Source of the DNA: a bacterium
GTDB taxonomy: Bacteria; Myxococcota; UBA727; JAUIJE01
Direction: 5' to 3'
Length of the DNA stretch: 64,000 nucleotides
Assembly (NCBI GenBank): GCA_030431455.1
Contig: JAUIJE010000012.1
Coordinates: forward strand, 62,001-126,000
In this document: piece after piece, positions 1 to 64,000 of the stretch
Layout of the letters: each line of letters begins with the position of its first letter
Numbering within the stretch: the stretch's first letter is position 1
Position numbers and translations under genes: made by a program
Notes under the pieces: generated by a model
Told to the model about the DNA's origin: nothing
Seen by the model: only the letters and a program-made list of their open reading frames with translations
The model's database searches: none

Positions 1-2036
1 CAACAGAGACCGGGGCCGGAGACTGGACCATTCCGTTGCGCACCATGTTCGAGGAGCTGAGCGGTCTGGTCATCGCCGACGAGGACGTGAACGTGCCGTT
101 CTTTGAGCTCGGCATCGATTCCTTGCTGCTCACCCAGGCCGCGACCGAGCTGCAGAAACGGTTCGGTGCCGCGGTGCGGTTTCGGGATTTGATGGAGAGC
201 GTGCCCACCCTGGCCGCGCTCGCCGAGACGCTCGCGGCACAGGCCGCGCCCCCGGTCTCGCCGGCCCCCGCCGCCCCGGTGGCGCCTCAGCCCGCGCCCC
301 CGGCCGGCTTGTCGTCGACGGGGGCCGCGGGCGACGACGGGTTTGTGCGCGCGGTGATCGAGCAGCAGCTCGCGATCATGAAAGAACAGGTCGCGCTGTT
401 GCAGGGACGTTCCGCGCCGGCCACGCCCCCGCCCCCGCCCGACGGGGCATCCCTGGCGTCGGGGGCGCAGGTCACGTACGACGCCAAGACCGCGTTCGGG
501 GCCATCGCGCGCATCCACACCGATTCGGACGGCCTGAGCGCCAAACAGCGCCAACGCCTCGACGCGCTCATCGAGCGCTACGTGGCCAAAACCAAGTCAA
601 GCAAAGCCCACACCCAGCAGCACCGGGCGGTGCACGCCGACCCCCGGGTGGTCAGCGGGTTCAAGCCGCTGCTCAAGGAGATCACCTACCCCATCGTCAC
701 CCAGCGGGCCGAGGGCGCGCGGCTCTGGGACCTGGACGGCAACGAGTACGTCGATGCCCTCAATGGCTTTGGGTCAAACTTTTTTGGGTATAGCCCCGGG
801 TTCGTCAAGGACGCGCTGCACGCCCAGGTCGACCGCGGGTTCGAGATCGGCCCCCAGACCGAACACGCGGGCATCGCCGCGGGCCTGGTGTGCGAGCTGA
901 CCGGCCTGGACCGGGCCGCGTTCTGCAACACCGGCTCCGAGGCGGTGATGGGCGCGATGCGCATCGCGCGCACCGTCACCGGGCGCTCGACCATCGTGGT
1001 GTTTTCGGGCGCCTACCACGGCATCTTCGACGAGGTCATCGTGCGGGACACGAACACCATGCGGTCGATCCCCGCCGCCCCCGGCATCCTCCGCGAGGCG
1101 GTGCAGAACGTCCTGGTGTTGCCCTACGGCGAGGACCGTTCGCTCGAGGTCATCGCCGCGCGCGGCGAAGAGTTGGCCGCGGTCCTGGTCGAGCCGGTCC
1201 AGAGCCGGCGGCCGGACTTTCAGCCCCGGGCGTTTTTGCACCGGCTGCGCGAGCTCACCGCCGCGTCGGGGGCCGCGCTCATCTTCGACGAGGTGATCAC
1301 CGGGTTTCGGGCCGGCCCCGGCGGCGCGCAGGAACATTTCGGCGTCCGGGCGGATTTGGCCACCTACGGCAAGGCCCCCGGGGGGGGCATGCCCATCGGG
1401 CTCATCGCGGGCCAGCGCCGCTGGATGGACGCCCTCGACGGGGGCATGTGGCAGTTCGGCGACGACTCCCGCCCCGAGGCGGGGGTGACGTACTTCGCCG
1501 GCACCTTCGTGCGGCACCCGTTGACCATGGCCGCGGTGCGGGTGTGTCTGGAGAAGATGCTGGCCGAGGGCCCAGGCCTGCAGCGGGGCATGGCCGAGCT
1601 CACCGCGGAGCTGCAGCGCGAGATCAATGAGCATTGTGAACGCGAGGGTGTGCCCCTCGAGGTGCGGCGGTTTACGTCGCTGTTCAAGCCGGTGTACACC
1701 GAGCCGGTCCCGCACGGTGAGTTGCTGTTCTGCATTCTCCGGGACCTCGGGGTGCACATCTGGGACGGATTTCCCTGTTTCTTGAGCGCGGCCCACGGCG
1801 AGGCGGAGGTGGCGTTCATCGTCGATGCGTTCAAGAAGGCGATCCGGGAGATGCAGGCCGGCGCGTTCTTGCCCCGGGCGGCGACCGGGCCGGCCCCCGC
1901 GGCGGGGGCGGCAGGGTTCGATCCAGCCAAGCCCCCGGTGCCGGGCGCGCGACTGGGGCGGGACCGACGGGGCAACCCCGCCTGGTTCGTGCCCAGCGAC
2001 AGCGAGCCTGGGAAGTACGTCCCGGTGAAAGGGTAG
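1..2036 (+). CDS. Carrier protein-aminotransferase didomain (C-terminal part of a PKS/NRPS protein; 5' end outside window)
   Basis: The N-terminal part is an acyl carrier domain with the phosphopantetheine motif LGIDSLLLTQ (Ser codon at 120-122). A class III, PLP-dependent aminotransferase of the glutamate-1-semialdehyde type follows after an Ala/Pro linker. Its motifs are IFDEVITGFR and LATYGKAPGGGMPIG, with the Schiff-base Lys codon at 1371-1373. In microcystin- and iturin-type assembly lines such a domain aminates the beta-keto group of a carrier-bound chain to give a beta-amino acyl unit; that role is inferred here. The frame is open to the window edge, and the carrier domain would lack part of helix 1 if translation began at the first in-window start (TTG at 36), so the real protein begins upstream, probably with PKS domains. 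The NRPS gene follows 30 bases later, probably in the same operon. Confidence 0.88.
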   Translation, partial: TETGAGDWTIPLRTMFEELSGLVIADEDVNVPFFELGIDSLLLTQAATELQKRFGAAVRFRDLMESVPTLAALAETLAAQAAPPVSPAPAAPVAPQPAPPAGLSSTGAAGDDGFVRAVIEQQLAIMKEQVALLQGRSAPATPPPPPDGASLASGAQVTYDAKTAFGAIARIHTDSDGLSAKQRQRLDALIERYVAKTKSSKAHTQQHRAVHADPRVVSGFKPLLKEITYPIVTQRAEGARLWDLDGNEYVDALNGFGSNFFGYSPGFVKDALHAQVDRGFEIGPQTEHAGIAAGLVCELTGLDRAAFCNTGSEAVMGAMRIARTVTGRSTIVVFSGAYHGIFDEVIVRDTNTMRSIPAAPGILREAVQNVLVLPYGEDRSLEVIAARGEELAAVLVEPVQSRRPDFQPRAFLHRLRELTAASGAALIFDEVITGFRAGPGGAQEHFGVRADLATYGKAPGGGMPIGLIAGQRRWMDALDGGMWQFGDDSRPEAGVTYFAGTFVRHPLTMAAVRVCLEKMLAEGPGLQRGMAELTAELQREINEHCEREGVPLEVRRFTSLFKPVYTEPVPHGELLFCILRDLGVHIWDGFPCFLSAAHGEAEVAFIVDAFKKAIREMQAGAFLPRAATGPAPAAGAAGFDPAKPPVPGARLGRDRRGNPAWFVPSDSEPGKYVPVKG

Positions 2037-2066
2037 GGGGCACGATGACGACGAGGAGGGCCGGGC

Positions 2067-5000
2067 GTGAGTGAGGCGGTGGATTTTGATCCCTTCGCGC
2101 AGCCTGCGATCGTGGCGAGCGCGCCGACCACCCAAGCCCAGCGAGAGGTGTCGGCGGGGGCGCAGCTCGGCGATGACGCCAACTGCGCGTTCAACGAGAG
2201 CATCACCGTCGAGCTGCGCGGGCCGGTAGATACAATGGCATTGGGGGTGGCGTGGCGGGCGTTGGGCCAGAGCCACGATGCGCTCCGGGCCACCATCTCG
2301 CCCGATGGCAAACAGCTCCTGGTCGTCGAGCGCGACCTCACGTTGCCGGTCGAGGACCTGCGGGGGGCGGCGGCGCCCGACGACGAGGTCCGGGCGCGGG
2401 CGGGGCGGGCGGTGCGGACGCCCTTCGACCTCGTGCACGGGCCGCTCATCGAGGGCCGGTTCTGCCAGGTGGCCGATGACCGCGGGTGCCTGCTCATCAC
2501 CGCCCACCACGTGGTGTGCGACGGCTGGTCGATGGGGGTGTTGCTTCGTGACCTCGCGGCCCTCTACCGGGCGGCGCTCGAGGGCGAGGCCGCGCCCCTG
2601 TCGCGCCCAAGTTTTTGTGACTATGCCCAAAAAGAGCACGATGCCGCCGGGCCGGCGGAGGCGGCGGCCGCGGCCTACTGGGAGCAGGCGCTGACCGGCC
2701 CCCTCCCGGTCCTGGACCTGCCCACCGACCGGCCCCGTCCGACGATGAAGACCTACGCCAGCCGGCGCATCGACCTGCCGCTCCCGGCCGACGTTCTCGA
2801 GCGACTGCGCGCCTTCGGGGCCCCGCGGCGCGCGAGCCTGTCGACGATGATGTTGGTGGCGGTCCAGACCTGGCTGGGCCGCCTGGCCCGGGCCCGCGAC
2901 GTCATCGTGGGGGTGCCCGCGGCGGGCCAAGCCGCGGCGGGACAGACCGATTTGGTGGGGCATTGTGTGTCGATGTTGCCCCTGCGGGCCGAGGTCGAGG
3001 ATACCCGTCCGGTCACGGAGGTCATCGAGCAGGTGCGCACCGCGGTGCTCGACGGGTTCGAGAACCAGAGCTTGACCTGGGGGGCTTTGCTCCAGCGGCT
3101 GCCCATCGAGCGCGACCCCGGCCGGCTGCCGCTGATCTCGGCCACGTTCAATCTCGACCCCGACGCCGACGGGGGTGACCTCGACTTCGGGCCGGCCTCG
3201 GCCCGGGTGTGGTCCAATCCCCGGGCGTTCGAGACCTTCGAGCTGTTTCTCAACGCGGCAAAAGCCCGGGGCGAGACCGTGCTCGAGGTGCAATACAACG
3301 TCGACCTGTTCGACGAGCAGACTGTGCGCGCCTGGCTCGACGGGTTGGTGGAGCTGTTGCGGCAGCTGCCCACGGAGGGGACCGGGGCGCTGGGGGACGT
3401 GGGGTGGGTCAGCCCCGGGCAACGGGCCGCCCTCCTGGCCGAGAACGACACCGCCCGGGACGGGCCCCGCGACGAGCCCGTGCACCGGGCCATCGAGCGG
3501 CAAGCCGCCGCCACCCCGGACGCGCCCGCGGCCACCGACCGCGGGCGCACCCTCAGCTATGCACAGTTGGACACGGCGTCGAACCGGCTCGCGCGCCGGC
3601 TGCGCGAGGGCGGCGCCGGCCCCGGGGAAAAGGTGGGCATCCTGCTCGAGCGGGATGTGGACCTCGTGGTCGCGGTGCATGCGGTGCTCAAGAGCGGGGC
3701 CGCGTATGTCCCCCTGCACACCGGGTGGCCGGTCGAGCGCCTGACCCGCGTGCTCGACGACGCGGGGGTCGAGACGGTGCTGAGCAAGGCGAAGGTGTGG
3801 CCGGGGGACGAGGGGGTGGGCCGGTCCCCGGTGTGGGTGGACGACCCGGCGGGGGAGACGCTCTCGGGGGCGCCCCTCGTGGGCGTGGACCCCGGCCGCG
3901 ACGCGGGCCCGTCGGACCTCGCCTATGTCATATACACCTCGGGGTCGACGGGCCGGCCCAAGGGGGTGGAGATCGAACACCGGGCGATCACCAACCTGCT
4001 CGAGACGCTCCCCGACCTGCCCGGGATCTCGGCCGCGGACGTGATGGTGGCGGTGACGCCCCCGTCGTTCGACATCTCGCTCGGTGACCTGGTGTTGCCG
4101 TTTCGGGTGGGGGCCCATGTGGTGTTGGCCCACGAGGACGACGTCGCCGACGGGTTGGCCCTGGTCGATCTGCTCGAGGACCACGACCCCACCGTGATGC
4201 AAGCCACCCCGGCGCTGTTGCGCGCCCTCGTCGGCGAAGGCTGGGCCGGCAGCGCGCGGCTCCGGGTGTGGTCCTGCGGCGAGGCCTTGCCCGAAGACCT
4301 CGCTCGGGTGCTCGTTCCGAAAGTTGCAGAACTTTGGAACTTGTACGGGCCCACCGAGGCCACGGTGTACGCCACCTGCGCGCGGGTCGAGGCCGACGTG
4401 AACCCGGTGAGCATCGGCCGGCCGTTGCCCAACTACACCTGTCACATTGTCGACCCCGCCGGGCGGCTGGTCCCCCCCGGGGTGGTGGGCGAGCTCGGCC
4501 TCGGGGGCCCGGGGTTGGCCCGCGGCTACCTGAACCGGCCCGCGCTCACCGCGGAGCGGTTCGTGACCGGGCCGGACGGGGCGCGCATGTACCGCACCGG
4601 GGACCTCGCGCGGCGCTTGCCCGACGGGCGGCTGTTCTGTCTCGGCCGGCTCGACGACCAAGTGAAGGTGCGCGGTCACCGCATCGAGCTGGGCGAAATC
4701 GAATCGGTGCTGCGGGGGGTGCCCGGCGTGCACGAGGTGGTCGCGGTGTTGCTGGGACAGGATCCCGCGGATGTGCGGTTGGCCGCGTACGCGCAGCCCG
4801 CGCCGGGCCACGTCCTCTCGGCGGACGCGCTGCGCGAGCGGGCCCGGGCCGAGCTGCCCGCCTATGCGGTCCCGCAGCACGTGGTGGTGGTGGAGGCGTT
4901 CCCGCGCAACTACAGTGGCAAGCTGGACAAGCGGGCCCTCCCCGACCCGCGCGCCGCGGCCGCGGCCGCGGCCGGCTTCGTCGACCCCGCATCCCCGCTC

Positions 5001-5210
5001 GAACGGGTGGTGGCGGAGGTGTGGAGCGACGTGCTCGGTCTTTCCCGGGTGTCGGCCCGGGCCAACTTCTTTGACCTCGGGGGGCACTCGCTCCTGGCCA
5101 TCGAGGCCATCGCCCAGCTCGAGGAGCGCACCGGGGTTCGGCTCAACCCGCGGGTGGTGTTGCGCAACTCGTTGTCGCAGGTGGCCAAGCTCCTCGAGGG
5201 GGCGGCGTGA
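2067..5210 (+). CDS. NRPS module, condensation-adenylation-carrier (C-A-PCP)
   Basis: This is a 1047-residue single-module nonribosomal peptide synthetase. The condensation domain carries the active-site motif HHVVCDG at residues 147-153. The adenylation domain (about 470-960) has YTSGSTGRPKG near 623, NLYGPTEATVY, the YRTGDLARRLPDGR block and a C-terminal NYSGKLDKRALP with the catalytic Lys. The peptidyl carrier domain ends the protein with DLGGHSLLAIEAI, phosphopantetheine Ser 1008. There is no epimerase or thioesterase domain. The start is the GTG at 2067, preceded by a GAGGAGGG ribosome site. It would take the beta-amino acyl chain from the upstream carrier-aminotransferase protein and add one amino acid. 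The next gene overlaps its stop by four bases (GTGA). The substrate code read by eye does not match one I know. Confidence 0.93.
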   Translation: MSEAVDFDPFAQPAIVASAPTTQAQREVSAGAQLGDDANCAFNESITVELRGPVDTMALGVAWRALGQSHDALRATISPDGKQLLVVERDLTLPVEDLRGAAAPDDEVRARAGRAVRTPFDLVHGPLIEGRFCQVADDRGCLLITAHHVVCDGWSMGVLLRDLAALYRAALEGEAAPLSRPSFCDYAQKEHDAAGPAEAAAAAYWEQALTGPLPVLDLPTDRPRPTMKTYASRRIDLPLPADVLERLRAFGAPRRASLSTMMLVAVQTWLGRLARARDVIVGVPAAGQAAAGQTDLVGHCVSMLPLRAEVEDTRPVTEVIEQVRTAVLDGFENQSLTWGALLQRLPIERDPGRLPLISATFNLDPDADGGDLDFGPASARVWSNPRAFETFELFLNAAKARGETVLEVQYNVDLFDEQTVRAWLDGLVELLRQLPTEGTGALGDVGWVSPGQRAALLAENDTARDGPRDEPVHRAIERQAAATPDAPAATDRGRTLSYAQLDTASNRLARRLREGGAGPGEKVGILLERDVDLVVAVHAVLKSGAAYVPLHTGWPVERLTRVLDDAGVETVLSKAKVWPGDEGVGRSPVWVDDPAGETLSGAPLVGVDPGRDAGPSDLAYVIYTSGSTGRPKGVEIEHRAITNLLETLPDLPGISAADVMVAVTPPSFDISLGDLVLPFRVGAHVVLAHEDDVADGLALVDLLEDHDPTVMQATPALLRALVGEGWAGSARLRVWSCGEALPEDLARVLVPKVAELWNLYGPTEATVYATCARVEADVNPVSIGRPLPNYTCHIVDPAGRLVPPGVVGELGLGGPGLARGYLNRPALTAERFVTGPDGARMYRTGDLARRLPDGRLFCLGRLDDQVKVRGHRIELGEIESVLRGVPGVHEVVAVLLGQDPADVRLAAYAQPAPGHVLSADALRERARAELPAYAVPQHVVVVEAFPRNYSGKLDKRALPDPRAAAAAAAGFVDPASPLERVVAEVWSDVLGLSRVSARANFFDLGGHSLLAIEAIAQLEERTGVRLNPRVVLRNSLSQVAKLLEGAA

Positions 5211-6892
5211 CCGTCACCGGCACGCCCTTTTTTGTGCCGTCGGGCGCCGATGCGCTGTTCGTGTTTCATCACGCGCCCGCGTCGCCCACCGGGCACGCGG
5301 TGGTGTTGTGTCCCCCCGCGTTTTGGCAATACATGCGGTCACATTGGGCGATGCGGCGGACGGCGCAGGCGTTGGCCGCCGCCGGTCTCGACGTGCTGCG
5401 CCTGGACTACCGGGGGACCGGCGACGCGGGCGGCGCGTGGGGGGCGTTGCGTTTTCAAGACTGGGTCGACGACGTGGTGCGCGCCGCGGACGTGATCAAG
5501 GCCCGCTCGGGGGCGCGGCGGCTGTCCTTCGTGGGGCTCGGGCTCGGGGGGATGGTCGCGGCCCGCGCCGCCGAACAGCAGCGGGTGCGGGAGCTGGTGT
5601 TGTGGGACCCGGTGGTGCGCGGCGATGTCTACACCGAGGACCTGCGCGCCGAGGAAAAGGCCTTCGCCGCGCGCCTGGTGTACGCGCCGCCGGTGGCGGA
5701 GACGGGCGCGATCAAACAGAACGTGGGCATCGCGGTGGGGCCCCAGATCTGGAATGACATTGTGCAGCAGAGCCTGCTCGAGCGGTTCGCGCCCCAAGCC
5801 TCGCGGGTGCACCTGGTGCGCACCGACACCGTGCCCCCCGCGCGGAAGGCCCCGCTCGCGCAGCTGGAGGCCAAGCTGCACGACGAGGTCAAACGCTTCG
5901 TGGTGCACCGCGCGCCCGAGCCACCGAGCACCGGCGAGCAATGGCTCGTGCAGCACAGCCCCCGGGTGGTGACCGAAGCGGTCACCGGGCAGGCCCCGTC
6001 GACCTCGCCGGACGAGGCGGTGCTGCGCGCGGCCGACGACGCGGACGCGCCGCTGCGCGCCGACACCCGCCGGGCGGTGGTGTTCGGCCCGGGGCCCGGG
6101 CTGTGTGGGGTGGTGCAGACCCCGGCGGCGCCGTGGCGGTCCACCGCGGTGGTGCTGTCCAATGTGGGGCTCAACCACCGGGTGGGGCCGAGCCGGGCGT
6201 GGGTGGAGCTCGCCGAGCGGCTGGGGGCGGCGGGCTTTGTCTCGCTGCGGTTCGACACCGCGGGGCTGGGCGACAGCCCCCCGCGCGCGGACGACGAGGA
6301 CGACGACATCGAACGGGCCCGGGCCGACCTCGACCACGCGGTGCGCCAACTGGGTGATTTTGGCATTCACAAAGTTGTCGTCGTATCGAACTGTTCGGGC
6401 ACCGAGCCCACCCACGCCCTGATGTTGTCCCAACCCGCGGCCCGGGGCGCGGTGTTCATCGATGGCTACGTGCCCCGCATCCGGCGACACCAAGCGATGC
6501 GTTGGGCGCGGCGGGCGCTCAAGCCCGGGATGTGGACCCAACGGGCCAAGCGCTGGTTCCCCGACCGGTTCGGGCTCGATGCCCGCCGGGTGCGCTGGTT
6601 TCGCGCCGCCGACCACGAGACGGTGTTTGTGCGGGAGGAGCCGACCATCGCGTCGCTGGCCGCGGACTACCAGCGCATGACCGCGCGGGGGGCGCGGCTG
6701 TTGTTCGTGTACTCGGGCGAATCTGGGTATAGCTACCGCCGCCTGTGGCGCCACGCCTACGGGGTGGACGGCGCGGGCTTGATCGAGGTCGAGCGCATCA
6801 AGGAGGCCGACCACACGTTCTCGTTCCCCCGGGCCCGGGCCCGCTTGATCGAGCACGTGGTGCGGTTCGTGCGCACCGTCGACGAGGCTTGA
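5207..6892 (+). CDS. Tandem alpha/beta-hydrolase-fold protein of the PKS/NRPS operon
   Basis: The 561 residues form two alpha/beta-hydrolase-like halves, about 20-230 and 285-560, resembling the hydrolases found beside acyl-transfer and exosortase-type loci. In the first half the nucleophile elbow reads GLGLGG (residues 110-115), so the usual Ser is replaced by Gly. In the second it reads SNCSG (394-398), with Cys 396 in the nucleophile position and Ser 397 beside it. A late Asp-His pair (ADHTF) could complete a triad in the second half. The gene starts with GTG overlapping the NRPS stop (GTGA), so the two are translationally coupled. Because the NRPS module has no thioesterase, product release or editing is a reasonable guess for the second half, but the degenerate motifs make this uncertain. 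Confidence 0.75.
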   Translation: MTVTGTPFFVPSGADALFVFHHAPASPTGHAVVLCPPAFWQYMRSHWAMRRTAQALAAAGLDVLRLDYRGTGDAGGAWGALRFQDWVDDVVRAADVIKARSGARRLSFVGLGLGGMVAARAAEQQRVRELVLWDPVVRGDVYTEDLRAEEKAFAARLVYAPPVAETGAIKQNVGIAVGPQIWNDIVQQSLLERFAPQASRVHLVRTDTVPPARKAPLAQLEAKLHDEVKRFVVHRAPEPPSTGEQWLVQHSPRVVTEAVTGQAPSTSPDEAVLRAADDADAPLRADTRRAVVFGPGPGLCGVVQTPAAPWRSTAVVLSNVGLNHRVGPSRAWVELAERLGAAGFVSLRFDTAGLGDSPPRADDEDDDIERARADLDHAVRQLGDFGIHKVVVVSNCSGTEPTHALMLSQPAARGAVFIDGYVPRIRRHQAMRWARRALKPGMWTQRAKRWFPDRFGLDARRVRWFRAADHETVFVREEPTIASLAADYQRMTARGARLLFVYSGESGYSYRRLWRHAYGVDGAGLIEVERIKEADHTFSFPRARARLIEHVVRFVRTVDEA

Positions 6893-6895
6893 GCG

Positions 6896-7399
6896 TCAGA
6901 TCGGGCCTTGGGCCCCGGGGGCCTGTTTGAGCTCGGCGATGTCCGCGGCCAGCCCGGCGGCGAAGGCGGCGTCTTTGCCCAAGACCGCGGCGATGTGTTC
7001 GCAGGCTTGGTCGACAGACTTGAACACTTCGTTTTTCATCGAGCCGCGGCCGAGCAACTCGACCGCGCTGATCGCGCTGCGGGCGAGCGCGCCCATAAAC
7101 CCCGTGCGCTCGACGAGGGTGCCGTTGCCCCGCAGCAAGGCCACGTTGGCGTCGCGGATGTCGGCAGCGGCCCGTTTGGTGGCGTCGTCGAGGGCGAGGC
7201 CGATGTCGTCGCCGAGCACGCTGAGGTTGTAGGCGCCCCCCGCGAGCCCCTCGAGCCAGGCGCGTTGGGCATCGCAGAAAGCGTAGAGCCCATCCGGGGT
7301 CGGCTGGGCGTGCCACAAGCAGATCAGCACCGGCCCGTCGGCCGCGGCCGCGTACAGGGAGGCGTCTTCATAGATCAGACGGGTCCGCTCGAGCTTCAT
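6896..7399 (-). CDS. Hypothetical cytoplasmic protein, possibly STAS/SpoIIAA-like
   Basis: The 167-residue protein has no signal peptide or membrane segment. It has alternating hydrophobic strands in the first half (RTRLIYED, GPVLICLWH) and an alpha-helical C-terminus ending VFKSVDQACEHIAAVLG. That ending resembles the tail of STAS-like single-domain proteins common in myxobacteria, but the match is weak. Two in-frame ATG codons (7411 and 7399) are possible starts and neither has a clear ribosome site; I chose the second because the MKLERTRL start looks more typical. It lies 33 bases downstream of the peptidoglycan-binding-like gene on the same strand, so the two may be cotranscribed. It converges on the hydrolase gene with only three bases between the stops. 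Confidence 0.6.
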   Translation of the reverse strand: MKLERTRLIYEDASLYAAAADGPVLICLWHAQPTPDGLYAFCDAQRAWLEGLAGGAYNLSVLGDDIGLALDDATKRAAADIRDANVALLRGNGTLVERTGFMGALARSAISAVELLGRGSMKNEVFKSVDQACEHIAAVLGKDAAFAAGLAADIAELKQAPGAQGPI

Positions 7400-7432
7400 C
7401 GATCTGAGCATAGCGCGCGGCCACACGTCTGG

Positions 7433-8641
7433 TCAGTCGCGAACGCGGGCGCGGCGCAACGCCGCCTGGATGTGGTCGATCCCGACCCGCTGGGCGTCCG
7501 GTTCGTGCAGGTCGAGCAAGCGGTTGACCCCCTCGACCGCGGTGGACCACGCGGCGTCGAACGCGTCCGCCCGGCGCACCTCGAGGTGCAGCACCTCGGG
7601 CGCGGGTTGGCCCCGGCCGTACACCCCGGGCTTGAACAGCATCACGTCCCACGAATAGGTCGTGACCTGCGCCCGCTCGCTCTCGCCGTCTTTGTGAATG
7701 GAGCCGAGCGCGGCCAACACCTGCCCGCGGTAGGTCGGGACCCGGTAGTGGCCGGGCGGGGCGGACATGTCCTCGTCGAGGCTCGCGTGGCCACGCCGCC
7801 GGTCCCAGAGATTGGCGTCGCCGGACTGGGCGTTGCCTTGCTCGTCGACAGAGAGCGCGCCTTCGCCGTCGGGGTTGCCGGTGTCGTCGTCGCTCTGCTC
7901 CTCGCCGTCGTCCCCCCCGCGACCTTGGCGGGCTTTTTCCGGGTCGGACACATCCTGCGGCTCGGCCCCGCCGTCCTGGCCGGGTTGGGCCTGGGCTTGC
8001 CCGACGACCGCGCCGGGGTTGGCCAGCCCCTGGGACAAGCCCGCGACCACGCTTTGTGCCGGGGCCCCGTCGGCGCGGGCGTGGGCCTGCCCGGACGCGT
8101 CCGCGGTCTTGGCCCCCCCGCCATCTTGTGGGCCGGCCGGGACCTGTTGGGCGAGCAGCGCGCTCAACGCTTGGCTCGCGCCCTGGGCGCCGCTTTGGGC
8201 GGCCTGGGCCAAGCCCGCGAGCACGGTCTTGAGCGTGGGCTGGGCCGCGGACGCATCCTGTGACGTCGACAACGCGCCGGCGGCGCTCTTGCCCGCGGCC
8301 GCGCCCTCGAACCCATCCGCCACGCCCCGCGCTCCCCCGGGCTTGCCCAACAGACCGAGTTTTTGCAGCGCCGCCAATGTTTTTGCATCGAGCCGGCCGG
8401 TCACCGGCAGACCCAGCGCGGCCTGGAACTGCTTGAGCGATGAGGTCAGCCGGTCCCCGAGTGCGGCCCCTTGGCCCGCGAAGCCCTTGCCGGTGAGCGC
8501 GCCGAGCAGGCCGCTCAACAGCTGCACGTTGGTGCTGGCCCCGAACCCGGCTTTCTGCAGGTCCTGCGACAGCTGACCGGCCGCCGCGTCGGGGCCGCGG
8601 GGGGCGGCGTTTTGGCCAGGGTTGCCCACGCGAATTGCCAT
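7433..8641 (-). CDS. Hypothetical protein with peptidoglycan-binding-like domain and disordered acidic linker
   Basis: The 402-residue protein starts at an ATG with an excellent GGAGGAGGT site about ten bases upstream; the open frame continues far upstream but antisense to the regulator gene, so that extension is not real. Residues about 55-95 (LKQFQAALGLPVTGRLDAKT and the following ALQKLGLL) match the PG_binding_1 helical repeat. A long Ala/Gln/Gly-rich low-complexity stretch (about 95-220) and an acidic linker (DDGEEQSDDDTG) follow. The last 130 residues are an unrecognised folded domain containing VTTYSWDVMLFKPGVYG. I see no signal peptide, so a wall-associated role would need another export route. 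It is divergent from the sigma-54 regulator. Confidence 0.7.
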   Translation of the reverse strand: MAIRVGNPGQNAAPRGPDAAAGQLSQDLQKAGFGASTNVQLLSGLLGALTGKGFAGQGAALGDRLTSSLKQFQAALGLPVTGRLDAKTLAALQKLGLLGKPGGARGVADGFEGAAAGKSAAGALSTSQDASAAQPTLKTVLAGLAQAAQSGAQGASQALSALLAQQVPAGPQDGGGAKTADASGQAHARADGAPAQSVVAGLSQGLANPGAVVGQAQAQPGQDGGAEPQDVSDPEKARQGRGGDDGEEQSDDDTGNPDGEGALSVDEQGNAQSGDANLWDRRRGHASLDEDMSAPPGHYRVPTYRGQVLAALGSIHKDGESERAQVTTYSWDVMLFKPGVYGRGQPAPEVLHLEVRRADAFDAAWSTAVEGVNRLLDLHEPDAQRVGIDHIQAALRRARVRD

Positions 8642-8788
8642 CGGGTGCTCGTGACCTCCTCCGGACAGTGTATCGGCTGCTGCGCCGCATCGTTCGGACC
8701 CGTGTCCCGCCCGCGCCGTGAGCAGATCTGACGCTTCGCGTCGCGCCGGGCGCCTCGCCATCGCCGGGGTGGCGTGCGACCATGTCGC

Positions 8789-10645
8789 ATGGTCAGCACC
8801 CCGGCGCCCCTGCTGCTCGCGGCCCCGAGCCAATCGCACTGGCAACGGTTCGTCGACGGTGCCGATCCCGACATGCCCGACGATGTGATGCACGCCTGGC
8901 GCCGGGCCCGGGCCCTGGGGGTGTCGCCCGATGCGCCCACCCCCGAGGCGGTGGTCGACGAGACGTCGCTCCGGGTACGCCGGGGCCAGCTCGACCGTTT
9001 GGTGCAGGATGCCGACGGGGTGTTGGCGGAGGCGGCGCGGCGGCTGCACCACCGGGACCACGTGTTGTTGCTGTGCGACCTCGACGGGGTGGTGCTGCGG
9101 CGCTGGGCCGGTGGCGCGTTCGCCCCCGAGGCCGACGCGGTCCGGCTCATCGAAGGCTCGGTGTGGGCGGAGAACGTGCGGGGCACCAACGCCATCGGCA
9201 CCGCCGTGGCCGAGCGGCGCGCGGTGATCTGCCAGGGGCGCGCCCACTTCTCCCGCGATCACCACAGCATCATCTGCTATGCACAGATGATTCGCGACCT
9301 GCACGGTCAACCCGTGGCGGTGCTCGACGCCACCGCCCGGGTCGACCGGGTCGACCCGGGTCTCGCCCGGCTGGTGTTCGGCGCGGCCCGGGACCTGGAG
9401 TTGGTGGGCCAACACAAGGCGCTGGCGGATGTGCCCCACTTGTGGGCGGCGGTCCGGCTGCTCGAGGCCAGCGACACACCCGCCTGGCTGGTCGAGGAGA
9501 ACGGCCGCCAGGTGTACGCCAACCCCGCCGCCCGCGGCTTGCACCACGCGGTCCAGCCCGCGGCCCCGTTTTCGTCGTCGCTGTGGCCCGAACGGGTCAC
9601 CATCGGCGGCCAGGCCTTCCAATGTGTCTGCGAGCCCCTGGACCCGTTTGTGCTCGTGCGGCTCGAGCCGGTGCTGTCCATGGTTCGGGCCGCCCCCGCC
9701 CCGCCCCGCGCGATCTCGGGCATGTACGCGGAGGACCCCGCGGTGGTCGAGACCGTGACCAAGGCGGCCCGGTTCGCGCCCACCACCTTGCCGGTGTTGC
9801 TCCTGGCCGAGACCGGCACCGGCAAAGAACTGCTCGCCCGCGGCGTTCACGCCGCCTCGCCCCGTCGCGCAGGTCCGTTCGTCGCGCTCAACTGTGGGGC
9901 CTTTCCCGACGGCTTGGTCGAGGCGGAGCTGTTCGGCACCGCCGACGGCGCGTTCACCGGCGCCCGGCGGGGAGGCCGCGCGGGCCGGGTGCAACAAGCG
10001 AACGGGGGCACGCTGTTCCTCGACGAGGTCGCCGAGCTGCCCGTGCGGGTGCAGGCCTCGTTGCTGCGCTTTTTGGAGGACGGCACCTTCTTTGCGGTCG
10101 GGGGCGATGCCCCGGTCACCGTCGACGTGCGGTTGGTGTGCGCCACCTGCCGCGACCTGCCGGCGATGGTCGCCGACGGCCGGTTCCGCGAAGACCTGTT
10201 TTACCGCATCCGGGGCGCGACCCTGTCGTTGCCCCCGGTGCGCGAACGGCGCGACGTGCGCGGCCTGGTCGGGGCGCTGCTCGAGCAGCTCGCCCGCACC
10301 CAGCGTTTGCCCCAGGTGCCGCCGGTGTCGGACGCGGCCTGGGCGCAGCTGTTGGCGCATTCGTGGCCCGGCAACGTGCGCGAGCTCAAGCACGCCCTGC
10401 ACCACGCGCTGGTCCTGCAAGACGGCGTCATCGAGCCGCGCCACCTCCCCGACCTGTCGGTGCCCGGGGCGGGCCCGGCCCGGCGGTTGCCGGCGGCCAG
10501 CTCCCTGGCCGATGTCGAGGGGGACGCGGTCCGCGCGGCGCTGGCCGCGGCCGGCGGCAATGTGAGTGCAGCCGCGCGATCGTTGGGCATCGCGCGCAGC
10601 TCGCTGTACCGCAAGGCCAAACGCTACGGCATCGATTTGACCTGA
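8789..10645 (+). CDS. Sigma-54-dependent activator, AcoR type (sensor-AAA+-Fis HTH)
   Basis: This 618-residue bacterial enhancer-binding protein has an N-terminal sensor region of the AcoR kind with the signature GTNAIGTAVAERRAV and a GAF-like fold. The AAA+ domain has Walker A AETGTGKE at 340-347, the sigma-54 contact loop GAFTGA at 387-392 and Walker B GTLFLDEVAE. A Fis-type helix-turn-helix closes the protein (GGNVSAAARSLGIARSSLYR). AcoR relatives activate acetoin, alcohol or aldehyde catabolism genes in response to the substrate. Here the next genes are a DUF779 protein and an aldehyde dehydrogenase whose promoter is a clear sigma-54 site at 12916-12931, so that promoter is the likely target. 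An in-frame GTG at 8774 is an alternative start; I prefer the ATG at 8789. Confidence 0.92.
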   Translation: MVSTPAPLLLAAPSQSHWQRFVDGADPDMPDDVMHAWRRARALGVSPDAPTPEAVVDETSLRVRRGQLDRLVQDADGVLAEAARRLHHRDHVLLLCDLDGVVLRRWAGGAFAPEADAVRLIEGSVWAENVRGTNAIGTAVAERRAVICQGRAHFSRDHHSIICYAQMIRDLHGQPVAVLDATARVDRVDPGLARLVFGAARDLELVGQHKALADVPHLWAAVRLLEASDTPAWLVEENGRQVYANPAARGLHHAVQPAAPFSSSLWPERVTIGGQAFQCVCEPLDPFVLVRLEPVLSMVRAAPAPPRAISGMYAEDPAVVETVTKAARFAPTTLPVLLLAETGTGKELLARGVHAASPRRAGPFVALNCGAFPDGLVEAELFGTADGAFTGARRGGRAGRVQQANGGTLFLDEVAELPVRVQASLLRFLEDGTFFAVGGDAPVTVDVRLVCATCRDLPAMVADGRFREDLFYRIRGATLSLPPVRERRDVRGLVGALLEQLARTQRLPQVPPVSDAAWAQLLAHSWPGNVRELKHALHHALVLQDGVIEPRHLPDLSVPGAGPARRLPAASSLADVEGDAVRAALAAAGGNVSAAARSLGIARSSLYRKAKRYGIDLT

Positions 10646-10651
10646 GGCGGT

Positions 10652-11068
10652 TCAGCCCCCGGCGGTGACCAGGGCGAGCTCGACCTCGTCCCCGTGCAAG
10701 AGCCGTTGCGTGGCCAACAGGTCCCGTTCCTCGCGGGTGAACACCCGGGCCTTGGCCAAAAACCGCATCCCGGTGGGCGCTTCGAGGGAAAACCCCGCGC
10801 CCCGGCCCTCGACCACGTCGACGATGAGCTGGGTGTGACCCCACACATCGTACTGCTTGGCCCCGATGAAAAACGGCTCGCCGTCGAGGTCGCCCAAGAA
10901 CAGGTCGCTGTGCCCGGCCTTGAACTCCCCGCGCGGGTAACACATCGGCGCGCTCCCATCGCAGCACCCGCCCGACTGGTGAAACATCAACGGTCCATGC
11001 CGGGTCCGCAACGCACGGATGAGCGTCACCGCCCCCGGCGTGGCCACCACACGATCTGGCACATCCAT
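10652..11068 (-). CDS. DUF779 family protein (aldehyde dehydrogenase partner)
   Basis: The 138-residue protein carries the characteristic DUF779 stretch HQSGGCCDGSAPMCY, followed by FLGDLDGEPFFIGAKQYD and a conserved WGHTQLIVDVVEGRGAGFS. DUF779 genes are commonly found beside acetaldehyde-type aldehyde dehydrogenases and AcoR-like regulators, exactly as here; the biochemical role is not established. The Cys pair and nearby His suggest metal or cofactor handling (inference). The start ATG at 11068 follows a strong GAGGAGG site. It is downstream of the dehydrogenase on the same strand, separated by 276 bases that hold a perfect palindrome, so it may have its own control or lie in the dehydrogenase transcript. 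Confidence 0.88.
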   Translation of the reverse strand: MDVPDRVVATPGAVTLIRALRTRHGPLMFHQSGGCCDGSAPMCYPRGEFKAGHSDLFLGDLDGEPFFIGAKQYDVWGHTQLIVDVVEGRGAGFSLEAPTGMRFLAKARVFTREERDLLATQRLLHGDEVELALVTAGG

Positions 11069-11344
11069 ACATCCTCCTCGAAGTCACCCGCGGCGGAGGC
11101 CGCCTCTTCGAGCGAAGAAGCGGCCGCTGTTTTCGACTGTTCTTTTTCGGCAGCTCTTTCGAACCAAACGCCCCCGCTCCGCGCGTCGGGCGAGGCCGTC
11201 CCGACCTGGTTGTATGCAACTGCATACAACCCAGATCCGCCGGACCGGAGGTCCCTGGCGGATATGAGGGGGGAGTGGGGCCCCTGATTCGGCGAGCTTG
11301 CGAGCCGTGAAGGGGCGAGGGGGCCTGCGCCCCCTCGGGAAGAA
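11069..11344. other. Spacer between aldehyde dehydrogenase and DUF779 genes
   Basis: The 276-base gap contains no credible coding frame. Its main feature is the perfect palindrome at 11209-11230. The part next to the dehydrogenase stop has GC-rich direct runs but no clear terminator with a T-tract. I looked for a -24/-12 sigma-54 promoter in front of the DUF779 gene and found none with correct GG-N10-GC spacing. Confidence 0.6.
11209..11230. promoter_or_regulatory. Perfect 10-bp-arm palindrome, probable operator
   Basis: The arms GTTGTATGCA and TGCATACAAC are exact reverse complements separated by the two bases AC. It lies about 140 bases upstream of the DUF779 start. A two-base loop makes an RNA hairpin unlikely, so a dimeric DNA-binding protein is the better explanation. 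It shares the TGT...ACA frame of the sigma-54 activator site at 12972-12988 but not the GC-rich core. Confidence 0.6.
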
Positions 11345-12871
11345 TCAGAAGAAGCCCATCGGCTTCGGGTCGTAGCTCACCAAGAGGTTCTTGGTCTGTT
11401 GGTAGTGGTTGAGCATCATCGCGTGGGTCTCGCGCCCCATGCCACTTTGTTTGTAGCCCCCGAACGCGGCGTGGGCGGGATATAGGTGATAGCAGTTGGT
11501 CCACACCCGGCCGGCTTGGATCGCACGGCCCGCGCGGTAGGCGGTGTTGCCGTCGCGGGTCCACACCCCGGCCCCGAGGCCGTACAGCGTATCGTTGGCG
11601 ATCTGGATCGCATCGTCAAACCCATCGAACGACGTCATCGACACCACCGGCCCGAAGATCTCCTCTTGGAACACCCGCATGCGGTTGTCGCCGCTGAAGA
11701 TGGTCGGCTGCACATAATAGCCCCCGGCGAGGTCGCCTTCGAGCTCGGCCCGGGCACCACCGAGTAGGACCTCGGCGCCTTCTTTTTTGCCAATGTCAAT
11801 GTAAGACAGGATCTTCTCGAGCTGGTCTTTGGACGCCTGGGCGCCCACGGTGGTGTCGGTGTCGAGGGGGTTGCCGGGCACGGCGTGGTTCTTCACCCGC
11901 TCGACGGCGCGCTCGCGGAACTGGCCGAGGATCTTCTTGTCCACCAACGCCCGTGACGGGCAGGTACACACCTCGCCCTGGTTGAGGGCGAACATGGCGA
12001 AGCCTTCCATCGCCTTGTCCGCGTAGTCGTCGCTCTTGTCGAAGATGTCCGCGAAGAACAGGTTGGGGGACTTGCCGCCCAGCTCCAATGTCACGGGAAC
12101 GATGTTCTCCGACGCGTACTGCATGATCAGCCGGCCGGTGGTGGTCTCGCCGGTGAAGGCGACCTTGGCCACCCGGTCGCTGCTGGCCAGCGGTTTGCCC
12201 GCCTCGACCCCGAAGCCGTGCACGATGTTGAGCACGCCGGGGGGCAAGAGGTCGCCGACGAGGTGGGCCCAGACCGAGATGCCGGCGGGGGTTTGTTCGG
12301 CGGGCTTGAGCACCACCGCGTTGCCCGCGGCGAGGGCGGGGGCGAGCTTCCACGCCGCCATCAGCAACGGGAAGTTCCAGGGGATGATCTGCGCGATCAC
12401 GCCGAGGGGCTCTTTGAAGTGGTAGGCCACGGTGTTGTCGTCGAGCTCGGCGCAGGTGCCTTCTTGGGCCCGGATGCAGCTGGCGAAGTACCGGAAGTGG
12501 TCGATGGCCAACGGCAGGTCGGCGGCCAGGGTCTCGCGAATGGGTTTGCCGTTGTCCCAGGTCTCGACGAGGGCGAGCATCTCGAGGTTCTGTTCCATGC
12601 GGTCGGCGATCTTGTTCAAGATCTCAGCGCGTTTGGCCGGGGCGGTCTTGCCCCACGCGGGGGCGGCGCGATGGGCCGCGTCGAGGGCGGCTTCGACGTC
12701 CTCGGCGGTGGAGCGCGCGACCTCGCAGAACGGCTTGCCGTTCACCGGCGAGATGTTCTCGAAGTATTGCTCTTTCCGCGGGGCCTTGAACGCGCCGCCG
12801 ATGTAGTTCTGGTACCGGCTCTCGAACTTCACTTTTGCGCCGCTGGTGTGGGGGGCCTTGTAGACGGTCAT
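11345..12871 (-). CDS. Aldehyde dehydrogenase, NAD-dependent acetaldehyde type
   Basis: This 508-residue enzyme has the normal length for the ExaC/AldB group, which oxidises acetaldehyde and similar aldehydes to the acid with NAD(P). The catalytic Cys is residue 302 in [13 protein letters not shown], the general-base Glu is residue 263 in LELGGKSP, and the oxyanion Asn lies in IIPWNFPLL. The C-terminus [20 protein letters not shown] is typical of the group. The ATG at 12871 has a GGAGAG site; an upstream in-frame ATG at 12931 lies inside the promoter and is rejected. Transcription probably starts near 12904 from the sigma-54 promoter at 12916-12931. The AcoR-like regulator nearby and DUF779 downstream form the known functional trio. 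Confidence 0.95.
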
Positions 12872-12915
12872 ACACTCTCCGTTGGTGGGGCGCGGTGCGC
12901 GCCGCGGCTGGAAAA

Positions 12916-12931
12916 GCGAGTTTTGTGCCAA
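12916..12931 (-). promoter_or_regulatory. Sigma-54 (-24/-12) promoter of the aldehyde dehydrogenase
   Basis: Read on the minus strand the site is TTGGCACAAAACTCGC. It matches the -24 element TTGGCAC exactly, has the required ten bases between GG and GC, and differs from the -12 consensus TTGC only at the second base (TCGC). It would start transcription about 33 bases before the dehydrogenase ATG. A sigma-54 activator is encoded three kilobases away. Confidence 0.85.
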
Positions 12932-12971
12932 GCGGGGCCGCGGCCTGCGGCGGTGGCCTGGCCCGGACAGG

Positions 12972-12988
12972 TGTCGCGCAGCGCAACA
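12972..12988. promoter_or_regulatory. Enhancer-type activator site (UAS) for the sigma-54 promoter
   Basis: TGTCGCGCAGCGCAACA is a near-perfect 17-base palindrome of the form TGTyGCGCwGCGCrACA, about 40 bases upstream of the -24 element. Flanking bases extend it to GACAGGTGT...ACACCTGTC. It is the best candidate for binding of the AcoR-type regulator's Fis domain. Confidence 0.65.
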
Positions 12989-13006
12989 CCTGTCCTGCCC
13001 GAGGAC

Positions 13007-13033
13007 GCGACACCTGTTGCGCGATGACGCAAT
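13007..13033. promoter_or_regulatory. Second activator half-site cluster
   Basis: This stretch carries GCGACA (13007-13012), TGTTGCG (13015-13021) and CGCAAT (13028-13033), repeats of the half-sites in the palindrome at 12972-12988. Paired enhancer sites are usual upstream of sigma-54 promoters. The symmetry here is imperfect, so binding is less certain. Confidence 0.45.
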
Positions 13034-13138
13034 GGGTCAAGCCCCCGCCGCCTGCAGATACATTGTACGTCCGGCCGGCCCGGGCCCGCCTCTGCGCCCG
13101 CCGCCGCACGAGGCCCCCACCCGCGCCCGGGTCGGGCT

Positions 13139-14107
13139 ATGGTCGGCGCCGTGCACGCGGTGCTGCTCTTTTTGGCGTTGGCCGCGCGGCCGCAGGTGGT
13201 CCTCGACGACCCCGCCGGCTGCGTGTCCAAGACCGAGATGGACCGCGACCTCGACGCGCTGTTGCCCGCCGACGTCGACACCTCGGGCCTGACCGTGCGG
13301 GTGCAGGTGGCCGCGGTGGGCGATCGCCGAACCATCGAGGCCAGGCTGTACGCGGCGCAAAGTCCCGACCCGTTGCTCGACAAGTCCCTCGACGTGGCCG
13401 CCGGCGATTGCCCCACCGTGCCCCGCCTGCTCGCCACCGTGGTGCGCCGGCGCCTCGACGGCCTGCCCCAAAGTGTGTGGGCCGGGCCCCCGCCCCGCGT
13501 CGACCCCGACCTCGAGGGGCCACCGCCCCCGCCGGAGAAGACCGTCGTCGAGGTCGTGCACAAAGACGAGCCCGCCCCGCCGCCCCCGGCCACGCCATCG
13601 CCGTGGCGGGTGCGGCCGCGCCTGGCCGTGGGCGTCGGCGGCGGGGTGTGGCCCTGGTCGGGGGACGTGCGGCTCGCGGGGGGCGTGTCCGTGGGCAAGG
13701 GCTATTGGCCCGACGCCGCGGTGGGGCTCAAGGCCCAGGTGTTCGCGCCGGTGCAGGTGGGCGGCGGCATCGCCCAAGCGGCGTCGCTGCAGCTGAGCCT
13801 CGGGGTGGCCTACGAGTTTGCGCCCTGGGATTGGTTGCAGATCGTGCCCCGCCTCGACGGCAACCTCGGCGGGGTGCTGGCCAGTGGCGCGCGGTTTTCC
13901 ACCAACGAGGTCGCGCTGTTGCCGTGGCTCAGCCTCGCCCCTGAGATGGCGGTGTACTCCGGGTTCGGGGTGTTCGCGTCGGTGGGCGTCGAGGTGCCCT
14001 TGGTCGGCATCGTGCTCGAGGACCGCACCGGGGCCCAGGGGCGGTTGCCCTTGGTGTGGGGGTTTGTGCGCGTCGGCTTCTCGTGGCGTTTTTTGGTCGG
14101 CGACTGA
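13139..14107 (+). CDS. Exported outer-membrane beta-barrel-like protein
   Basis: The 322-residue protein starts with a short hydrophobic signal (HAVLLFLALAARPQ). A mixed alpha/beta region of about 100 residues follows, then a Pro-rich linker (EGPPPPPEKTVV, APPPPATPSPW). The C-terminal half is made of alternating amphipathic strands with many Gly and aromatic residues and ends VGFSWRFLVGD. That pattern fits a small outer-membrane barrel, but I cannot name a family. The next genes encode an ECF sigma factor and a membrane protein on the same strand. A hairpin with CGGTTC/GAACCG arms lies downstream at 14167-14191. Confidence 0.65.
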   Translation: MVGAVHAVLLFLALAARPQVVLDDPAGCVSKTEMDRDLDALLPADVDTSGLTVRVQVAAVGDRRTIEARLYAAQSPDPLLDKSLDVAAGDCPTVPRLLATVVRRRLDGLPQSVWAGPPPRVDPDLEGPPPPPEKTVVEVVHKDEPAPPPPATPSPWRVRPRLAVGVGGGVWPWSGDVRLAGGVSVGKGYWPDAAVGLKAQVFAPVQVGGGIAQAASLQLSLGVAYEFAPWDWLQIVPRLDGNLGGVLASGARFSTNEVALLPWLSLAPEMAVYSGFGVFASVGVEVPLVGIVLEDRTGAQGRLPLVWGFVRVGFSWRFLVGD

Positions 14108-14166
14108 ACATCCACGGGGCGCGCGTCTCGGCGTGCATCCACGCAGAGACACTTGTTGGATCTCTC

Positions 14167-14191
14167 CGGTTCGGTTTTCTTGAAGGAACCG
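14167..14191 (+). other. Hairpin between barrel gene and ECF sigma gene
   Basis: CGGTTC and GAACCG are perfect six-base arms around a 13-base T-rich loop. It may end the upstream transcript or lie in the leader of the sigma gene. No T-tract follows, so a classical terminator is not supported. Confidence 0.3.
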
Positions 14192-14207
14192 CGGCCCGCC
14201 GGGAAGG

Positions 14208-14771
14208 ATGGGGGGGATGTTGCTGTTTCTTGCCGCCATTGCCGCCCCCAGCGCATCCGGGATCGACGTCGCGGCGGCGTTTGATGCGCACGGGGCGTGG
14301 CTGCTGCAGGTGACCGAACGCCTGTGTTCGTCCCGGTCGGCGGCGGAGGACATTGTGCAGGAGGCGTTCTTGGTGCTGCACAGAAAACGCGCCCGGCTCA
14401 CCGACGGCGAGGACCTGCGCGGTTGGCTCTACACCGTGGCCAAAAACCTCGTGCTGCACCACCGGCGCAGCATCGCCCGGCAGCTGCGCCTGCAGGACAA
14501 GGCCGAACGCGAGCTGCCGACGCAACAGGGCGCCGACGGGGACAAGGTCATCGAGCGCCGTCAGATGGGCGAACGCGTCCAGCGCGCCGCGTCCAAGCTC
14601 CCGATCAAACAGCGCGAAGTGTTCGTGCTGTACGAGCTCCAGGGCATGGCCGGCAAAGACATTGCGTCGATGCTCGACATCCCCGAGGGCACGGTGTGGA
14701 CCCGCCTGCACCATGCCCGGGCGGGGTTCGAACAGAACTACAAGCGGCTGCTCGAGAAGGACGCGCGATGA
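14208..14771 (+). CDS. ECF-type RNA polymerase sigma factor
   Basis: This 187-residue sigma-70-family protein has region 2 around SAAEDIVQEAFLVLHRKRARL with the core-binding helix, GWLYTVAKNLVLHHRR, and region 4 with LPIKQREVFVLYELQGMAGK and IPEGTVWTRLHHAR as the recognition helix. Length and layout fit the ECF group, which directs core polymerase to envelope or stress promoters. The first 15 residues (MLLFLAAIAAPSAS) are oddly hydrophobic for a sigma factor; an ATG at 14217 is another possible start, and neither removes the hydrophobic stretch. The stop overlaps the next gene's ATG (ATGA), so the membrane protein that follows is very likely its regulator or partner. Confidence 0.9.
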   Translation: MGGMLLFLAAIAAPSASGIDVAAAFDAHGAWLLQVTERLCSSRSAAEDIVQEAFLVLHRKRARLTDGEDLRGWLYTVAKNLVLHHRRSIARQLRLQDKAERELPTQQGADGDKVIERRQMGERVQRAASKLPIKQREVFVLYELQGMAGKDIASMLDIPEGTVWTRLHHARAGFEQNYKRLLEKDAR

Positions 14772-15574
14772 GCGACGCGCCCCCCCGCCTCATCGACGAC
14801 GCCGCGTTCATGTCGCGCACCGGCATCGACCTGTCCGCCGAGGCGGAGCTGTTCGTGGATGTGGCCGCCGAGCCGGTCAAGCAAAAGCTGCTCGCGGCGG
14901 TGGCCACCGGCGCGGTCACCGCCACCGCCGCGCACACTGCAACATTGTCGATGGCGGTCAAGGCCGCGGTGGTGAGCGCGGTGGTGGGCGCGGGGGCGGG
15001 GGGCACGGTGGTGTACGTGGCCGGGCAACCGCGTGGCCCCGCGCCGGTGGTGGCCCCGGTGGACGCGGGTCTCGACGAGGGCGCGCCGGATGCGGGACCG
15101 CAGGCCGCGGACGCGGGCCCGGCGGACGCGGGGCGGCCCCAAGTGGTGCGCAAAAAGCGCCGGCCTCCCCCGAAGGCCGCGCCCGGGGGTGACCTGGCCG
15201 CGGAGCTGTCGCTGTACCAGCGCGGCGAGGCCGCGCTGCAAGCGCGGAAGTGGGCGGTGGCCGAACGGGAGTTCGCCGCCTACCTGAAGGCCTACGGCAA
15301 AGGGTCGTTGCGCGAGGAAGCGCAGCTGGGCCGCCTCACCGCCCAGATGGGCGGGGGTAAGTACCAGTCGGTTCTCAGGCTGTCCGCCCGCTTGCTGAAA
15401 GACCCCGCGCTCCGGTCCCGCCGGGGCGAGCTGCACCGGTTGCGGGGGGATGCGGAAGCCAAGCTCGGCCGGTGCGACGCCGCGGCCCAGAGTTACGCCC
15501 GGGCCGAAAAGGCCGGCGGCAGCGGCCTGACCCCGGCGGCCATCGAGCGCGCGTTGTCCGCGTGTGGCGGCTGA
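14768..15574 (+). CDS. Single-pass membrane protein with C-terminal TPR-like region, putative anti-sigma partner
   Basis: The 268-residue protein begins with about 45 polar residues, followed by a membrane segment at about 62-84 (MAVKAAVVSAVVGAGAGGTV). An Asp-Ala-Gly/Pro-rich linker and a basic patch (VRKKRRPPPK) come next. The last 120 residues are helical and resemble tetratricopeptide repeats (YQRGEAALQARKWAVAEREF). Many myxobacterial ECF sigma genes are followed by such a gene, whose N-terminus may hold the sigma factor at the membrane; the role here is inferred from the four-base overlap and topology. No zinc-type anti-sigma motif (HxxxCxxC) is visible. Confidence 0.7.
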   Translation: MSDAPPRLIDDAAFMSRTGIDLSAEAELFVDVAAEPVKQKLLAAVATGAVTATAAHTATLSMAVKAAVVSAVVGAGAGGTVVYVAGQPRGPAPVVAPVDAGLDEGAPDAGPQAADAGPADAGRPQVVRKKRRPPPKAAPGGDLAAELSLYQRGEAALQARKWAVAEREFAAYLKAYGKGSLREEAQLGRLTAQMGGGKYQSVLRLSARLLKDPALRSRRGELHRLRGDAEAKLGRCDAAAQSYARAEKAGGSGLTPAAIERALSACGG

Positions 15575-15718
15575 CGGCGCCCGCGTTGCAGCGTGGGAGG
15601 CGGTGCCGCACAGTGTTTGTGGTTCCCCGCGAGATCTGCGCCGCTTTTTCTGAAGGTGGTGGGCAGAGGTGGGAAGGACCCGGTGTAGCACGCACCGCGT
15701 ACGCGGATTGGAGGTCGC

Positions 15719-17233
15719 ATGCGACGCCTGGTTTTGTCTTCGTGGATGATTTTGGCCTTGGCCCTCAACGCCGGCTGTCCGGTGATCGGCATCATCGGCG
15801 GCGGTGACGGGGACGGGGACGGGGACGGGGATGGCGATGGGGACGGGGACGGGGATGGGGACGGGGACGGGGACGGCGACGGGGACGGCGATGGCGACCC
15901 GGCCAATGTGTATGTCACCGGGGAGAGCCTGGTCGAGGACGCGCTCGGGCCGGCGTTGTTGTCGGCCTGCCTGCGGTTGCACGGTGATTGTGAAGAGCGG
16001 TGCGACGACCCCTGGGTGGTGTGCGGCGACTCCTTGGAGGAGTGCGTGCAGGAATACATCCGCCTGTACACCGAAGACATGAGCCAGCCCTGGGCCAATC
16101 CGTACTTGACCGACATGTGTGCCCAGCAGATCGACGAGCGGTCGTGCTCAGACCTGGAGCCGGACACCTTCGAGTGCAACTACGGTCTGGTCGAAGGCTG
16201 CGCCGAGGACGACGACGGCTTCGCCCCCAACTACGCCCCCCACATCGCGGCCGCGATCGAGACCCCGGCCACCTTGAGCTTGGACCTCTGCGAGCAGGTC
16301 CCCGAGTACTACCTGGTGGACGTGCCCGTCGGTGGCCAGGTGGACCTCGCCTTGTCCGGCCCCGGCGACCTCTGGATCGACGTGGGCTACGCCATCGAGG
16401 GCAACAACGGCAGCGTACAGCTCGAGGAAGTGGGCTTCGCCTCCCTCGACGGCAACACCCCCAGCCGCTCGGTGGCGGTGCCCAACGGGGGCAAGGTGCT
16501 GCTCGAGATCGAGAGCTGGGACACCGACTTCAACGGCCTGACCCTCGACGTGGGTGTGTCCGCGGGGCCCATCACCCGCGAGGCCGGGCTGAACATGGTC
16601 TGGGACCACCTGTGCGCGCGCCTGCATGGCAACTGTGCCGAGCTGTGCGACAGCCCCGACGAGTACTGCGGCGAGAACATCGATGTCTGCCGCGAGACCT
16701 ACGTCTATGGTCTGTGGGCCGACTACCAGCTCGACGACATGGTCGAGGGCAACGACGCCCTCAACTGCCAGAACCAACTCGCGGCCACGAGCTGCGCGGA
16801 CCTCGACCCCCGGGCGATCCCAGCCTGCGACGAGTTCACCGATGAGCTCGACGACGTCACCTGCACCCTCGACCCCCAAGGCTGGAACGCCCCCGCGCTG
16901 GCCACCATGGCCAACACCGTGGTGTTGCCCACCACCCTCGAGCTCACGTTGTGCGACGAGAACAGCTACGAGGACCAGTGGTTCGCCCTCGACCTCGTGG
17001 CCGGGGACACCGTGGTCGTCACCCGCCAGACCACCACCGTGAACGACATGTCGATCACGATGTACGCGGAGTCCGGCATCCCCGGCGATCCCACCTACCA
17101 TGACTCGGAGTGGGTGGACGCGGACGAGACCACCGAGACCTTCAACCCCGTGACCGTCGACGGCGTCTACTATCTCAAGGTCTACCAGAACTCCGGCTTC
17201 AATGACGTGACATTGTCGGTGGCGCTCGAATAG
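15719..17233 (+). CDS. Secreted lipoprotein with Gly-Asp repeat linker, Cys-rich
   Basis: The 504-residue protein has a lipoprotein signal ending LALALNAGC, so lipidation at Cys 20 is likely. A linker of about 16 Gly-Asp pairs (encoded at 15803-15897) follows. The mature part has two related halves: each begins with a Cys-rich block containing LRLHGDCEERCDDPW or ARLHGNCAELCDSPDEYC and continues with a beta-rich region that looks like the bacterial pre-peptidase C-terminal jelly roll (DLALSGPGDLWIDV; ALDLVAGDTVVVTRQ). The ATG at 15719 has a GGAGGT site. The function is unknown; it is probably exposed on the cell surface. The internal duplication is clear from the matching Cys spacing. Confidence 0.78.
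   Translation: MRRLVLSSWMILALALNAGCPVIGIIGGGDGDGDGDGDGDGDGDGDGDGDGDGDGDGDGDPANVYVTGESLVEDALGPALLSACLRLHGDCEERCDDPWVVCGDSLEECVQEYIRLYTEDMSQPWANPYLTDMCAQQIDERSCSDLEPDTFECNYGLVEGCAEDDDGFAPNYAPHIAAAIETPATLSLDLCEQVPEYYLVDVPVGGQVDLALSGPGDLWIDVGYAIEGNNGSVQLEEVGFASLDGNTPSRSVAVPNGGKVLLEIESWDTDFNGLTLDVGVSAGPITREAGLNMVWDHLCARLHGNCAELCDSPDEYCGENIDVCRETYVYGLWADYQLDDMVEGNDALNCQNQLAATSCADLDPRAIPACDEFTDELDDVTCTLDPQGWNAPALATMANTVVLPTTLELTLCDENSYEDQWFALDLVAGDTVVVTRQTTTVNDMSITMYAESGIPGDPTYHDSEWVDADETTETFNPVTVDGVYYLKVYQNSGFNDVTLSVALE
15803..15897 (+). repeat. Gly-Asp codon repeat in lipoprotein linker
   Basis: About 95 bases of GGxGAy hexamers encode an uninterrupted (Gly-Asp) run. The third bases vary (ggggac, ggcgat), so the run is kept at protein level rather than being a pure DNA repeat. 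A similar, longer run lies at 38892-39147. Confidence 0.9.
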
Positions 17234-17240
17234 CCGGCCT

Positions 17241-17270
17241 GAGCCCCCATCGCCCCCGCGCGGGGGGCTC
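17241..17270. terminator. GC-rich hairpin between convergent genes
   Basis: GAGCCCCC and GGGGGGCTC pair to a stem of eight to nine bases around a 13-base loop, placed exactly between two converging stops. No long T-tract follows on either side, so its strength as an intrinsic terminator is uncertain. Confidence 0.55.
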
Positions 17271-18385
17271 TAGAGGTTGAACGTGGTGCTCACAAAGACC
17301 GTGCTGTAGTTGTTGGCCGGGCTCACGAAATCCCACATCGGCAGGCGGGGAATGTTATTGCCCGCCATCGACCAGGGCTGAAAGCTCGAGATGCCGCCGG
17401 ACAGCGCGAACCACGACGTGAACCGGTAGCCCAGCGACATCGATCCCGCGGTGAACACCCGGGGAAAGAACCCCACAAAGGCATTGTCACTGGTGAACTG
17501 GTCCTTGGGTGCGTAGTAGCCACTCAAGAGCCCGAGCACCGAGAGCGAGGCCGCGCCGGTGAAGCCCCACTTGGTGTAGCTCGCGCCCAGGCTCGCCACC
17601 CCTTGGCCGAGGCTGGGGATGGCCCCGCAGGCTTGGGCGACGCTCTCCCCCGCGCGGGCCAGGCACGACCCCGAGGCCACCCGGTCGCTGCTGCGAAAGA
17701 GCGTGGTCTCGACGTCGGCTTGGCCGCGGAAGCCGCGCAGCTGGGGCACCGCGGCGTTGACCTGGACCGACGCCCCGGTGCGCAGGAGCAGGCCGCTGAC
17801 CGGTTGCCAAATGACATTGTTGCCGACGAAGGCCGCGCCCACCAAGCCCTGGGCCCGCGACACCCGGGTCACGGGCAGGCGCACCCCCGCGCTCGGTTGC
17901 AGAATGAACCCCGCGGGGAGGGCGAAGTTGTACTGCGCGCCGAGGCGCGGGTCGCCGAGCAGGTTGAGCCGGCTGCCGCCATAGGAGTCGGGCTGCGTCC
18001 ATTCGCCGGTGACGGACTCGGACGCGAACACGATGAGTCCATACACATTGACGTAGGCGGTGGCGTCGAGCTGGGTCATCACGTACGGGTTCCAGCGCGG
18101 GAAGGGCACCACCGTGCCTTGGCCCACGTTCTGGGTGAGGCTGATGATCGCCCCGCCGGACAGGTCTTGGCCCACCGCGAGGGTGGGGTTGTTGGCCGCC
18201 ACCGTGTCCTCGGTGGTGTCCTTGGCCGTGGCGGGTTTCGCCGCGGGGGGGGCGGTGGGGCTGGCGGCATCGTCCTCGAGCCGGTCCTCGGCGGGGTCAC
18301 CGTCCGCGTGGGCCGAGGCCGCGAACAGCCCGAGCACGAGAAGGGGCGCGAGGGCCTTGGGGCCCAAAATCGTGTGACGCGTCAT
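17270..18385 (-). CDS. Outer-membrane beta-barrel-like protein (transporter-like)
   Basis: The 371-residue protein has a typical signal peptide (MTRHTILGPKALAPLLVLGL, cleavage near SAHA-DGD). An acidic, Ala/Pro-rich segment follows, then about 290 residues of amphipathic strands ending with an aromatic-type terminus (STVFVSTTFNL), as in outer-membrane barrels. The ATG at 18385 follows a GGAGCG site; a longer frame upstream is not needed. It lies 74 bases downstream of the large metalloprotease lipoprotein on the same strand and is probably in the same transcript, so the two may work together at the outer membrane. I cannot assign a substrate. Confidence 0.68.
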   Translation of the reverse strand: MTRHTILGPKALAPLLVLGLFAASAHADGDPAEDRLEDDAASPTAPPAAKPATAKDTTEDTVAANNPTLAVGQDLSGGAIISLTQNVGQGTVVPFPRWNPYVMTQLDATAYVNVYGLIVFASESVTGEWTQPDSYGGSRLNLLGDPRLGAQYNFALPAGFILQPSAGVRLPVTRVSRAQGLVGAAFVGNNVIWQPVSGLLLRTGASVQVNAAVPQLRGFRGQADVETTLFRSSDRVASGSCLARAGESVAQACGAIPSLGQGVASLGASYTKWGFTGAASLSVLGLLSGYYAPKDQFTSDNAFVGFFPRVFTAGSMSLGYRFTSWFALSGGISSFQPWSMAGNNIPRLPMWDFVSPANNYSTVFVSTTFNL

Positions 18386-18459
18386 GGTGCGCTCCAGAGC
18401 TGAAATCATGACAAGCGAAAGAGCAGGGCCCGGCCGGGCCCCGCCCTTTCGGCGAGGGC

Positions 18460-21400
18460 TCACAGGTTGATGTCGCCCGACCAGGCTTCGCCGTAGGCGA
18501 ACACCCGGTAGACCCCACGCATGATGTTGAGGAACCGGAACTCACCCCGCGGCAACGCGGCGTTGACCCCTGCCCGCAACTGGGTGCCCGGGCCCTCGAA
18601 CCCCCCTTCGTAGTACTCGTGCTTGACCCGGCGCAGGAGGTCGAAGCCGGGGGCGTACGCGGACACATCAGCATTGGCTCCGAGCGGCCGGATGGGCTGA
18701 ATCGCATACCAGACCTCGGCGGTGACCGGATCGGTGACCTCGACATACCGCGCGGGGTCGTTCTTGATGTCGTCGGGGATCTCCAGGCACGAGCTGGAGA
18801 AGCACCGCTCAACCCGGAGGCCCTCGGCGAAGGTGAACGTGTCCGCCACCGACGCGCTTTGGTACGCCGCGTTCATCATCGCGGTGAGCCGGAAGGTGTA
18901 CTCCTGGTCCGGGTCGAGGCTCGGCGCGTCGATGTCGAACCGGCTCTGATCGCCGACGAACAACGGCACCGCCATCGGGGTCACGACCTTGCCATCTTGC
19001 ACCTTCGGTCCGTAGGTGGTGCCCGACTCGCCCACCGCCGCGGCCACGATGTTGTCCACATCCGCGCCGAACAAGCTCGCGATGCTGATGAGGTAGCTCG
19101 CGGTGTCCGCCGAGGCGTCCACGCCGATGAAGTTGGTGTTGTGGTCGTACAGCGCCTTCACCGCCATCCACTTTTCCCACCACGAGCCCATCACCGTGGG
19201 CTTGTAATAGAAGTAGTAGCCGTACTGGCCGCGGTCGTAGACGGTGCGCGCCGGCTTGCCCACCCCGAGGGGCACCTCCAGGGCGGGGCGCGAGATGACC
19301 TCGCCGGTGTCCTTGTCGAGCACCGCGAAGTCGATGTCGCCATCGCCGTCCACCGGGCACGACGTCGAGTCCCCCAAGTGCCGGAACGCAGAGTCCTCGG
19401 TCACCTTCAGCAACGTCCGGCCCGCGCCCGGGGTGAGCGCGTCGCAGGCCGCCGGGTCGGCATCGAGCAGCGCAATGTCGTTGCGGTCGGTCATGCCGCC
19501 GTCCATGCCCGCGCCCGCGGGGGCGTCGTAGCAGCCGTTCTCGAGCCGGGCGTAGCAGCCGACGTTGGGGGTGGCGATGACCTCGGCGAGGAGGTTGAGC
19601 GCGTCCGACGCCGCGGCGTAGCCGTGCAGACCACACGCCAACGGCGCGAGCTGCGAGGCGATGTCGGTGGCCACGGGCTGGGCAAAGATGCGCTCCGGAT
19701 GCTCGAACCGTTGTCCGTTCATGTAGAACACACACGGCTCACCGCTGCGCACGATGAACTCCTCGTTGACGAAGTGTTTGTATTGGTTGGTCAGCGGCTT
19801 GAACGTGCGTTGGTAGAGGGCGGACACGAAGCCAAAGGGCGAAGCCCCGAAGCCGAGCCGCTCCCGCTTGAACGCGTCGAGCCAGTAGTAGTTGCGGTAG
19901 TCGGAGATCTTCTTGATCGTCCGCTCGTAGTTGTCCGCGCCCTGGTCCCACCGGTCACATTCCGGTGAGCCCCCGACGTACTCGTCGGAGCAGAACTTGT
20001 ACGGCACCTCGATGACGCCAGCCGCGGGATCGACCTTGCGGTAGTTGATGTGCTTGCGGGCGTACATCGCGTCCACGCGCTCTTCGAACGTCGCGGCGTT
20101 GCTCACCAGCGACGGGTAGAACGAATAGTGCAAGGCCCCCGGACGCAACAGCGCCGCGCGTTCGGCGTCGATGTTCACGTTGGCGTTGTCGGTGTCGAAC
20201 ACCTCCACCGTGTCCATGTACACGTATTTGAGCAGCGCCTTTTCATAGACGCCCATCTCGGTGTCGGTGCCGTACGAGGACATGTACTCCATCACCGCGG
20301 TGGACTGCTTGTTGCGCAGGCCTTGCCGGATGGCGTCGTCGTAGGCGGTGGGATCCTCCATCAGGTACTCGGGGAGCACGAATGTGCCGGTGTTGAGCAA
20401 AAATCCCGCGTCCTGACGGAGCATCCACCAGTCTTTGCCGAAGTTGAGTGCATCGGCCGAGCCCGCGTAGTTGTGGCGCATGTTGAGGTTGTGACCGACC
20501 TCGTGAAGCATGGTGTCCACAAACATTTGGGCTTCGATGTAGTCCATGGCCCCGTCCTCATCGACGTTGCCGTCCGCGTCCATGAAGCGTTCGCGCAAAT
20601 CTTCGAACAAGGGCACGTAGCGCTCGTCGAAGCCGAGGAACATCTGTTCGAGCACCTCGTCGGCGCGCATCATGTGCGTGCGGTGGCTGGCGAACCGGTC
20701 TTGCTCGGCCTGGAACATCCAGAACATCTCGTCATCGAGCAGCTGGTCGGCGTTGAACATCTCCGCGGGCAGGCTCATGCCCTCCTCGGTGGCGATGCTC
20801 TGGCCCTTCTGGACCTCGTCGAAGGACGCGAGCAGCTGGTTGAGGCTGGACTGTTGCAGGGCGGCCTTGCGCAGCGGGGTGGGGTCGAACATCGCCTCGC
20901 CGCTTTGCACCATGTCCTTCAGGTTGGCCGCCTTCTCCCGGATTTGGAGCTGGTCGAACGAGTCCTGCACCTTCTCGAGGTCAAGCTTGCCCCGCTGGCG
21001 GATGAGCTTGGTGGCGATGTCCTCCCCGGTGATGGTGCCCACCCGGTCGCGGATGGTGCCGCCGTAGCCGAGGGTGGGGCCGTCGATGAGACCCTCGTCG
21101 TACAGGAAGATGTCGAGGGTGCGGCGGGCGATCCAGCGCGACATCTGACCGTAGAAGTACGCCCGGCCCGCGAAGATCTCGCCGGTGATGAAGTCGGCGT
21201 GGCTCGGCCCGTACCCGAGGGGGGCCCAGGAGTGGAACTCGGGCACGTAGTACAAAAAGGAATAGCGCAGGTCGCCGATCTGCGGGCTTTCGTTCGGCTC
21301 TCCACAGTAGGCGGGATCGCCGGGTTTGACCGGGTTGTGGGTGCAGATGTCGAAGATGACCTTGTCGTCGAGGACCGCGGGGTCCCAGCCGGTGCCGGCC

Positions 21401-22536
21401 ACCAGCGCTTCTTTGAACGCGTCGTTCCAGCTGGTGGCGATCTGTTGGGCTCCGTCGACGAGGTGGGCGGGGAACGCATCGTTCACGTGGTAGACGATGG
21501 TGCGCAGGTTGTCGGGGCTGCAGCTCGCGTAGGGGCGATCGGCGCCCTCGTCGTAGCAGTCCCAGTTCTTCCACAGGTTCCAGCGGTGGCCGAGGCGGAC
21601 CACGCCCTGCTCGGTGAGGCCGTATTCGTCGTCGGTGGTGTAGCGCTCGGTGCGGAAAATGCCGAACTTCTGCATGCGCCGGTCGTCGTAGTTGAGCGGC
21701 ACGTAGTCGTGTCCGTCCTCGACCCGCTTGAACGAGAAGCGCACCTTGATCGTGCCCCCCGCGCAGTCGACGTGTTGGTGGGTGTAGAGCCAGCACTGGG
21801 GAATGGGGAAGCCGTAGTACTGCTCGGAGCCGCGCAGGGTGGCGCCTTCGATGGTCCAGTTCTGCACGAAGTCGATGTAGTCGGGCGAGATCTGAGTGGC
21901 CTCTTTGCCGAGGTCGCGGCTCTCGTCTTGCTGGGGGGTGACCACGGTGGCGATGGGTTTGATCCGGGCCACGCCGAACCAGGTGTTGTTGGACACGAGG
22001 TTTTCGCCCCAGTTCACGCGCATGTACTCACGCTCGTACCAGGGCCGGTCGGTGGTGTTCTCGACGATGATGTTGGACTGTTCGCCGGTGGCGGGGTTGT
22101 AGTCGCGGATCACGTCAAAATGTGACTGAATCGGGAACGCGGCGATGGCGGCCCCGCTCCCGTAGCCCTCCGCGGCCGAGCCGGGCACATAGTCATCGCC
22201 GGGGTTGCCGCTCTCGGGGTCGTCCGCCACCAGCCAGGGTTGGCTGCGATAGACGAACAGGGTGTCCTCGGTGATCTCGAACACCACGCGCTCGACGTCG
22301 GCGCTCTCCCCGACGATGGTGCTCGGGTCGGAGGAGGGCACGTCGATCACGGTGCGCCCAAAATAGAACTCCGCGGGGGTGTTGTCGGCGACGGGTCCGC
22401 CGCAGCCCCCTTGGGTGAAGACACATTTTTGCACCTTGTCGGGCTGGGTGCGGTCGACGTCCTGGATGCAGCCGGCGGACGCGGCGGCCAAGAGCGCGGC
22501 ATAGATTGCGAACGCGCGCGGTTGGGTCACTGTCAT
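18460..22536 (-). CDS. Large lipoprotein zinc metalloprotease (metzincin-like)
   Basis: This 1358-residue protein has a lipoprotein signal (AALLAAASAGC) and a zinc site HEVGHNLNMRH, with His 678, Glu 679, His 682 and His 688. That spacing is the HExxHxxxxxH pattern of metzincins, with Asn in place of the usual Gly. The sequence around it recalls the large zinc-dependent proteases with HEVGHTLGLRHNF found in Bacteroidota and myxobacteria. The long N-terminal part contains strand-rich domains and the C-terminus lacks a transmembrane anchor. The ATG at 22536 follows GGAGGAGG directly; the frame runs a little further but without a better start. A candidate sigma-54 promoter lies at 22592-22607. 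It probably acts on extracellular or periplasmic proteins, together with the barrel protein downstream. Confidence 0.85.
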   Translation of the reverse strand: MTVTQPRAFAIYAALLAAASAGCIQDVDRTQPDKVQKCVFTQGGCGGPVADNTPAEFYFGRTVIDVPSSDPSTIVGESADVERVVFEITEDTLFVYRSQPWLVADDPESGNPGDDYVPGSAAEGYGSGAAIAAFPIQSHFDVIRDYNPATGEQSNIIVENTTDRPWYEREYMRVNWGENLVSNNTWFGVARIKPIATVVTPQQDESRDLGKEATQISPDYIDFVQNWTIEGATLRGSEQYYGFPIPQCWLYTHQHVDCAGGTIKVRFSFKRVEDGHDYVPLNYDDRRMQKFGIFRTERYTTDDEYGLTEQGVVRLGHRWNLWKNWDCYDEGADRPYASCSPDNLRTIVYHVNDAFPAHLVDGAQQIATSWNDAFKEALVAGTGWDPAVLDDKVIFDICTHNPVKPGDPAYCGEPNESPQIGDLRYSFLYYVPEFHSWAPLGYGPSHADFITGEIFAGRAYFYGQMSRWIARRTLDIFLYDEGLIDGPTLGYGGTIRDRVGTITGEDIATKLIRQRGKLDLEKVQDSFDQLQIREKAANLKDMVQSGEAMFDPTPLRKAALQQSSLNQLLASFDEVQKGQSIATEEGMSLPAEMFNADQLLDDEMFWMFQAEQDRFASHRTHMMRADEVLEQMFLGFDERYVPLFEDLRERFMDADGNVDEDGAMDYIEAQMFVDTMLHEVGHNLNMRHNYAGSADALNFGKDWWMLRQDAGFLLNTGTFVLPEYLMEDPTAYDDAIRQGLRNKQSTAVMEYMSSYGTDTEMGVYEKALLKYVYMDTVEVFDTDNANVNIDAERAALLRPGALHYSFYPSLVSNAATFEERVDAMYARKHINYRKVDPAAGVIEVPYKFCSDEYVGGSPECDRWDQGADNYERTIKKISDYRNYYWLDAFKRERLGFGASPFGFVSALYQRTFKPLTNQYKHFVNEEFIVRSGEPCVFYMNGQRFEHPERIFAQPVATDIASQLAPLACGLHGYAAASDALNLLAEVIATPNVGCYARLENGCYDAPAGAGMDGGMTDRNDIALLDADPAACDALTPGAGRTLLKVTEDSAFRHLGDSTSCPVDGDGDIDFAVLDKDTGEVISRPALEVPLGVGKPARTVYDRGQYGYYFYYKPTVMGSWWEKWMAVKALYDHNTNFIGVDASADTASYLISIASLFGADVDNIVAAAVGESGTTYGPKVQDGKVVTPMAVPLFVGDQSRFDIDAPSLDPDQEYTFRLTAMMNAAYQSASVADTFTFAEGLRVERCFSSSCLEIPDDIKNDPARYVEVTDPVTAEVWYAIQPIRPLGANADVSAYAPGFDLLRRVKHEYYEGGFEGPGTQLRAGVNAALPRGEFRFLNIMRGVYRVFAYGEAWSGDINL

Positions 22537-22858
22537 CTGTTCCTCCTCCATGTGCGGCGTGTGCGTGGACACACCGACAGGTCAGGACAAAGCAGACGAC
22601 ATGCCACCCGTGTAGCGATGCGTTTTTGTTCGCAAAAGTGCACAGCCGCCGGCGCCGCGCGGGGTGTGCGTTTTTCGAACATGCACGCGCGCGGCCCGGG
22701 AAATGTCCCACCCTCTACCGGTGCAAATGAGCCAGCCGCCCCCCGGCGGGCCTTGTCCGGCGGCCCGCGCGCGGGGGGGGCGCGCCGGCTTCGTCGACGA
22801 CCAGCGTGGCCGGGCGGCGCCGGTCGACGCGGGGCCTTTTCCAGAGTATGAGCGGGCC
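22537..22858. other. Divergent intergenic region between protease and membrane-protein genes
   Basis: This 322-base region has no convincing gene. It holds a candidate sigma-54 promoter (22592-22607) for the protease gene and two copies of TGCGTTTTT (22619-22627 and 22667-22675), each followed by a GCAC-ending half-site. The side facing the membrane-protein gene is GC-rich without clear promoter elements. Confidence 0.5.
22592..22607 (-). promoter_or_regulatory. Candidate sigma-54 promoter of the metalloprotease gene
   Basis: On the minus strand the site reads TGTGGCATGTCGTCTGC when one upstream base is included; GG and GC are ten bases apart, with TGGCAT at -24 and CTGC at -12. Transcription would start about 45 bases before the ATG. 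The match is weaker than at the aldehyde dehydrogenase promoter. Confidence 0.45.
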
Positions 22859-24724
22859 ATGTCCGTCGAGGAACTGCCCCAACCGCGCCGCTTTTGGCGC
22901 GAGCCCCGCGTGCAGATCGCGTTCGCGTACTTCGCGGTGCTCACCGTGTTTGGGCTGTTCGTGACCCGGCCGCTGGGGTGGCACTTCGGCGAGGCGATCC
23001 CCTTCGGCACCACCGCCCGCGACGTGTTCCCCGAGCACATGCGGCCCGGGGACTCGACCCAGCTCTACTATTGGATGTGGCTGTTCAAAGAGAACCTCGA
23101 GGCGTTCCGTTCGCCGCTGTTCTCGCCGTACGAGTACGGGCCGCTCAACCCCGACCACGTTCACGTCATGGCCCTGTGGGGCTTTCCACTGCAAGTCCCG
23201 TTCACGTTGTTCGCGTGGGTGTTCGGCGGGACCGTGGCGTTCAACCTCCTGGTGCTGCTGAGCTTCCCCCTCACCGGCCTCGCCCAGGCCTGGCTGTGCC
23301 GCTTGCTGGGCACCTCGCGGGCCGCCGCCGGCCTCGGCGGCCTGATGTACGCGTTCGCCCTCTCCCGGCGGGTGCAGATGTTCGGCGGCCACGCCAACGG
23401 GTGGCTCTACCTTCACCTCCCGATCATCTTCGCGTGTCTGTTCTTGGCGGTGAAAAAACGCTCCCTCGGCTGGGCCGCCCTCACCGGCGTCTCCATCGTG
23501 AGCATCGCGTTCGGTGAATGGCATTGTTTTTACTACACCGCGCTGTTTCTGCCCTTCTACTTCTTGTTCCTGCTCGCCCATTGCGGCGCGGCCCGCCTGC
23601 TGCGAGACAAAAAGTTCTGGGCCGTGGTCGCGCTCTTGGCTGCGTTTTCGGCCTCTAGCGTCGGGTACGCCTTTTGGCTCAACAGCTCGGTGATCAGCGA
23701 GAGCCGGGCCCAGGACAACCGCAGCCGCAAACGGGTGGAGCGCAGCTCGCCCAACTTCGGCTATCTCGTCGCCGCCGAGCGGTACCGCACCCGCGACATC
23801 TGGGGCGGCGGGGACATGGAGCCGTCGGTGTACTTGGGCAACGCGTCCCTCGTCGGCAGCGCGCTCGTCGTGCTGTTCGCGGGGCTCGCCTTTTTGGGGG
23901 CGCGCCGGCGGCGGCGCGGCTTTCCCCCCCCGCCCGCGCCGGCCTCGGCGACCACCGCGCCGCGGGGGCCACCCACGACCCGGGTGCTGTACTTCTTTTT
24001 GTTCCTGTTTGTGCTCGGCCTGTGGCTGTCGATGGGCATGCGGCCGGAGCTTCCCGGCCTGTACGAGTTTCTGTACGACCACCTCCCCTTCTGGAACCTC
24101 TCGCGCACCCCGCCGCGGCTCATCTACATTGCCCACGCCGCGCTCGCGGTGTTCGTGCCGGTGTTGCTCGACCGGTTCGTCGCCGCCTGGTCGACCCGTC
24201 GGCCCCGGCTCGCCCGGTGGGTGCTCCCGCTGTTCATCACCGCGGTGTTCGTCGACTTGGTGGCGCTCGCCCCCCGCACCCTGCTGTCCAAGCAGCACGA
24301 CGTCCAGTCCGAGGTCTACGACCTCGTCCGGGCCATGCCCCCAGACCAGCTCGGCCCCATCCTGTTCTTCCCCATCTACAGCGCCGACTATTCGCAAAAC
24401 GCCGCGTTCCAGGGCATCACCACCGAGCTCGAGCGCCCGTTCATCAATGGCTATGCGCCCACCGCGCCGGTGGCCGCCTACAAGTTCCTCGATGACATCC
24501 GGCCGCTCAACAAAGGGCAGCTGAGCGCGCACATGCATTGCGAGATGTGGCGCCTCGGCATCCGCCACATCGTGCACGACAACTGGGTGAAGTTCTTGCG
24601 CAGCGCCAAGCCGTCGCGCGACGCCCTCGAGCGGCTGGTCCAAGAGGGCAAGCTCGAGGTGGTCAAAAAGGACAAAGTCGCGCGGCTCTACCGCGTGGTG
24701 GAGCCCGCGGGGTGCACGCCGTGA
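22859..24724 (+). CDS. Polytopic membrane protein, GT-C-type glycosyltransferase-like
   Basis: The 621-residue inner-membrane protein has about ten or more hydrophobic segments, beginning with AFAYFAVLTVFGLFV. A long loop after the first helix holds acidic residues, and the C-terminal domain is soluble and periplasmic-like, ending near VVKKDKVARLYRVVEP. The overall plan fits GT-C glycosyltransferases or YfhO-type proteins, which use lipid-linked sugars, but no diagnostic motif is conserved well enough to be sure. The ATG at 22859 (MSVEELPQPRRFW) is chosen because upstream residues in frame are Pro/Arg-rich and unlike a protein N-terminus. It overlaps the next gene by four bases (GTGA). Confidence 0.7.
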   Translation: MSVEELPQPRRFWREPRVQIAFAYFAVLTVFGLFVTRPLGWHFGEAIPFGTTARDVFPEHMRPGDSTQLYYWMWLFKENLEAFRSPLFSPYEYGPLNPDHVHVMALWGFPLQVPFTLFAWVFGGTVAFNLLVLLSFPLTGLAQAWLCRLLGTSRAAAGLGGLMYAFALSRRVQMFGGHANGWLYLHLPIIFACLFLAVKKRSLGWAALTGVSIVSIAFGEWHCFYYTALFLPFYFLFLLAHCGAARLLRDKKFWAVVALLAAFSASSVGYAFWLNSSVISESRAQDNRSRKRVERSSPNFGYLVAAERYRTRDIWGGGDMEPSVYLGNASLVGSALVVLFAGLAFLGARRRRRGFPPPPAPASATTAPRGPPTTRVLYFFLFLFVLGLWLSMGMRPELPGLYEFLYDHLPFWNLSRTPPRLIYIAHAALAVFVPVLLDRFVAAWSTRRPRLARWVLPLFITAVFVDLVALAPRTLLSKQHDVQSEVYDLVRAMPPDQLGPILFFPIYSADYSQNAAFQGITTELERPFINGYAPTAPVAAYKFLDDIRPLNKGQLSAHMHCEMWRLGIRHIVHDNWVKFLRSAKPSRDALERLVQEGKLEVVKKDKVARLYRVVEPAGCTP

Positions 24725-26496
24725 CCGAACGGTTCCTCGGGCTCTCCCCTCGTCTGTGGGCCTTCTGGGCGCTGATCGTGTACCTGGCCCTCGGGCTGTC
24801 CGGGCTCGAGAAGAACACCCCCACCGGCGACGAACACCTGCACATCACCCGCGGCCTCGCCTGGTGGTGGCAAGACGACGCGCGTTTTTCCCACGCGCAC
24901 CCCCCGCTGGCCAACCTGCTCCAGGGCATCCCCGGCGCGGCCACCGCCGAAGAGTGGCCCTTCGATGAAAAACCCGGCTGGAGCCGGGCCAACGTCGACA
25001 AGGCCTCGCGGGTGTTCTTCAAAGAGCGCCGGGACGCCCGCAGCTTGGTGGTGCGTGGCCGGCTGGTCACGTTGTTGTTCGGGGCCTTGCTGCTGCTCTA
25101 CCTGTTCATATGGCTGCGCGAACAGTTCTCGCTCCCGGTGGCGGTGGCGGGGGTGTTCTTGGTGGGCACCACCCCGATGTACCTCGCCCACGCCCAGCTC
25201 GTGACCACCGACTTCGCGGTGGCCGCGATCATGTTTGTGGTCTTCGGCGAGACCTACCGCATGCTGGACCGGCCGGGCTGGCACCCGCCGCTGCGCGTGG
25301 GCCTGCTCGTCGGGGCCGCGGTGGTGACCAAACACTCCGCCCCCCTCGGCATCGTCATCATCGCCGCCCTCGGGCTCGGCTACGGCTGGTTCAAGGGCCG
25401 GCGCTATGCCCCATTGGCCACCAAGGACCGGGTCAAGCGCGTGCTCGCGGACCTCGCGATCATCTCGGTGGCCGGTCTGCTCGTCATCAACCTCGCCTAC
25501 CGGTTTGACCGCACGATGATGACCATGGGGGCGATGCGGGCGGAAAAGGAGCCCGCCCACCACATGCAACGCAAGGGCAAGCAGGTGCTCGACTATGGGC
25601 CGTTCAAGAAGTTCCCCGACTTCGTGCCCATGCCCATTCCCTACATGCACGTCTACGGGATGAGCGAAGTGTGGCTTCACTCCACCGGCGGGCACGAGTC
25701 GTACTTCAAAGGGGAGGTGCGCCGCACCGGGTGGTGGGACTACTTCCCCACGTTGCTGCTGATCAAGACCCCGGTGGGGGCGTTGTTGCTCTTCGGGTTG
25801 GCCTTGGTGCTCCTGTGGTTGCGGCGCAAGCGGCCCCCGCCGGCGATCCTGGGGTTGTTGCTGTTCGCGGGCCTGCTCTTGATTCCGATGATGGCCAGCT
25901 CCATCAACATTGGGGCCCGCCACGCGTTGGTGGTCTTGGTCCCCCTGTTGGTGGTGGCGGCGTGGGCCGCGGGCCAAATCTGGGAAGACCGGCGGCGGGC
26001 GCGGTGGGCGCACGGGCTGGTGGTGGCCGCGGTGGCCTCGTCGGTGGTGGGGTCGTTTTTGGTGCCCGAGTACTTGGGGGACTTCAACTTCTTGGTGGGC
26101 CGCGAGGGGGGCCACGACATCAGCATCATCGGGGAGGACTGGTCCCAGGACACGAGCCGCTTTTCGCGCAAGGCCAAGAAGCGCAAATGGAAACCTCTGC
26201 TCTACGAGCCCAACAGCGTAGGCGCCAAATACGAGCCCAAGCGCTTTGGGGTCAACTATGACAAGCTGACCTGCAAGACGATGCCGGACAAGTCCACCTA
26301 CATTGCGGTGCACCGGGCCCGCCTGTACCGCCGCCGCCACAAGGGCTGCTACCGGTGGATCAAAGACGCCAAGCGCATCGACGTCATCAACCAGCACATC
26401 GAAGTCTATTGGTGGGAAAAGCCGCCCGAACCCGAGCCGGACCCCGTGCCCGCCCCCGGCCCGGCCGCGCCCCCGGCCCCAGGCGCGAAAAAGTGA
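24721..26496 (+). CDS. GT39/ArnT-like membrane glycosyltransferase
   Basis: This 591-residue polytopic protein has the hallmark first loop of dolichol-phosphate-type GT-C enzymes: an acidic pair in TGDEHLHITRG and, 25 residues on, the HPPLANLL motif. Many membrane helices follow, then a soluble C-terminal tail with a Pro-rich end (PPEPEPDPVPAPGP). Such enzymes transfer sugars from polyprenyl phosphate to lipid or protein on the periplasmic side; the acceptor cannot be read from sequence. The GTG start overlaps the previous stop, and its own stop overlaps the next GTG, so three membrane genes are translationally coupled. Confidence 0.82.
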   Translation: MTERFLGLSPRLWAFWALIVYLALGLSGLEKNTPTGDEHLHITRGLAWWWQDDARFSHAHPPLANLLQGIPGAATAEEWPFDEKPGWSRANVDKASRVFFKERRDARSLVVRGRLVTLLFGALLLLYLFIWLREQFSLPVAVAGVFLVGTTPMYLAHAQLVTTDFAVAAIMFVVFGETYRMLDRPGWHPPLRVGLLVGAAVVTKHSAPLGIVIIAALGLGYGWFKGRRYAPLATKDRVKRVLADLAIISVAGLLVINLAYRFDRTMMTMGAMRAEKEPAHHMQRKGKQVLDYGPFKKFPDFVPMPIPYMHVYGMSEVWLHSTGGHESYFKGEVRRTGWWDYFPTLLLIKTPVGALLLFGLALVLLWLRRKRPPPAILGLLLFAGLLLIPMMASSINIGARHALVVLVPLLVVAAWAAGQIWEDRRRARWAHGLVVAAVASSVVGSFLVPEYLGDFNFLVGREGGHDISIIGEDWSQDTSRFSRKAKKRKWKPLLYEPNSVGAKYEPKRFGVNYDKLTCKTMPDKSTYIAVHRARLYRRRHKGCYRWIKDAKRIDVINQHIEVYWWEKPPEPEPDPVPAPGPAAPPAPGAKK

Positions 26497-27497
26497 GCCC
26501 CCGGACCAAGAAGGTCATCGCCGTGCTCGTCGGGGCCGCCTTTTCCGCGGGCCTTTTGTATCTGATGGCGACCTTCGTCGACTGGCGGGCCTTTCGCGAT
26601 GGCCTGCCCCCGGGGGTCGGCGGCCCTCTGGTCTTGTCCGGGGGCATTTACATTGTGACGCTGGCGATCCGCGCGGTGCGCTTCACCGTGCTGTTTCGTT
26701 GGTTGTCCGAAGCCCGTGTGCCGCTGTTGCCGAGCTTTGACCTCGTGGTGGTCAACAACCTGCTCAACCACCTGATGCCGTTGCGCGCCGGGGAGTTGGC
26801 GTTCCTGTCGCTGGCCAGAGCCCGACACCAGGTCGCGGTCACCGACTCGGCCGCGGTCCTGCTCGTGGCCCGCATCGGCGACCTCACCGGGCTGCTCGCG
26901 GGCATGGCGGTGGCCGCCCTGTTCATCACCCTCGCGGTCGAGGTCAAAGCGGTGCTGTTTGCGTCCGCCCTCGTCGGGGTCATCGCCCTGTGGCGCCTCG
27001 ACCTGTTCGCGCGGTGGGGCCAAAAGCTCGCGGCCGCGGCGGCGGGCAAGCTCCTCCCCGCGGCGGTGGCGCAGAGGCTCGACGGGGTCTGGGCGAAGAT
27101 GATCGCGGTGGCCGGCCGGCTCGAGGACCGCCGGGTGGCGTTGTTCAACTTTGTGGTGTCGCTGCTGATCTGGGCCACCAACACCGTGTTCTTCTGGACG
27201 GTGATGACCCTCCTGGAGATCCCGGTCAGCTTTGCCCAGGTCTTCATCGGGGGATCGGGGGCGGCGATCTTGCCGAGCTTGCCCATCAATGCCATTGGAT
27301 CGCTGGGCACGCTGGAGGCGGGGTGGACCGCGGGCTTGACCCTGGTGGGGCTCGACATGGAGCGCGCCACCGCGTCGGGCTTCGTGATGCACGGGACGGT
27401 CTTGTTCGTGTCGGTGGTGGTGGGGCTCTACGCCGGGGTCCGGTTGTGGTGGGCGCTGGTCCGACGAAAGGCGCCGTCCCCCGACGCGGCGGGGTGA
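26493..27497 (+). CDS. Flippase-like / lysylphosphatidylglycerol synthase TM-region family protein
   Basis: The 334-residue integral membrane protein has about eight helices and resembles the UPF0104/LPG_synthase_TM family: NLLNHLMPLRAGELAFLSLA in the middle and a late LPSLPINAIGSLGTLEAGW segment. Members are proposed to move lipids or lipid-linked sugars across the inner membrane. Here it follows two glycosyltransferase-like genes with four-base overlaps, so a role with polyprenyl- or glycerolipid-linked intermediates is likely. A GC-rich hairpin lies downstream at 27524-27563. Confidence 0.85.
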   Translation: MSPRTKKVIAVLVGAAFSAGLLYLMATFVDWRAFRDGLPPGVGGPLVLSGGIYIVTLAIRAVRFTVLFRWLSEARVPLLPSFDLVVVNNLLNHLMPLRAGELAFLSLARARHQVAVTDSAAVLLVARIGDLTGLLAGMAVAALFITLAVEVKAVLFASALVGVIALWRLDLFARWGQKLAAAAAGKLLPAAVAQRLDGVWAKMIAVAGRLEDRRVALFNFVVSLLIWATNTVFFWTVMTLLEIPVSFAQVFIGGSGAAILPSLPINAIGSLGTLEAGWTAGLTLVGLDMERATASGFVMHGTVLFVSVVVGLYAGVRLWWALVRRKAPSPDAAG

Positions 27498-27523
27498 TCG
27501 GAGCGCGGGGCGAAAAAGGAACG

Positions 27524-27563
27524 CGGCCCCCCGGAGGGGACCGCGCTGGCCCGCGGGGGGCCG
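27524..27563. terminator. GC-rich hairpin between convergent genes
   Basis: CGGCCCCCCG and CGGGGGGCCG are perfect ten-base arms with 20 bases between them. It sits between converging stops and could end both transcripts, although no T-tract is present. Confidence 0.5.
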
Positions 27564-27577
27564 GATGGGATCAAAGC

Positions 27578-28102
27578 TCAGACAAAGACATTGCGGCGGC
27601 GTTTGCTCTTGTTGTGCTTGGCCTCGAAGATGTCTTGGCTCAGGTCGTTGAGCATGCTGTGCAGCTCTTGGCGTTCCTCTTTGGTCACGACCCCGTCGGC
27701 TTTGGCCGCGCGCTCGGCTTCGCGGATGTCTTTGCGGCTGGCGCGGATGTCTTTGAGTTCGCTCTTGGTGAGCTCCCCGGACAAGACCCCGTCGGCGATG
27801 CGGCCGGTTTGTCGGGCCTGCCGCTTGTCCACCCGCGGTGTCTTGTCGCGCGTCTGGTCGTTGTGCTTGGCTTCAAAAATGTCACGGCTTTGCTGGTTGA
27901 GCGCTTGTTGGATCTCTTGGCGCTCCTGGAGGGTGACCTTGCCGTCGGCTTTGGCGTCGTGGACCATGTCCTTGATCGCTTGGTTGGACTCTTTGAGGGC
28001 TTGGGCTTCCTTCTTCGTGATTTGACCGCTCTGCACCCCGTGTTGGACACGCTGGGTTTGCACGTGGTGGCGGGCGCGGGCGATGGGCATACGGGTCGAC
28101 AT
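27578..28102 (-). CDS. Tandem-repeat helical protein, unknown function
   Basis: The 174-residue basic protein consists of two copies of a unit of about 70 residues (about 18-84 and 95-165). Both contain SG-x-x-TK-x-E, then AKADG-x-VT-x-x-ERQE and end in DIFEAKHN. The AKADGxVTxxERQE stretch looks like a degenerate EF-hand or TerB-type acidic turn between helices. No signal peptide or membrane segment is present. The ATG at 28102 has an AGGAG site and a near-consensus sigma-54 promoter at 28149-28164. I do not recognise the family. Confidence 0.75.
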   Translation of the reverse strand: MSTRMPIARARHHVQTQRVQHGVQSGQITKKEAQALKESNQAIKDMVHDAKADGKVTLQERQEIQQALNQQSRDIFEAKHNDQTRDKTPRVDKRQARQTGRIADGVLSGELTKSELKDIRASRKDIREAERAAKADGVVTKEERQELHSMLNDLSQDIFEAKHNKSKRRRNVFV

Positions 28103-28122
28103 GTTGGATTCTCCTGGTGTGG

Positions 28123-28148
28123 GTTGTGAACAACTGCTCCTTCACAAC
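28123..28148. repeat. Inverted repeat in leader of the tandem-repeat gene
   Basis: GTTGTGAA and TTCACAAC are perfect eight-base arms ten bases apart, lying between the -12 element of the sigma-54 promoter and the ribosome site. It could be an operator over the start point or a leader hairpin. Confidence 0.5.
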
Positions 28149-28164
28149 GCAAGCGCGGGGCCAA
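28149..28164 (-). promoter_or_regulatory. Sigma-54 (-24/-12) promoter of the tandem-repeat gene
   Basis: The minus strand reads TTGGCCCCGCGCTTGC. TTGG-C at -24 and TTGC at -12 match consensus, and the GG-to-GC spacing is exactly ten. The predicted start is about 35 bases before the ATG. Confidence 0.72.
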
Positions 28165-28344
28165 TGTCGCCAGTCTTGTAAGTGTCTGATTTTGAATGAG
28201 AAAATGGCCTTGTGACCGCGGTACCTGGCATCCCCAGGGTCCACTTCGGCCGCCCCCGCGGGCCCTCGGCGGTGGCTCCAGGTGCCGTTGCGTGCGTGGG
28301 GCCACACGCCTTGGGCCGGGGCGCGATCGTGTCGATGGACCCGG

Positions 28345-28962
28345 GTGAACGTCCAGGCGTACCTCGCCCAACAGCCCGATGGCATCGCGTCCCACCCGCA
28401 GGCCGGGGTCAAGATGTCGTGTCTGCGCTGTCTGTACGACGGGATGATCACCCCCGCGCTGCTCGATCAGCTGCCGACCCAGGTGAAGTACATGGTGCTG
28501 TACCCGCCGCCGGACCTCGGGTTTGTGCCGGAGGTGTACGCGCAGTCGTTGTTGCTCGCGCTGCGCTCGGCCCACTTCGATGACGATGAGACCTTTATGG
28601 ATCACTGCCTGCGCCGCACGGACGCGCTGTTCGCCGGCGTGGTGTACCGGAACTTGTTTCGGCTGTTCATCGGGGAGCGCGCGGGCCGCCTGTTGCCGCG
28701 CACCTGGTCGCGGTTTCACCGCGGGGGCAAGCTCTACCTCCTCGACACCAGCCCCCACCATCTCACCGCCCGCATCGAACACCCCGCCAATCTCTACCCC
28801 CCGCTGTTCCCCCTGGTCGCGCTCGCCACGATTCACGCCGCGATCAAGGTCGGCGGGGCCCGGGAGGTGATGGGGCAGGTGGAGGGGCGCAAGCCCGGGG
28901 GCTTCACCCTCACGTCCAACTGGCTGAATCCGTCAGACGTCGCCATCGGCGCGTCGCTCTGA
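28345..28962 (+). CDS. DUF2378-like protein
   Basis: The 205-residue cytoplasmic protein has an order of motifs like the myxobacterial paralogous family DUF2378 (TIGR02265). These are an N-terminal Cys-containing VKMSCLRCLYDGMI, a middle helical segment after LYPPPDLGF, and a late basic RLLPRTWSRFHRGGKLYLL followed by strands. Members of that family are abundant in Myxococcus and have no known function. The similarity is by pattern only. The GTG at 28345 is the most plausible start but has no clear ribosome site. It converges on the downstream membrane-protein gene. Confidence 0.55.
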   Translation: MNVQAYLAQQPDGIASHPQAGVKMSCLRCLYDGMITPALLDQLPTQVKYMVLYPPPDLGFVPEVYAQSLLLALRSAHFDDDETFMDHCLRRTDALFAGVVYRNLFRLFIGERAGRLLPRTWSRFHRGGKLYLLDTSPHHLTARIEHPANLYPPLFPLVALATIHAAIKVGGAREVMGQVEGRKPGGFTLTSNWLNPSDVAIGASL

Positions 28963-28986
28963 GGCGAGCCAAGAGCGTCGCCCGGC

Positions 28987-30369
28987 TCAACGTGTCAGGC
29001 GTTTGATCGAGCCCTCGACGAACTGGTGCCAGTTGCTGTTGTGCCACGGGGACCGGATCGCATCTTCCACGTGATAGTGGGCGATGCCGAGGGCGGCGAC
29101 GATGAGCACCCAGCGCCAGGGCGTGGGGGGGCAGGTCTCGACGTACACCGCGAAGAACACCATCAGCAGGGGCATGGCCACGATCAGCCAACGCATGCCC
29201 ACGCAACCGCCGCCGTAGTTCTTGGTGTAAAAAATGTAGAAGGTGGTCAGCACCAACGCGATGGCCGCGACGAGGATGGCCTCCGGCCGGCGCTCCCATT
29301 TTCCCTTGATGGTCTTGTACAGGGCGATGACCGCGAACACGAAGGGCGGGGTCATCGAGAACAGCCCGTGGTGGCCGAACAACACATGGAAGGCGTAGAC
29401 CGGCTTGGGCTCGTCGAGGGCGTCGATGCCGCGGGGCTTGCGCCAATAGCTGCCGGGGTAGTCATAGGCCTCTTCCCGCAGGTACACGGGGATGATCGAG
29501 CCCGAAGACAGATACGTGAGCAAAAAGTGCGTGAAGATGCCCGGGATCAACATCGGCAAATACCGCGTGAGGGCTTTTTGGCGGTCAAAGGTGAACAGGT
29601 ACACCCCGATGCTCAGGGTGATGAACGTCGAGGGCACATCGAGGCCGGGCAACAAGCCGGCGAGGCCGCCGCTCACCAGCCAATACCAGGGCTTGGGCGC
29701 AATGTTGTTGCGTATCCGGTAGGCATAATAAAATGAAATGAACGCCACCGACGCGGCCACGGTGTGGTTGTTGAGCTCGATGGCGTAGCCGACCTCGAGG
29801 GAGGCGAAGGCCGCGCCGAGCACCCCGATGAAGATCGCCTCCGGTCGTCGCAAAAAGAGCAGCAGGAAGCGCAGGAAGTAGATCAACAAGAGCAGGTGGG
29901 GCCCGCCGATCATGAGCAGGTTGAGGAAGGTGACAACGCTGCGCTCGTCCTGGCGGATGTCCTTGCCGGTGATGCGCCGGTAGACCCAGTACGCCCCCGC
30001 GGTGGTGGTGGGCAAAAGCGGCGGCTTGCTCGAGAGGTAGTGGCCGTCGACCATGACCTTGTCGATGGTGCGGTTGTACTGGGTGTCGTCGATGGCGTAG
30101 GTGCCGTGGTTGACCAGCGCCTCGACGGTGGCGTAGCGCGAGCCGACGTTGGTGTTGCGGACCGCGCCCCCCTTGGTGTGCCAGAACACCATCGCGCAGC
30201 TGATGGCGATGATGCAGGCCCCCATGGTGAACAGCCAGCGCGCGGACGGCACGTAGGCGTCGGGGGAGGACGCGATGGGGCCCTCGGACGCGGCGGGTTC
30301 CGCGGGGGGATTCGCGGTGGCGTCGTCGGGGGGCGCGTCTGGGGCGGGGGCGTGGTCGGCGTCGGTCAT
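28987..30369 (-). CDS. Polytopic membrane protein, glycosyltransferase-like
   Basis: The 460-residue protein has a 40-residue Ala/Pro/Asp-rich cytoplasmic start. About ten hydrophobic segments follow, the first being LFTMGACIIAISCAMVFW. A first periplasmic loop (GSRYATVEALVNHGTYAIDD and SSKPPLLP) resembles the acidic-pair plus KPPL motif of GT-C transferases, which supports a lipid-linked sugar transferase. The substrate is unknown. It is divergent from the GT2 gene with 99 bases between them and is flanked by surface-sugar genes on both sides. Confidence 0.72.
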   Translation of the reverse strand: MTDADHAPAPDAPPDDATANPPAEPAASEGPIASSPDAYVPSARWLFTMGACIIAISCAMVFWHTKGGAVRNTNVGSRYATVEALVNHGTYAIDDTQYNRTIDKVMVDGHYLSSKPPLLPTTTAGAYWVYRRITGKDIRQDERSVVTFLNLLMIGGPHLLLLIYFLRFLLLFLRRPEAIFIGVLGAAFASLEVGYAIELNNHTVAASVAFISFYYAYRIRNNIAPKPWYWLVSGGLAGLLPGLDVPSTFITLSIGVYLFTFDRQKALTRYLPMLIPGIFTHFLLTYLSSGSIIPVYLREEAYDYPGSYWRKPRGIDALDEPKPVYAFHVLFGHHGLFSMTPPFVFAVIALYKTIKGKWERRPEAILVAAIALVLTTFYIFYTKNYGGGCVGMRWLIVAMPLLMVFFAVYVETCPPTPWRWVLIVAALGIAHYHVEDAIRSPWHNSNWHQFVEGSIKRLTR

Positions 30370-30468
30370 GCGGGGGCGGCGATGCCACGGTTTGAGGCCC
30401 CAAGCAATGCGTGGAAGGGGCGGCGAAAACCGGGTTTTGCCTGTGGGAACGGCCTGTTAGGCGAGGGT

Positions 30469-31464
30469 ATGGACCTGTCGATCGTCGTCCCGATTTACAA
30501 CGAAGAAGAGAGCATCCCGCACCTCATCGAGCAGGTGCGCGCGGCGGTGGACGACGCGGTGGACAGCTGGGAGCTGGTCTTGGTGGACGACGGGTCCAAG
30601 GACCGTTCGTGGGAGGTGCTGCAGGCCCACGCGGAGAAGGACGATCACCTCGTGGCCGTGACCTTTCGGCGCAACTTCGGCCAGACCGCGGCGATGCAGG
30701 CCGGGCTCGACCACGCCTCGGGCGACGTCATCGTGCTCATGGACGCCGACCTGCAGAACGACCCCGCGGACATCCCCATGATGCTGCAGAAGCTCGACGA
30801 GGGCTACGACATGGTCGCGGGGTGGCGCGCAGATCGCAAAGACACGTTCATCAACCGGCGGCTCCCGTCCATCATCGCCAACTGGATCATCGGGCGCACC
30901 ACCGGGGTGAAGCTCCACGACTACGGCTGCTCGCTCAAAGCCATCCGCAAAGAGGTGGCCAAGCAGCTCAAGCTGTACGGCGAGATGCACCGCTTCATCC
31001 CCGCCCTGGCCGCGCTCGTCGGCGCGCGCATCGTCGAGGTCAAGGTCAACCACCGCGCGCGGCAGTTCGGCGAGAGCAAGTACGGCATCGGGCGCACGGT
31101 GCGCGTGGTCCTCGACCTCATCACCGTGCGGTTCCAGCAGAGCTACCTCGTGCGGCCGATGCAGGTGTTTGGCCTCGCGGGCATGACCAGCTTTGGGCTT
31201 GGCGTGCTTTTGAGCGCGTACCTCGCGGCGATGAAGCTCATCTACGGCGTGCCCCTCGCCGAGCGCCCCGCGCTGTTGCTCGGGGTGTTGCTCATCGTGG
31301 TCGGCATCCAGCTGCTGAGCATCGGCCTGGTCGCCGACCTCTTGGCCCGGACTTATTTTGAATCCCAGGGGCGGCCGTCGTACTACGTGCGCGAGGTGGT
31401 CAGCCAAGGCCAGACCGCGGTGCCCCCCACGCCCACCCCGGTGCGGAGCGTTCAAAGTGCCTAG
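30469..31464 (+). CDS. GT2 family glycosyltransferase, polyprenyl-phosphate sugar transferase type (DPM1/GtrB-like)
   Basis: The 331-residue protein starts with the GT-A fold signature SIVVPIYNEEESI. Conserved acidic motifs VLVDDGSKDRS and VIVLMDADLQNDP (the metal-binding DxD) follow. The catalytic domain is followed by two membrane helices (about 240-262 and 275-300), the usual arrangement for enzymes that put a sugar on undecaprenyl phosphate at the cytoplasmic face. That lipid-linked sugar could feed the GT-C-like proteins in the neighbourhood. The ATG has a GCGAGGG site. The next gene's GTG lies eight bases inside this gene's end. Confidence 0.92.
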   Translation: MDLSIVVPIYNEEESIPHLIEQVRAAVDDAVDSWELVLVDDGSKDRSWEVLQAHAEKDDHLVAVTFRRNFGQTAAMQAGLDHASGDVIVLMDADLQNDPADIPMMLQKLDEGYDMVAGWRADRKDTFINRRLPSIIANWIIGRTTGVKLHDYGCSLKAIRKEVAKQLKLYGEMHRFIPALAALVGARIVEVKVNHRARQFGESKYGIGRTVRVVLDLITVRFQQSYLVRPMQVFGLAGMTSFGLGVLLSAYLAAMKLIYGVPLAERPALLLGVLLIVVGIQLLSIGLVADLLARTYFESQGRPSYYVREVVSQGQTAVPPTPTPVRSVQSA

Positions 31465-32116
31465 CCTGAGCAAGACGCTGATCACCACGATCAAAAACAC
31501 AATCCCCCTCGACCTCGGCCAGGGCAACCTGCGCACCACCACCAAGGGCAAGCTCATCGCCCTCGACCTGGTGCCCGACGGGCAAGGTCGCCGCGCCCTC
31601 GACGTGGGCGCGCGGGAGGGCAACCAAACGCGCTGGCTCGAGTCCCGCGGCTACGAGGTCGAGCCCATCGACATCGAACCCGGCTTTGACGGTTGCAAGG
31701 TGGTCAACGTCGACGAGGGCTTGCCCTACGACGACGACAGCTTCGACCTCGTGTGGTGCTCGGAGGTGATCGAACACCTGCAGTTCCCGGACAAGGCGAT
31801 TCGGGAGTTTCGCCGGGTGACCCGGCCGGGGGGCGAGATCATCATGACCACCCCCAACAGCTATGCTCTGTTGTTTCGGGCGATCTCGGTGTTCGGTCTC
31901 ACCCCCGAGCGCATCCAGCGCGATGACCACATTCACTTTTTTGACCAACGCGACATCGAGCGCCTCGCCCCCGACGCCGAGCTCTACGGCTATTTCCCGT
32001 ACATGGTCATCCGCCGCACCATCAAGCAGGCCATCGGCGCCCTGTCCCCGACGTTCGTGATGCACATCCGGGTGCAAAAAGACCCCGCGTCCTCGTCGGC
32101 CCGCAGCCGCTCATGA
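31457..32116 (+). CDS. Class I SAM-dependent methyltransferase
   Basis: The 219-residue cytoplasmic protein has motif I as LDVGAREGNQTRWLESRGYE, an acidic residue ending the second strand (PIDIEP), and SFDLVWCSEVIEHL plus VTRPGGEIIMTTPN as in the Methyltransf_11 group. The acceptor is probably a sugar nucleotide, polyprenyl-linked sugar or lipid, given the neighbours, but this is inference. GTG start, overlapping the GT2 gene by eight bases; its stop overlaps the epimerase ATG by four (ATGA). Confidence 0.85.
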   Translation: MPSLSKTLITTIKNTIPLDLGQGNLRTTTKGKLIALDLVPDGQGRRALDVGAREGNQTRWLESRGYEVEPIDIEPGFDGCKVVNVDEGLPYDDDSFDLVWCSEVIEHLQFPDKAIREFRRVTRPGGEIIMTTPNSYALLFRAISVFGLTPERIQRDDHIHFFDQRDIERLAPDAELYGYFPYMVIRRTIKQAIGALSPTFVMHIRVQKDPASSSARSRS

Positions 32117-33063
32117 GGGTCCTCGTCACCGGCGCCGCGGGCTTCATCGGGTCTCACGTGGCCCGCGCCCTCCTCGAGCGGGGCGACACCGTGGTGGGGC
32201 TCGACAGCTTCAACGACTTCTACGACCCCGCGATCAAAGAACGCAATGTGGCTGCGCTGCTCGACCACGACGCGTTTACCCTCGTGCGCGGCTCCTTGCT
32301 CGACCCGGCCGTGCGCGACCAAGCCCACCAAGGCGAGCCCGACGCGGTGGTCCACCTCGCCGCCTACGCGGGGGTGCGCCCCTCGATTCAAAACCCGCTG
32401 CTCTACCAGCGACACAACATCGAGGGCACCAACCTCATGCTCGAGGCCGCGCGGCAACAACCCACGCCGCCCAAGTTCATCTTCGCCTCGAGCTCGAGTG
32501 TGTACGGCGAAAACGAGAAGGTCCCATTCGAAGAGACCGACCGCGTTGACCACCCCATCTCACCCTACGCGTCGACGAAAAAGGCCGGCGAGCTCATCGC
32601 CCACACCTACCATCACCTGTTTGGCCTCGACGTCACCTGCCTGCGCTTTTTCACCGTCTACGGACCGGGCCAGCGCCCCGACCTCGCCATCCACAAGTTC
32701 GCCCGGCTCCTGCGCGAGGGACAGCCCATCGACCAATACGGCGACGGCACCTCGTCACGGGACTACACCTACATCGACGACATCGTGCAGGGCGTGCTCG
32801 CTGCCATTGACCGCTGCCGGGGCTACAACATCTACAACCTCGGCAACAACCGCGCAGTCACATTGGCAGACCTCATCGAAAAGCTCAGCCAAGCGATGGG
32901 CGTCACGCCCACCATCGTGAAAAAGCCCATGCAACCCGGCGACGTGCCGCGGACCTTCGCCAGCATCGAGCGCGCCGCCGCCGACCTCGGCTACGCCCCG
33001 CAGTTCGATTTTGACGAAGGCCTGCGGCGCTTCGTGGCGTGGTTCGACCAGACCCGTCCGTAG
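32113..33063 (+). CDS. NAD-dependent sugar-nucleotide epimerase/dehydratase (UDP-glucuronate 4-epimerase-like)
   Basis: The 316-residue short-chain dehydrogenase family enzyme has the Rossmann motif TGAAGFIGSHVARALLERGD, the Ser in ASSSSVYG, the catalytic Tyr 152-Lys 156 pair in SPYASTKKAGE, and RFFTVYGPGQRPD. The pattern is closest to GalE-like UDP-glucuronate or UDP-glucose 4-epimerases. It would supply an activated sugar for the transferases upstream. Last gene of the GT2-methyltransferase-epimerase operon; the large lipoprotein gene converges on it 14 bases later. Confidence 0.92.
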   Translation: MRVLVTGAAGFIGSHVARALLERGDTVVGLDSFNDFYDPAIKERNVAALLDHDAFTLVRGSLLDPAVRDQAHQGEPDAVVHLAAYAGVRPSIQNPLLYQRHNIEGTNLMLEAARQQPTPPKFIFASSSSVYGENEKVPFEETDRVDHPISPYASTKKAGELIAHTYHHLFGLDVTCLRFFTVYGPGQRPDLAIHKFARLLREGQPIDQYGDGTSSRDYTYIDDIVQGVLAAIDRCRGYNIYNLGNNRAVTLADLIEKLSQAMGVTPTIVKKPMQPGDVPRTFASIERAAADLGYAPQFDFDEGLRRFVAWFDQTRP

Positions 33064-33077
33064 ACCGTTCGTGTCGA

Positions 33078-36000
33078 TCAGCGCATCAAGGTCGTGGTCC
33101 AGATGTCCACCGTGCCGAGCCCGATGCTCCCGTAGGACGCGCGGCCGTCGCCCACCGAGACGTCGGTGGCGCTCTGGAAGTCGTAGGCCGCGGGCGGCGT
33201 GGTGCGGGTCTTGCCCGTGACCAAGTCCCACACGAACAGGTGCGAGGGGTGCGGATAACCCGGGCCCTCCTCGGACGCCATGACCATGCCGTCGGCGTTG
33301 AGGCTGGGCCGGCTGAAGCGCCCCCCGCCCCAGGTCGCCTTTTGCACCTCGGTGGTGCCGGTCTGGCAGAAGGTCGCGCCCGAACACACCAACGTGCAGG
33401 TGGCGAGCCCAAAGATGTCGCCCGCGCCCCCGTTGCCGTCGAACTCGTTGGCCACCAGGGTGGGCACCCCCCCGACGTACTCGAGGTCGGGCTCGGACCA
33501 CACCACGTTGGGCACGATGCGCTCCAGGGTGTTGCCGTTGCTGAGGTTGTGACACCAGAGTTCGTTCTGGTTGGTGACAAGTTCTTGCTCCCAGACCACG
33601 AAGTTGCCCGCGAAGGTGATGTCGTTGGTCTCGTCGGGGTTGCTGCTGGTGGTGGCGAGCGCGCGTTGCACGGGGGTGCCCCAGCAGGCCCCGGCGCGGG
33701 TCACGGTGTAGATGCGATCGCCTTGGGCGAAGGCCAGGCTGTCCCCATCGTTGGACAATGCATAGGCATCGATGGGGACGGTGGCGGTGGCGGTGGCGGA
33801 CACGGTGCACACCGGGGTCAGGGTGGTGAGGTCGATGGTGGCCATTTGGTAGTTGGCGCCCACCTCCCGCACGAACGCGCGCTGGCCAGCCGCGGTCTTG
33901 TGGCTGCCCTCGACGATGCCGGTGAACGACGGCGTGATCGGCAGCGCGAACTCCGCGTTGGTGGCGTGATCGAACCCGTAGTACTCGGGCACGCCCGAGC
34001 GGGTGTCGATCCAGGTGGTGTAGGCGCCGTCGGTGGAGGCGAACGCGGTGAGCATGGGGCCGTGGTTGAGCCAATGGGTCTCCTGCAGGTCGCGGAAATA
34101 CCCGGTGGCGTCGAGGCCGCTGCGATCCGCCCACACCACCCGGGGGCCGTCGACGCCGGCCTCGAACGGCGTCAAGAACGAGTCGGACACCTTGGTGGGC
34201 TCGGCGGTGGGGTTGGCGAGGTCGTAGATGTACACGCTGGCGTTGCCGAGCCCGGGCCCGCTGTCTGCTTCCCAGCCCACATAGACCAGGCGGTCGTCGT
34301 CGACCGCGTGCAGCAGCTGCACCCGATCGGTGAGCAGCGGCAGGGCGGTCTGCGCACCGGGGGAGGCGCTGTGCTTGAGGGTGTACACCACGCCGCCTTT
34401 CACCCAGAACATCGCGTCGTCGTTGGCCACGACCTCGTGGTAGTCCTCGGGGCTGTCGAAAATGTCGCCCACCTCGAGGTCAATGTTGTTGTCGATGATC
34501 TGAGCGCTGCCGCTGAGGGGGGCGCGCATCGCCCGCGCCCCGCTGCCGCCGCCGGTGTCGTCGCACCACACCAACATCCCGCCCGCGATGTGCGGCCGGG
34601 TCCCTTGGCACACCTCGGTGGCCGATCCCGGGGAGTCGAGCACGCCGAGGTCTTCGTAGGGCGAGACCTCGATGAGGTAGCCACCGCCGCCATTGTCGAT
34701 GAACGCAGCGATGTGGCCCTCGCCGAGCGCCACCCGGGTGCCGCCGTGAACGTCGTAGCCCGCGACCGTGCTCCACTCTGTTTCGCAGGGTTGGGACACA
34801 GTGCCATTGGGAATGTCACAGCTGGGCGCGCTGAGCGGTTGGTTGGCGGGCTGGCTGTACAAAGAGACCCAGCCCCCGGGGCCGTTGACCACCACCGCGA
34901 AGTAGGCCGTGTCCCCCTCGACCGAGACGGTGATGAAGGGAGTGTCCCCGACGCCGAAGCCGAAAAAGCCGTTCTCGCCGTCGATGGCGGAGTCGGTGCG
35001 CAGGTCGTACACATAGCCGTCGCGCCGGTCGTCAACGTAGGCGAAGAAGCTGCCCTCGAGGTCAAAGAACTCGAGCTCCTGGGCGTTGGCCACCTCGAGG
35101 TCGGTGCTTTGGGTGATGTCGGAGCAGTCCTCGGTGCCGACGTTGCCCGCGGCGTCGCGCCCACGAATGCACAGCTCGTTGACCTGGTTGTCGATGAGCT
35201 CGAACACCACCGAGTCGGTGGCGCTGGGGGGCACCGACGTGTAGCTGTCGATGGTCCCGCCCCGGATCTCGTAGGCCACCACCGGCGAGCCATTGTCCAT
35301 CGAGCCGCTTTGCAGTCGCATCGGGGCGAGCCGGCCGGGGACGCGCGCGACCTTGGGGGTCAGGCTCGGCTTGGTGGGCGCGGTGGAGTCTTCGCGGATG
35401 ATCACCGACGAGGTGGGGCTGATGTTGCCCGCGGCGTCCACCGCGCGCACGAACAGTTTGTTCACGCAGGGCGCGTTGCAGGCGCCGTCGTCACCCTGGG
35501 TCAGGCTGAAGAGCAGCCCGTCCGCTTGGGCGGTGGCGTTCCAGGCCGCGGGGGCAGACGCCCCGGCGTTGTTGCCCTGGCCGACCTCGTAGTACGCAAA
35601 GGTGGCATCGGACGGTGATTGGTTGGTGGGGGCCATCAACAGGGAATAGGTGTCGGCGTTGATGATGGTGCCGTCGCCGGTGAGCACGGGGGCGGGCGGG
35701 TTCACCGCGTCGTAGACCACGGTGTAGGACGCTTCGGGGCTGATGTTGCCAGCGGCGTCCTTGGCCCGGAGGCGAATGACATTGTCTTGGCTGGCGAGGT
35801 AGGCGGGGGTGGTGGCCGCGCCGGTGGCCAGCGGCACGGAGAAGGTCGGGGGGCTGGCCACGGTGGGGGCGATGGGGGTGAACGCCCCGTTGGCGGGTTG
35901 GACGAGGATCTCGTAGGTGATGGCGTTCTCGTCGGTGGGGGCTCCGGCCAACGGCAGGGTGAACGTGGCCTGGTCGGTGAAGGGCAGGGTCGCGGTGATC

Positions 36001-38672
36001 ACCGGCACCGACGGCGGGGTGGTGTCGAGGGCGATGGCGTCGCACACCGGAGAGGCAGTGACATTGCCGGCCTCGTCCCGGAAGCGCGCACACACCGACT
36101 TGCACGCGCCTTGGGCCGCGGTGCAGTCCCCGGCGGGGAGCAACACGATGGTGGTGCCCGCGTAGGGCACCCACTGCTCGTTGTCCGGTGTGCCATCGGT
36201 GGCGATCTGCATTTCCGTGGCGTCGTCCACATCAAAGCTCACGCTCACCGACAGGGCCCGCGCGAAGGCCGCGCCCTGGTCGATGGTCACCGGCGTGGCC
36301 CCCGGCGACGGCGCGGTGCTGTCGTAGATGATGCTGTCGTTGACCGTGATCTCGTTGCCCGCGGCGTCGACGAAGGCGACGTAGACGGTGAAGGGGCCGT
36401 CGGACAAGCCCCCGGGGAGCGTGACCGTCGACGAGGTCGCGTAGGCCACGGTGGGGTCGTCGGAGGTGTCGGGGTCGGTGCTGATGCGCATGTCCGCGGC
36501 CCCCAAGGCGAACAGCTCGAGATCGACGGTGGTGGTGCCCGCCCCGATGTAGGTGGCGCCGCTTTCGATGCGTACGCTGGCGCCGGTGGGGGCCTGGGTG
36601 TCGATCTCGATGGAGTCGGAGAATGATGCGCTGACATTGCCAGCGCCGTCCCGGAGATAGAGGTAGAGGGTCTGGACCCCGGGGGCCTGGGAGAGGCCAG
36701 CGAAGAACTGCGGCTCGGCGAAGGTGTGCCAGTCGTCTTCGGTGGCGGGCGGGTTCTCCAGGAGGCTGACGTACCAGCGGGTGGCGTCGGGGGAGTCGAT
36801 GGTCAGCGACACGGTGGTGTCGCGGCACACCGGGGCGTCGATGTCGCCTTGGCAGTCGAGCGAGAAGGCGTTGAGCACGGGGGCCACGGTGTCGCGCACG
36901 ATCATGCCCGCGACCGGGTCGCTGACGTTGCCGGCCGAGTCGGTGACGCGGACGTACACGGTGCGGGGGCCGTCGTTGACCTGGTCGACGAAGTCGAGGA
37001 CCGAGGGCACCCCGTAGTCCTCGCTGACAATGGGGGACAGCCCGGTGAAGGTCATGTCTTCGCTGACCTCGTAGACGCGGGGGGACGAGGTGGCGTCGGT
37101 GGCGGCCACCGAGACAATGATGTTGTTTTGGTTGGTCAGGCCTGAGCCGTTGCCCAGGGTGGGGGCTTGCACCACGGGCGGGGCTTGGTCGAGCACGATC
37201 GCGGCCGAGAACGGCCCGGCTTCGCTCCCGTCATCGAGGAGGAACTGCACGTAGACCACGATTTGGCCATCAGCGCCCTGGAGGGTGTAGGGCACGTCGG
37301 GGTCGATCTGGCCGCCGTCCAGGGGAAAGTCGACGTAGGGCAGCGCGGACAGGTCCGCGCTCTCGCCGACGCGAAGCTGGGTGGCCCCCGCGGGGATGGG
37401 GGAGAGCCGGAGGACCACGTCGGGGGTCTTGGTGTAGCCGCCGGGAAAGCCGGGGGGCGGGGGGTCGGTGGACACGATGTCAAAGTCGCCGACCTGTTTG
37501 GCGAGCACGATGTCGGTGTCGAGGGTGGTGGTGGTGTTCTTGGTGACGAGCACACCGGGAACGGTTTGGGTCAAGAAGTCCGCCGCGGTGACGGTGAGGG
37601 TGTGGCCGCCGGCGGCGAGGGTGGGCACGTCGTCGATGATGAAGTTGCCGTCGATGTCGGTGACCGCGCTGGCCGAGGTCCCGGCCACCGCCACGGTGAT
37701 GCCGGTGTTGTCGTCGTCGAAGCCGGGGGCATAGCGGGCCACGCCGGCGATGGAGCCGCGCGACCGGGGGAGATAGAGCGGCAGCATCGGGGTGTCCTCG
37801 TTGGGGAACACCTCGACCCCGGCGACTTGGACCGCGTCGTGGCCATCCGCGAACGCGGTGAGCACGTAGGTCCCGAAGGGCACCGGGGTGACCACGTATT
37901 CACCGTTGCCGTCGGCGGTGATTTCGTCGACGCCGCCCTTGTCGAGGGAGAGGGTGATGGCCTGGGCCACCGCCGGGTCTTCGACGCTGACCACGCCCGA
38001 CACGGTGCCGGGGACAAAGGCCAACGTCACCGGTTGAAAGCTGTTGTTGGCCCCCGTGGCGTCGTCGGCCACGACCTCAAACTCGGTGGGGACATACCCG
38101 TAGTCGTCGACGAGCAGGGTGTGGGTGCCTTTGGGCAGGCGCACCTCGACGCGGCCGTCCGATTGGGTGGTGGCGAGCACCCGCCCGGGGTCGAGGGCCG
38201 AGCGCACCTCGATGCCCGCGTGGTTTTCCTTGGCGTCGCGCAAGACCGAGCCGTCAACCACGATGAGGTCGGGGTCTCGGTCGGTGAAGGGGGCGAGGTA
38301 CACCGTGAGATCGTTGCGGCGTTCACCGGGGGCGAACTCGATGGTCTCGGTGAACAGTTGGTAGGCGGGGTGGTCGACCTCGACCACGGTCTTGCCGGGG
38401 TAGAACTCGGTGAGGGAAAACGCCCCGTCTTCGTCGGTGTTGGTGTCGATGCTGGTGCCGTCGACGAGGACGAGGCGAACCCGGGCGCCTTCGACCGCGG
38501 GGCGTTGGTCGTCTTCCCCGACCGACACATTCGCGCGAACCACGCCGGACAGACCGGCCTTGGCCTGCAGATCGAGCGGGGCTTCGGGGTCGAAGGGGCT
38601 GCGCGCGGGCAAGCAGGCCACAGTGGACAAGGCCGACACCAGGGTGACGAGACGGACGAGACGGTGGAACAT
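33078..38672 (-). CDS. Very large multidomain surface lipoprotein (carboxypeptidase-regulatory, Ig-like, beta-propeller-like)
   Basis: The 1864-residue protein starts with a lipoprotein signal (LVTLVSALSTVAC). Residues about 35-375 hold at least three carboxypeptidase-regulatory-like domains (EDGAFSLTEFYPGKTVVEVD; GNGEYVVTPVPFGTYVLTAF; DIDGNFIIDDVP). Roughly 380-1200 is a chain of bacterial Ig/fibronectin-like repeats, each marked by D-T-x-A/P-P and DAAGNIS-type endings. The last 600 or so residues look like TolB/WD-type propeller blades (AAFIDNGGGGYLIEV; LVWCDDTGG). It is likely a surface adhesin or a sensor of extracellular material. The start is the ATG at 38672; the frame continues for about 800 bases more, but only by reading a neighbour's repeat backwards. 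Confidence 0.85.
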   Translation of the reverse strand: MFHRLVRLVTLVSALSTVACLPARSPFDPEAPLDLQAKAGLSGVVRANVSVGEDDQRPAVEGARVRLVLVDGTSIDTNTDEDGAFSLTEFYPGKTVVEVDHPAYQLFTETIEFAPGERRNDLTVYLAPFTDRDPDLIVVDGSVLRDAKENHAGIEVRSALDPGRVLATTQSDGRVEVRLPKGTHTLLVDDYGYVPTEFEVVADDATGANNSFQPVTLAFVPGTVSGVVSVEDPAVAQAITLSLDKGGVDEITADGNGEYVVTPVPFGTYVLTAFADGHDAVQVAGVEVFPNEDTPMLPLYLPRSRGSIAGVARYAPGFDDDNTGITVAVAGTSASAVTDIDGNFIIDDVPTLAAGGHTLTVTAADFLTQTVPGVLVTKNTTTTLDTDIVLAKQVGDFDIVSTDPPPPGFPGGYTKTPDVVLRLSPIPAGATQLRVGESADLSALPYVDFPLDGGQIDPDVPYTLQGADGQIVVYVQFLLDDGSEAGPFSAAIVLDQAPPVVQAPTLGNGSGLTNQNNIIVSVAATDATSSPRVYEVSEDMTFTGLSPIVSEDYGVPSVLDFVDQVNDGPRTVYVRVTDSAGNVSDPVAGMIVRDTVAPVLNAFSLDCQGDIDAPVCRDTTVSLTIDSPDATRWYVSLLENPPATEDDWHTFAEPQFFAGLSQAPGVQTLYLYLRDGAGNVSASFSDSIEIDTQAPTGASVRIESGATYIGAGTTTVDLELFALGAADMRISTDPDTSDDPTVAYATSSTVTLPGGLSDGPFTVYVAFVDAAGNEITVNDSIIYDSTAPSPGATPVTIDQGAAFARALSVSVSFDVDDATEMQIATDGTPDNEQWVPYAGTTIVLLPAGDCTAAQGACKSVCARFRDEAGNVTASPVCDAIALDTTPPSVPVITATLPFTDQATFTLPLAGAPTDENAITYEILVQPANGAFTPIAPTVASPPTFSVPLATGAATTPAYLASQDNVIRLRAKDAAGNISPEASYTVVYDAVNPPAPVLTGDGTIINADTYSLLMAPTNQSPSDATFAYYEVGQGNNAGASAPAAWNATAQADGLLFSLTQGDDGACNAPCVNKLFVRAVDAAGNISPTSSVIIREDSTAPTKPSLTPKVARVPGRLAPMRLQSGSMDNGSPVVAYEIRGGTIDSYTSVPPSATDSVVFELIDNQVNELCIRGRDAAGNVGTEDCSDITQSTDLEVANAQELEFFDLEGSFFAYVDDRRDGYVYDLRTDSAIDGENGFFGFGVGDTPFITVSVEGDTAYFAVVVNGPGGWVSLYSQPANQPLSAPSCDIPNGTVSQPCETEWSTVAGYDVHGGTRVALGEGHIAAFIDNGGGGYLIEVSPYEDLGVLDSPGSATEVCQGTRPHIAGGMLVWCDDTGGGSGARAMRAPLSGSAQIIDNNIDLEVGDIFDSPEDYHEVVANDDAMFWVKGGVVYTLKHSASPGAQTALPLLTDRVQLLHAVDDDRLVYVGWEADSGPGLGNASVYIYDLANPTAEPTKVSDSFLTPFEAGVDGPRVVWADRSGLDATGYFRDLQETHWLNHGPMLTAFASTDGAYTTWIDTRSGVPEYYGFDHATNAEFALPITPSFTGIVEGSHKTAAGQRAFVREVGANYQMATIDLTTLTPVCTVSATATATVPIDAYALSNDGDSLAFAQGDRIYTVTRAGACWGTPVQRALATTSSNPDETNDITFAGNFVVWEQELVTNQNELWCHNLSNGNTLERIVPNVVWSEPDLEYVGGVPTLVANEFDGNGGAGDIFGLATCTLVCSGATFCQTGTTEVQKATWGGGRFSRPSLNADGMVMASEEGPGYPHPSHLFVWDLVTGKTRTTPPAAYDFQSATDVSVGDGRASYGSIGLGTVDIWTTTLMR

Positions 38673-38789
38673 GGGGCCCCCGGAAGATGAGCGGGACGAG
38701 CATAGGGGAAAGGCCCATCGCGCCAAAGAGCGGGCGGTCACGCTTTCGACCGAGGGCGGCGGGGGGGCGCGGCCTGGTAGGGTGGCGGC

Positions 38790-39980
38790 ATGCGTGTGGT
38801 CACAGTCTGTTTGGGTTTGATGGTCGGGGCTCTTGTCTGGGTGGGGTGTCCCGGTGACGCGGACGGCCCCGGGGGCACAGATGCGGGTCCGGGTGACGGC
38901 GACGGGGACGGTGATGGCGATGGGGACGGAGATGGCGACGGGGACGGGGACGGAGATGGCGACGGGGACGGGGGAGCGGTCGACGCCGGTTCTTCGGGAG
39001 ATGGAGACGGCGATGGAGACGGCGACGGCGACGGCGATGGGGATGGAGATGGAGACGGCGACGGCGACGGGGATGGAGATGGCGATGGGGATGGAGATGG
39101 CGACGGCGATGGGGATGGAGACGGCGATGGGGATGGAGACGGGGACATGAGCTTGAACGTCGACTGGATCCACGGCTCGGCCAACTGCAACACCAACACC
39201 GACCCCCCGATCCAAGTCCACGAGGTCAACCCCACCACGTTCATCCTGCGCCAGAACGCCTGCCTCAACTTCGAGGCGCCGTTCATGTTCTTGCTCATCG
39301 GGGACCAAAGCGCCCTGCTGCTCGACACCGGCGCCACCAGCAACGCCAACCAGTTCCCCCTGCGCACCACCGTCGAGGGCCTGCTCACCACCTGGCTCAC
39401 CGGCCAGGGGCGCACCCGAGACAGCCTCGAGCTCATCGTGGGCCACACCCATTCACACGGCGATCATGTGCAAGGCGACGGCCAGTTCGCGGGCCAGCCC
39501 GACACCACGCTGCTCGGCACCTCCACCGCGGCGGTGGCCAACTTTTTCGGCATCAGCGACTGGCCCGACGAGGCCGTGACCTACGACCTCGGCGGCCGGG
39601 TGCTCGACGTGTTCGGCATTCCCGGGCACCAGGCGCAATCCATCGCGGTGTTCGATCGCAACACAACGCTGCTGTTCACCGGGGACACGTTTTACCCCGG
39701 AAACATCTTTGTGTCCGACTGGTCGGACCTGCAGGACAGCATCGCCCGCCTCACCGCCTTCGCGATGCTCAACCCCCCGGCGATGATCCTCGGCACCCAC
39801 ATCGAGATGACCAGCACCCCGGGCGTCGTCTATCCCTACCCCAATGTGTACCAGCCCGACGAGCACGTCCTCGAGCTCACCCTCGCGCACCTCATCGAAC
39901 TCAACAGCGTGCTCAGCGTCACCAACACCCCCCAATGTCTCTACTTCGACGACTTCCTGGTCAACCCCGGCGGCTGTTGA
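38790..39980 (+). CDS. Lipoprotein with metallo-beta-lactamase-fold domain
   Basis: The 396-residue protein has a lipoprotein signal ending GALVWVGC, then a linker of about 100 residues that is almost only Gly-Asp, and a C-terminal metallo-beta-lactamase fold. The zinc motif HTHSHGDH is at residues 219-226; a later [10 protein letters not shown] supplies another His, and [11 protein letters not shown] the bridging Asp. This fold covers hydrolases such as lactonases, glyoxalases and beta-lactamases; the substrate cannot be told. The linker may hold the enzyme away from the outer membrane. It is divergent from the giant lipoprotein gene (117 bases between). Confidence 0.85.
38892..39147 (+). 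repeat. Long Gly-Asp codon repeat in lipoprotein linker
   Basis: Two blocks of GGxGAy hexamers (38892-38968 and 39000-39147) flank a short spacer encoding AVDAGSSG. Codon third positions alternate irregularly, as in the repeat at 15803-15897. The spacing is six bases throughout, which rules out a CRISPR array. Confidence 0.9.
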
Positions 39981-39993
39981 GCGGGTTTTGCGC

Positions 39994-40392
39994 ATGAACG
40001 ACCCCGCTGTCCGTCGAGAACACACCGCGTCGCCCTTCGAGGCCCGCTACGGCTTTTGTCGCGGGCTGCGGGTCGGCGATCGCATCGAGATCGCCGGCAC
40101 CGCCCCCATTCCCCCCGACGGCAGCGCCCCCCCGGAAGGGGCTGAGGCCCAGGCCGCGCTGTGTTTCGCCATCGCCGCGCGGGCTGCAGATGCATTGTGC
40201 GACGGGTGGGTCCCCCTGCGCACCCGCATGTACATTGTGGACGAGGGTGACCAAGACGCGGTGGGGCGGGCCCACGCCGCCGCGTTCGGGGCGCACCCCC
40301 CGGTGGCGACCATGGTCGTGGTCAAGGCGCTGCTCGACCCCCGCTGGCGGGTCGAGATCGAACTCGAGGCCCTCGCGACCTCGTCAGGGTGA
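39994..40392 (+). CDS. RidA/YjgF-family protein
   Basis: The 132-residue protein matches the RidA fold: an N-terminal strand pair ending GDRIEIAGTAPI, helix EGAEAQAALCFAIAARA, a strand RTRMYIVD, and the C-terminal PPVATMVVVKALLDPRWRVE with the conserved Arg and an Ile-Glu-Leu-Glu end. RidA enzymes hydrolyse reactive enamine/imine intermediates; this subgroup often has other roles. The ATG at 39994 has no clear ribosome site. It converges on the next gene with a nine-base overlap of the coding ends. Confidence 0.82.
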   Translation: MNDPAVRREHTASPFEARYGFCRGLRVGDRIEIAGTAPIPPDGSAPPEGAEAQAALCFAIAARAADALCDGWVPLRTRMYIVDEGDQDAVGRAHAAAFGAHPPVATMVVVKALLDPRWRVEIELEALATSSG

Positions 40393-40986
40393 CGCGGCCT
40401 CGGCCCGGCTTTGGGGCAGGGCGGCGAACGCGCGCAGGCACTCGGTGCGGCGGGCGGTGTTCTCGTCGGGGGAGAGGTTCATCAGGCCCAGGGTGATCAG
40501 GTCCGGGCCGCTCACGCTCGCGTAGAGATCGACGAACGCCCCGGGGCTGTCGGCGAGCGCCTTGGGGGTCTGGACCCGGATGCCTTGGAACGCGGCCCCC
40601 CCGACGGTGATCGCGGGGGCCTTTTGGGGGTCACCGTCGAAGGTCGCGGCCCCTGCGTTGAGGTAGTCTTCGGCCTGCTTGTCGGTGCCGTGTCCGATGA
40701 GCACCGCGAGGTCGCAGGTCACGTCGGGGGCGGGGGTGACGTGCAGTGACACTTTGGGGGGCTCGTTCACGAACGCAGGCGACCAACTCTTGGGCACCGT
40801 GACCGTGCCCCCCGGGAACACAAACTCGCTGAGCACCACCGCATCGCCCGCCGCGGGCGCAGGCGCCACCGCGGGGTCGGCGTTCGCCGCCGCGGGGGGC
40901 GCGTCGCTCGTCGACGCGGGTCGCGCTGCCTTGTCCTCACACCCGCAGAGCACCGCCACCGCCGCGAACAACCAAATCCGATTCAT
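40384..40986 (-). CDS. Small lipoprotein, possible last gene of the iron-regulated operon
   Basis: The 200-residue protein has a short signal and lipobox (FAAVAVLCGC), an Ala/Pro-rich linker, and a compact domain starting SEFVFPGGTVTVPKSWSPAF. That domain resembles the single-domain DcrB/PsbP-like lipoproteins seen in many envelope operons, but I would not assign a family. A strong GGGAGG site precedes the ATG at 40986. It lies 20 bases downstream of the HTTM gene on the same strand, so it may be the fifth gene of the Fur-box operon. Confidence 0.7.
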   Translation of the reverse strand: MNRIWLFAAVAVLCGCEDKAARPASTSDAPPAAANADPAVAPAPAAGDAVVLSEFVFPGGTVTVPKSWSPAFVNEPPKVSLHVTPAPDVTCDLAVLIGHGTDKQAEDYLNAGAATFDGDPQKAPAITVGGAAFQGIRVQTPKALADSPGAFVDLYASVSGPDLITLGLMNLSPDENTARRTECLRAFAALPQSRAEAASP

Positions 40987-41006
40987 GTCGCCTCCCTCGA
41001 CGGACG

Positions 41007-42293
41007 CTACCGCACCGGGGGCGCGCCTGTCACAGGCGGGGGCCGGGGCCACACCGCGTCCATCGGCTCGTCGAGGGCACACAGGTTGACGTCCTTCATC
41101 AGCGGGACCGCGCGGCGGCCGTTGTGCGCGACCCGGGCATCCACGCGCACGTCGGCGGCACCGGACGCGGCCTCGGGAACCCGGCGGCACAGGCGGTGCG
41201 CGTACTCCAGCAACATGTCGGGCTGAAAGCCCATCTGGCGCGCCTGCAGCGCGGTGAGGTCGCGCACCGGGAGGGGGTGGCGCACGCCCTGCTCGTCGAC
41301 CCGCGCGAACGTCACGTCGGCGCGTTTTTCGTTGAGCATCACCCGCCAGGAAAAGCGGTAACCCTGTTCGTGCCAGTTCACGTCGCCCTCGTGCAGCACA
41401 AAGCGCCAGGGCAACAAAAGCTGCACCAGGATGTGCACCCCGAACACAACCGTGCGCCAGCGCCCCCCGGGGGGCGCGGCCGCCGCGAGGGGGGGCTCAC
41501 CGACGGGCAACAGCAGCGTCGCGGCCAGGACCATGACAAAGCTGAACAGCCCAATGGGGAACAGCAGGCCCACGGTGGCGTGAAAGCCGACGCACACCAC
41601 CAACGCCGCGCGCGCGGTGGGCCGCCACAAAAGCCAGATCCAAATCGTGAGGTCAAACAGCGCGCCGCCCCAGCTCATCAACACCGGGACCATGTCCGCG
41701 GCCAGCAGCGGCCCCACCCCCGGCGTGAACCGAAACCCCCACAGCCACGAGGCCAACGGCTCGCCGTCGACGAGCCAGTCGCGGTTGAGCTTCCACAACC
41801 CGGCGTAGAAGTACACCAGGGCCACCTGGGCCCGGAACGCCCAGAGCTCCCACCGGGGCACGGTCGCGCCCCCGCGGTCGCGCCACCGCACGGTGGCCAC
41901 GCTCGACAACGCGAGCATCGCCACCAGGATCGAGACCAGGTAGTAGTGGTTCAGGTACAGGGTCTTGTCGACGAGCTCGGCATAGGTGAACAGCACCCCG
42001 TAGCCGGCCAGGCACCAGCGCCCGAAGCGCCCATGAGCAAAGCCGAGGGCCAGCCCCGCCATCGCCAGGTAACAGAGGCTCATCCACGGCGGGGGCAAAG
42101 GGCGCACCCAGCCAAAGCCCTGATAATGAAACTGCACAGTCGGGGCGAGCAGCAGGTCGTCGACCCAGCCGTAAGCCCAAAACCGGACCGCGGCGATGGC
42201 GAGCAGGACCCCGAGGCCGACGCGAAACAGGACCAGGCGCCGGGCGGGCACGGGCTCGTCGAGCCGCGCCCACGACCCGCGGTCAATCGGCAT
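41007..42293 (-). CDS. HTTM-domain (vitamin K-dependent gamma-carboxylase-like) membrane protein
   Basis: The 428-residue protein has about eight membrane segments, starting VLFRVGLGVLLAIAAVRF. It carries the HTTM pattern: FHYQGFGWVRPLP in the first loop, ALVYFYAGLWKLNRDWL in the middle, and the late GYRFSWRVMLNEK. This fold is related to the integral-membrane vitamin K gamma-glutamyl carboxylase. In bacteria HTTM genes are frequently linked to imelysin-type lipoprotein genes, as here. Its bacterial reaction is not established. The first ten bases overlap the end of the preceding imelysin-like gene, showing tight operon packing. Confidence 0.88.
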   Translation of the reverse strand: MPIDRGSWARLDEPVPARRLVLFRVGLGVLLAIAAVRFWAYGWVDDLLLAPTVQFHYQGFGWVRPLPPPWMSLCYLAMAGLALGFAHGRFGRWCLAGYGVLFTYAELVDKTLYLNHYYLVSILVAMLALSSVATVRWRDRGGATVPRWELWAFRAQVALVYFYAGLWKLNRDWLVDGEPLASWLWGFRFTPGVGPLLAADMVPVLMSWGGALFDLTIWIWLLWRPTARAALVVCVGFHATVGLLFPIGLFSFVMVLAATLLLPVGEPPLAAAAPPGGRWRTVVFGVHILVQLLLPWRFVLHEGDVNWHEQGYRFSWRVMLNEKRADVTFARVDEQGVRHPLPVRDLTALQARQMGFQPDMLLEYAHRLCRRVPEAASGAADVRVDARVAHNGRRAVPLMKDVNLCALDEPMDAVWPRPPPVTGAPPVR

Positions 42294-43389
42294 CGGAGTC
42301 GGTGAAGCTCACGGTCAGGCCGAGCCCGCCCATGATGTCGGCGCGGACCAGGGTGGCCAGGCCCCGCAGGGCCTCCACGTAGAGGTTCACGTCGTCGAGG
42401 TCGTTCTCCAACGCTTGCTCGAGGGTGCCGTCGAGGTTGGCCCGGGTGGCATCGATGTCCGCGAACACCGATTCGATATTTGCGGAAGCATCGCTGTTGC
42501 GGGTCTCCCACAGGGCGTCCACCCCGGTCTCCATCCGGTCGCTGGTCAGCAGCACCTGGCGGGCGGCGTCCACGGTGGCGTCCACCGATGCCAAGGACAG
42601 CCCCGCGGCCCGGGCCTCGAGTTTGTCCAGGGCGAGGGCCCCGCTGGGGGCTTCGCCGATGGGGGCCTCGACGTTCTCTTCGCGCACGAGCTGGGCCGCG
42701 TCGAGGATGTTCTGCAGCAGGTGGGTCAACACCGCGATGTCGTCGTCCAGGTCCATGATTTGACCGGGGTCGGTCAGGCCGGTGACGTAGGCCGGGTCGT
42801 CGTCGAAGAAGCCCTTGCGCCACTGGCCGGCCAAGAACGCCACGTCGGCGGCGGCGGCTTGGGCGTAGGCGCACCCGGCATCGTAGGCCCCCTGGTCCAT
42901 GGTCGGGTCCCGCAGGTGTTCGTAGAGCACCCAGCCGAGACCGGGGTAGCCGCGCTGGTCGGCCCCGAGGTCCTGCATGCCCGCCGCGTCGGGGGCGGCG
43001 TCGATGGCGAGCTCGATGCGCGCCGGGTCCACCGGCCAAGAGTCGGCCTTGACCGCGATCCGGTAGGGCTGCTCGTCGAAGGGGCCGAACCGCGCGATGG
43101 TCAGGCGCTTGTACGCGGTGAAGGCCCGGCGGTACGCGGCGTCGATGTCAGCCTGGGCCTCCAGCTCATAGCCGGCCGGGCTCAACCCCTCGCAGGCGGT
43201 GACCGCGGTCGCCAATGCGTCTGCTTCGGTGCGCCAGGTCGCGGTGGCCGGCTCCAGGTAGTCGTCGACGTAGGCGTGGACAAAATCCGTGAGCAGCTGG
43301 GCTTCGCCGTTGCCGTCTCCGGTCCCGGCCGAACACCCCACGAGTCCGACGAGCCCCGCCCAGGCCCAGGTCTTGCCCCACGCGCTCAC
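42283..43389 (-). CDS. Imelysin-like lipoprotein (second copy)
   Basis: The 368-residue protein has a lipobox (LVGLVGC), and the mature part is almost entirely helical, as in imelysin/IrpA proteins of peptidase family M75. In place of the GxHxxE signature it has RGYPGLGWVLYEHL. The His is missing, as is common in the second imelysin gene that follows a di-haem oxidoreductase gene. Imelysins are periplasmic or surface proteins of iron uptake rather than proven peptidases. The GTG start overlaps the upstream stop by four bases (GTGA), so translation is coupled. Confidence 0.85.
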   Translation of the reverse strand: MSAWGKTWAWAGLVGLVGCSAGTGDGNGEAQLLTDFVHAYVDDYLEPATATWRTEADALATAVTACEGLSPAGYELEAQADIDAAYRRAFTAYKRLTIARFGPFDEQPYRIAVKADSWPVDPARIELAIDAAPDAAGMQDLGADQRGYPGLGWVLYEHLRDPTMDQGAYDAGCAYAQAAAADVAFLAGQWRKGFFDDDPAYVTGLTDPGQIMDLDDDIAVLTHLLQNILDAAQLVREENVEAPIGEAPSGALALDKLEARAAGLSLASVDATVDAARQVLLTSDRMETGVDALWETRNSDASANIESVFADIDATRANLDGTLEQALENDLDDVNLYVEALRGLATLVRADIMGGLGLTVSFTDSDAD

Positions 43390-44828
43390 AGCGACTCCAC
43401 AAACGACACCAGCCGGGCGCGTTGTTCGGCCGTGAGCTGGGCAAAGTTGTCCCGGGCGGCGCGGGCTTCGCCCCCATGCCACAGGATGGCTTCTTCGACC
43501 CCGTCGGCCCGGCCGTCGTGAAGCAAGCGCATGTGGCCGTTGACCCCGGGGAGCGCGGACAGGCCCCACAGCGGCGGGGTGCGCCACTCGTTGCCGGACG
43601 CGGAGAAGGTGGGGCGGTGGTCGCTCAGGTCATCGCCCATGTCGTGCAGCAGCAGGTCGGTGTAGGGCCAAATCCGCTGGTCCTGGGCCGCGCTGATGTC
43701 GTGGGCTCCGGTCGTCACCTGCGGAACGTGACACCCGGTGCACCCCACTTCGTAAAAGTGACGCCGCCCCTCGAGGATCTCCTCGCTGCTCCAGGTCTCC
43801 CGGGCGGGGGGCGCGCACAAGCTGGCGTAGGTCGCGACCCGGTTGAACACGTGATCGCTCACGTCTGGCTCGTCCTCTGACTGGGCCTCGAGGCAGGGAC
43901 CTTGGGCCGACGTGCAATCGTCCCCCGGCCGCACGTAGGAGGTCAGCCCCATGTCTCCCGCAAATGCCCCTGCGTTCTGATCGCGCACCGACGGCTGCTC
44001 GGCCTTCCAGCCAAACCGCCCGACCTGCATCTCACCGTGCTCCGCGCTCCACACCCGGGCCACCCGGCCGGAGATGCCGTCGCCGTCCTCGTCGTCGGGG
44101 TCCGCCCACTGTTCGAGCTGGGCCTCGGGGATGGCCTCCAACAGGGCCAAGCCGATCACCGCGGGGGCGACCCGGGGGGACATCGCCACCGGCTCGTCGA
44201 CGTCACCGTAGCCGGTGAAGGCCAATTCGTAGCGAGGCGCCTTGAGCACCACCCGTTGGCCGTCGGCGTAGGCAAAGGGTTGGTTTTCGTATTCGATGGT
44301 CACGGTGCCCTCCGCGGGCACGTCGCCCGCGGCGAGGTTTTGCAGTTGGCCGCCGTACACCGCGTGGGCCTCGGGCGCGCCGTGGGTGGTGGTGCGGCCC
44401 GTCGACAGGCGCACCAAAAACCCCGTCACCTCCTCGTCGCCCACCGGGGGCCGGCCCCGTCCGTCACGCAGGTGGCAGGCGGCGCAGGACCGCGCGTTGA
44501 ACAGCGGGCCGAGCCCGTCCCGGGCGGAGGTCGACGAGACGCCCTGCACCCACGCGGAGGTGAAAAACGAGTTGCCCGAATAGAACGCGTCTTCGTCGTC
44601 GCGGTCGGCGTTTTCGTAGGGTTGCGAGTAGGCGAGGTTGCCGAGGGTGAAGGTGTTGGTCGCGTCCCCGCCCGGCAGCCACTCGGACTCGTCGAGCTCC
44701 GGCACCCCGGGCAGGCAGCCCGCGCCCAGCCCCGCGGCCAACGCCCAAGACAAAAGGAGCCGCCCCGCCGGGACGAAGCCCGGCGGAGCGTGGAGTGTGG
44801 AAGCAGAAGCACGAACCAATGCAGTCAC
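43386..44828 (-). CDS. Di-haem oxidoreductase (DUF1111/DHOR) lipoprotein
   Basis: The 480-residue protein starts at a GTG behind GGGGGAGG (an ATG 14 codons upstream is less likely), followed by a signal with lipobox ALAAGLGAGC. Two c-type haem motifs are visible: CAACH at residues 115-119 and CTGCH at 363-367. The surrounding DGLGPLFNARSC and DLLLHDMGDDLSDHRP are typical of the DHOR family, distant relatives of bacterial cytochrome c peroxidases. DHOR genes commonly sit between two imelysin genes in iron-responsive operons, the arrangement seen here; a role in redox handling of iron or its ligands is inferred. Confidence 0.93.
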   Translation of the reverse strand: MTALVRASASTLHAPPGFVPAGRLLLSWALAAGLGAGCLPGVPELDESEWLPGGDATNTFTLGNLAYSQPYENADRDDEDAFYSGNSFFTSAWVQGVSSTSARDGLGPLFNARSCAACHLRDGRGRPPVGDEEVTGFLVRLSTGRTTTHGAPEAHAVYGGQLQNLAAGDVPAEGTVTIEYENQPFAYADGQRVVLKAPRYELAFTGYGDVDEPVAMSPRVAPAVIGLALLEAIPEAQLEQWADPDDEDGDGISGRVARVWSAEHGEMQVGRFGWKAEQPSVRDQNAGAFAGDMGLTSYVRPGDDCTSAQGPCLEAQSEDEPDVSDHVFNRVATYASLCAPPARETWSSEEILEGRRHFYEVGCTGCHVPQVTTGAHDISAAQDQRIWPYTDLLLHDMGDDLSDHRPTFSASGNEWRTPPLWGLSALPGVNGHMRLLHDGRADGVEEAILWHGGEARAARDNFAQLTAEQRARLVSFVESL

Positions 44829-44859
44829 ATGTCCTCCCCCGCCGCGGGACGCGGCGCGG

Positions 44860-46044
44860 TCAGAATTCACGCGGCGGAACGTCGAGCCCCGCCGCCCGGA
44901 ACGCGTCCTCGAGGAGGTCGCGCACGATGAAGAGTTGATCGATCAGGGTTTGCACCGCGGCGTTGCCGGCGTCGTTGCCCGAGGCGATGGCTTGATCAAA
45001 GGGCACGGGGAGCGCGTTGGCGTCGGCCAGCGCTTGATCGATGGCTTGGTTGATGTCGGTGGCCAAGCCCTCGTCGAGGGCGGTGATCACGTCCTTGACG
45101 CCGTCACCGGACACCCCGTCGTAGCTCCCCCGCCACACGTTCTGGATGCCCTGGATGTCTTGGATCATGTCCCGGTGGGTGTTGTCCGAAAAGCACGAGT
45201 GCTCTTCTTCTTGATCGTGGTTGTCGAGGGCGGGCTTCAGGCGCTCGCTGCCGGTCTCGAACCCGGCGAGCACGATCATGCCGATCATGATGCGCTCCAG
45301 CTGCACCTCGGGGGCGGCGGCGACAAAGTCGACCGCGTAGGTGTCCCCGGTGGGTTGCCAGGCGTCGACGAGGTGTTGGAGATGGCCCACGAGCATGGCG
45401 CTGACCGTCTCCAGGTACAACCGGCGTCGATCCGCGTTGGCGCCGGTGCCCACGATGTAGTCGTCGACCGGGCGATCGCCGGGGCCGTCGCTGGCGGTGT
45501 CTTGGCCCCAGAGCAAGAACTCGATCGCGTGGTAGCCGGTGGCGATGTTCGCTTCGCCCCCTTGCTCGTTGAGGCTCTCGAGGGTGGCGGCGTCGATGGT
45601 GTCGGTGCCCGCGATGATGCTGCCCGCGCCGTCGGGGGTGTCGAGGGTATAGTCGATGTAGTTCTCGTCGAGGGGCCAGGCGTTGATGAAGCCCTCGGGC
45701 CCGGTCTCTTCGTCGTCGATGGGGCCTTCGTAGAAACGAAACACCTCGGTCTGCAGGTAGGGCTCGCGGGCGGCGCGCCAGGCGTCCTTGGCGGTGGCGA
45801 GATTCGCCGCCGTGGGGTCGGCGAGGAACGTGGTGATCGCGCCGTCGAGGTCTTGGGCCGCGGCCAATGTGTCTTCGTAGTTGGCGAGCACGATGTCGGC
45901 GTAGGTCTGGGCGACATCGCCGACGTTGTCAGGCAACTCGACATCGGGACCGGCGTCGGCGCCGCCGTCATCGGTGGACGGGCAGGCCAGCGCGAGGCCG
46001 AGGGAACAGAGGGCAAACGACGTGCGAACAACGCGGAACAGCAT
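44860..46044 (-). CDS. Imelysin (IrpA-type) lipoprotein, first gene of iron-regulated operon
   Basis: The 394-residue helical lipoprotein has a lipobox (LGLALAC) and an Asp/Gly-rich linker. The imelysin signature GxHxxE is present as GYHAIEFLLWG, with His 172 and Glu 175. WPLDENYIDYTL and a second half with FSDNTHRDMIQDIQGI are also typical of IrpA-like proteins. Iron-regulated members are needed for growth at low iron in cyanobacteria, but the ligand is unknown. The ATG at 46044 has a GGAG site. A Fur box at 46065-46085 lies 20 bases upstream, and three or four genes follow in tight order. Confidence 0.93.
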   Translation of the reverse strand: MLFRVVRTSFALCSLGLALACPSTDDGGADAGPDVELPDNVGDVAQTYADIVLANYEDTLAAAQDLDGAITTFLADPTAANLATAKDAWRAAREPYLQTEVFRFYEGPIDDEETGPEGFINAWPLDENYIDYTLDTPDGAGSIIAGTDTIDAATLESLNEQGGEANIATGYHAIEFLLWGQDTASDGPGDRPVDDYIVGTGANADRRRLYLETVSAMLVGHLQHLVDAWQPTGDTYAVDFVAAAPEVQLERIMIGMIVLAGFETGSERLKPALDNHDQEEEHSCFSDNTHRDMIQDIQGIQNVWRGSYDGVSGDGVKDVITALDEGLATDINQAIDQALADANALPVPFDQAIASGNDAGNAAVQTLIDQLFIVRDLLEDAFRAAGLDVPPREF

Positions 46045-46064
46045 GAACTGATCTCCGATGGTTT

Positions 46065-46085
46065 TGATTATTATTCTCATTTTCA
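46065..46085 (-). promoter_or_regulatory. Fur box in front of the imelysin-DHOR operon
   Basis: The plus-strand core GATTATTATTCTCATTTTC (46066-46084) is the reverse complement of a 19-base Fur site; on the minus strand it matches GATAATGATAATCATTATC at 15 of 19 positions. It overlaps the probable promoter of the operon, as expected for iron-dependent repression. It stands out as AT-rich in GC-rich surroundings. Confidence 0.82.
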
Positions 46086-46144
46086 ATTAGGGCCAGTGAT
46101 TTTGCCCGTCAAAGAAAATGGGACAGAAACATGAGATGGCCAGC

Positions 46145-46759
46145 CTAAGTACTTTGAATGGTTGGGCTTTCAAGAAGGTCGGCGGCGAGCTCGAGCCGGG
46201 TCGCGCGGCGGAGGGGCTGCACCGCGGTCAACCGGGGCCCGAGCAACAAAAGCGCGGCGGGGGCCCCCGCGCACAGCGCCCGCCGGGCCGCGGGGTCGAG
46301 GGAGAACCGGAGGTATTTCACCGGGTCGGCGGGGTCGACGTCGGGATGGACGTGAGCGAGGTGGTGGCGCCGGCCGACCCGCAGGGCCACCCCCACGCGC
46401 CCGTCGTGCAGGCCGGCGACGAGGCGGTCGCCGGTGGCGCGACAATCTGATTGCACAAACAGCGTGGCGGTCAGCTCGCCCGGGTTCGCCGACAACGGAG
46501 CATAGGCGGCGAACTCGTGCGCGATCCGTGCCGCGGTGGGGCGTCCGCCGGTCTCGATGTGCAGCACCTCTTGGATTTGGAACAGCACCGTCTGGGCATT
46601 TTCAAACAAAACAGTGCAATGCGGTCCCACCGGGACCCGGCGGCGTTGTTTGCGCGCGGCCATGGCCGCGGTCCAGGTGGGGCGGATCGCGCCGTACAGG
46701 CTGGGGTCGACCAGGAGCGACGGGTGCAGGGGGCGGGGCGAAGGGAGCGAACGGCCCAT
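46145..46759 (-). CDS. DUF3501 family protein
   Basis: The 204-residue cytoplasmic protein has the DUF3501 hallmarks: the basic RKQRRRVPVGPHCTVLFENA, then TVLFQIQEVLHIE, and a C-terminal half with VKYLRFSLD. The family is usually linked to ferredoxin/rubrerythrin-type or iron-sulfur genes and has no proven reaction. The ATG at 46759 overlaps the upstream stop by one base (TGATG) and a GGAG lies inside that gene. It is the last gene of the second Fur-box operon. Upstream in-frame residues are Arg/Pro-rich noise from an overlapping gene. Confidence 0.82.
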   Translation of the reverse strand: MGRSLPSPRPLHPSLLVDPSLYGAIRPTWTAAMAARKQRRRVPVGPHCTVLFENAQTVLFQIQEVLHIETGGRPTAARIAHEFAAYAPLSANPGELTATLFVQSDCRATGDRLVAGLHDGRVGVALRVGRRHHLAHVHPDVDPADPVKYLRFSLDPAARRALCAGAPAALLLLGPRLTAVQPLRRATRLELAADLLESPTIQST

Positions 46760-47187
46760 CAGACGATCTCCGGGGTGAGGGGCAAGCACCGCGGCGATGA
46801 CCGGCGGGGGGCGCGCGGCGCGGAAAGCAGGCGGGCCCATGAGGCGAGGGCGGGCAAGCCGACGTCGTGGGCGAGGCGCACGAGCTCGTCGGCGAGGGGC
46901 CAGGTGGGGACCCGCTCCCGCCGGCCGAGGATGGGGAAAAGCTCCCACGCGCCGCCGGTGAGCGGGGACGGGGTCAGCACCGACAGCCCCACCGCAGCTT
47001 GCCACAGTTGCGCAGGCTCCACGCCCGCGCCGCACAGCCGGCGCCCCAGGGGGCAGCGCGGGTCGGCCCGACGCAGCTCCCAGCCAGCGCCCAGGGGCTG
47101 CACGGGGCGACGCCACCGGGGATCGTGCAACGCGATGTGGCTGGTCTGTCCCGGCGCGAAGGGGGAGGCGGTCACGGGTGTCCACAT
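46759..47187 (-). CDS. Unrecognised 142-residue protein of the second iron-regulated operon
   Basis: The protein has no signal peptide or membrane segment and is rich in Trp, Pro and Arg. It begins MWTPVTASPFAPGQ, has two Cys residues (DPRCPLGRRLCGAG), and ends with a helical region (WPLADELVRLAHDVGLPALA) and an Arg-rich tail. I do not recognise a family. Both of its ends are translationally coupled: its ATG overlaps the stop of the Cys-rich small gene and its stop overlaps the DUF3501 ATG, each as TGATG. That coupling supports it being real and expressed with its neighbours under Fur control. Confidence 0.7.
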   Translation of the reverse strand: MWTPVTASPFAPGQTSHIALHDPRWRRPVQPLGAGWELRRADPRCPLGRRLCGAGVEPAQLWQAAVGLSVLTPSPLTGGAWELFPILGRRERVPTWPLADELVRLAHDVGLPALASWARLLSAPRAPRRSSPRCLPLTPEIV

Positions 47188-47411
47188 CACGCTTCGCCCA
47201 CCGGCCCGAACAGGGGGCGGAGGTCGGCGGTCTGCACCAAGTTCTTCACCGCAAAGTCGATGGCCTCGGCGAAGCCACAGAAGGACGTCTGGTCGAAGTG
47301 CAAGGTGGTCCGCCCCACGGTGACGCAGATGTCGCCGCAACTGCAGCGCTGCACCCGGGCGTGGGCGGTGGCGGACAAGAAACGTTTTTGATGGCAGGGG
47401 CCGGCGGTCAT
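47187..47411 (-). CDS. Cys-rich 74-residue protein, first gene of the second iron-regulated operon
   Basis: The small cytoplasmic protein has Cys residues at 6, 23, 25, 29 and 45 within MTAGPCHQKRF, QRCSCGDICVTVG and TSFCGFAEAIDF. The layout (a CxCG turn, a short strand pair TVGRTTLHFD, then a helix) recalls small Cys-containing proteins such as DUF6686, but the match is loose. Five Cys and the position behind a strong Fur box (47446-47466) suggest metal binding; this is inference. The ATG at 47411 has an AAGGAG site. Its stop overlaps the next ATG. Confidence 0.78.
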   Translation of the reverse strand: MTAGPCHQKRFLSATAHARVQRCSCGDICVTVGRTTLHFDQTSFCGFAEAIDFAVKNLVQTADLRPLFGPVGEA

Positions 47412-47713
47412 CGATCGCTCCTTGAGAAGGTGGTCGGGATCGTTTTGAAAACGATAATCATAATCAACATCATTTTGCAAACCAGAAACGAGCGCCTGGA
47501 TCCGCCGTGGCCGGTGGACGTGGTCGCTGTCCCCCCGGGGCCAAGACACAATGCTGCTGCAGAATGACTGTGCGGGCAGACCCCGGGGCGCGGCGGGGGG
47601 GCGCCGTCTCGTGCGGTCGCCGTGACCGCGGCCACGGGCGGGCGTGGATCGACGCCGGACACCCGGCGGGTCGGACCCGAAACTTCACGCCCCCACACAC
47701 CGCAGGAGCGTGC
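47412..47713. other. Divergent intergenic region with Fur box
   Basis: The 302-base region separates the second iron-regulated operon from the lipase-like gene. It holds the Fur box at 47446-47466. The half next to the lipase-like gene has an AGGAG ribosome site but no promoter I can identify. I see no further gene. Confidence 0.6.
47446..47466 (-). promoter_or_regulatory. Fur box in front of the DUF3501 operon
   Basis: The plus-strand core GAAAACGATAATCATAATC (47447-47465) matches GATAATGATAATCATTATC at 16 of 19 positions, and the flanking T and A extend the symmetry. It lies 35 bases upstream of the ATG at 47411. This is the stronger of the two Fur boxes. Confidence 0.87.
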
Positions 47714-48865
47714 ATGAAGGTCCCCCCCGCCCCGGTTCGCACCACCCCCAATCGCCCGGAAACAATCAGCAATTCGCCCGATACGGCCGTCGCCGACACC
47801 GGCCGCGCGGGACAGACCGCCCGCGCCCCCGCCGGGGATGGGCTCGAGACCTCCCGGGCCACCGCGGCCAGCTTGCGGGCCCCCACCGCGGCCGAGAGCG
47901 GCGCCCGGGATGGCGTCACCCGCACCGGCGACCCCACCGGGGCCCTCGAAAGCCAGCTGCTCTCCGCCCGCACCCGCTCGGCGCCCCCCCAAGCCAAAGG
48001 CGGGGGGGACGAGGCCCCGGCCCGCCGGCGTCCCTCGGTGACCGACACCGTCGACGAAGCGCTCCAGAGCTGGGATCGCGCGGAGGCCGAAGGCCGCACC
48101 ACCCCGGCCCCCCACCGGGAAAACTACTTCGACGACGTCGACGACGTCGCCCCGGTCTACTCCGAGCGCGACGAGCAGGCCACGATCGGCGGCGCCAACC
48201 GCCCCGGCCACCTGGTGCCCGAAGTGGGCGGCGAACCTGGCGCGGGCATGCGCGTGACCATCCACGGCATCAACGACTCCCCCGAGGGGGTTCAAGCCCT
48301 GACCGATCACGCCGCCGGCACCGACCAAGCGGTGAGCAGCTTCCACTACGACGACCAGCGCCGCCGCCTCACCGACAGCTCCCAGGACATGGCCCGCGAG
48401 CTCGGCACCTGGCTCGACGAGCACCCCGGCGAGCCGCTCACCATCGACGCCCACTCCATGGGGTCACGCGTCAGCCTTCAAGCCCTGTCCCAACTCCAAC
48501 GGGAGGGCCGGCTGGAGGGCCACCAGGTCGAGCTCAACATGGTCGCCCCGCCGCTCACCGGCTACGACCGGGCCAACGGGGCCGCGAACGCGCCCGACGT
48601 CCTCAATGGCATTGCCGGCCTCCAGCCCGGCCGGGACATGGGGTCGGAGTCGGATTTCCAGCACGACCTGGAGGCCATCCGCTTCGACGACAACGTGCGG
48701 GTGCGGGTGTTCACCGGGGGCCGGGACGACATCGTCGACAGCTCCACCCCGGAGTTCCGGGAGATGACCCGTCACCTGGGCGCGGAGGTGATTGAGCTCC
48801 CGGACGCCACCCACACCTCGGCGCCGCGGCGCGCGGCGGAGTGGCTCGAAGCCCACCCCGACTGA
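47714..48865 (+). CDS. Lipase/esterase-like alpha/beta-hydrolase with disordered N-terminus
   Basis: In the 383-residue protein the first 130 or so residues are low-complexity (Ala, Pro, Thr, Arg), without signal peptide. The hydrolase domain follows: RVTIHGINDSPEGVQAL, then the nucleophile elbow DAHSMGSRVSLQAL with Ser 248 in AHSMG, an Asp region (VFTGGRDDIVD) and a final His in PDATHTSAP. The triad therefore looks complete. ATG at 47714 with an AGGAG site. A strong intrinsic terminator at 48928-48952 ends its transcript, so it is a single-gene unit. The substrate is unknown; export would need a non-classical route. Confidence 0.82.
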   Translation: MKVPPAPVRTTPNRPETISNSPDTAVADTGRAGQTARAPAGDGLETSRATAASLRAPTAAESGARDGVTRTGDPTGALESQLLSARTRSAPPQAKGGGDEAPARRRPSVTDTVDEALQSWDRAEAEGRTTPAPHRENYFDDVDDVAPVYSERDEQATIGGANRPGHLVPEVGGEPGAGMRVTIHGINDSPEGVQALTDHAAGTDQAVSSFHYDDQRRRLTDSSQDMARELGTWLDEHPGEPLTIDAHSMGSRVSLQALSQLQREGRLEGHQVELNMVAPPLTGYDRANGAANAPDVLNGIAGLQPGRDMGSESDFQHDLEAIRFDDNVRVRVFTGGRDDIVDSSTPEFREMTRHLGAEVIELPDATHTSAPRRAAEWLEAHPD

Positions 48866-48875
48866 GGTCACAGGT

Positions 48876-48891
48876 GCTGCCTTTGGGCAGC
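48876..48891 (+). other. Hairpin in the 3' untranslated region of the lipase-like gene
   Basis: GCTGCC and GGCAGC pair around a four-base loop just after the stop codon. It has no T-tract and precedes the main terminator. Confidence 0.35.
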
Positions 48892-48927
48892 ATGGGTCGG
48901 GTTCGACCGGTGGCGTTTGTCATCTCA

Positions 48928-48952
48928 GGCCAGCCGATCAGGCTGGCCTTTT
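48928..48952 (+). terminator. Rho-independent terminator of the lipase-like gene
   Basis: GGCCAGCC and GGCTGGCC form a perfect eight-base stem around GATCA, followed by TTTT. It is the clearest intrinsic terminator in the window, 63 bases after the stop codon. Confidence 0.85.
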
Positions 48953-49027
48953 CTCGTCGACCACTTAAGGTCCGCCAAACGTTTCTCTCCCCAAGTGGAT
49001 CAAAACAACGCAGCACATCTGGTCACT

Positions 49028-49042
49028 GGCAGGGTCAGTGCG
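49028..49042 (+). promoter_or_regulatory. Possible sigma-54 promoter before the PilZ gene
   Basis: TGGCAGGGTCAGTGC has GG and GC separated by ten bases but a weak -12 (GTGC for TTGC). Transcription would start about 11 bases before the ATG. It overlaps TTGCACAATA-type sequence, so another promoter class is possible. Confidence 0.3.
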
Positions 49043-49063
49043 CCACTTGCACAATAGAGACAG

Positions 49064-49444
49064 ATGGAGATCGTTCACTCGTTCCGATTGATCAAAGACC
49101 GGCCCCCGCGCATCCGGATCAGCGCGCGTGGGGCGGTGCGGGCGTCGCGGTTGCAGCTCGCCACCGTCGAGGACATCTCCGAGGCCGGCCTGTACGTCTC
49201 CTGCGCGTCCCCCCTGCCGGTGGGCACCGAGCTGACAGTGTTCTTCGACATGCCCACCGAGACCGGGTACGAACGCATCTGGGTCCGGTCCACCGTCCGC
49301 CACCGCCAGAAGAAACACGGCTCGACCGGGGGCATGGGGTTGCGCTTTCTGCGGCTCGAGTTTGACCACGCGGAGATGATTCGCGCGTTTGTCCGGCGGC
49401 ACGACCCCCGCACCGTGCAGGTCGAGCTCCAGCTCGCGGCTTAG
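49064..49444 (+). CDS. PilZ-domain protein (cyclic di-GMP binding)
   Basis: The 126-residue single-domain PilZ protein carries the Arg-rich PPRIRIS start (RxxxR region) and the DISEAGLYVS motif (D-x-S-x-x-G), which together bind cyclic di-GMP in this family. GGMGLRFLRL follows. Stand-alone PilZ proteins act as second-messenger adaptors on motility, secretion or development. It converges on a second PilZ gene, and the two coding ends overlap by four bases. Confidence 0.88.
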   Translation: MEIVHSFRLIKDRPPRIRISARGAVRASRLQLATVEDISEAGLYVSCASPLPVGTELTVFFDMPTETGYERIWVRSTVRHRQKKHGSTGGMGLRFLRLEFDHAEMIRAFVRRHDPRTVQVELQLAA

Positions 49445-50487
49445 CTCTCGTCGAGGCCGGGCTCGGTGTCGGCGAGGGTGTGGCTCTCGTCGATCTCCCG
49501 CGCGATGTCGAGCAACAAGAACGCCCCCGACCCGGACAGGGTGCTCGCCCGCGCCACGTCCTGCACCACAAACCGAAACGTCCCGTCCTCGGCCGCGAAC
49601 ATCTCGCGCAGCGCGTCGCGGGGGGCGGCCAGTCCGTCGCAGACCGCGTCCACCGGTTCGCCCTGGCGCACGTAGATTCGGCCGGTGCCGAACGGGCCCT
49701 CGGCCTCGACCACCCCGGTGAGTTTTTCGGAGTTCAAAAATGTGAACAGCGTGGGGAGCCGGACCCGCGAGAGGTTGCCGGACAGCACCGTCTCGGCGGA
49801 GAACAGCGCGTCGTCGTCGGCGCCGGGCTGGACCAGCTTGGCCAACAAACCGTCCATGGCCCGGGAGATGTCCTCGCCTTCGGCCTCGGGGTGACCGAGC
49901 TGCACCTCGACGGAAAATCGCGGCCCGGCCGGGGTGTCGGCCAGGCGGGTGGTGCGCTGGACCGTGCCCATGACCACAAACGGCTCCTTGGCGTCGAGGC
50001 TGAGCTTGACCTGGGTCCCGCGTTCGGCCGGCCAGTTGGATTGGAGCTGGACGCTGTACACCCGGCGCTCAAACCCGGAGGGCACCGGGGCGTCCGGGCC
50101 CACGGGCTTGCCGTCGGCGCTCTCGATGGCTTGGGCGTTGGCTTGGGCGGCGAATTTGACGAAGCGTTTGATCGCGGCGCGCACGTCGTCGTCATCGGGG
50201 AAAAACTCGAACGCCAACCCTTCGGTGCGATCGCCGGCCCACAAGTCCTTGGACTCCACCACCCGGACCAGCACCGCCAGGGTGCTGATCATCATCTTGC
50301 CGCTGGGGTCCGACAGCTCGATGCGCTCCACCGCGCCCGGGGGCGCGGGCATCTTCTGGCATTCGAAGAACAGCCCGGCCTCACTGACATTGCCGCGCCG
50401 CAGCGATGGCTTCTTCTCGAGCCCGACGATGCGGACCCGAAACTGCCACCCCACCCGGTGGGCTCGTCGACGATTGCTCCCCTCCAT
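49441..50487 (-). CDS. PilZ-DUF4388 protein
   Basis: The 348-residue protein starts with a PilZ domain (basic NRRRAHRVGWQFRVR, then GNVSEAGLFF). A second PilZ-like region lies near 150-230 (ERRVYSVQLQSNWP, RFSVEVQLG). The C-terminal DUF4388 domain (LPTLFTFLNSEKLTGVVEAE and GEPVDAVCDG) is a myxobacterial hallmark often found in regulatory proteins. It probably reads cyclic di-GMP and relays it by protein contact. The ATG at 50487 is divergent from the CreD-like gene; a perfect 18-base palindrome lies between them. Confidence 0.87.
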   Translation of the reverse strand: MEGSNRRRAHRVGWQFRVRIVGLEKKPSLRRGNVSEAGLFFECQKMPAPPGAVERIELSDPSGKMMISTLAVLVRVVESKDLWAGDRTEGLAFEFFPDDDDVRAAIKRFVKFAAQANAQAIESADGKPVGPDAPVPSGFERRVYSVQLQSNWPAERGTQVKLSLDAKEPFVVMGTVQRTTRLADTPAGPRFSVEVQLGHPEAEGEDISRAMDGLLAKLVQPGADDDALFSAETVLSGNLSRVRLPTLFTFLNSEKLTGVVEAEGPFGTGRIYVRQGEPVDAVCDGLAAPRDALREMFAAEDGTFRFVVQDVARASTLSGSGAFLLLDIAREIDESHTLADTEPGLDES

Positions 50488-50555
50488 GTCGGCAGTGTAC
50501 GCGCAATCGCAGTGCGTCACGAGCGCAAACGACAAGGCCCGCGGACACACCCCAC

Positions 50556-50573
50556 CGTGTCCGCGCGGACACG
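50556..50573. promoter_or_regulatory. Perfect palindrome in divergent promoter region, probable operator
   Basis: CGTGTCCGCGCGGACACG is a complete 18-base palindrome. A third copy of the half-site, GCGGACAC, lies at 50541-50548, so the region reads as overlapping inverted repeats. It is placed between the PilZ-DUF4388 gene and the CreD-like gene and could control either or both. Confidence 0.6.
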
Positions 50574-50662
50574 GCATCAGCGGACCGCGACCGCCCGGGC
50601 GGCGGCACGCGCCGGCACGTGCCTTGCGTACCCGAACCCCGAACCTCTGTCTGCGAGCACCC

Positions 50663-51955
50663 ATGACCCCGACCCGACTCATCGCCATTGGCCTCATCTT
50701 CGGCTGCACCTCCATCGCGTGGGCCATCCTCGGCGGCACCGTCGTCAGCCGCACCGGCGAGAGCGACCACGGCCTGCGCCAAGAGGTCGAGTCTCTGTGG
50801 GGGCGCCCCCAGGAACAACGCGCCCCGACCGTCGACGCGGTATCCACCATTTCCGAGAAAAAGGAGATCCAGGAGACCGACCGGCGGGGGAACGAACACA
50901 CCCGCATCGAGACCGTCGACAAGGAGGTGTTCACCCCGATCCCCCTCGCGTCTTCCAACATCGATGTGCAGCTCGACCTCGAGCACCGCAAGAAGGGGTT
51001 GATGTGGTTTTCCACGTACGTGGTCGACTTCCGCGCGACCTACGCGTTCAAGAACGTCAGCGGCATGTTGCAGCCGGTGCGCATCGGCTTTTCTCTGCCC
51101 GAGCACGACGCGGTCTACGACGGCTTTGTGTTCCGCATCGATGGCCAGCCCGTGTCGTCGCAGGGTGACCTCGCCCAGGGCATCGAATCCCGCCTCACCG
51201 TGGCCCCCGGGGAGACCAAGACCATCGAGGTCGCCTACAAGTCCCGCGGTCTGTCACGGTGGACCTACGTGCTGGGCCAGGGGGTGCAACGCGCGGAGAA
51301 CTTCTCCCTCGTGTCCCACACCAACTTCGACGACGTGGACTTTGCCCCCGGCTCCATCTCCCCCACCACCCGGGGGGCGGGGACCCAGACCTGGACGTTC
51401 GATTCCTTGGTCACGGGCAAACGCATCGAGATCGTGCTTCCCGAAAAGCTGAACCCCGGACCGTTGGTGTCGCGCATCGCGTTCTTCGCCCCGGTGTCGC
51501 TGCTGTTCTTCTTCACCATCATGGTCATCCTCGGCATGGTCCGCCGGCAAAACCTCCACCCCATGAACTACTTCTTTCTCGCGGGCGCGTTCTTCGCGTT
51601 TCACTTGCTGCTCGCCTACCTCGTCGACCACATGAGCATCCACGTGGCGTTCGCCATCGCGTCGGCCACCAGCGTGTTCTTGGTGGTGAGCTACCTGCGG
51701 CTGGTGGCGGGCAACGCAGTGGCATTTTTGCAGGCCGGGCTCGCCCAGTTGGTGTTCCTGGTGATGTTCTCCTACAGCTTCTTTTTCGAAGGAAGCGCGG
51801 GGCTGTCCGGGGCCATCGGCTCGGTGATCACGCTGTTTGTGCTCATGCAGGTCACGGCCAAGGTGGACTGGTCCGCGGCGATGGGGGACAAGCCGGGCCA
51901 TCGTCCGTCGGGGCTGCCGTTGCCGGTGCCCGGGCTGCACCCCGATGAGGGTTGA
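50663..51955 (+). CDS. CreD-family inner membrane protein
   Basis: The 430-residue protein has one N-terminal membrane segment (LIAIGLIFGCTSIAWAILGG), a large periplasmic beta-rich domain (about 85-270), and a C-terminal bundle of about six helices. The order HPMNYFFLAGAFFAFHLLLA, YLVDHMSIHVAF, then FSYSFFFEGS and MQVTAKVDW is the CreD signature. CreD is a target of two-component envelope-stress control in enterobacteria and is linked to beta-lactam response; no CreBC genes are nearby here. ATG at 50663 without strong ribosome site. It converges on the M1-peptidase gene, three bases apart. Confidence 0.82.
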   Translation: MTPTRLIAIGLIFGCTSIAWAILGGTVVSRTGESDHGLRQEVESLWGRPQEQRAPTVDAVSTISEKKEIQETDRRGNEHTRIETVDKEVFTPIPLASSNIDVQLDLEHRKKGLMWFSTYVVDFRATYAFKNVSGMLQPVRIGFSLPEHDAVYDGFVFRIDGQPVSSQGDLAQGIESRLTVAPGETKTIEVAYKSRGLSRWTYVLGQGVQRAENFSLVSHTNFDDVDFAPGSISPTTRGAGTQTWTFDSLVTGKRIEIVLPEKLNPGPLVSRIAFFAPVSLLFFFTIMVILGMVRRQNLHPMNYFFLAGAFFAFHLLLAYLVDHMSIHVAFAIASATSVFLVVSYLRLVAGNAVAFLQAGLAQLVFLVMFSYSFFFEGSAGLSGAIGSVITLFVLMQVTAKVDWSAAMGDKPGHRPSGLPLPVPGLHPDEG

Positions 51956-51958
51956 CCG

Positions 51959-53362
51959 TCACTCCGCGCAGGGCGCGTCGAGGTCCGCGGGCAGGGCCTC
52001 CTGCTGCAACCACAGGGCCGCGCAGGGGTTGGGATCGAACCCCGAGACCTCTTCGATGATGTCGAGCAGCGCCTGCATGGTCAGCGCCTCCAGCGCGTGG
52101 CGGTCGAAGGCGGTGGCGAGGGCGTCGTCGAGGTCGTCTCGCCCGATGGCCTGCTCCAAGGCCCGGTAGAAGTAGGCCCCCTTCATGTACGGAATCGAGG
52201 AGAAGTAATCGAGGATGTCGATGCTGTCGCAGCCCGGGGGCCAGGCCACTTTCTCCAGGGCGGTGACCTGGGCGTAGTTGAGCCGCCCCTCATAGTCCGC
52301 CCACAATGCACCTGCAGCAGCTTGCCCGTCCACCGCCTCGATGGCCCGGGCGGTGAGGTAGGAGACGGTGCCTTCGGACAGCACAAAGTCCTCCCAGCAG
52401 GCCACCCGAATGCCGTCGCCGAACCATCCGTGGGCCGCTTCGTGGGCGTGCACGTCGGCGGCGTCCATCGCCCCCTTGGCCACGTGCCAGAACGGGTGAT
52501 GCTCCATGCCCCCGAGCGCGCCGACCCCCCAGTCCGCCTCCACCGACCCCACCGCGTCCCCGAAGGGGTAGGGCCCGAGCTTTTGTTCCAGCCAGTCGAC
52601 ATAGTCTCGCAGGGACGCGGTGCCCGCTTGGGTGTCGGCTTCGCTCCCCGGCAATGCCCATGCATAGACCTGGGTGCCCGCGGTGGTCTCGCCGAGGTCG
52701 TACTCGGTGTAGGGACCCACCGCCCAGGCCACTTGGTAGGCGGGCGCCTCGACGTCGAGGGTGGCGGCGTAGACCGCGGTCTGATCGTCGGGGACCCCGG
52801 ACAGGGTGAGCGACCAGGCGGTGCCGTCCGCGGGGGCCGAGCGACAGGGGAAGAGGTTGCCGCAATAGTACGGCCAGGTCAGCGTGACCCCCGAGGCCAA
52901 GGCGCCGTCATAGGCATTGTGCACTTCGTAGGTGTAGTCGATGACCACCACGGGGTCGGCGGCGGTGGGGGGGAGGGCGAGGTCCAGGCGGGCGTCCTCG
53001 ACGAGGAACGGCAAGTCGGCGCCGGCGAAGGTGACCGCCTCGATGGTGAGGTCCCCGACCTCGAAGCTGGCCCCGGGTTGGTCGGTGGCGGCCAAGGTGA
53101 TGGTGGCTTGGGCGGCCCGGGTGGCGACATCGACCACCAGCGCGGTGAACAACACGTCGCGTGCGTCGTTGCGGGTGGGGGCGAGAGGGCCCGCGTCGCC
53201 GTCGCCCGCGTCGGGTGGGGGTCCTGCGTCGGCGTCGCCGTCCCCCGCGTCGGGCCCGGGGCCGGCGTCTTCGGTGGGGGACGCGCCCGCGTCAGGGGCG
53301 GGGCCGGGGCCGGGGCAGGCGGTGAGGGCGAGGGGCAACGCGACGAGCAGCAGGCGGGTCAT
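51959..53362 (-). CDS. M1-family metallopeptidase lipoprotein
   Basis: The 467-residue protein has a lipobox (VALPLALTAC) and an Asp-Ala-Gly-rich linker, then an aminopeptidase-N-like fold. The zinc motif HEAAHGWFG has His 307, Glu 308 and His 311; the third ligand is the Glu in FVLSEGTVSYL, 22 residues on. The substrate-binding GxMEN motif appears as GALGGMEHH, with His replacing Asn, which is unusual. Shorter than full M1 aminopeptidases, it lacks the large C-terminal helical domain. It likely trims peptides at the cell surface. The start codon at 53362 is 92 bases from the divergent reductase gene. Confidence 0.85.
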   Translation of the reverse strand: MTRLLLVALPLALTACPGPGPAPDAGASPTEDAGPGPDAGDGDADAGPPPDAGDGDAGPLAPTRNDARDVLFTALVVDVATRAAQATITLAATDQPGASFEVGDLTIEAVTFAGADLPFLVEDARLDLALPPTAADPVVVIDYTYEVHNAYDGALASGVTLTWPYYCGNLFPCRSAPADGTAWSLTLSGVPDDQTAVYAATLDVEAPAYQVAWAVGPYTEYDLGETTAGTQVYAWALPGSEADTQAGTASLRDYVDWLEQKLGPYPFGDAVGSVEADWGVGALGGMEHHPFWHVAKGAMDAADVHAHEAAHGWFGDGIRVACWEDFVLSEGTVSYLTARAIEAVDGQAAAGALWADYEGRLNYAQVTALEKVAWPPGCDSIDILDYFSSIPYMKGAYFYRALEQAIGRDDLDDALATAFDRHALEALTMQALLDIIEEVSGFDPNPCAALWLQQEALPADLDAPCAE

Positions 53363-53454
53363 GCCCGCATCATGCCAAGCCGGGGCGCAGAAATGAAAAC
53401 CGCAGGGGCAAAAAAGGGGGTGTACGCCCGGCCCACAAATGAGACGGTCCTGGC

Positions 53455-54489
53455 ATGACCAGGTTGCGCATCGGCATCATGGGAGCGGGTTCGATCGGCG
53501 CCTACGTCGGGGGGCGGTTGGCCGCCGCGGGTGAAGACGTCGTGCTCGTGGGGCGCTCGTGGTTGGCCGACGAGATCGCGGCCGCCGGGTTGTCACTGCA
53601 GCGGTTCGACGGGCCGGTGACGACGCTGGCCGCGGACGAGGTGACGTTCGTGCTCGACGACGCGGCCCTGGCGGACTGCGACGTGGTGCTGGTGTGCGTC
53701 AAGAGCGCGCACACCGCGGGGGTCGGCGACGCGTTGGCGGCGCGACTGGGCCGTGCCGACGTGCTGGTGATCAGCCTGCAGAACGGCGTGGGCAACGGCG
53801 AGGTGTTGGCCGCGGCGTTGCCGGGGCACAAGGTTGTGCCCGCGATCGTCGGGTTCAACGTCGTGGCCGAGTCGCCGGCCCGGTTTCGCCGCACCACCGG
53901 GGGCCCGATTGTGTTCCCGGACGACGCGGCGCTGCGACCGGTGGCGGCCGCCCTCGAGGGGGCGGGGCTCGAGGTGGAGATGCAGGCCGACGTGGTCGCG
54001 GCCCAATGGACCAAGCTCCTGATCAACTTGAACAACGCCGTGATCGCGCTCTGCGACACCACCACCCCGGGGCTGATCGGTGACGCCGACGCGCGCCGCG
54101 TGGTGGCCCGGCTCGTCGAGGAGGGCCTGTCGGTGTTGCGGGCCTCGGGCATTCGCCCCCGCCGCATCTTTGGCATCCCCATCGGGGTGTTGCCGCGTCT
54201 GTTGCGCCTGCCGACGTGGGTGGTGCGATTGGTGGCAAGCACCCAGCTGAAGCCGGACCCCCGGGCGCGGTCCTCGATGTGGGAAGACCTCACCCGCGGG
54301 CGCCGCACCGAGGTCGAATACCTCAACGGCGAGATCGTGCGCCGGGCCGCCGAGCACGGCTTGCGCGCGCCGGCCAACGAGCGGGTGGTGGCGTTGGTCC
54401 ACGCCGCCGAAGAGGCCGCCCAGGGCCCGCCGGGCATGACCCCTGCCGCCCTGTGGGCGCAGATCGACGAGGCCTGCCGGGCGCATTGA
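53455..54489 (+). CDS. Ketopantoate reductase-family oxidoreductase (PanE/ApbA-like)
   Basis: The 344-residue NAD(P)-dependent enzyme has the N-terminal dinucleotide motif GIMGAGSIGAYVGGRL, VVLVCVKSAHT, the ISLQNGVGNGE segment, and catalytic Lys 187 in AQWTKLLINLNNAV. The late VEYLNGEIVRRA stretch holds the conserved Glu. PanE reduces 2-dehydropantoate to pantoate in pantothenate synthesis; many members of the family have other substrates, so this call is to family level. It starts 92 bases from the peptidase gene and is followed 46 bases later by the EF-hand/BRCT-like gene. Confidence 0.9.
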   Translation: MTRLRIGIMGAGSIGAYVGGRLAAAGEDVVLVGRSWLADEIAAAGLSLQRFDGPVTTLAADEVTFVLDDAALADCDVVLVCVKSAHTAGVGDALAARLGRADVLVISLQNGVGNGEVLAAALPGHKVVPAIVGFNVVAESPARFRRTTGGPIVFPDDAALRPVAAALEGAGLEVEMQADVVAAQWTKLLINLNNAVIALCDTTTPGLIGDADARRVVARLVEEGLSVLRASGIRPRRIFGIPIGVLPRLLRLPTWVVRLVASTQLKPDPRARSSMWEDLTRGRRTEVEYLNGEIVRRAAEHGLRAPANERVVALVHAAEEAAQGPPGMTPAALWAQIDEACRAH

Positions 54490-54535
54490 CCGACGACGAC
54501 GGGCGGTCCAAGGTCGCGCTCCCCAGGAGGTGATC

Positions 54536-55672
54536 ATGGCCGGCATCGCACAACTTCGCTCGATGGTTCAGACGCAGTTTCTGAGCAACAACAAGATCTC
54601 GGGCGCAGAAGCCAAAAAGCTGATCAAGGAAGCGGTCGACGCCGGGGCCACGACCCAAGCGCAGAGTGACCTGTTGGCGTTGCGCGAAGAGTTCAAGGAC
54701 AAGTTCACCACCGCGGGGCTGCGAGACTTTGACGCGCGGTTCGAAAATACGTTCCACATCTCGACCGGCGCGGCCGGGGGCGGCCAAAGTCCGCTGACGG
54801 TGATGGGGCAGGACATGTCGCACCTGCCCACGGCGTTTAAGCTGTCCGAGGTCAAAGACCCCGACGTGAAGAAGCTGCTGCGGAGCATGGACCTCAACAT
54901 TGACGGGCGGGTGGATCACAAAGACAAAGACCGGCTCGGCCTCTCCGACGGGCAATGGCGCATGTTCGTGTTCACCGCGCTGCTCGCGGGCAAGAAGGTC
55001 GACGAGGGCGATGTGTTTCCCCAGAGCCTCGCGGGCAAGAAGGTCGTGTTCTCGGCGGTGGCGGACAAAGACGCGGGCAAGAAGTGGGCGGAGAAAATGG
55101 GCGCCAGCGTGGTCAGTGACGTGGGCCCGGACGTGGATTTTCTCGTCGTGGGCAACGACGGCATGACCGGCAAGGACGAGCGAGCCCACGCCCTCAACAC
55201 GTTGGGGCACGCCGACATCACCATCGGCCGGTGGGCGCGGTTTGTGATCGCGGCGGAGGCGGCCGGGGCCATCGATCGCGACGTCAGCGTCGACCCCGCG
55301 GATGCCCAAGCGCAGATCTCCGCGGGCGTGGCCGCGTGGTACGACGCCTACGTGCGCGATGCCTACGAGGACGACATCGCCAACGCGGATGGGGCGGCCG
55401 AGCGGGCCCAGCTTTTGGCAGACATGCAGGCTGACCTCGACGACGGCTTCAATCTCGATGCCCCGGACGAACACATCGTGGACAGCATCGAGTGGCAGTA
55501 CGAACATTCCGGGCCGTACACCGACGCGTCCGGAAGCCCGGTGCCGTTTGACGACCTGGAAATCATGCGCCTCGACATGTTCCCCCGGTTTGCCGGCATC
55601 GGGCTGTCGGTGCACTTCGTGTTTGACCGCCGCACCGGGGGCATGCTCGAAGAGTTCGATGTGATGGACTGA
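54536..55672 (+). CDS. EF-hand and BRCT-like domain protein, unknown function
   Basis: The 378-residue cytoplasmic protein starts at an ATG right behind a perfect AGGAGGT. The N-terminal 80 residues are helical. Residues about 119-130 form a canonical EF-hand loop (DLNIDGRVDHKD). Residues about 163-235 resemble a BRCT domain: GKKVVFSAVADKDAGKKWAE, MGASVVSDVGPDVDFLVVG, then a helix and GHADITIGRWARF. The C-terminus is acidic and ends SVHFVFDRRTGGMLEEF. BRCT domains bind proteins or DNA ends; no ligase or polymerase part is present. The two STAND regulator genes begin eight bases after its stop, so the three are likely one transcript. Confidence 0.7.
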   Translation: MAGIAQLRSMVQTQFLSNNKISGAEAKKLIKEAVDAGATTQAQSDLLALREEFKDKFTTAGLRDFDARFENTFHISTGAAGGGQSPLTVMGQDMSHLPTAFKLSEVKDPDVKKLLRSMDLNIDGRVDHKDKDRLGLSDGQWRMFVFTALLAGKKVDEGDVFPQSLAGKKVVFSAVADKDAGKKWAEKMGASVVSDVGPDVDFLVVGNDGMTGKDERAHALNTLGHADITIGRWARFVIAAEAAGAIDRDVSVDPADAQAQISAGVAAWYDAYVRDAYEDDIANADGAAERAQLLADMQADLDDGFNLDAPDEHIVDSIEWQYEHSGPYTDASGSPVPFDDLEIMRLDMFPRFAGIGLSVHFVFDRRTGGMLEEFDVMD

Positions 55673-55680
55673 TATGCACG

Positions 55681-58260
55681 ATGACTGAGCCCCTCGACGA
55701 TGCGTTGATCGGTCGTGACGACGACCTCCGGGGGCTCGGCCATGCGGTCGACCGACACCGGCTGGTCACGCTGCACGGCGCCGGGGGGGTGGGCAAGACC
55801 ACCCTCGCCCGGGCGCTGGGCCACGGCCGCCATGGCGCGGTGTTCGTCTCCTTGGTCGGGGCCCGCACCCTCGACGACCTGGTGTCGCCCTGGGCCGCCG
55901 CGCTCGGGCTGCGCATCGGCGAGCTCGGCCCCACCACCGACGCGGCGGTCACCCGGCTCATCGATGCGCTCGCGGGCCGGGGCGATGTGTTGCTGGTGCT
56001 CGACAACGTCGAACAGGTCAAAGGCGCCTTGTCCCCCCTCCTCGCCCGGCTCGTCGCCGGCGCGCCCCGGGCCCGGGTGCTGGCCACGTCGCGTGAGCCC
56101 CTCGACGTGCCGGACGAACACACGTTCGAGCTCCTGCCGCTCTCGGTCGAGGCCGCGTCCCGGTTGTTCGTCGCGCGGGCCCAGCGGGTCAACCCCCACT
56201 GGGAGCCCAGCGATGCTGAACCATTGGGTCGCGTGCTCGACATGCTCGGGCACAACCCCCTCGCCATCGAGCTCGCCGCGGCCCGCACCGAGGTCTTGAG
56301 CCTCGCCCAGCTCGTCGAGCGCCTGCACAAGCCGCTGACCCTGCTGCGCTCGGCCGACTCCACCCTCGAGGCCCGGCACCGGGTGTTGGCCGACACCATC
56401 CAATGGTCCTGGGACCTGCTCGAGCCCGACGAGCAGGTCGCGTTGGCCTGGTTGGCACAGTTCGAAAATGGCTTCACCGCCGCCGAGGCCGCGGCGCTGT
56501 TGCCGCCCTCGGTCGAGGCGGAGCGCTTGTTGCGCGGGCTGGTGCGCAAGTCTCTGGTGGTGGGCACCACCGCCGCCCACCCCCGGCATCGGTTGTTGCC
56601 GGTGGTGCGTTCGTTTGTGCGGGAGCGCCGGGCGTTGCCCGCGCCGGAGCACGCCGCGGACCGGTTCGCCACCATGTTTCTGCGCTGGGTGGGCGAGCTT
56701 GACCCCCGACGGGCCGACGATGTGGACTGGGCGCTGGCCCACGTCGACGACGTGGTGGTCTCGTTGCGGCACCAAGCGAGTCTGAGGCCCGCGGAGGTCA
56801 CGGTCCGGTTGAGCCAGTTCGATCCCCTGTTCGGGCCGATGCTGACCACCGAACGGTTCATGGGGCTGTTCGACGCGGTGCTCGCGGCCACCGACGACCC
56901 CGCGCTGATCGCGACCCTGCGGGTGGCCCGGGGCGAGGCCTGGTTGATCCGCCAACGGCACGCCGAGGCCGGCGAGGATGCGGCCGCGGCGTGGGCCGTT
57001 CTCGACGGGTGCAGCGGCAGCGAAGCAGAAACATTGCGGGCCCGGGCCTTGAGCCTGTCCGGGTCCTACCTGAAATCCATGGGCCGGTTTGCCGAGGCCC
57101 GCGAAGCGTTTGCCAAGGTCGAGCCGGTGGTGGCGCACTCCCCCGGCGACCGGGCCCGGCTGATGGGACGCCTGTTCGCGGCCGACATCCTCGAGGGCCG
57201 CCTCGACGCGGCCGACGCCCGGGCCGAGGACGTGCTGGTGGCGGCCCGGGAAGCGGGCAGCCTGCGCGACGAGGTGTTCGTGCTGATCAACCGCGGCTGG
57301 ATGCGGTTCGAGCGCGGCGAGGCCGCGCAAGCCCGGGCCGATTTTCTCGCTGCCGAGCCGTTGGCCGCGCACTTCGCGAGCGATGACATCCAGATCTTGG
57401 TGGCGTTCAACCTCGGCTGGATCGAGCTCGAGCACGACGAGCTGTCGGCGGCGTTCGACCGGGCCACCGCGGTGCTCGAGCGCGCCGAGCGCAACGGTTC
57501 GCGGCTCTTGATGGGCATGGGCGCCCTCCTGCTCGGGTTGGTGTTGGCCGAACAGGGCGACGACGACGGGGCCGAGGGCTGGCTGGCCCAAGCCGACCAA
57601 GTGATGACCGGCGCCGACGACGTGCGGCGGGCGCGGTTTTGTCCCCAGGGCTACCGCGCGGTGTGTTTGCTGCGCCTGGGGCGGTGGGAGGCGGCGCAGG
57701 CCTTGGTGCAAGAGCTGGCCGCGGACACCGCCCCGTCGGTCAAGTTCGCGCCCGCCCGGGCGTTCCTCTACCCTGCCGCGCAAATGTTACTGGACAGGCG
57801 GGGCGAGGCCGCGCCCCTCGCTGACGTCCCCGGGCCGGTGGCCGAGGCCCTGACGCTCCCGGCCCAAGGACCGACCCGGCTCGCCCTCCGTTGGCTGCGC
57901 CGGGCGTTGCGCCACGTCGGACCGGACCCCGAGGCGGAGCCGGGGCCGCAGCTGCGGGTGGGGCCGGACCAAGACCGGTTCACCATCGGCGGGGAGGAGG
58001 TTGATCTCCGCCGGCGCGGTCCCGCCCGGCGGGTGTTCCAGGCGCTGTTGGCCCAACACCGGGAGCGGCCGGACCAAGCGCTGCCCTGGTCGGCGTTGTT
58101 CGCGGCGGCGTGGCCGGGCCAGACCGCGGGGCCCCAGACCGCGCGCAACCGGGTGTACACCGCGGTGCGGGAGCTGCGCCGGTTCGGGCTCGGCACCTGG
58201 CTGGTCAACCGCGAGGATGGGTACCTGCTGTCGCCGTCGCTCGACTTGGTACAGGACTAG
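55681..58260 (+). CDS. STAND ATPase regulator with TPR-like repeats and C-terminal winged helix (copy 1)
   Basis: The 859-residue protein has an NB-ARC-type ATPase at the N-terminus with Walker A GAGGVGKTT (33-41), Walker B VLLVLDNVEQ and a GHNPLAIELAAARTE sensor segment. A winged-helix-like linker with TIQWSWDLLEPDEQ follows. The middle 350 residues are helical repeats of the TPR kind (RGEAWLIRQRHAEAGED; GEAAQARADFLAAEP). The last 100 residues look like an OmpR/SARP-type DNA-binding domain (ARNRVYTAVRELRRFG and GYLLS). STAND proteins switch on ligand binding by ATP-driven oligomerisation. The C-terminal DNA-binding domain reverses the order usual in SARP/AfsR proteins. A close paralogue follows seven bases later. 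Confidence 0.85.
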   Translation: MTEPLDDALIGRDDDLRGLGHAVDRHRLVTLHGAGGVGKTTLARALGHGRHGAVFVSLVGARTLDDLVSPWAAALGLRIGELGPTTDAAVTRLIDALAGRGDVLLVLDNVEQVKGALSPLLARLVAGAPRARVLATSREPLDVPDEHTFELLPLSVEAASRLFVARAQRVNPHWEPSDAEPLGRVLDMLGHNPLAIELAAARTEVLSLAQLVERLHKPLTLLRSADSTLEARHRVLADTIQWSWDLLEPDEQVALAWLAQFENGFTAAEAAALLPPSVEAERLLRGLVRKSLVVGTTAAHPRHRLLPVVRSFVRERRALPAPEHAADRFATMFLRWVGELDPRRADDVDWALAHVDDVVVSLRHQASLRPAEVTVRLSQFDPLFGPMLTTERFMGLFDAVLAATDDPALIATLRVARGEAWLIRQRHAEAGEDAAAAWAVLDGCSGSEAETLRARALSLSGSYLKSMGRFAEAREAFAKVEPVVAHSPGDRARLMGRLFAADILEGRLDAADARAEDVLVAAREAGSLRDEVFVLINRGWMRFERGEAAQARADFLAAEPLAAHFASDDIQILVAFNLGWIELEHDELSAAFDRATAVLERAERNGSRLLMGMGALLLGLVLAEQGDDDGAEGWLAQADQVMTGADDVRRARFCPQGYRAVCLLRLGRWEAAQALVQELAADTAPSVKFAPARAFLYPAAQMLLDRRGEAAPLADVPGPVAEALTLPAQGPTRLALRWLRRALRHVGPDPEAEPGPQLRVGPDQDRFTIGGEEVDLRRRGPARRVFQALLAQHRERPDQALPWSALFAAAWPGQTAGPQTARNRVYTAVRELRRFGLGTWLVNREDGYLLSPSLDLVQD

Positions 58261-58266
58261 CCGCGC

Positions 58267-60840
58267 ATGACCGATGATCAAGCACACACATTGGTCGGCC
58301 GCGACCACGACCTCGACCAGTTGGTGCAGGCCAGCGCTGCGCACCGGCTGGTCACCGTGCACGGCGCCGGCGGCATCGGCAAGACGAGCCTGTGCCGGGC
58401 GTTCTGCGCGCGGCACCCCGCGGCGTTGTTTGTGCCCCTCGTCGGCGCGCACAGCACCAGCGAGGTGCTGGCCCAGGCCGCCACCGCGCTGGGCTTGCGC
58501 ATCGGCCAACTCGGGCCCACCGACGAGGCAGCCTCGGCCCGGCTCGCGGCCGCTATTGGGGGGCGGGGGGACGTGGTGCTGGTGCTCGACAACGCCGAGC
58601 ACGTGAAAGCGCCATTGGCCGCGCTCTTGCCGCGGTTGCTCGAGGCCGCGCCCCGGGTGCGGGTGGTGGTGACCTCCCGCGACGAGCTCGGCCTGCTCGG
58701 CGAGCACACCCATGAGCTCACCGCGCTGTCGGCGGCCGACGCCGCGGCGTTGTTCGTGGCGCGGGCCCGGCAGGCCAATCCCCAGGTCGACCTCGACGAC
58801 GCGGAGCAGCTCGCGCAAGTGCTCACCGTGCTCGCGGGGGTGCCGCTGGCCATCGAGCTGGCCGCGGCCCGCACCGAGGTGCTCAGCTTGTCACAATTGG
58901 CCGAGCGCCTGAAGAGGCCTCTGGCCCTGCTGCGGTCCCAGGACGCCACCTTCGAGCCCCGGCACCGGGCCCTGATCGACACCATCCAATGGTCCTGGGA
59001 CCTGTTGTCGGCCGACGACCAGCGGGGGCTGGCCTGGCTCGCCCGGCTGCGCGGCGGGTTCACCTCCGACGAGGTCGCGGGGTTGTTGCCCGCCGAGCTC
59101 GACCCCCGGGCGCGGCTGCAGAGCCTGGTGCAAAAGTCATTGGTCGCCCCCGCCGGCCGAGACGGGCGGCACAGCCTGCTCCCGGTGATGCGATCGTTTT
59201 TGGCGACACGGTCCGCGGACTTGATCGACGCGGCGCGCGCGGACGCAGAGTTCACGCGCACCTTCCTGGATTGGTTCGACGACCTGGACCCCCGGGACGA
59301 CGCGGACGTCGCCTGGGCCGCGGCCCACGTCGACGATGTCACCGAGGCGATGGCCCACCGGGCGGCGCAGGCCCCGGCGGAGATGGTCGACCGCTTGCCA
59401 CGGTTTGACCTGCTGTTCGGTCCGTATCTGCCGGTGGACCGGTTCATTGGGCTCTTTGACCGGGCCCTGGCCGCGGACGTGGAGCCCGGGCTTGAGGCCG
59501 CGCTCCGGGTGTCCCGGGGCGAAGCGTGGTTGGCCCGGCAGCGTCACGCCGAGGCCGGGGAGGACGCGGACGCCGCCCTGGCTTTGTTGGCGTCACGCCC
59601 CGGGGCCGATGCAGAGAGATGGCGCGGGCGGGCGCACAGTCTTCGTGGCTCCGGGCTGACCTGGGTCGGCCGGTTCGACGACGCCCGGGCCGCGTTCGCC
59701 GCGGCCGCGCCGCTGCTCGCGAGGTCGCCCTTCGACCGGGCCCGGCTGCTGTGGCGGCAGTTCTCGGCCGCGATCAACGAGGGCGATCTCGAGGCGGCCG
59801 GGGCCCAGGCCGACGAGGTGCGCGCCGCGGCCCAGGCGTTCGCCAATCCCCGCGACGAGGTGTTCGTGCTCATCAACCTGGCTTGGCTCCATTTTGAGCG
59901 CGGCGACACCGAGCAGGCCCGGGCCGAACTGTGGCAAGCCGAGCCGGGGGCGGCCCACTTCACGAGCGAAGACGTCCAGATCCTCATCCGGTTCAACCTC
60001 GGCTTCATCGAGCTCGAGCACGAGGAACTCGTCGCCGCGTTCACCCAGGCCTCCGAGACCTTGGAGCGCGCCGAACGCTCAGGCTCGCGGTTGATGACCG
60101 GCATGGGCGCCCTGTTGCTCGGGTTGGTGCTCGCCGAACAAGGCGACGACGACGCGGCCGAGCTCTGGCTGGCCCAGGCCGACCGCACCATGTCCGCGAC
60201 CGACCACGCGCGGCGCGCCCGGCTGTGCCCCAGCGGATACCGGGCCTGCGCGTTGGCCCGCCTGGGTCGACGAGAGGCGGCCCTCGCGGTGGTGCAGGAG
60301 CTGGCCGCGCGCGCCCCGCCGCCCACCCAGTTCGCGCCCGCCCAGGCCTATCTCTTGCCGGCGGCGCGGTGGCTGCTCGAGGCCCCCGCGCCCGGGGACG
60401 CGGTGCCCGACGAGGTGGCCGCGGCTCTGGCGTTGCCCGCGGTGGGGGCGACGCGGTTGGCCCGCCGTTGGCTGGAGCGGGCCCTGCGCCCCCCGGCGCC
60501 GCCCCCCGTCGACGAGGAAGCGCCGGTGTTGCGCGTGGCCGCGGACCAGCGTCGCTTTGCCCTCGGGGCCCACGAGGTCGACTTGAGCCGGCGCGGTCCG
60601 GCGCGCCGGACGTTCCAGGCCTTGCTCGCCCAGCACCGCGCCGAGCCCGACGCGCCGCTGTCCAGTGACATGCTGTTCGCCGCGGCTTGGCCCGGCCAGA
60701 CCGTGGGCCCCCAGTCGGCGCGCAACCGGGTGTACGCGGCGGTCCGCGAGCTGCGCCGGTTGGGGCTCGGCCCCTGGCTGCTGACCGCAGAGGGCGGTTA
60801 TCTGTTGTCCTCGGCGCTCACGGTTGCACAAGAACCATAA
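58267..60840 (+). CDS. STAND ATPase regulator with TPR-like repeats and C-terminal winged helix (copy 2)
   Basis: The 857-residue protein is a collinear paralogue of the preceding one, with Walker A GAGGIGKTS at the same positions (33-41), Walker B VVLVLDNAEH, the shared RTEVLSLSQLAERL and DTIQWSWDLL blocks, TPR-like repeats and a C-terminal DNA-binding region (ARNRVYAAVRELRRLG). By eye more than half the residues are identical, fewest in the repeat region, where ligand binding would be expected. The gap to copy 1 is six bases, so both come from one tandem duplication and are probably cotranscribed. They may form mixed oligomers or sense different ligands. Confidence 0.85.
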   Translation: MTDDQAHTLVGRDHDLDQLVQASAAHRLVTVHGAGGIGKTSLCRAFCARHPAALFVPLVGAHSTSEVLAQAATALGLRIGQLGPTDEAASARLAAAIGGRGDVVLVLDNAEHVKAPLAALLPRLLEAAPRVRVVVTSRDELGLLGEHTHELTALSAADAAALFVARARQANPQVDLDDAEQLAQVLTVLAGVPLAIELAAARTEVLSLSQLAERLKRPLALLRSQDATFEPRHRALIDTIQWSWDLLSADDQRGLAWLARLRGGFTSDEVAGLLPAELDPRARLQSLVQKSLVAPAGRDGRHSLLPVMRSFLATRSADLIDAARADAEFTRTFLDWFDDLDPRDDADVAWAAAHVDDVTEAMAHRAAQAPAEMVDRLPRFDLLFGPYLPVDRFIGLFDRALAADVEPGLEAALRVSRGEAWLARQRHAEAGEDADAALALLASRPGADAERWRGRAHSLRGSGLTWVGRFDDARAAFAAAAPLLARSPFDRARLLWRQFSAAINEGDLEAAGAQADEVRAAAQAFANPRDEVFVLINLAWLHFERGDTEQARAELWQAEPGAAHFTSEDVQILIRFNLGFIELEHEELVAAFTQASETLERAERSGSRLMTGMGALLLGLVLAEQGDDDAAELWLAQADRTMSATDHARRARLCPSGYRACALARLGRREAALAVVQELAARAPPPTQFAPAQAYLLPAARWLLEAPAPGDAVPDEVAAALALPAVGATRLARRWLERALRPPAPPPVDEEAPVLRVAADQRRFALGAHEVDLSRRGPARRTFQALLAQHRAEPDAPLSSDMLFAAAWPGQTVGPQSARNRVYAAVRELRRLGLGPWLLTAEGGYLLSSALTVAQEP

Positions 60841-60874
60841 TAAAAACAGCTACCTATGTAGAAGATGGCCAATC

Positions 60875-60908
60875 CCAAAAACAATCAGTCTTGACTGATT
60901 GTTTTTGG
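60875..60908. promoter_or_regulatory. Perfect 16-bp-arm inverted repeat, TetR operator or terminator
   Basis: CCAAAAACAATCAGTC and GACTGATTGTTTTTGG are exact reverse complements separated by TT. The site lies 17 bases before the TetR start and 34 bases after the STAND gene stop. The inner part fits a TetR-type autoregulatory operator; the outer A/T runs would also let it act as a terminator in either direction. Both functions are possible. Confidence 0.8.
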
Positions 60909-60925
60909 CCGCCTACGAAGTGAGC

Positions 60926-61534
60926 ATGGCCGAAGCCCGTGTCCCCCAACAAACCCGCAGCCGGCGGACCCGCGAAAAGCTGCTCACCGCGTGCGTCGAG
61001 GTGGTGATGCGCGCGGGCTACAGCCACGCCGGGCTGCCTGCGATCTGCGCCGCGGCCGGGGTCAGCCGCGGGGCGCAGTTGCACCATTTCCCGACCAAGA
61101 TCGAGATGCTGTGCGCGGCGGTGGAGTACCTGATGGAGCGCCGGCTGGCGGTGGTTCGCGGCATGCTGCGGGACCGCACGGAGATGCCCCCGGTGGACGT
61201 GTTCGTGGACGCCCTGTGGGCGATCTACACCGGCGATGCGTTCTACGTGTGGAATGAGCTGTGCACAGTGGCGCGCACCGATGAGCCGCTGCGGGAGAAG
61301 CTCGCCGAGGTCAACGACCGGTTCTATGCCGAGGTGCACGCGCTGTTGGCGGACGTGCTCCCGGATCGCAGCCCGCGGGCGATCCGGGGGGCGGGGCGGT
61401 ACCTGACCTCGTTGATGAACGGGTTGGCGATCAACCGCGTGCTCGACGACGACGACGAATCGAGCCAAGCCGCGCTGGACGTGCTGCGTCAAGGCCTCAC
61501 CATGTATCTGCACAGTCAGGGGGACCAGAGATGA
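60926..61534 (+). CDS. TetR/AcrR family transcriptional regulator
   Basis: The 202-residue repressor-type protein has the N-terminal helix-turn-helix (TREKLLTACVEVVMRAGYSH, then GVSRGAQLHHFPTKIEML with the recognition helix). The helical ligand-binding C-terminal domain follows. Its operator is probably the inverted repeat directly upstream. The stop overlaps the ATG of the amidohydrolase gene (ATGA), so it likely controls that gene and itself in response to a substrate of the hydrolase. GTG at 60920 is an alternative start. Confidence 0.92.
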   Translation: MAEARVPQQTRSRRTREKLLTACVEVVMRAGYSHAGLPAICAAAGVSRGAQLHHFPTKIEMLCAAVEYLMERRLAVVRGMLRDRTEMPPVDVFVDALWAIYTGDAFYVWNELCTVARTDEPLREKLAEVNDRFYAEVHALLADVLPDRSPRAIRGAGRYLTSLMNGLAINRVLDDDDESSQAALDVLRQGLTMYLHSQGDQR

Positions 61535-63327
61535 CATACGACGCGTTGATTCAGGGCGGGATGGTGTACGACGGCCGCGGCGGCGACGCGGTGCGCGCCG
61601 ACGTGCGGGTGCAGGGCGGGGTGGTGGCGGAGATCGGTCCCGACCTCGTGGCCCAGCCGGGGGAGCGGGTGATCGACGCGCAAGGGGCGTGGGTCATGCC
61701 GGGGTTCATCGACTTGCACACCCACTACGACGCCGAGGTGGAGGTGGATCCCGGTCTGCACGAGTCGGTGCGCCACGGGGTGACCACGTGCGTGATGGGG
61801 AGCTGTTCGCTGGGCATGGCGGTGGGGGAGCCCGCGGACCTGGCGGACATGTTTTGCCGGGTCGAGGCGATCCCGCGCGAACATGTGTTGCCCCTGCTCG
61901 AGCAGACCAAAGACTGGAACAGCCCGACCGGCTACCGGGACCATCTCGATCAAAAGGCATTGGGTCCCAACATCGCGCTGCTGCTCGGCCACAGCACCAT
62001 CCGCGCGCACGTGATGGGGATCGAGCGGGCCTTGTCCAAGCGGGTGCGGCCGAGCCGTGAGGAGATGGCGCGCATGGACGCGCTCCTCGACGAAGCGTTG
62101 GACGCCGGCTACCTCGGCCTGTCGATCTCCACCTTGCCGTGGGACAAGATGGACGGCGACATCTTCCGGTCCCGGCCCATGCCCTCGGTGTTCGCCCGGT
62201 GGCGTGAATACCGACACCTGGCCCGGCAGCTTCGTCGACGGGGCCGGGTGTTGCAGGCCGTGCCCAACATCTCCACCAAGGTCAACGTGCCGCTGTTGTT
62301 CGCGATGAGCGCGGGTCTCTTCCGCAAGGGTCTCAAGACCACCATCATCTCCATGATGGACGTGAAGGCCGACCGCCTGGCGTTTCGTTTGGCCGGGGTC
62401 ATGGCCCGGGTGGTCAACCGTTGGCTGGGCGGCGACCTGCGCATGCAAGCGTTGCCCAATGTGTTTGATCTCTGGGCCGACGGCATCGATCTCGTGGTGT
62501 TCGAAGAGCTGGAGGCCGGGACCGCGGCGCTGCACCTCAAAGGCGCTGACCGGGAGCGGCTGCTCTCCGACCCCGCCTTCCGCAAGCGCTTCAAGCGCCA
62601 ATGGCAAAACCGCCTGCTCCCCCGCGCGTTTCACCGCAACCTCGCCGACACCGAGATCTTGGCCTGCCCCGACGACACCGTGGTGGGGCAGAGCTTCGCC
62701 GACGTCGCCGCGGCCCGAGGCATCTCCACCGTGGACGCGTTCCTCGACCTGGTGCTCGAGCACGGCGACGCTCTTCGGTGGTACACGGTGATGGGCAACG
62801 ACCGGCCCGCGTGGCTGGAGCGCATCATGGCCCACCCCGACATCCTCGTGGGGTTCTCGGACGCGGGGGCCCACCTTCGGCAGATGGCGCACTACAACTT
62901 TCCCCTGCGGATGTTGCACAAGGTGAAGACCGCGCAGGACGAGGGCCGCCCGTTCATGACCGTGGGCCGCGCGGTGCAGCGCTTGACCTCGGAGATCGCA
63001 GACTGGCTCGGCATCGACGCCGGGACCCTCGCGGTGGGCCGTCGCGCGGACCTGGTCGTGGTCGATCCCCAACATCTCGACGCGGTGGAGGACATCCACG
63101 AGGCCGCCTTGCCCGCGTTCGGCTTGTCCCGGTTGGTTCGGCGCAACGACGAGGCGGTGCGCGTGGTGCTCATCAGCGGCCGGCTCGCGTCGGCCCACGG
63201 CGTGCCCGGGCCGGGGCTAGGCACAGATTCCGGCTTTGGCCAGGTGCTGCGCGCGACGCAGACACATGCTCCGGCGGCGGTCCCGGCTTCGCCCCCCGCC
63301 CCCCTCGACGCCCGGCCCGCGGCCTGA
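61531..63327 (+). CDS. Amidohydrolase, N-acyl-D-amino-acid deacylase-like
   Basis: The 598-residue enzyme of the amidohydrolase superfamily (Amidohydro_3/D-aminoacylase group) has metal ligands His 63 and His 65 in FIDLHTHYDAEV. A Cys-containing strand follows (CVMGSCSLG, equivalent to the GNCG segment of D-aminoacylases). LLLGHSTIRAHVMG supplies a further His, and the catalytic Asp lies in VGFSDAGAHLRQMAHYN. The C-terminal ADLVVVDPQHL strand closes the small beta-sandwich. Members hydrolyse N-acyl-D-amino acids or related amides; the true substrate is open. It is cotranscribed with the TetR gene through a four-base overlap. Confidence 0.88.
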   Translation: MTYDALIQGGMVYDGRGGDAVRADVRVQGGVVAEIGPDLVAQPGERVIDAQGAWVMPGFIDLHTHYDAEVEVDPGLHESVRHGVTTCVMGSCSLGMAVGEPADLADMFCRVEAIPREHVLPLLEQTKDWNSPTGYRDHLDQKALGPNIALLLGHSTIRAHVMGIERALSKRVRPSREEMARMDALLDEALDAGYLGLSISTLPWDKMDGDIFRSRPMPSVFARWREYRHLARQLRRRGRVLQAVPNISTKVNVPLLFAMSAGLFRKGLKTTIISMMDVKADRLAFRLAGVMARVVNRWLGGDLRMQALPNVFDLWADGIDLVVFEELEAGTAALHLKGADRERLLSDPAFRKRFKRQWQNRLLPRAFHRNLADTEILACPDDTVVGQSFADVAAARGISTVDAFLDLVLEHGDALRWYTVMGNDRPAWLERIMAHPDILVGFSDAGAHLRQMAHYNFPLRMLHKVKTAQDEGRPFMTVGRAVQRLTSEIADWLGIDAGTLAVGRRADLVVVDPQHLDAVEDIHEAALPAFGLSRLVRRNDEAVRVVLISGRLASAHGVPGPGLGTDSGFGQVLRATQTHAPAAVPASPPAPLDARPAA

Positions 63328-63397
63328 CCGCGCCCCGCGATCCGTCCGCCTCGACAGGGCCGAGAGCCCATGGCACCACTTGGGCCGGAGGCGAACG

Positions 63398-64000
63398 ATG
63401 GCCGGGCAACGATGGTGGGCGCTGACATTGTGCTGCGGGGGCTTGGTCGCGTGCGATCCCGCCGCGTTCTTTCCCCTCGGGCCCCAGACCCCGCCCGGGC
63501 GTCCCGTGCCCGTCGACCCGGGCTTGGTCGAGCCCGAGCCCAGCGAGCCCGAGCCCAGCGCGGCGGAGCCCGAGCCGGGCGAGCCCGAGCCGGCCGAGCC
63601 AGAGCCCACCCCGGGGCTGTCCGAGCCCGTGGTGCTCGAGCCCTTCGAGCAACGAGACGGCGACCCCGCCGCCGGCCTGTCCTATTTGGTGAGCGCCGAC
63701 TACGTCGGGTGCGGTCTGCCCGCCTCGTTCGTGTCCGACACCCTGGGGCTGACCGCGCCGGTCGAGCTCCGGGTCGAGGGCCGGCCCGACGAGTACGCGG
63801 ACGTGCGCTACGACTACAACGTGTTCGTCAACGAGGACGGGGTCGAGCTGGCCGCGGCCAACTGCCTGAGCTGCCACGCCGCCCCGCTGCGGGGCGAGCT
63901 GGTGATGGGCCTCGGCGATGTCAACCGCGATTGGTCCGGTGACATTGGGCCGGTGGTCAACAACGACCTGTCGTTTTTCTTTGCCGACGTCGACGAGCGC
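63398..64000 (+). CDS. Lipoprotein with c-type haem motif, partial at window end
   Basis: The frame starts at an ATG behind GGAGGCG and stays open for 201 codons to the window edge, so the gene is cut off. It begins with a signal and lipobox (GGLVAC), then a Glu-Pro repeat linker (encoded at about 63533-63614). The mature part shows FVNEDGVELAAANCLSCHAA, with the haem-binding CLSCH in a cytochrome-like context, and LVMGLGDVNRDW. It is probably a surface or periplasmic electron-transfer lipoprotein. What follows it cannot be seen. Confidence 0.75.
   Translation, partial: MAGQRWWALTLCCGGLVACDPAAFFPLGPQTPPGRPVPVDPGLVEPEPSEPEPSAAEPEPGEPEPAEPEPTPGLSEPVVLEPFEQRDGDPAAGLSYLVSADYVGCGLPASFVSDTLGLTAPVELRVEGRPDEYADVRYDYNVFVNEDGVELAAANCLSCHAAPLRGELVMGLGDVNRDWSGDIGPVVNNDLSFFFADVDER
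63533..63614 (+). repeat. Glu-Pro codon repeat in lipoprotein linker
   Basis: GAGCC(C)-rich hexamers encode a Glu-Pro run interrupted by Ser, Ala and Gly. It is the charged linker of the partial haem lipoprotein and parallels the Gly-Asp linkers elsewhere in the window. Confidence 0.8.

What the first reader, a model, noticed from the sequence alone, without database searches (positions are those of the whole stretch)
40384..47466. Two adjacent Fur-box operons forming one probable iron-controlled system
Eight tightly packed minus-strand genes are split in two operons, and each begins directly behind a good Fur site (15/19 and 16/19 matches by eye). One carries imelysin, di-haem oxidoreductase, imelysin-like, HTTM and a small lipoprotein gene; the other a Cys-rich 74-residue protein, an unrecognised 142-residue protein and DUF3501. 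Imelysin-DHOR-imelysin sets are known; joining them to HTTM and a second coregulated DUF3501 operon suggests an iron-acquisition or iron-redox pathway running from the outer surface to the cytoplasm. No TonB receptor or siderophore gene is within the block.
Basis: partly seen in the sequence, partly recalled or inferred. Interest (0 to 1): 0.85.

Follow-up and report, generated by a model that had tools for sequence, protein, structure and literature searches.

The report
Iron-starvation locus with two Fur operons
Eight bacterial genes lie behind two well-supported iron-switch sites; five form a known kind of iron operon, and the other three pair an unnamed small protein, whose relatives usually precede heme-degrading enzymes, with a DUF3501 protein found away from its usual partners.

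Summary
Two Fur boxes (16/19, overlapping; 15/19) head two tightly packed minus-strand operons; chance is very unlikely. The genome's only other sites with at most 3 mismatches precede feoB and HmuY-type genes.

Operon 1 (imelysin, di-haem oxidoreductase, second imelysin, VKGC-type HTTM) is a known kind, as in Pseudomonas PA4370-4373, Leptospira lruB and Riemerella.

Operon 2 is the new part. Its 74-residue protein belongs to an unnamed ββββα family matched in 76 of 195 genomes of the phylum. Of 41 loci examined, 36 carry a Fur-like site just upstream, 31 have heme oxygenase next, 3 have imelysin/DHOR. In G002, of the same order, this gene heads the imelysin operon itself. So the halves belong together, through p74, not DUF3501.

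The DUF3501 is a divergent second copy without rubrerythrin or its Fe-S partner. None of 120 other DUF3501 neighbourhoods (118 distinct) carried imelysin, DHOR, HTTM or p74. No heme oxygenase was found in this genome; p142-DUF3501 occupies its usual place. Fur binding, iron response and biochemistry are untested.

The parts
47447..47471 (-). Fur box of operon 2: two overlapping 19-mers, each 16/19, 35 bp before the p74 start
   Evidence: 0 of 5000 local shuffles reach 15/19
47187..47411 (-). p74: 74-aa Cys-rich member of an unnamed small family (CxCG, predicted ββββα fold)
   Evidence: profile built without it finds it at E 1.6e-11, next ORF 1.6; AF2 pLDDT 86; no credible Pfam/NCBIfam match
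46759..47187 (-). p142: 142-aa protein without detectable relatives, overlapping both neighbours by TGATG
46145..46759 (-). DUF3501 protein, divergent second copy of the genome, not next to rubrerythrin or RFO
   Evidence: Pfam PF12007 1.2e-29; model matches 3fjv Z 22.5, rmsd 1.9 over 182
46066..46084 (-). Fur box of operon 1 (15/19), 21 bp before the imelysin start
   Evidence: 2 of 5000 local shuffles reach 15/19
44860..46044 (-). Imelysin, ICMP/LruB type (GYHAIE = GxHxxE; lipobox-like motif)
   Evidence: PF09375 3.9e-75; LruB model 4e-44, 151 bits, below its cut-off of 850
43386..44870 (-). Di-haem oxidoreductase (DHOR/DUF1111) with two CxxCH
   Evidence: PF06537 2.6e-83
42283..43389 (-). 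Second imelysin, PA4372/IPPA type (GWVLYE = GxxxxE; lipobox-like motif)
   Evidence: PF09375 1.1e-19
41007..42293 (-). VKGC-like HTTM membrane protein with VKGC lumenal domain
   Evidence: PF05090 3.1e-59, PF22777 3.9e-31; aligned to a solved vitamin K-dependent gamma-carboxylase with the active-site Lys and His stretch in register
40384..40986 (-). Small lipoprotein of unknown family, 20 bp behind HTTM

Best explanation
This is one Fur-controlled iron-acquisition locus made of two adjacent operons that are derepressed together when iron is scarce.

The envelope arm (operon 1) is the known imelysin-DHOR-imelysin set plus a VKGC-type HTTM enzyme. It would bind and redox-process iron or an iron complex at the cell surface and in the periplasm. 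Domain content, lipobox-like motifs, Fur boxes and conserved order are shown; the chemistry is inferred.

The cytosolic arm (operon 2) begins with p74, a member of an unnamed family that accompanies Fur boxes and usually heme oxygenase. I infer that this family serves the intracellular release or hand-over of newly acquired iron.

In this genome, where no PF01126 heme oxygenase was found, the place behind p74 is taken by p142 and a divergent DUF3501. DUF3501 is normally the partner of an aerobic rubrerythrin and its Fe-S oxidoreductase. I infer that it works here in redox handling of iron under starvation. The locus was probably formed by inserting p142-DUF3501 and a second Fur box between p74 and imelysin of an older single operon.
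For: Fur boxes far above chance. The only other sites with 3 or fewer mismatches in the genome precede feoB and HmuY-type genes; the reversed control pattern gives 0. Two FUR-family proteins are encoded.

G002 of the same order has Fur box - p74 homolog - imelysin (61% identical) - DHOR - imelysin - HTTM.

p74 family: 36 of 41 loci have 13/19 or better within 200 bp upstream, against 12 of 820 shuffled upstreams and 33 of 820 random stretches; 31 of 41 have heme oxygenase next; 3 of 41 imelysin and DHOR (Pfam checks of five heme oxygenases). No heme oxygenase match in the genome.

DUF3501w keeps 18 of the 24 positions conserved at 85% or more in 119 others, 117 of them distinct, and folds as 3fjv. 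Published, passages read: iron response of the Leptospira set (PMC13066512), Fur-mutant response of the Riemerella VKGC and imelysin genes (PMC5609570), Fur-regulated PA4370-4373 (PMC3143127).
Against: No expression or binding data. DUF3501 with imelysin is seen only here: 0 of 40 and 0 of 80, so that co-operation could be an accident of one genome. G094 has the same imelysin-DHOR-imelysin-HTTM order with no p74 match and no box of 14/19 or better in the 6 kb upstream of HTTM, so neither p74 nor a Fur box always goes with the set. p142 has no relatives found.

The 41 p74 loci are not independent; most come from one family of the phylum, 30 are the best-scoring ones and 11 were picked by me. 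8 of the 41 have neither heme oxygenase nor imelysin/DHOR in reach, and 5 of 41 lack a Fur-like site of 13/19. The second Cys of CxCG is not kept in every member, so metal binding by p74 is not shown. The genome is 96.87% complete, so a missing heme oxygenase is not proof of absence, and non-PF01126 heme-degrading enzymes were not searched.
Confidence: 0.6

Rival explanations
1. Only the envelope operon and p74 matter for iron. p142-DUF3501 is a passenger that landed behind a Fur promoter and has no iron-specific role.
For: DUF3501 with imelysin, DHOR, HTTM or p74 in 0 of 40 and 0 of 80 other neighbourhoods; p142 is an orphan; DUF3501w sits on a long branch (terminal 1.22 against a median of 0.27) and loses 6 of 24 conserved positions.
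Against: Start-stop overlaps tie p74, p142 and DUF3501 together; coding-type codon use and 18 of 24 conserved positions kept, so DUF3501w does not look decayed; a second DUF3501 with a Fur-like box and without RFO exists in G024 (L068).
Confidence: 0.27
2. The locus is primarily a peroxide or redox defence tuned to iron status: DHOR and DUF3501 act on peroxide stress that accompanies iron shifts, and uptake is secondary.
For: DUF3501 normally belongs to the aerobic rubrerythrin system (PMC5114695, passages); the Leptospira imelysin-DHOR set is also raised by H2O2 (PMC7567364, passage); the G024 DUF3501 shares its intergenic stretch and Fur-like box with an AhpC-like gene (named by eye), and the Nitrospirales p74 homolog lies next to an AhpC/TSA gene.
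Against: The motif is Fur-type and the genome's other best sites precede iron- or heme-uptake genes; rubrerythrin and RFO are absent from the window and sit in their own cluster, where the best Fur match in the 1.4 kb scanned is 10/19.
Confidence: 0.12
3. The AT-rich boxes are bound by another FUR-family protein (PerR- or Zur-like) and the locus answers to peroxide or zinc.
For: Two FUR-family proteins are encoded, and FUR-family boxes resemble each other (recalled).
Against: Boxes fit the Fur consensus at 15-16 of 19 and the same motif stands before feoB and HmuY-type genes.
Confidence: 0.08

Closest known systems
Imelysin-DHOR-imelysin operons: PA4370-PA4373 of Pseudomonas aeruginosa, lruB operon of Leptospira
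   Same: ICMP/LruB-type imelysin (GxHxxE), di-haem oxidoreductase with two CxxCH, PA4372-type imelysin (GxxxxE), same order, Fur box (PMC3143127, PMC13066512, PMC7567364, passages)
   Different: Adds VKGC-type HTTM and a lipoprotein, and a second Fur-boxed operon with p74, p142 and DUF3501
Fur-regulated VKGC and imelysin genes of Riemerella anatipestifer (RAYM_09779-09794)
   Same: Vitamin-K-carboxylase-type gene beside an imelysin lipoprotein, listed among genes changed by Fur (PMC5609570, one table passage)
   Different: There with a TonB receptor and, in the listed rows, without DHOR; no TonB receptor is among the eight genes here
Fur-boxed imelysin-HTTM gene pairs of the same phylum
   Same: 16 of 20 fetched HTTM loci have an imelysin upstream; 14 of those 16 have a box of 14/19 or better further upstream
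   Different: Most are imelysin-HTTM pairs without DHOR; of the 20 fetched, only G094 and G002 share the four-gene order
Aerobic-type rubrerythrin - RFO - DUF3501 module
   Same: DUF3501 fold and most conserved positions
   Different: No rubrerythrin or RFO in the window; Fur box; the genome keeps a separate complete module on contig C10
DUF6686 (PF20391)
   Same: A Nitrospirales homolog of p74 matches it weakly (E 0.013)
   Different: Below the curated cut-off, and none of the 21 aligned p74-family members matches
EfeUOB ferrous-iron transporter
   Same: Imelysin domain with a peroxidase-type haem protein
   Different: No EfeU permease and no EfeO cupredoxin among the eight proteins

Membership tests
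Imelysin-DHOR-imelysin iron operon (PA4370-4373 / LruB type) | Imelysin with GxHxxE, DHOR with two CxxCH, imelysin with GxxxxE, in that order | tested here: met
Imelysin-DHOR-imelysin iron operon (PA4370-4373 / LruB type) | Fur box at the operon head | tested here: met
   15/19 at 46066-46084; 2 of 5000 local shuffles reach it
Imelysin-DHOR-imelysin iron operon (PA4370-4373 / LruB type) | Induction by iron limitation | not testable with these tools
   needs expression data
Vitamin K-dependent gamma-carboxylase superfamily | HTTM and VKGC lumenal domain | tested here: met
   PF05090 3.1e-59, PF22777 3.9e-31
Vitamin K-dependent gamma-carboxylase superfamily | Active-site Lys (K218, numbering recalled) and the His of NHxYL | tested here: met
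   both aligned in the phmmer alignment to a gamma-carboxylase chain, 9wfn; the role of the residues is recalled
Vitamin K-dependent gamma-carboxylase superfamily | Carboxylase or epoxidase activity | not testable with these tools
   biochemistry
Aerobic rubrerythrin - RFO - DUF3501 module | DUF3501 domain | tested here: met
   PF12007 1.2e-29; 3fjv Z 22.5
Aerobic rubrerythrin - RFO - DUF3501 module | Rubrerythrin and/or RFO beside DUF3501 | tested here: not met
   no RFO or RBR hit in the window at E 1e-2
p74 small-protein family (defined here) | Match to a profile built without the window protein | tested here: met
   E 1.6e-11 among 719 ORFs, next 1.6
p74 small-protein family (defined here) | Heme oxygenase directly downstream (31 of 41 loci; usual, not universal) | tested here: not met
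   heme-oxygenase profile finds nothing in the window; none found in the genome
DUF6686 | Match over the curated cut-off | tested here: not met
   0 of 21 members match at E up to 1; one outside homolog at E 0.013, 16 bits against a cut-off of 23.9
EfeUOB | EfeU permease and EfeO cupredoxin in the operon | tested here: not met
   Pfam scan of the eight proteins; rest of the genome not searched
PC4/PUR-like fold (p74) | Fold match clearly above background | tested here: inconclusive
   best Z 5.5, rmsd 2.3 over 58 residues, Borrelia Pur-alpha; no Foldseek E below 0.001

The most novel reading that the evidence does not exclude
p74 founds a new family of Fur-controlled cytosolic proteins that work with heme oxygenase and imelysin systems in the release or hand-over of acquired iron. 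In this organism, in which no heme oxygenase was found, p142 plus a DUF3501 recruited from the rubrerythrin system replaces heme oxygenase as the enzyme that p74 serves, so that DUF3501 would be an iron- or heme-handling redox protein.
Probability: 0.2. Interest if true: 0.78.

Novelty: new variant of a known kind. Interest (0 to 1): 0.52.

Why it matters
It adds a small, probably cytosolic protein (no lipobox found) to Fur-controlled imelysin loci, whose parts as described in the passages I read are envelope proteins, and shows that this protein is shared with heme-oxygenase operons in dozens of genomes. That gives a direct handle on two open questions: what the p74 family does, and what DUF3501, a conserved protein of unknown role (PMC5114695, passages), does apart from rubrerythrin. 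Both can be tested in Myxococcus xanthus and with purified proteins.

Tried and rejected
p142: no relative by Pfam, NCBIfam, PDB sequences (best a chance titin match, E 0.66) or phylum genomes. At E up to 1, 110 of 195 genomes (this one included) gave matches; outside this genome the best was 6.5e-4 over 28 residues, and I take these as composition-driven. The alternative reading of p142 as a 5' extension of DUF3501 was rejected on codon-position GC (0.64 at position 3 in that frame against 0.90 for p142).

p74 as DUF6686: considered, but only an outside homolog matches, weakly. p74 as a metal-binding zinc ribbon: not supported, as some members lack the second Cys. p74 fold search: only weak PUR/PC4/COMMD-like matches, compatible with a common arrangement.

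DUF3501w as a recent duplicate of the genome's own canonical copy: rejected, 32% identical and far apart in the tree. Its grouping with the G024 copy (support 0.87) may be long-branch attraction, since the two are only 26% identical.

Plasmid searches for p74 and for the Nitrospirales homolog found nothing. The p74 profile in 33 genomes reached through DUF3501 loci, at least one of which belongs to this phylum: 1 hit. DUF6686 in the paper library: 0 papers. 'HTTM domain' with 'imelysin': 0 papers. DUF3501: 5 papers, of which I read passages of two. Heme oxygenase with Myxococcus and Fur: 22 papers hold the words; I saw only the listing of 10 and none was on this arrangement. Sigma-70-type promoter and terminator scans gave nothing useful.

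Mended after checking: two contigs occur in both DUF3501 sets, so 120 neighbourhoods are 118 distinct and 119 proteins are 117 distinct; 20 of the 41 p74 stretches are short.


Full report
Observation. The block 40384-47466 contains eight minus-strand genes in two tight groups. Operon 2: p74, p142, DUF3501, joined by TGATG overlaps. After a gap of 100 bp, operon 1: imelysin, DHOR, second imelysin, HTTM, small lipoprotein, with overlaps of 4-11 bp and a final gap of 20 bp. Each group starts 21-35 bp behind a Fur box (16/19 twice, overlapping, and 15/19). No simulated window among 100 gave a site of 15/19 or better. Of 5000 shuffles of each intergenic stretch, 2 and 0 did. The consensus itself is recalled, not from a call.

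Is it Fur? The whole genome (7.7 Mb, 28 contigs, 96.87% complete) was scanned with up to 3 mismatches: five rows, three places, no control match. Besides the window these are the stretch before feoB (Pfam FeoB_N 1.5e-44), which also faces a divergent gene, and the stretch before two lipoprotein-like genes, of which the second is HmuY (6.2e-25) and the first matches HmuY only weakly (E 0.19). The 15/19 site of operon 1 falls outside that scan, so I do not know how many 15/19 sites the genome has. Two FUR-family genes are present. This makes Fur control likely. Binding was not tested.

Operon 1 is a known kind. Imelysin 1 has GxHxxE, imelysin 2 has GxxxxE, DHOR has two CxxCH. That is the ICMP/LruB - peroxidase - PA4372 set described as Fur-regulated in Pseudomonas (PMC3143127, passages). 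In Leptospira lruB, the di-haem oxidoreductase and the second imelysin are described as probably one operon and are raised under dipyridyl (PMC13066512, passages). In Riemerella a VKGC-type gene and an imelysin beside it are listed among Fur-affected genes (PMC5609570, one table passage). The HTTM protein aligns to a solved gamma-carboxylase over residues 6-261 and, weakly, 286-392, with the Lys of the active-site stretch and the His of NHxYL in register (their role is recalled).

HTTM and imelysin in the phylum. HTTM has matches in 73 of 195 genomes. I fetched 20 of the loci (18 from 17 other genomes, chosen mostly by best score, and two paralogs of this genome). 16 have an imelysin upstream. 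In 14 of these 16 a box of 14/19 or better lies upstream: in 11 within 1.4 kb of the HTTM start, in front of the imelysin; in G002 at the head of the longer operon, 4.3 kb away; in G004 and in a paralog of this genome 2.7-2.8 kb away. G094 and G017 have none. None of the other 4 loci has one. So HTTM with imelysin behind a Fur-like box is common here. Of the 20, only G094 and G002 have the four-gene order, and G094 shows no p74 match and no such box.

Operon 2, p74. Its own sequence found nothing in 96 relatives. The link came from G002 of the same order: behind a double Fur box (15/19) lies a small CxCG protein, then imelysin, DHOR, imelysin, HTTM. Searching with that protein gave 66 of 195 genomes at E 0.01, its own included and this one not. 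The 21-row profile gave 76 of 195 at E 0.001, with the genomes of its rows included. A profile built without the window protein finds p74 at E 1.6e-11 among 719 window ORFs, the next at 1.6. None of the 21 members has a credible Pfam or NCBIfam match.

Neighbourhoods of the p74 family. I examined 41 loci from 41 genomes, not all 76: the 30 best matches and 11 further ones picked from lower in its list. Heme oxygenase follows in 31 (one of them also with imelysin and DHOR upstream), imelysin and DHOR lie alongside in 2 more, and 8 have neither (the search profiles were built partly from these loci; Pfam confirms five heme oxygenases). 20 of the 41 stretches are under 3.3 kb, so more distant partners could be missed. 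A Fur-like site of 13/19 or better lies within 200 bp upstream in 36 of 41, against 12 of 820 shuffles and 33 of 820 random stretches from the same loci. The loci are related to each other, mostly from one family, so the counts are not independent.

Beyond. Among 33 genomes reached through DUF3501 loci (mostly of other groups by their titles; at least one belongs to this phylum), one has a match: a Nitrospirales MAG, where a 16/19 box precedes an AhpC/TSA gene followed by the p74 homolog and a cupredoxin gene.

p74 model. AlphaFold2 gives ββββα with mean pLDDT 86. Best structural matches are weak (Pur-alpha Z 5.5, rmsd 2.3, 58 residues; PC4 homolog Z 4.8, rmsd 1.8, 49 residues).

Operon 2, DUF3501. 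Pfam PF12007 1.2e-29; the model matches 3fjv (Z 22.5, rmsd 1.9, 182 residues). The genome has a second, canonical copy with RFO and rubrerythrin on C10. 53 of 195 phylum genomes match the window protein. Among 40 fetched phylum neighbourhoods, the canonical copy of this genome included, 35 have RFO beside DUF3501. Imelysin, DHOR, HTTM or p74 was in 0 of 40 and 0 of 80; 118 of the 120 are distinct.

A second case with a Fur-like box. Of 119 other DUF3501 loci (117 distinct; one of the 120 fell below the threshold), 1 has a box of 15/19 or better within 2.8 kb upstream: the copy in G024, which has no RFO nearby and is divergent from an AhpC-like gene. The window copy keeps 18 of 24 positions conserved at 85% or more, so it is probably functional, on a long branch.

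Operon 2, p142. Orphan, with coding-type codon use.

Synthesis. In G002 p74 heads the imelysin operon. In this genome p142, DUF3501 and a second Fur box stand between p74 and imelysin. In most of the examined p74 loci heme oxygenase stands behind p74. This genome has no PF01126 match. The simplest reading is an old Fur-p74-imelysin unit into which p142-DUF3501 was inserted, giving two adjacent Fur operons; loss in G002 is the alternative. Shown: gene content, Fur boxes, homology, neighbourhoods. Inferred: the insertion, co-derepression, and the cytosolic role of p74 and DUF3501. The taxon is not named by the tools. From genome sizes and neighbours I infer a Myxococcota-like phylum, and 'Myxococcus-type' in this report is that inference.

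Verdict. Operon 1 is ordinary. Interest comes from the unnamed Fur-linked family and from a DUF3501 outside its usual system.

Noticed in passing
L136 (G000:C21), 5177-9341: Second imelysin-HTTM unit in the same genome: DUF4856 protein, imelysin, HTTM, with a 14/19 Fur-like site at the head.
   Followed up: partly
L143 (G000:C12), 6254-8975: Fur box (16/19) before two lipoprotein-like genes; the second is HmuY (6.2e-25), the first matches HmuY only weakly.
   Followed up: partly
L068, 5822-7192: In G024 a DUF3501 without RFO nearby and an AhpC-like gene (named by eye) diverge from an intergenic stretch with a 15/19 Fur-like site; the only such case among 119 other DUF3501 loci.
   Followed up: partly
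L277, 792-2452: Nitrospirales MAG: 16/19 Fur-like box, AhpC/TSA gene, p74 homolog, cupredoxin gene; the p74 homolog weakly matches DUF6686.
   Followed up: partly
L177, 4662-6164: G038: 15/19 Fur-like site, p74 homolog, then a protein with a YceI domain.
   Followed up: no
L208, L238, L255, L266: Four DUF3501 genes of MAGs titled as Betaproteobacteria or Burkholderiales without a rubrerythrin or RFO match; three of them stand behind a similar gene of about 540-570 codons.
   Followed up: no
window 55681-60840: Two adjacent proteins of 859 and 857 residues with STAND-type NTPase (AAA/NB-ARC) and TPR matches.
   Followed up: no
window 38790-39980: Metallo-beta-lactamase-fold protein with a long Gly-Asp repeat near its N-terminus; similar Gly-Asp runs occur in genes elsewhere in the genome.
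   Followed up: no

Follow-up and report, generated by a model that had tools for sequence, protein, structure and literature searches.

A small cysteine-containing protein of a myxobacterial family in a probable Fur-controlled operon with a DUF3501 gene

Gene organization and putative Fur boxes

In the window (the whole stretch of 64,000 nucleotides analyzed here), three frames lie on the minus strand at 46145-47411 and are transcribed in the order P1-P2-DUF3501. P1 (47187-47411, minus strand) encodes 74 residues with five cysteines and belongs to a Myxococcota family that has no name and shows remote homology to DUF6686 (PF20391), P2 (46759-47187, minus strand) encodes a coding-like frame of 142 residues with no Pfam or NCBIfam match, and DUF3501 (PF12007; 46145-46759, minus strand) encodes 204 residues with a Pfam E value of 1.3e-29. 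As noted in the initial annotation, the three genes are joined by two successive TGATG overlaps; at both junctions, P1/P2 and P2/DUF3501, the A is common to the stop and the start codon. The five cysteines within 45 residues of P1 reported there are also present, at positions 6, 23, 25, 29, and 45, as is the Fur box ahead of P1. This box, GATGTTGATTATGATTATC (47453-47471, minus strand), matches the classical consensus at 15 of 19 positions and lies 41 nt before the P1 ATG, which has a Shine-Dalgarno sequence (AAGGAG) directly 5' of it. A score of 15/19 was reached by 0 of 200 shuffles and by 0.2% of the sequence windows taken from the rest of the source. With the downstream imelysin, di-heme oxidoreductase (DHOR), and HTTM genes as the training set for codon statistics, the coding scores per codon were 0.37 for P1, 0.21 for P2, and 0.26 for DUF3501, against -0.02 or less for 13 known-false ORFs; all three frames thus look coding. 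The arrangement as a whole exceeds what chance would produce.

The neighboring operon, also on the minus strand, begins with an imelysin (Peptidase_M75) gene at 44860-46044, followed by the DHOR gene (43386-44870), a second imelysin gene (42283-43587; its start is uncertain, and the listed ORF overlaps DHOR), and a gene for an HTTM/vitamin K gamma-carboxylase-like membrane protein (41007-42293). A second putative Fur box, GAAAATGAGAATAATAATC (46066-46084, minus strand), likewise matches at 15 of 19 positions and is located 21 nt before the imelysin start. Since this second box stands ahead of imelysin, P1-P2-DUF3501 and imelysin-DHOR-imelysin-HTTM are probably two Fur-controlled units, for which we infer Fur binding from the consensus matches. 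The imelysin-DHOR-imelysin run is comparable to the Fur-regulated imelysin-DHOR-type operon PA4370-PA4373 (PMC3143127), from which the window differs by the added HTTM/vitamin K gamma-carboxylase-like protein and by the P1-P2-DUF3501 operon in front.

The P1 family and its kinship to DUF6686

The P1 sequence alone identified no relative among 97 genomes, and a 12-kb stretch from one of those genomes later proved to hold a P1-like gene. In a genome of the same order (G002), a P1-like gene immediately follows a Fur box and has imelysin as its next downstream gene, with neither P2 nor DUF3501, and in a Polyangia MAG (L149) the gene row is P1-DUF3501-AhpC, divergent from imelysin. Only a profile made from these three members (window, G002, and L149) opened the family: in a search directed at Myxococcota, with few genomes outside, it matched 78 of 193 Myxococcota genomes (E ≤ 0.01). 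A 42-member profile built without the window recovered the window P1 at an E value of 1.5e-12, the next best ORF of the window reaching 0.6, and the recovery persisted (8.9e-13) when the same-order, L149, and L119 members were also removed. P1, which had been described as unrecognized, is still unnamed, as no Pfam or NCBIfam model covers the family, but it is a member of a widespread myxobacterial family of predicted iron-starvation genes.

The proteins of this family are small, have no signal peptide, and typically carry an N-terminal cysteine followed by a CxC or CxxC pair, in the typical pattern C..(V/I)LA..P.A.V.RCSCGxIHLxxGPVTLR. The window P1 has Cys6 and a CxC spacing; CxxC is found in some relatives (L199, L205, L208, and L210), and several members are without one cysteine. 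The second cysteine of the pair is missing in 4 of 26 aligned members (CADGH, CAGGH, CPNQ, and SCAG), and the N-terminal cysteine is missing in several. An obligatory metal or cluster site in P1 is therefore doubtful, because the cysteines are common but not invariant.

Next to P1, the most frequent neighbor was a heme oxygenase gene. It occurred in 27 of the 30 loci that scored best, but these do not represent 27 independent events because the genomes are closely related. In Myxococcaceae and their kin, as seen in seven loci read closely, the heme oxygenase (PF01126) gene begins inside the end of P1, and Pfam confirmed its identity in three of the seven (E values from 1e-28 to 3e-19). The P1-heme oxygenase pair is carried by many myxobacteria, which makes a knockout practical. 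P1 lies beside imelysin or DHOR in the window, G002, L196, and L209, precedes a response regulator in L205, and precedes a membrane-like protein in L199; in L119, a weak relative without the cysteine pair follows HTTM. The L199 neighbor (6281-7345, plus strand) is a 354-residue protein with hydrophobic stretches and no Pfam match, whose gene overlaps the end of P1. Candidate Fur boxes matching at least 13 of 19 positions within 250 nt upstream were found ahead of 18 of 30 P1 genes versus 2% of background windows, in a consensus match using one box form only; the count of 18 is approximate because some starts are rough (L194, L226, L227, and L232 have no start codon at the given coordinate).

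A more distant relationship was suggested by profile comparison. In HHalign, the P1 alignment matched an alignment of 16 members of DUF6686, a domain of unknown function of Bacteroidota, with a probability of 96.2 and an E value of 2.5e-9 over 50 columns, whereas none of ten column-shuffled controls exceeded 7.2%, and the probability was below 1% for two unrelated alignments. At the PF20391 gathering cut-off, neither P1 nor any of 26 family members matched. The N-terminal cysteine, the cysteine pair, the next hairpin, and the start of the helix align between the two, and the alignment stops at template position 53 of 115, so it covers the N-terminal half of DUF6686 only; P1 lacks the C-terminal half of about 50 residues, and the window P1 has the CxC spacing. 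The settings are also alike, as several DUF6686 members adjoin HemS/ChuX, PepSY, CbiX, or TonB-receptor genes: among 26 DUF6686 loci of 3 kb each, a TonB-receptor plug was encoded in only 9, PepSY in 5, and HemS in only 2, with CbiX also present. P1, on the other hand, occurs in Myxococcota and beside heme oxygenase or imelysin. Judged from these alignments, P1 is a Myxococcota branch of a superfamily that also contains the Bacteroidota DUF6686, by remote homology, and the DUF6686 neighborhoods favor a heme or iron role without proving one.

P2 and the DUF3501 copy

The two small frames differ in their conservation, P1 being a conserved family and P2 nearly an orphan. As described above, P2 matched no named family in Pfam or NCBIfam, and a search of 97 relatives returned only P2 itself and one short match of 28 residues. 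The initial annotation could liken P2 to nothing it knew; one probable relative exists in a Kofleriaceae MAG (L252), of similar length and colinear over about 115 residues. The comparison gave a z value of 12.4 over shuffles, and we call the relative probable rather than proven because decoys selected by the search also score high (z of 9 to 10). The L252 gene starts 4 nt after a 13/19 Fur-box match, and the gene that follows, which is truncated, overlaps it by ATGA. Going by these searches, P2 is close to unique to the source genome.

The window DUF3501 protein scored 104 bits against a Pfam gathering cut-off of 25, and its predicted fold matches PDB entry 3fjv_A (TM 0.82, E value of 8.9e-17, 29% identity), a solved relative that is itself a protein of unknown function. 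DUF3501 is reported almost always with rubrerythrin and the Fe-S oxidoreductase RFO (PMC5114695). The window protein passes the score for DUF3501 and so resembles that module, but its neighbors are P1, P2, and imelysin rather than RFO or rubrerythrin. Used as a direct probe of genome contigs, it gave no match; a canonical DUF3501 is found beside RFO on another contig of the source genome. This canonical copy is not preceded by a Fur box, unlike the window copy.

Divergent DUF3501 copies lie beside an AhpC/TSA protein in Paraliomyxa, Plesiocystis, L149, and two further genomes, with the AhpC/TSA identity Pfam-checked for L149 and assigned by evident sequence resemblance in the others. In a tree, the window DUF3501 groups with three of these peroxiredoxin-linked copies (support 87/79), with the RFO-linked copy of the source genome outside, which gives moderate support to its membership in a peroxiredoxin-linked clade. 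Fur-box matches reached 12 to 15 of 19 positions at the peroxiredoxin-linked loci, compared with 9 of 19 at the RFO gene. A search of the source genome for an L149-type peroxiredoxin gave no match, an empty answer that carries little weight. Because a near-constant association with rubrerythrin and RFO has been reported (PMC5114695), this clade is a departure: here DUF3501 is linked to peroxiredoxin and stands behind Fur boxes, away from the rubrerythrin module with which the literature connects it almost exclusively. Fur-like boxes were observed at the AhpC/TSA-linked divergent DUF3501 loci L035, L036, L149, L246, and L247.

Proposed role of the operon

We consider the chances about even that P1-P2-DUF3501 is an iron-starvation operon in which P1 serves as a heme or iron accessory protein, HemP-like by analogy. 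Under iron scarcity, Fur would switch on this short operon, located just before the separately Fur-boxed imelysin-DHOR-imelysin-HTTM iron-uptake operon. P1 could then bind heme or iron, or sense either through its cysteine residues, and might work in a HemP/HmuP/ChuP-like way to assist heme degradation or help uptake genes to be expressed. Its usual partner in Myxococcaceae and kin is heme oxygenase, and in the window it is DUF3501, whose clade is otherwise paired with an AhpC/TSA peroxiredoxin; this partner suggests that the operon may add peroxide protection in iron-starved cells. The analogy draws on ChuP, a small heme-binding regulator of the HemP/HmuP family encoded in a Fur-controlled operon (PMC9131926). 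Like these proteins (PMC9131926), P1 is small and would be the product of the first gene of a Fur-controlled heme/iron operon, but it is cysteine-rich, and no P1 sequence matched the HemP/HmuP models of Pfam and NCBIfam, so the likeness is one of analogy only. This proposal builds on computed results, namely, the layout of the operon, its Fur-box matches, the family of P1 with its link to DUF6686, and the heme-oxygenase and peroxiredoxin neighbors; from these we infer that P1 binds a ligand and acts like HemP, and that the three products may contact one another. The interpretation in the initial annotation is supported in part: Fur control and an iron or heme role are backed for P1 by the conservation of its family, the Fur boxes that recur ahead of its members, the heme oxygenase partner, and the kinship to DUF6686. 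The proposal gives a testable role to P1, a gene that about 40% of the Myxococcota genomes sampled carry, and to DUF6686.

A broader version of this proposal is also possible, although we place it somewhat short of even: P1 and the Bacteroidota DUF6686 would be two branches of an overlooked superfamily of small cysteine proteins of Fur-regulon and heme operons, a functional counterpart of HemP/HmuP outside Proteobacteria. Such proteins would have heme or iron as a ligand and would link the uptake of heme to its breakdown, joined in the window to a peroxide-defense DUF3501.

The three genes might instead form a loose collection, with P1 and DUF3501 each belonging independently to the Fur regulon and sharing a transcript by chance and P2 as a minor, fast-evolving or recently born gene. 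The neighbors of P1 vary widely (heme oxygenase, DHOR, response regulator, and membrane protein), and P2 has no more than one relative and the lowest coding score of the three. We nevertheless regard a chance collection as somewhat unlikely: the pairing in L149 again joins P1 to a DUF3501 of the peroxiredoxin type, and the overlap of stop and start codons suggests that coupled translation is under selection.

The predicted fold of P1 raises another alternative, namely, that P1 has a PC4/PUR-like fold and binds nucleic acid as a regulator, acting on the mRNA or promoters of iron-uptake genes, and carries neither heme nor metal. The AlphaFold2 model has a confident core (pLDDT > 90) with a beta-beta-beta-beta-alpha arrangement of four strands and one helix. 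The top rows in VIA-align were PUR-alpha (3nm7_D; Z 5.5, rmsd 2.1 over 58), followed by PC4 homologues (5a4n_A; Z 4.9, rmsd 1.8 over 49), all of them single-stranded nucleic-acid binders, and HemP/HmuP, alike in gene position, have been described as transcriptional or post-transcriptional activators (PMC9131926). However, Z values of about 5 are also reached by common arrangements in such searches, Foldseek returned no match below an E value of 0.1, and the P1 alignment shows no evident conserved basic surface. The modeled resemblance may thus reflect a common arrangement only and is a weak lead, and we consider a nucleic-acid-binding role unlikely. Searching PDB sequences with the P1 profile gave nothing convincing.

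The initial annotation proposed a three-protein complex or pathway dealing with iron or iron-sulfur clusters. A version in which P1 binds zinc or an iron-sulfur cluster and joins DUF3501 and P2 in a complex that handles iron-sulfur accords with the five cysteines of the window P1, the translational coupling, and the company that canonical DUF3501 keeps with the Fe-S oxidoreductase and rubrerythrin (PMC5114695), the source-genome copy beside the oxidoreductase included. It seems quite improbable given that conservation of the three genes together is not supported, the window DUF3501 falls in the other, peroxiredoxin-linked clade, and the P1 cysteines are not invariant. Of the loci found, only L149 also has P1 beside DUF3501, and it has no P2; the same-order genome carries P1 with neither partner, and P2 has one probable relative.

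Beyond the two operons, a DUF900-type alpha/beta hydrolase gene (47714-48865, plus strand) is divergent from P1, and a PilZ protein and a PilZ-DUF4388 protein are encoded on opposite strands at 49064-51015. We also observed, elsewhere in the source genome (L082, contig C21, 5794-8338, plus strand), a second imelysin-like gene with an HTTM gene directly after it.
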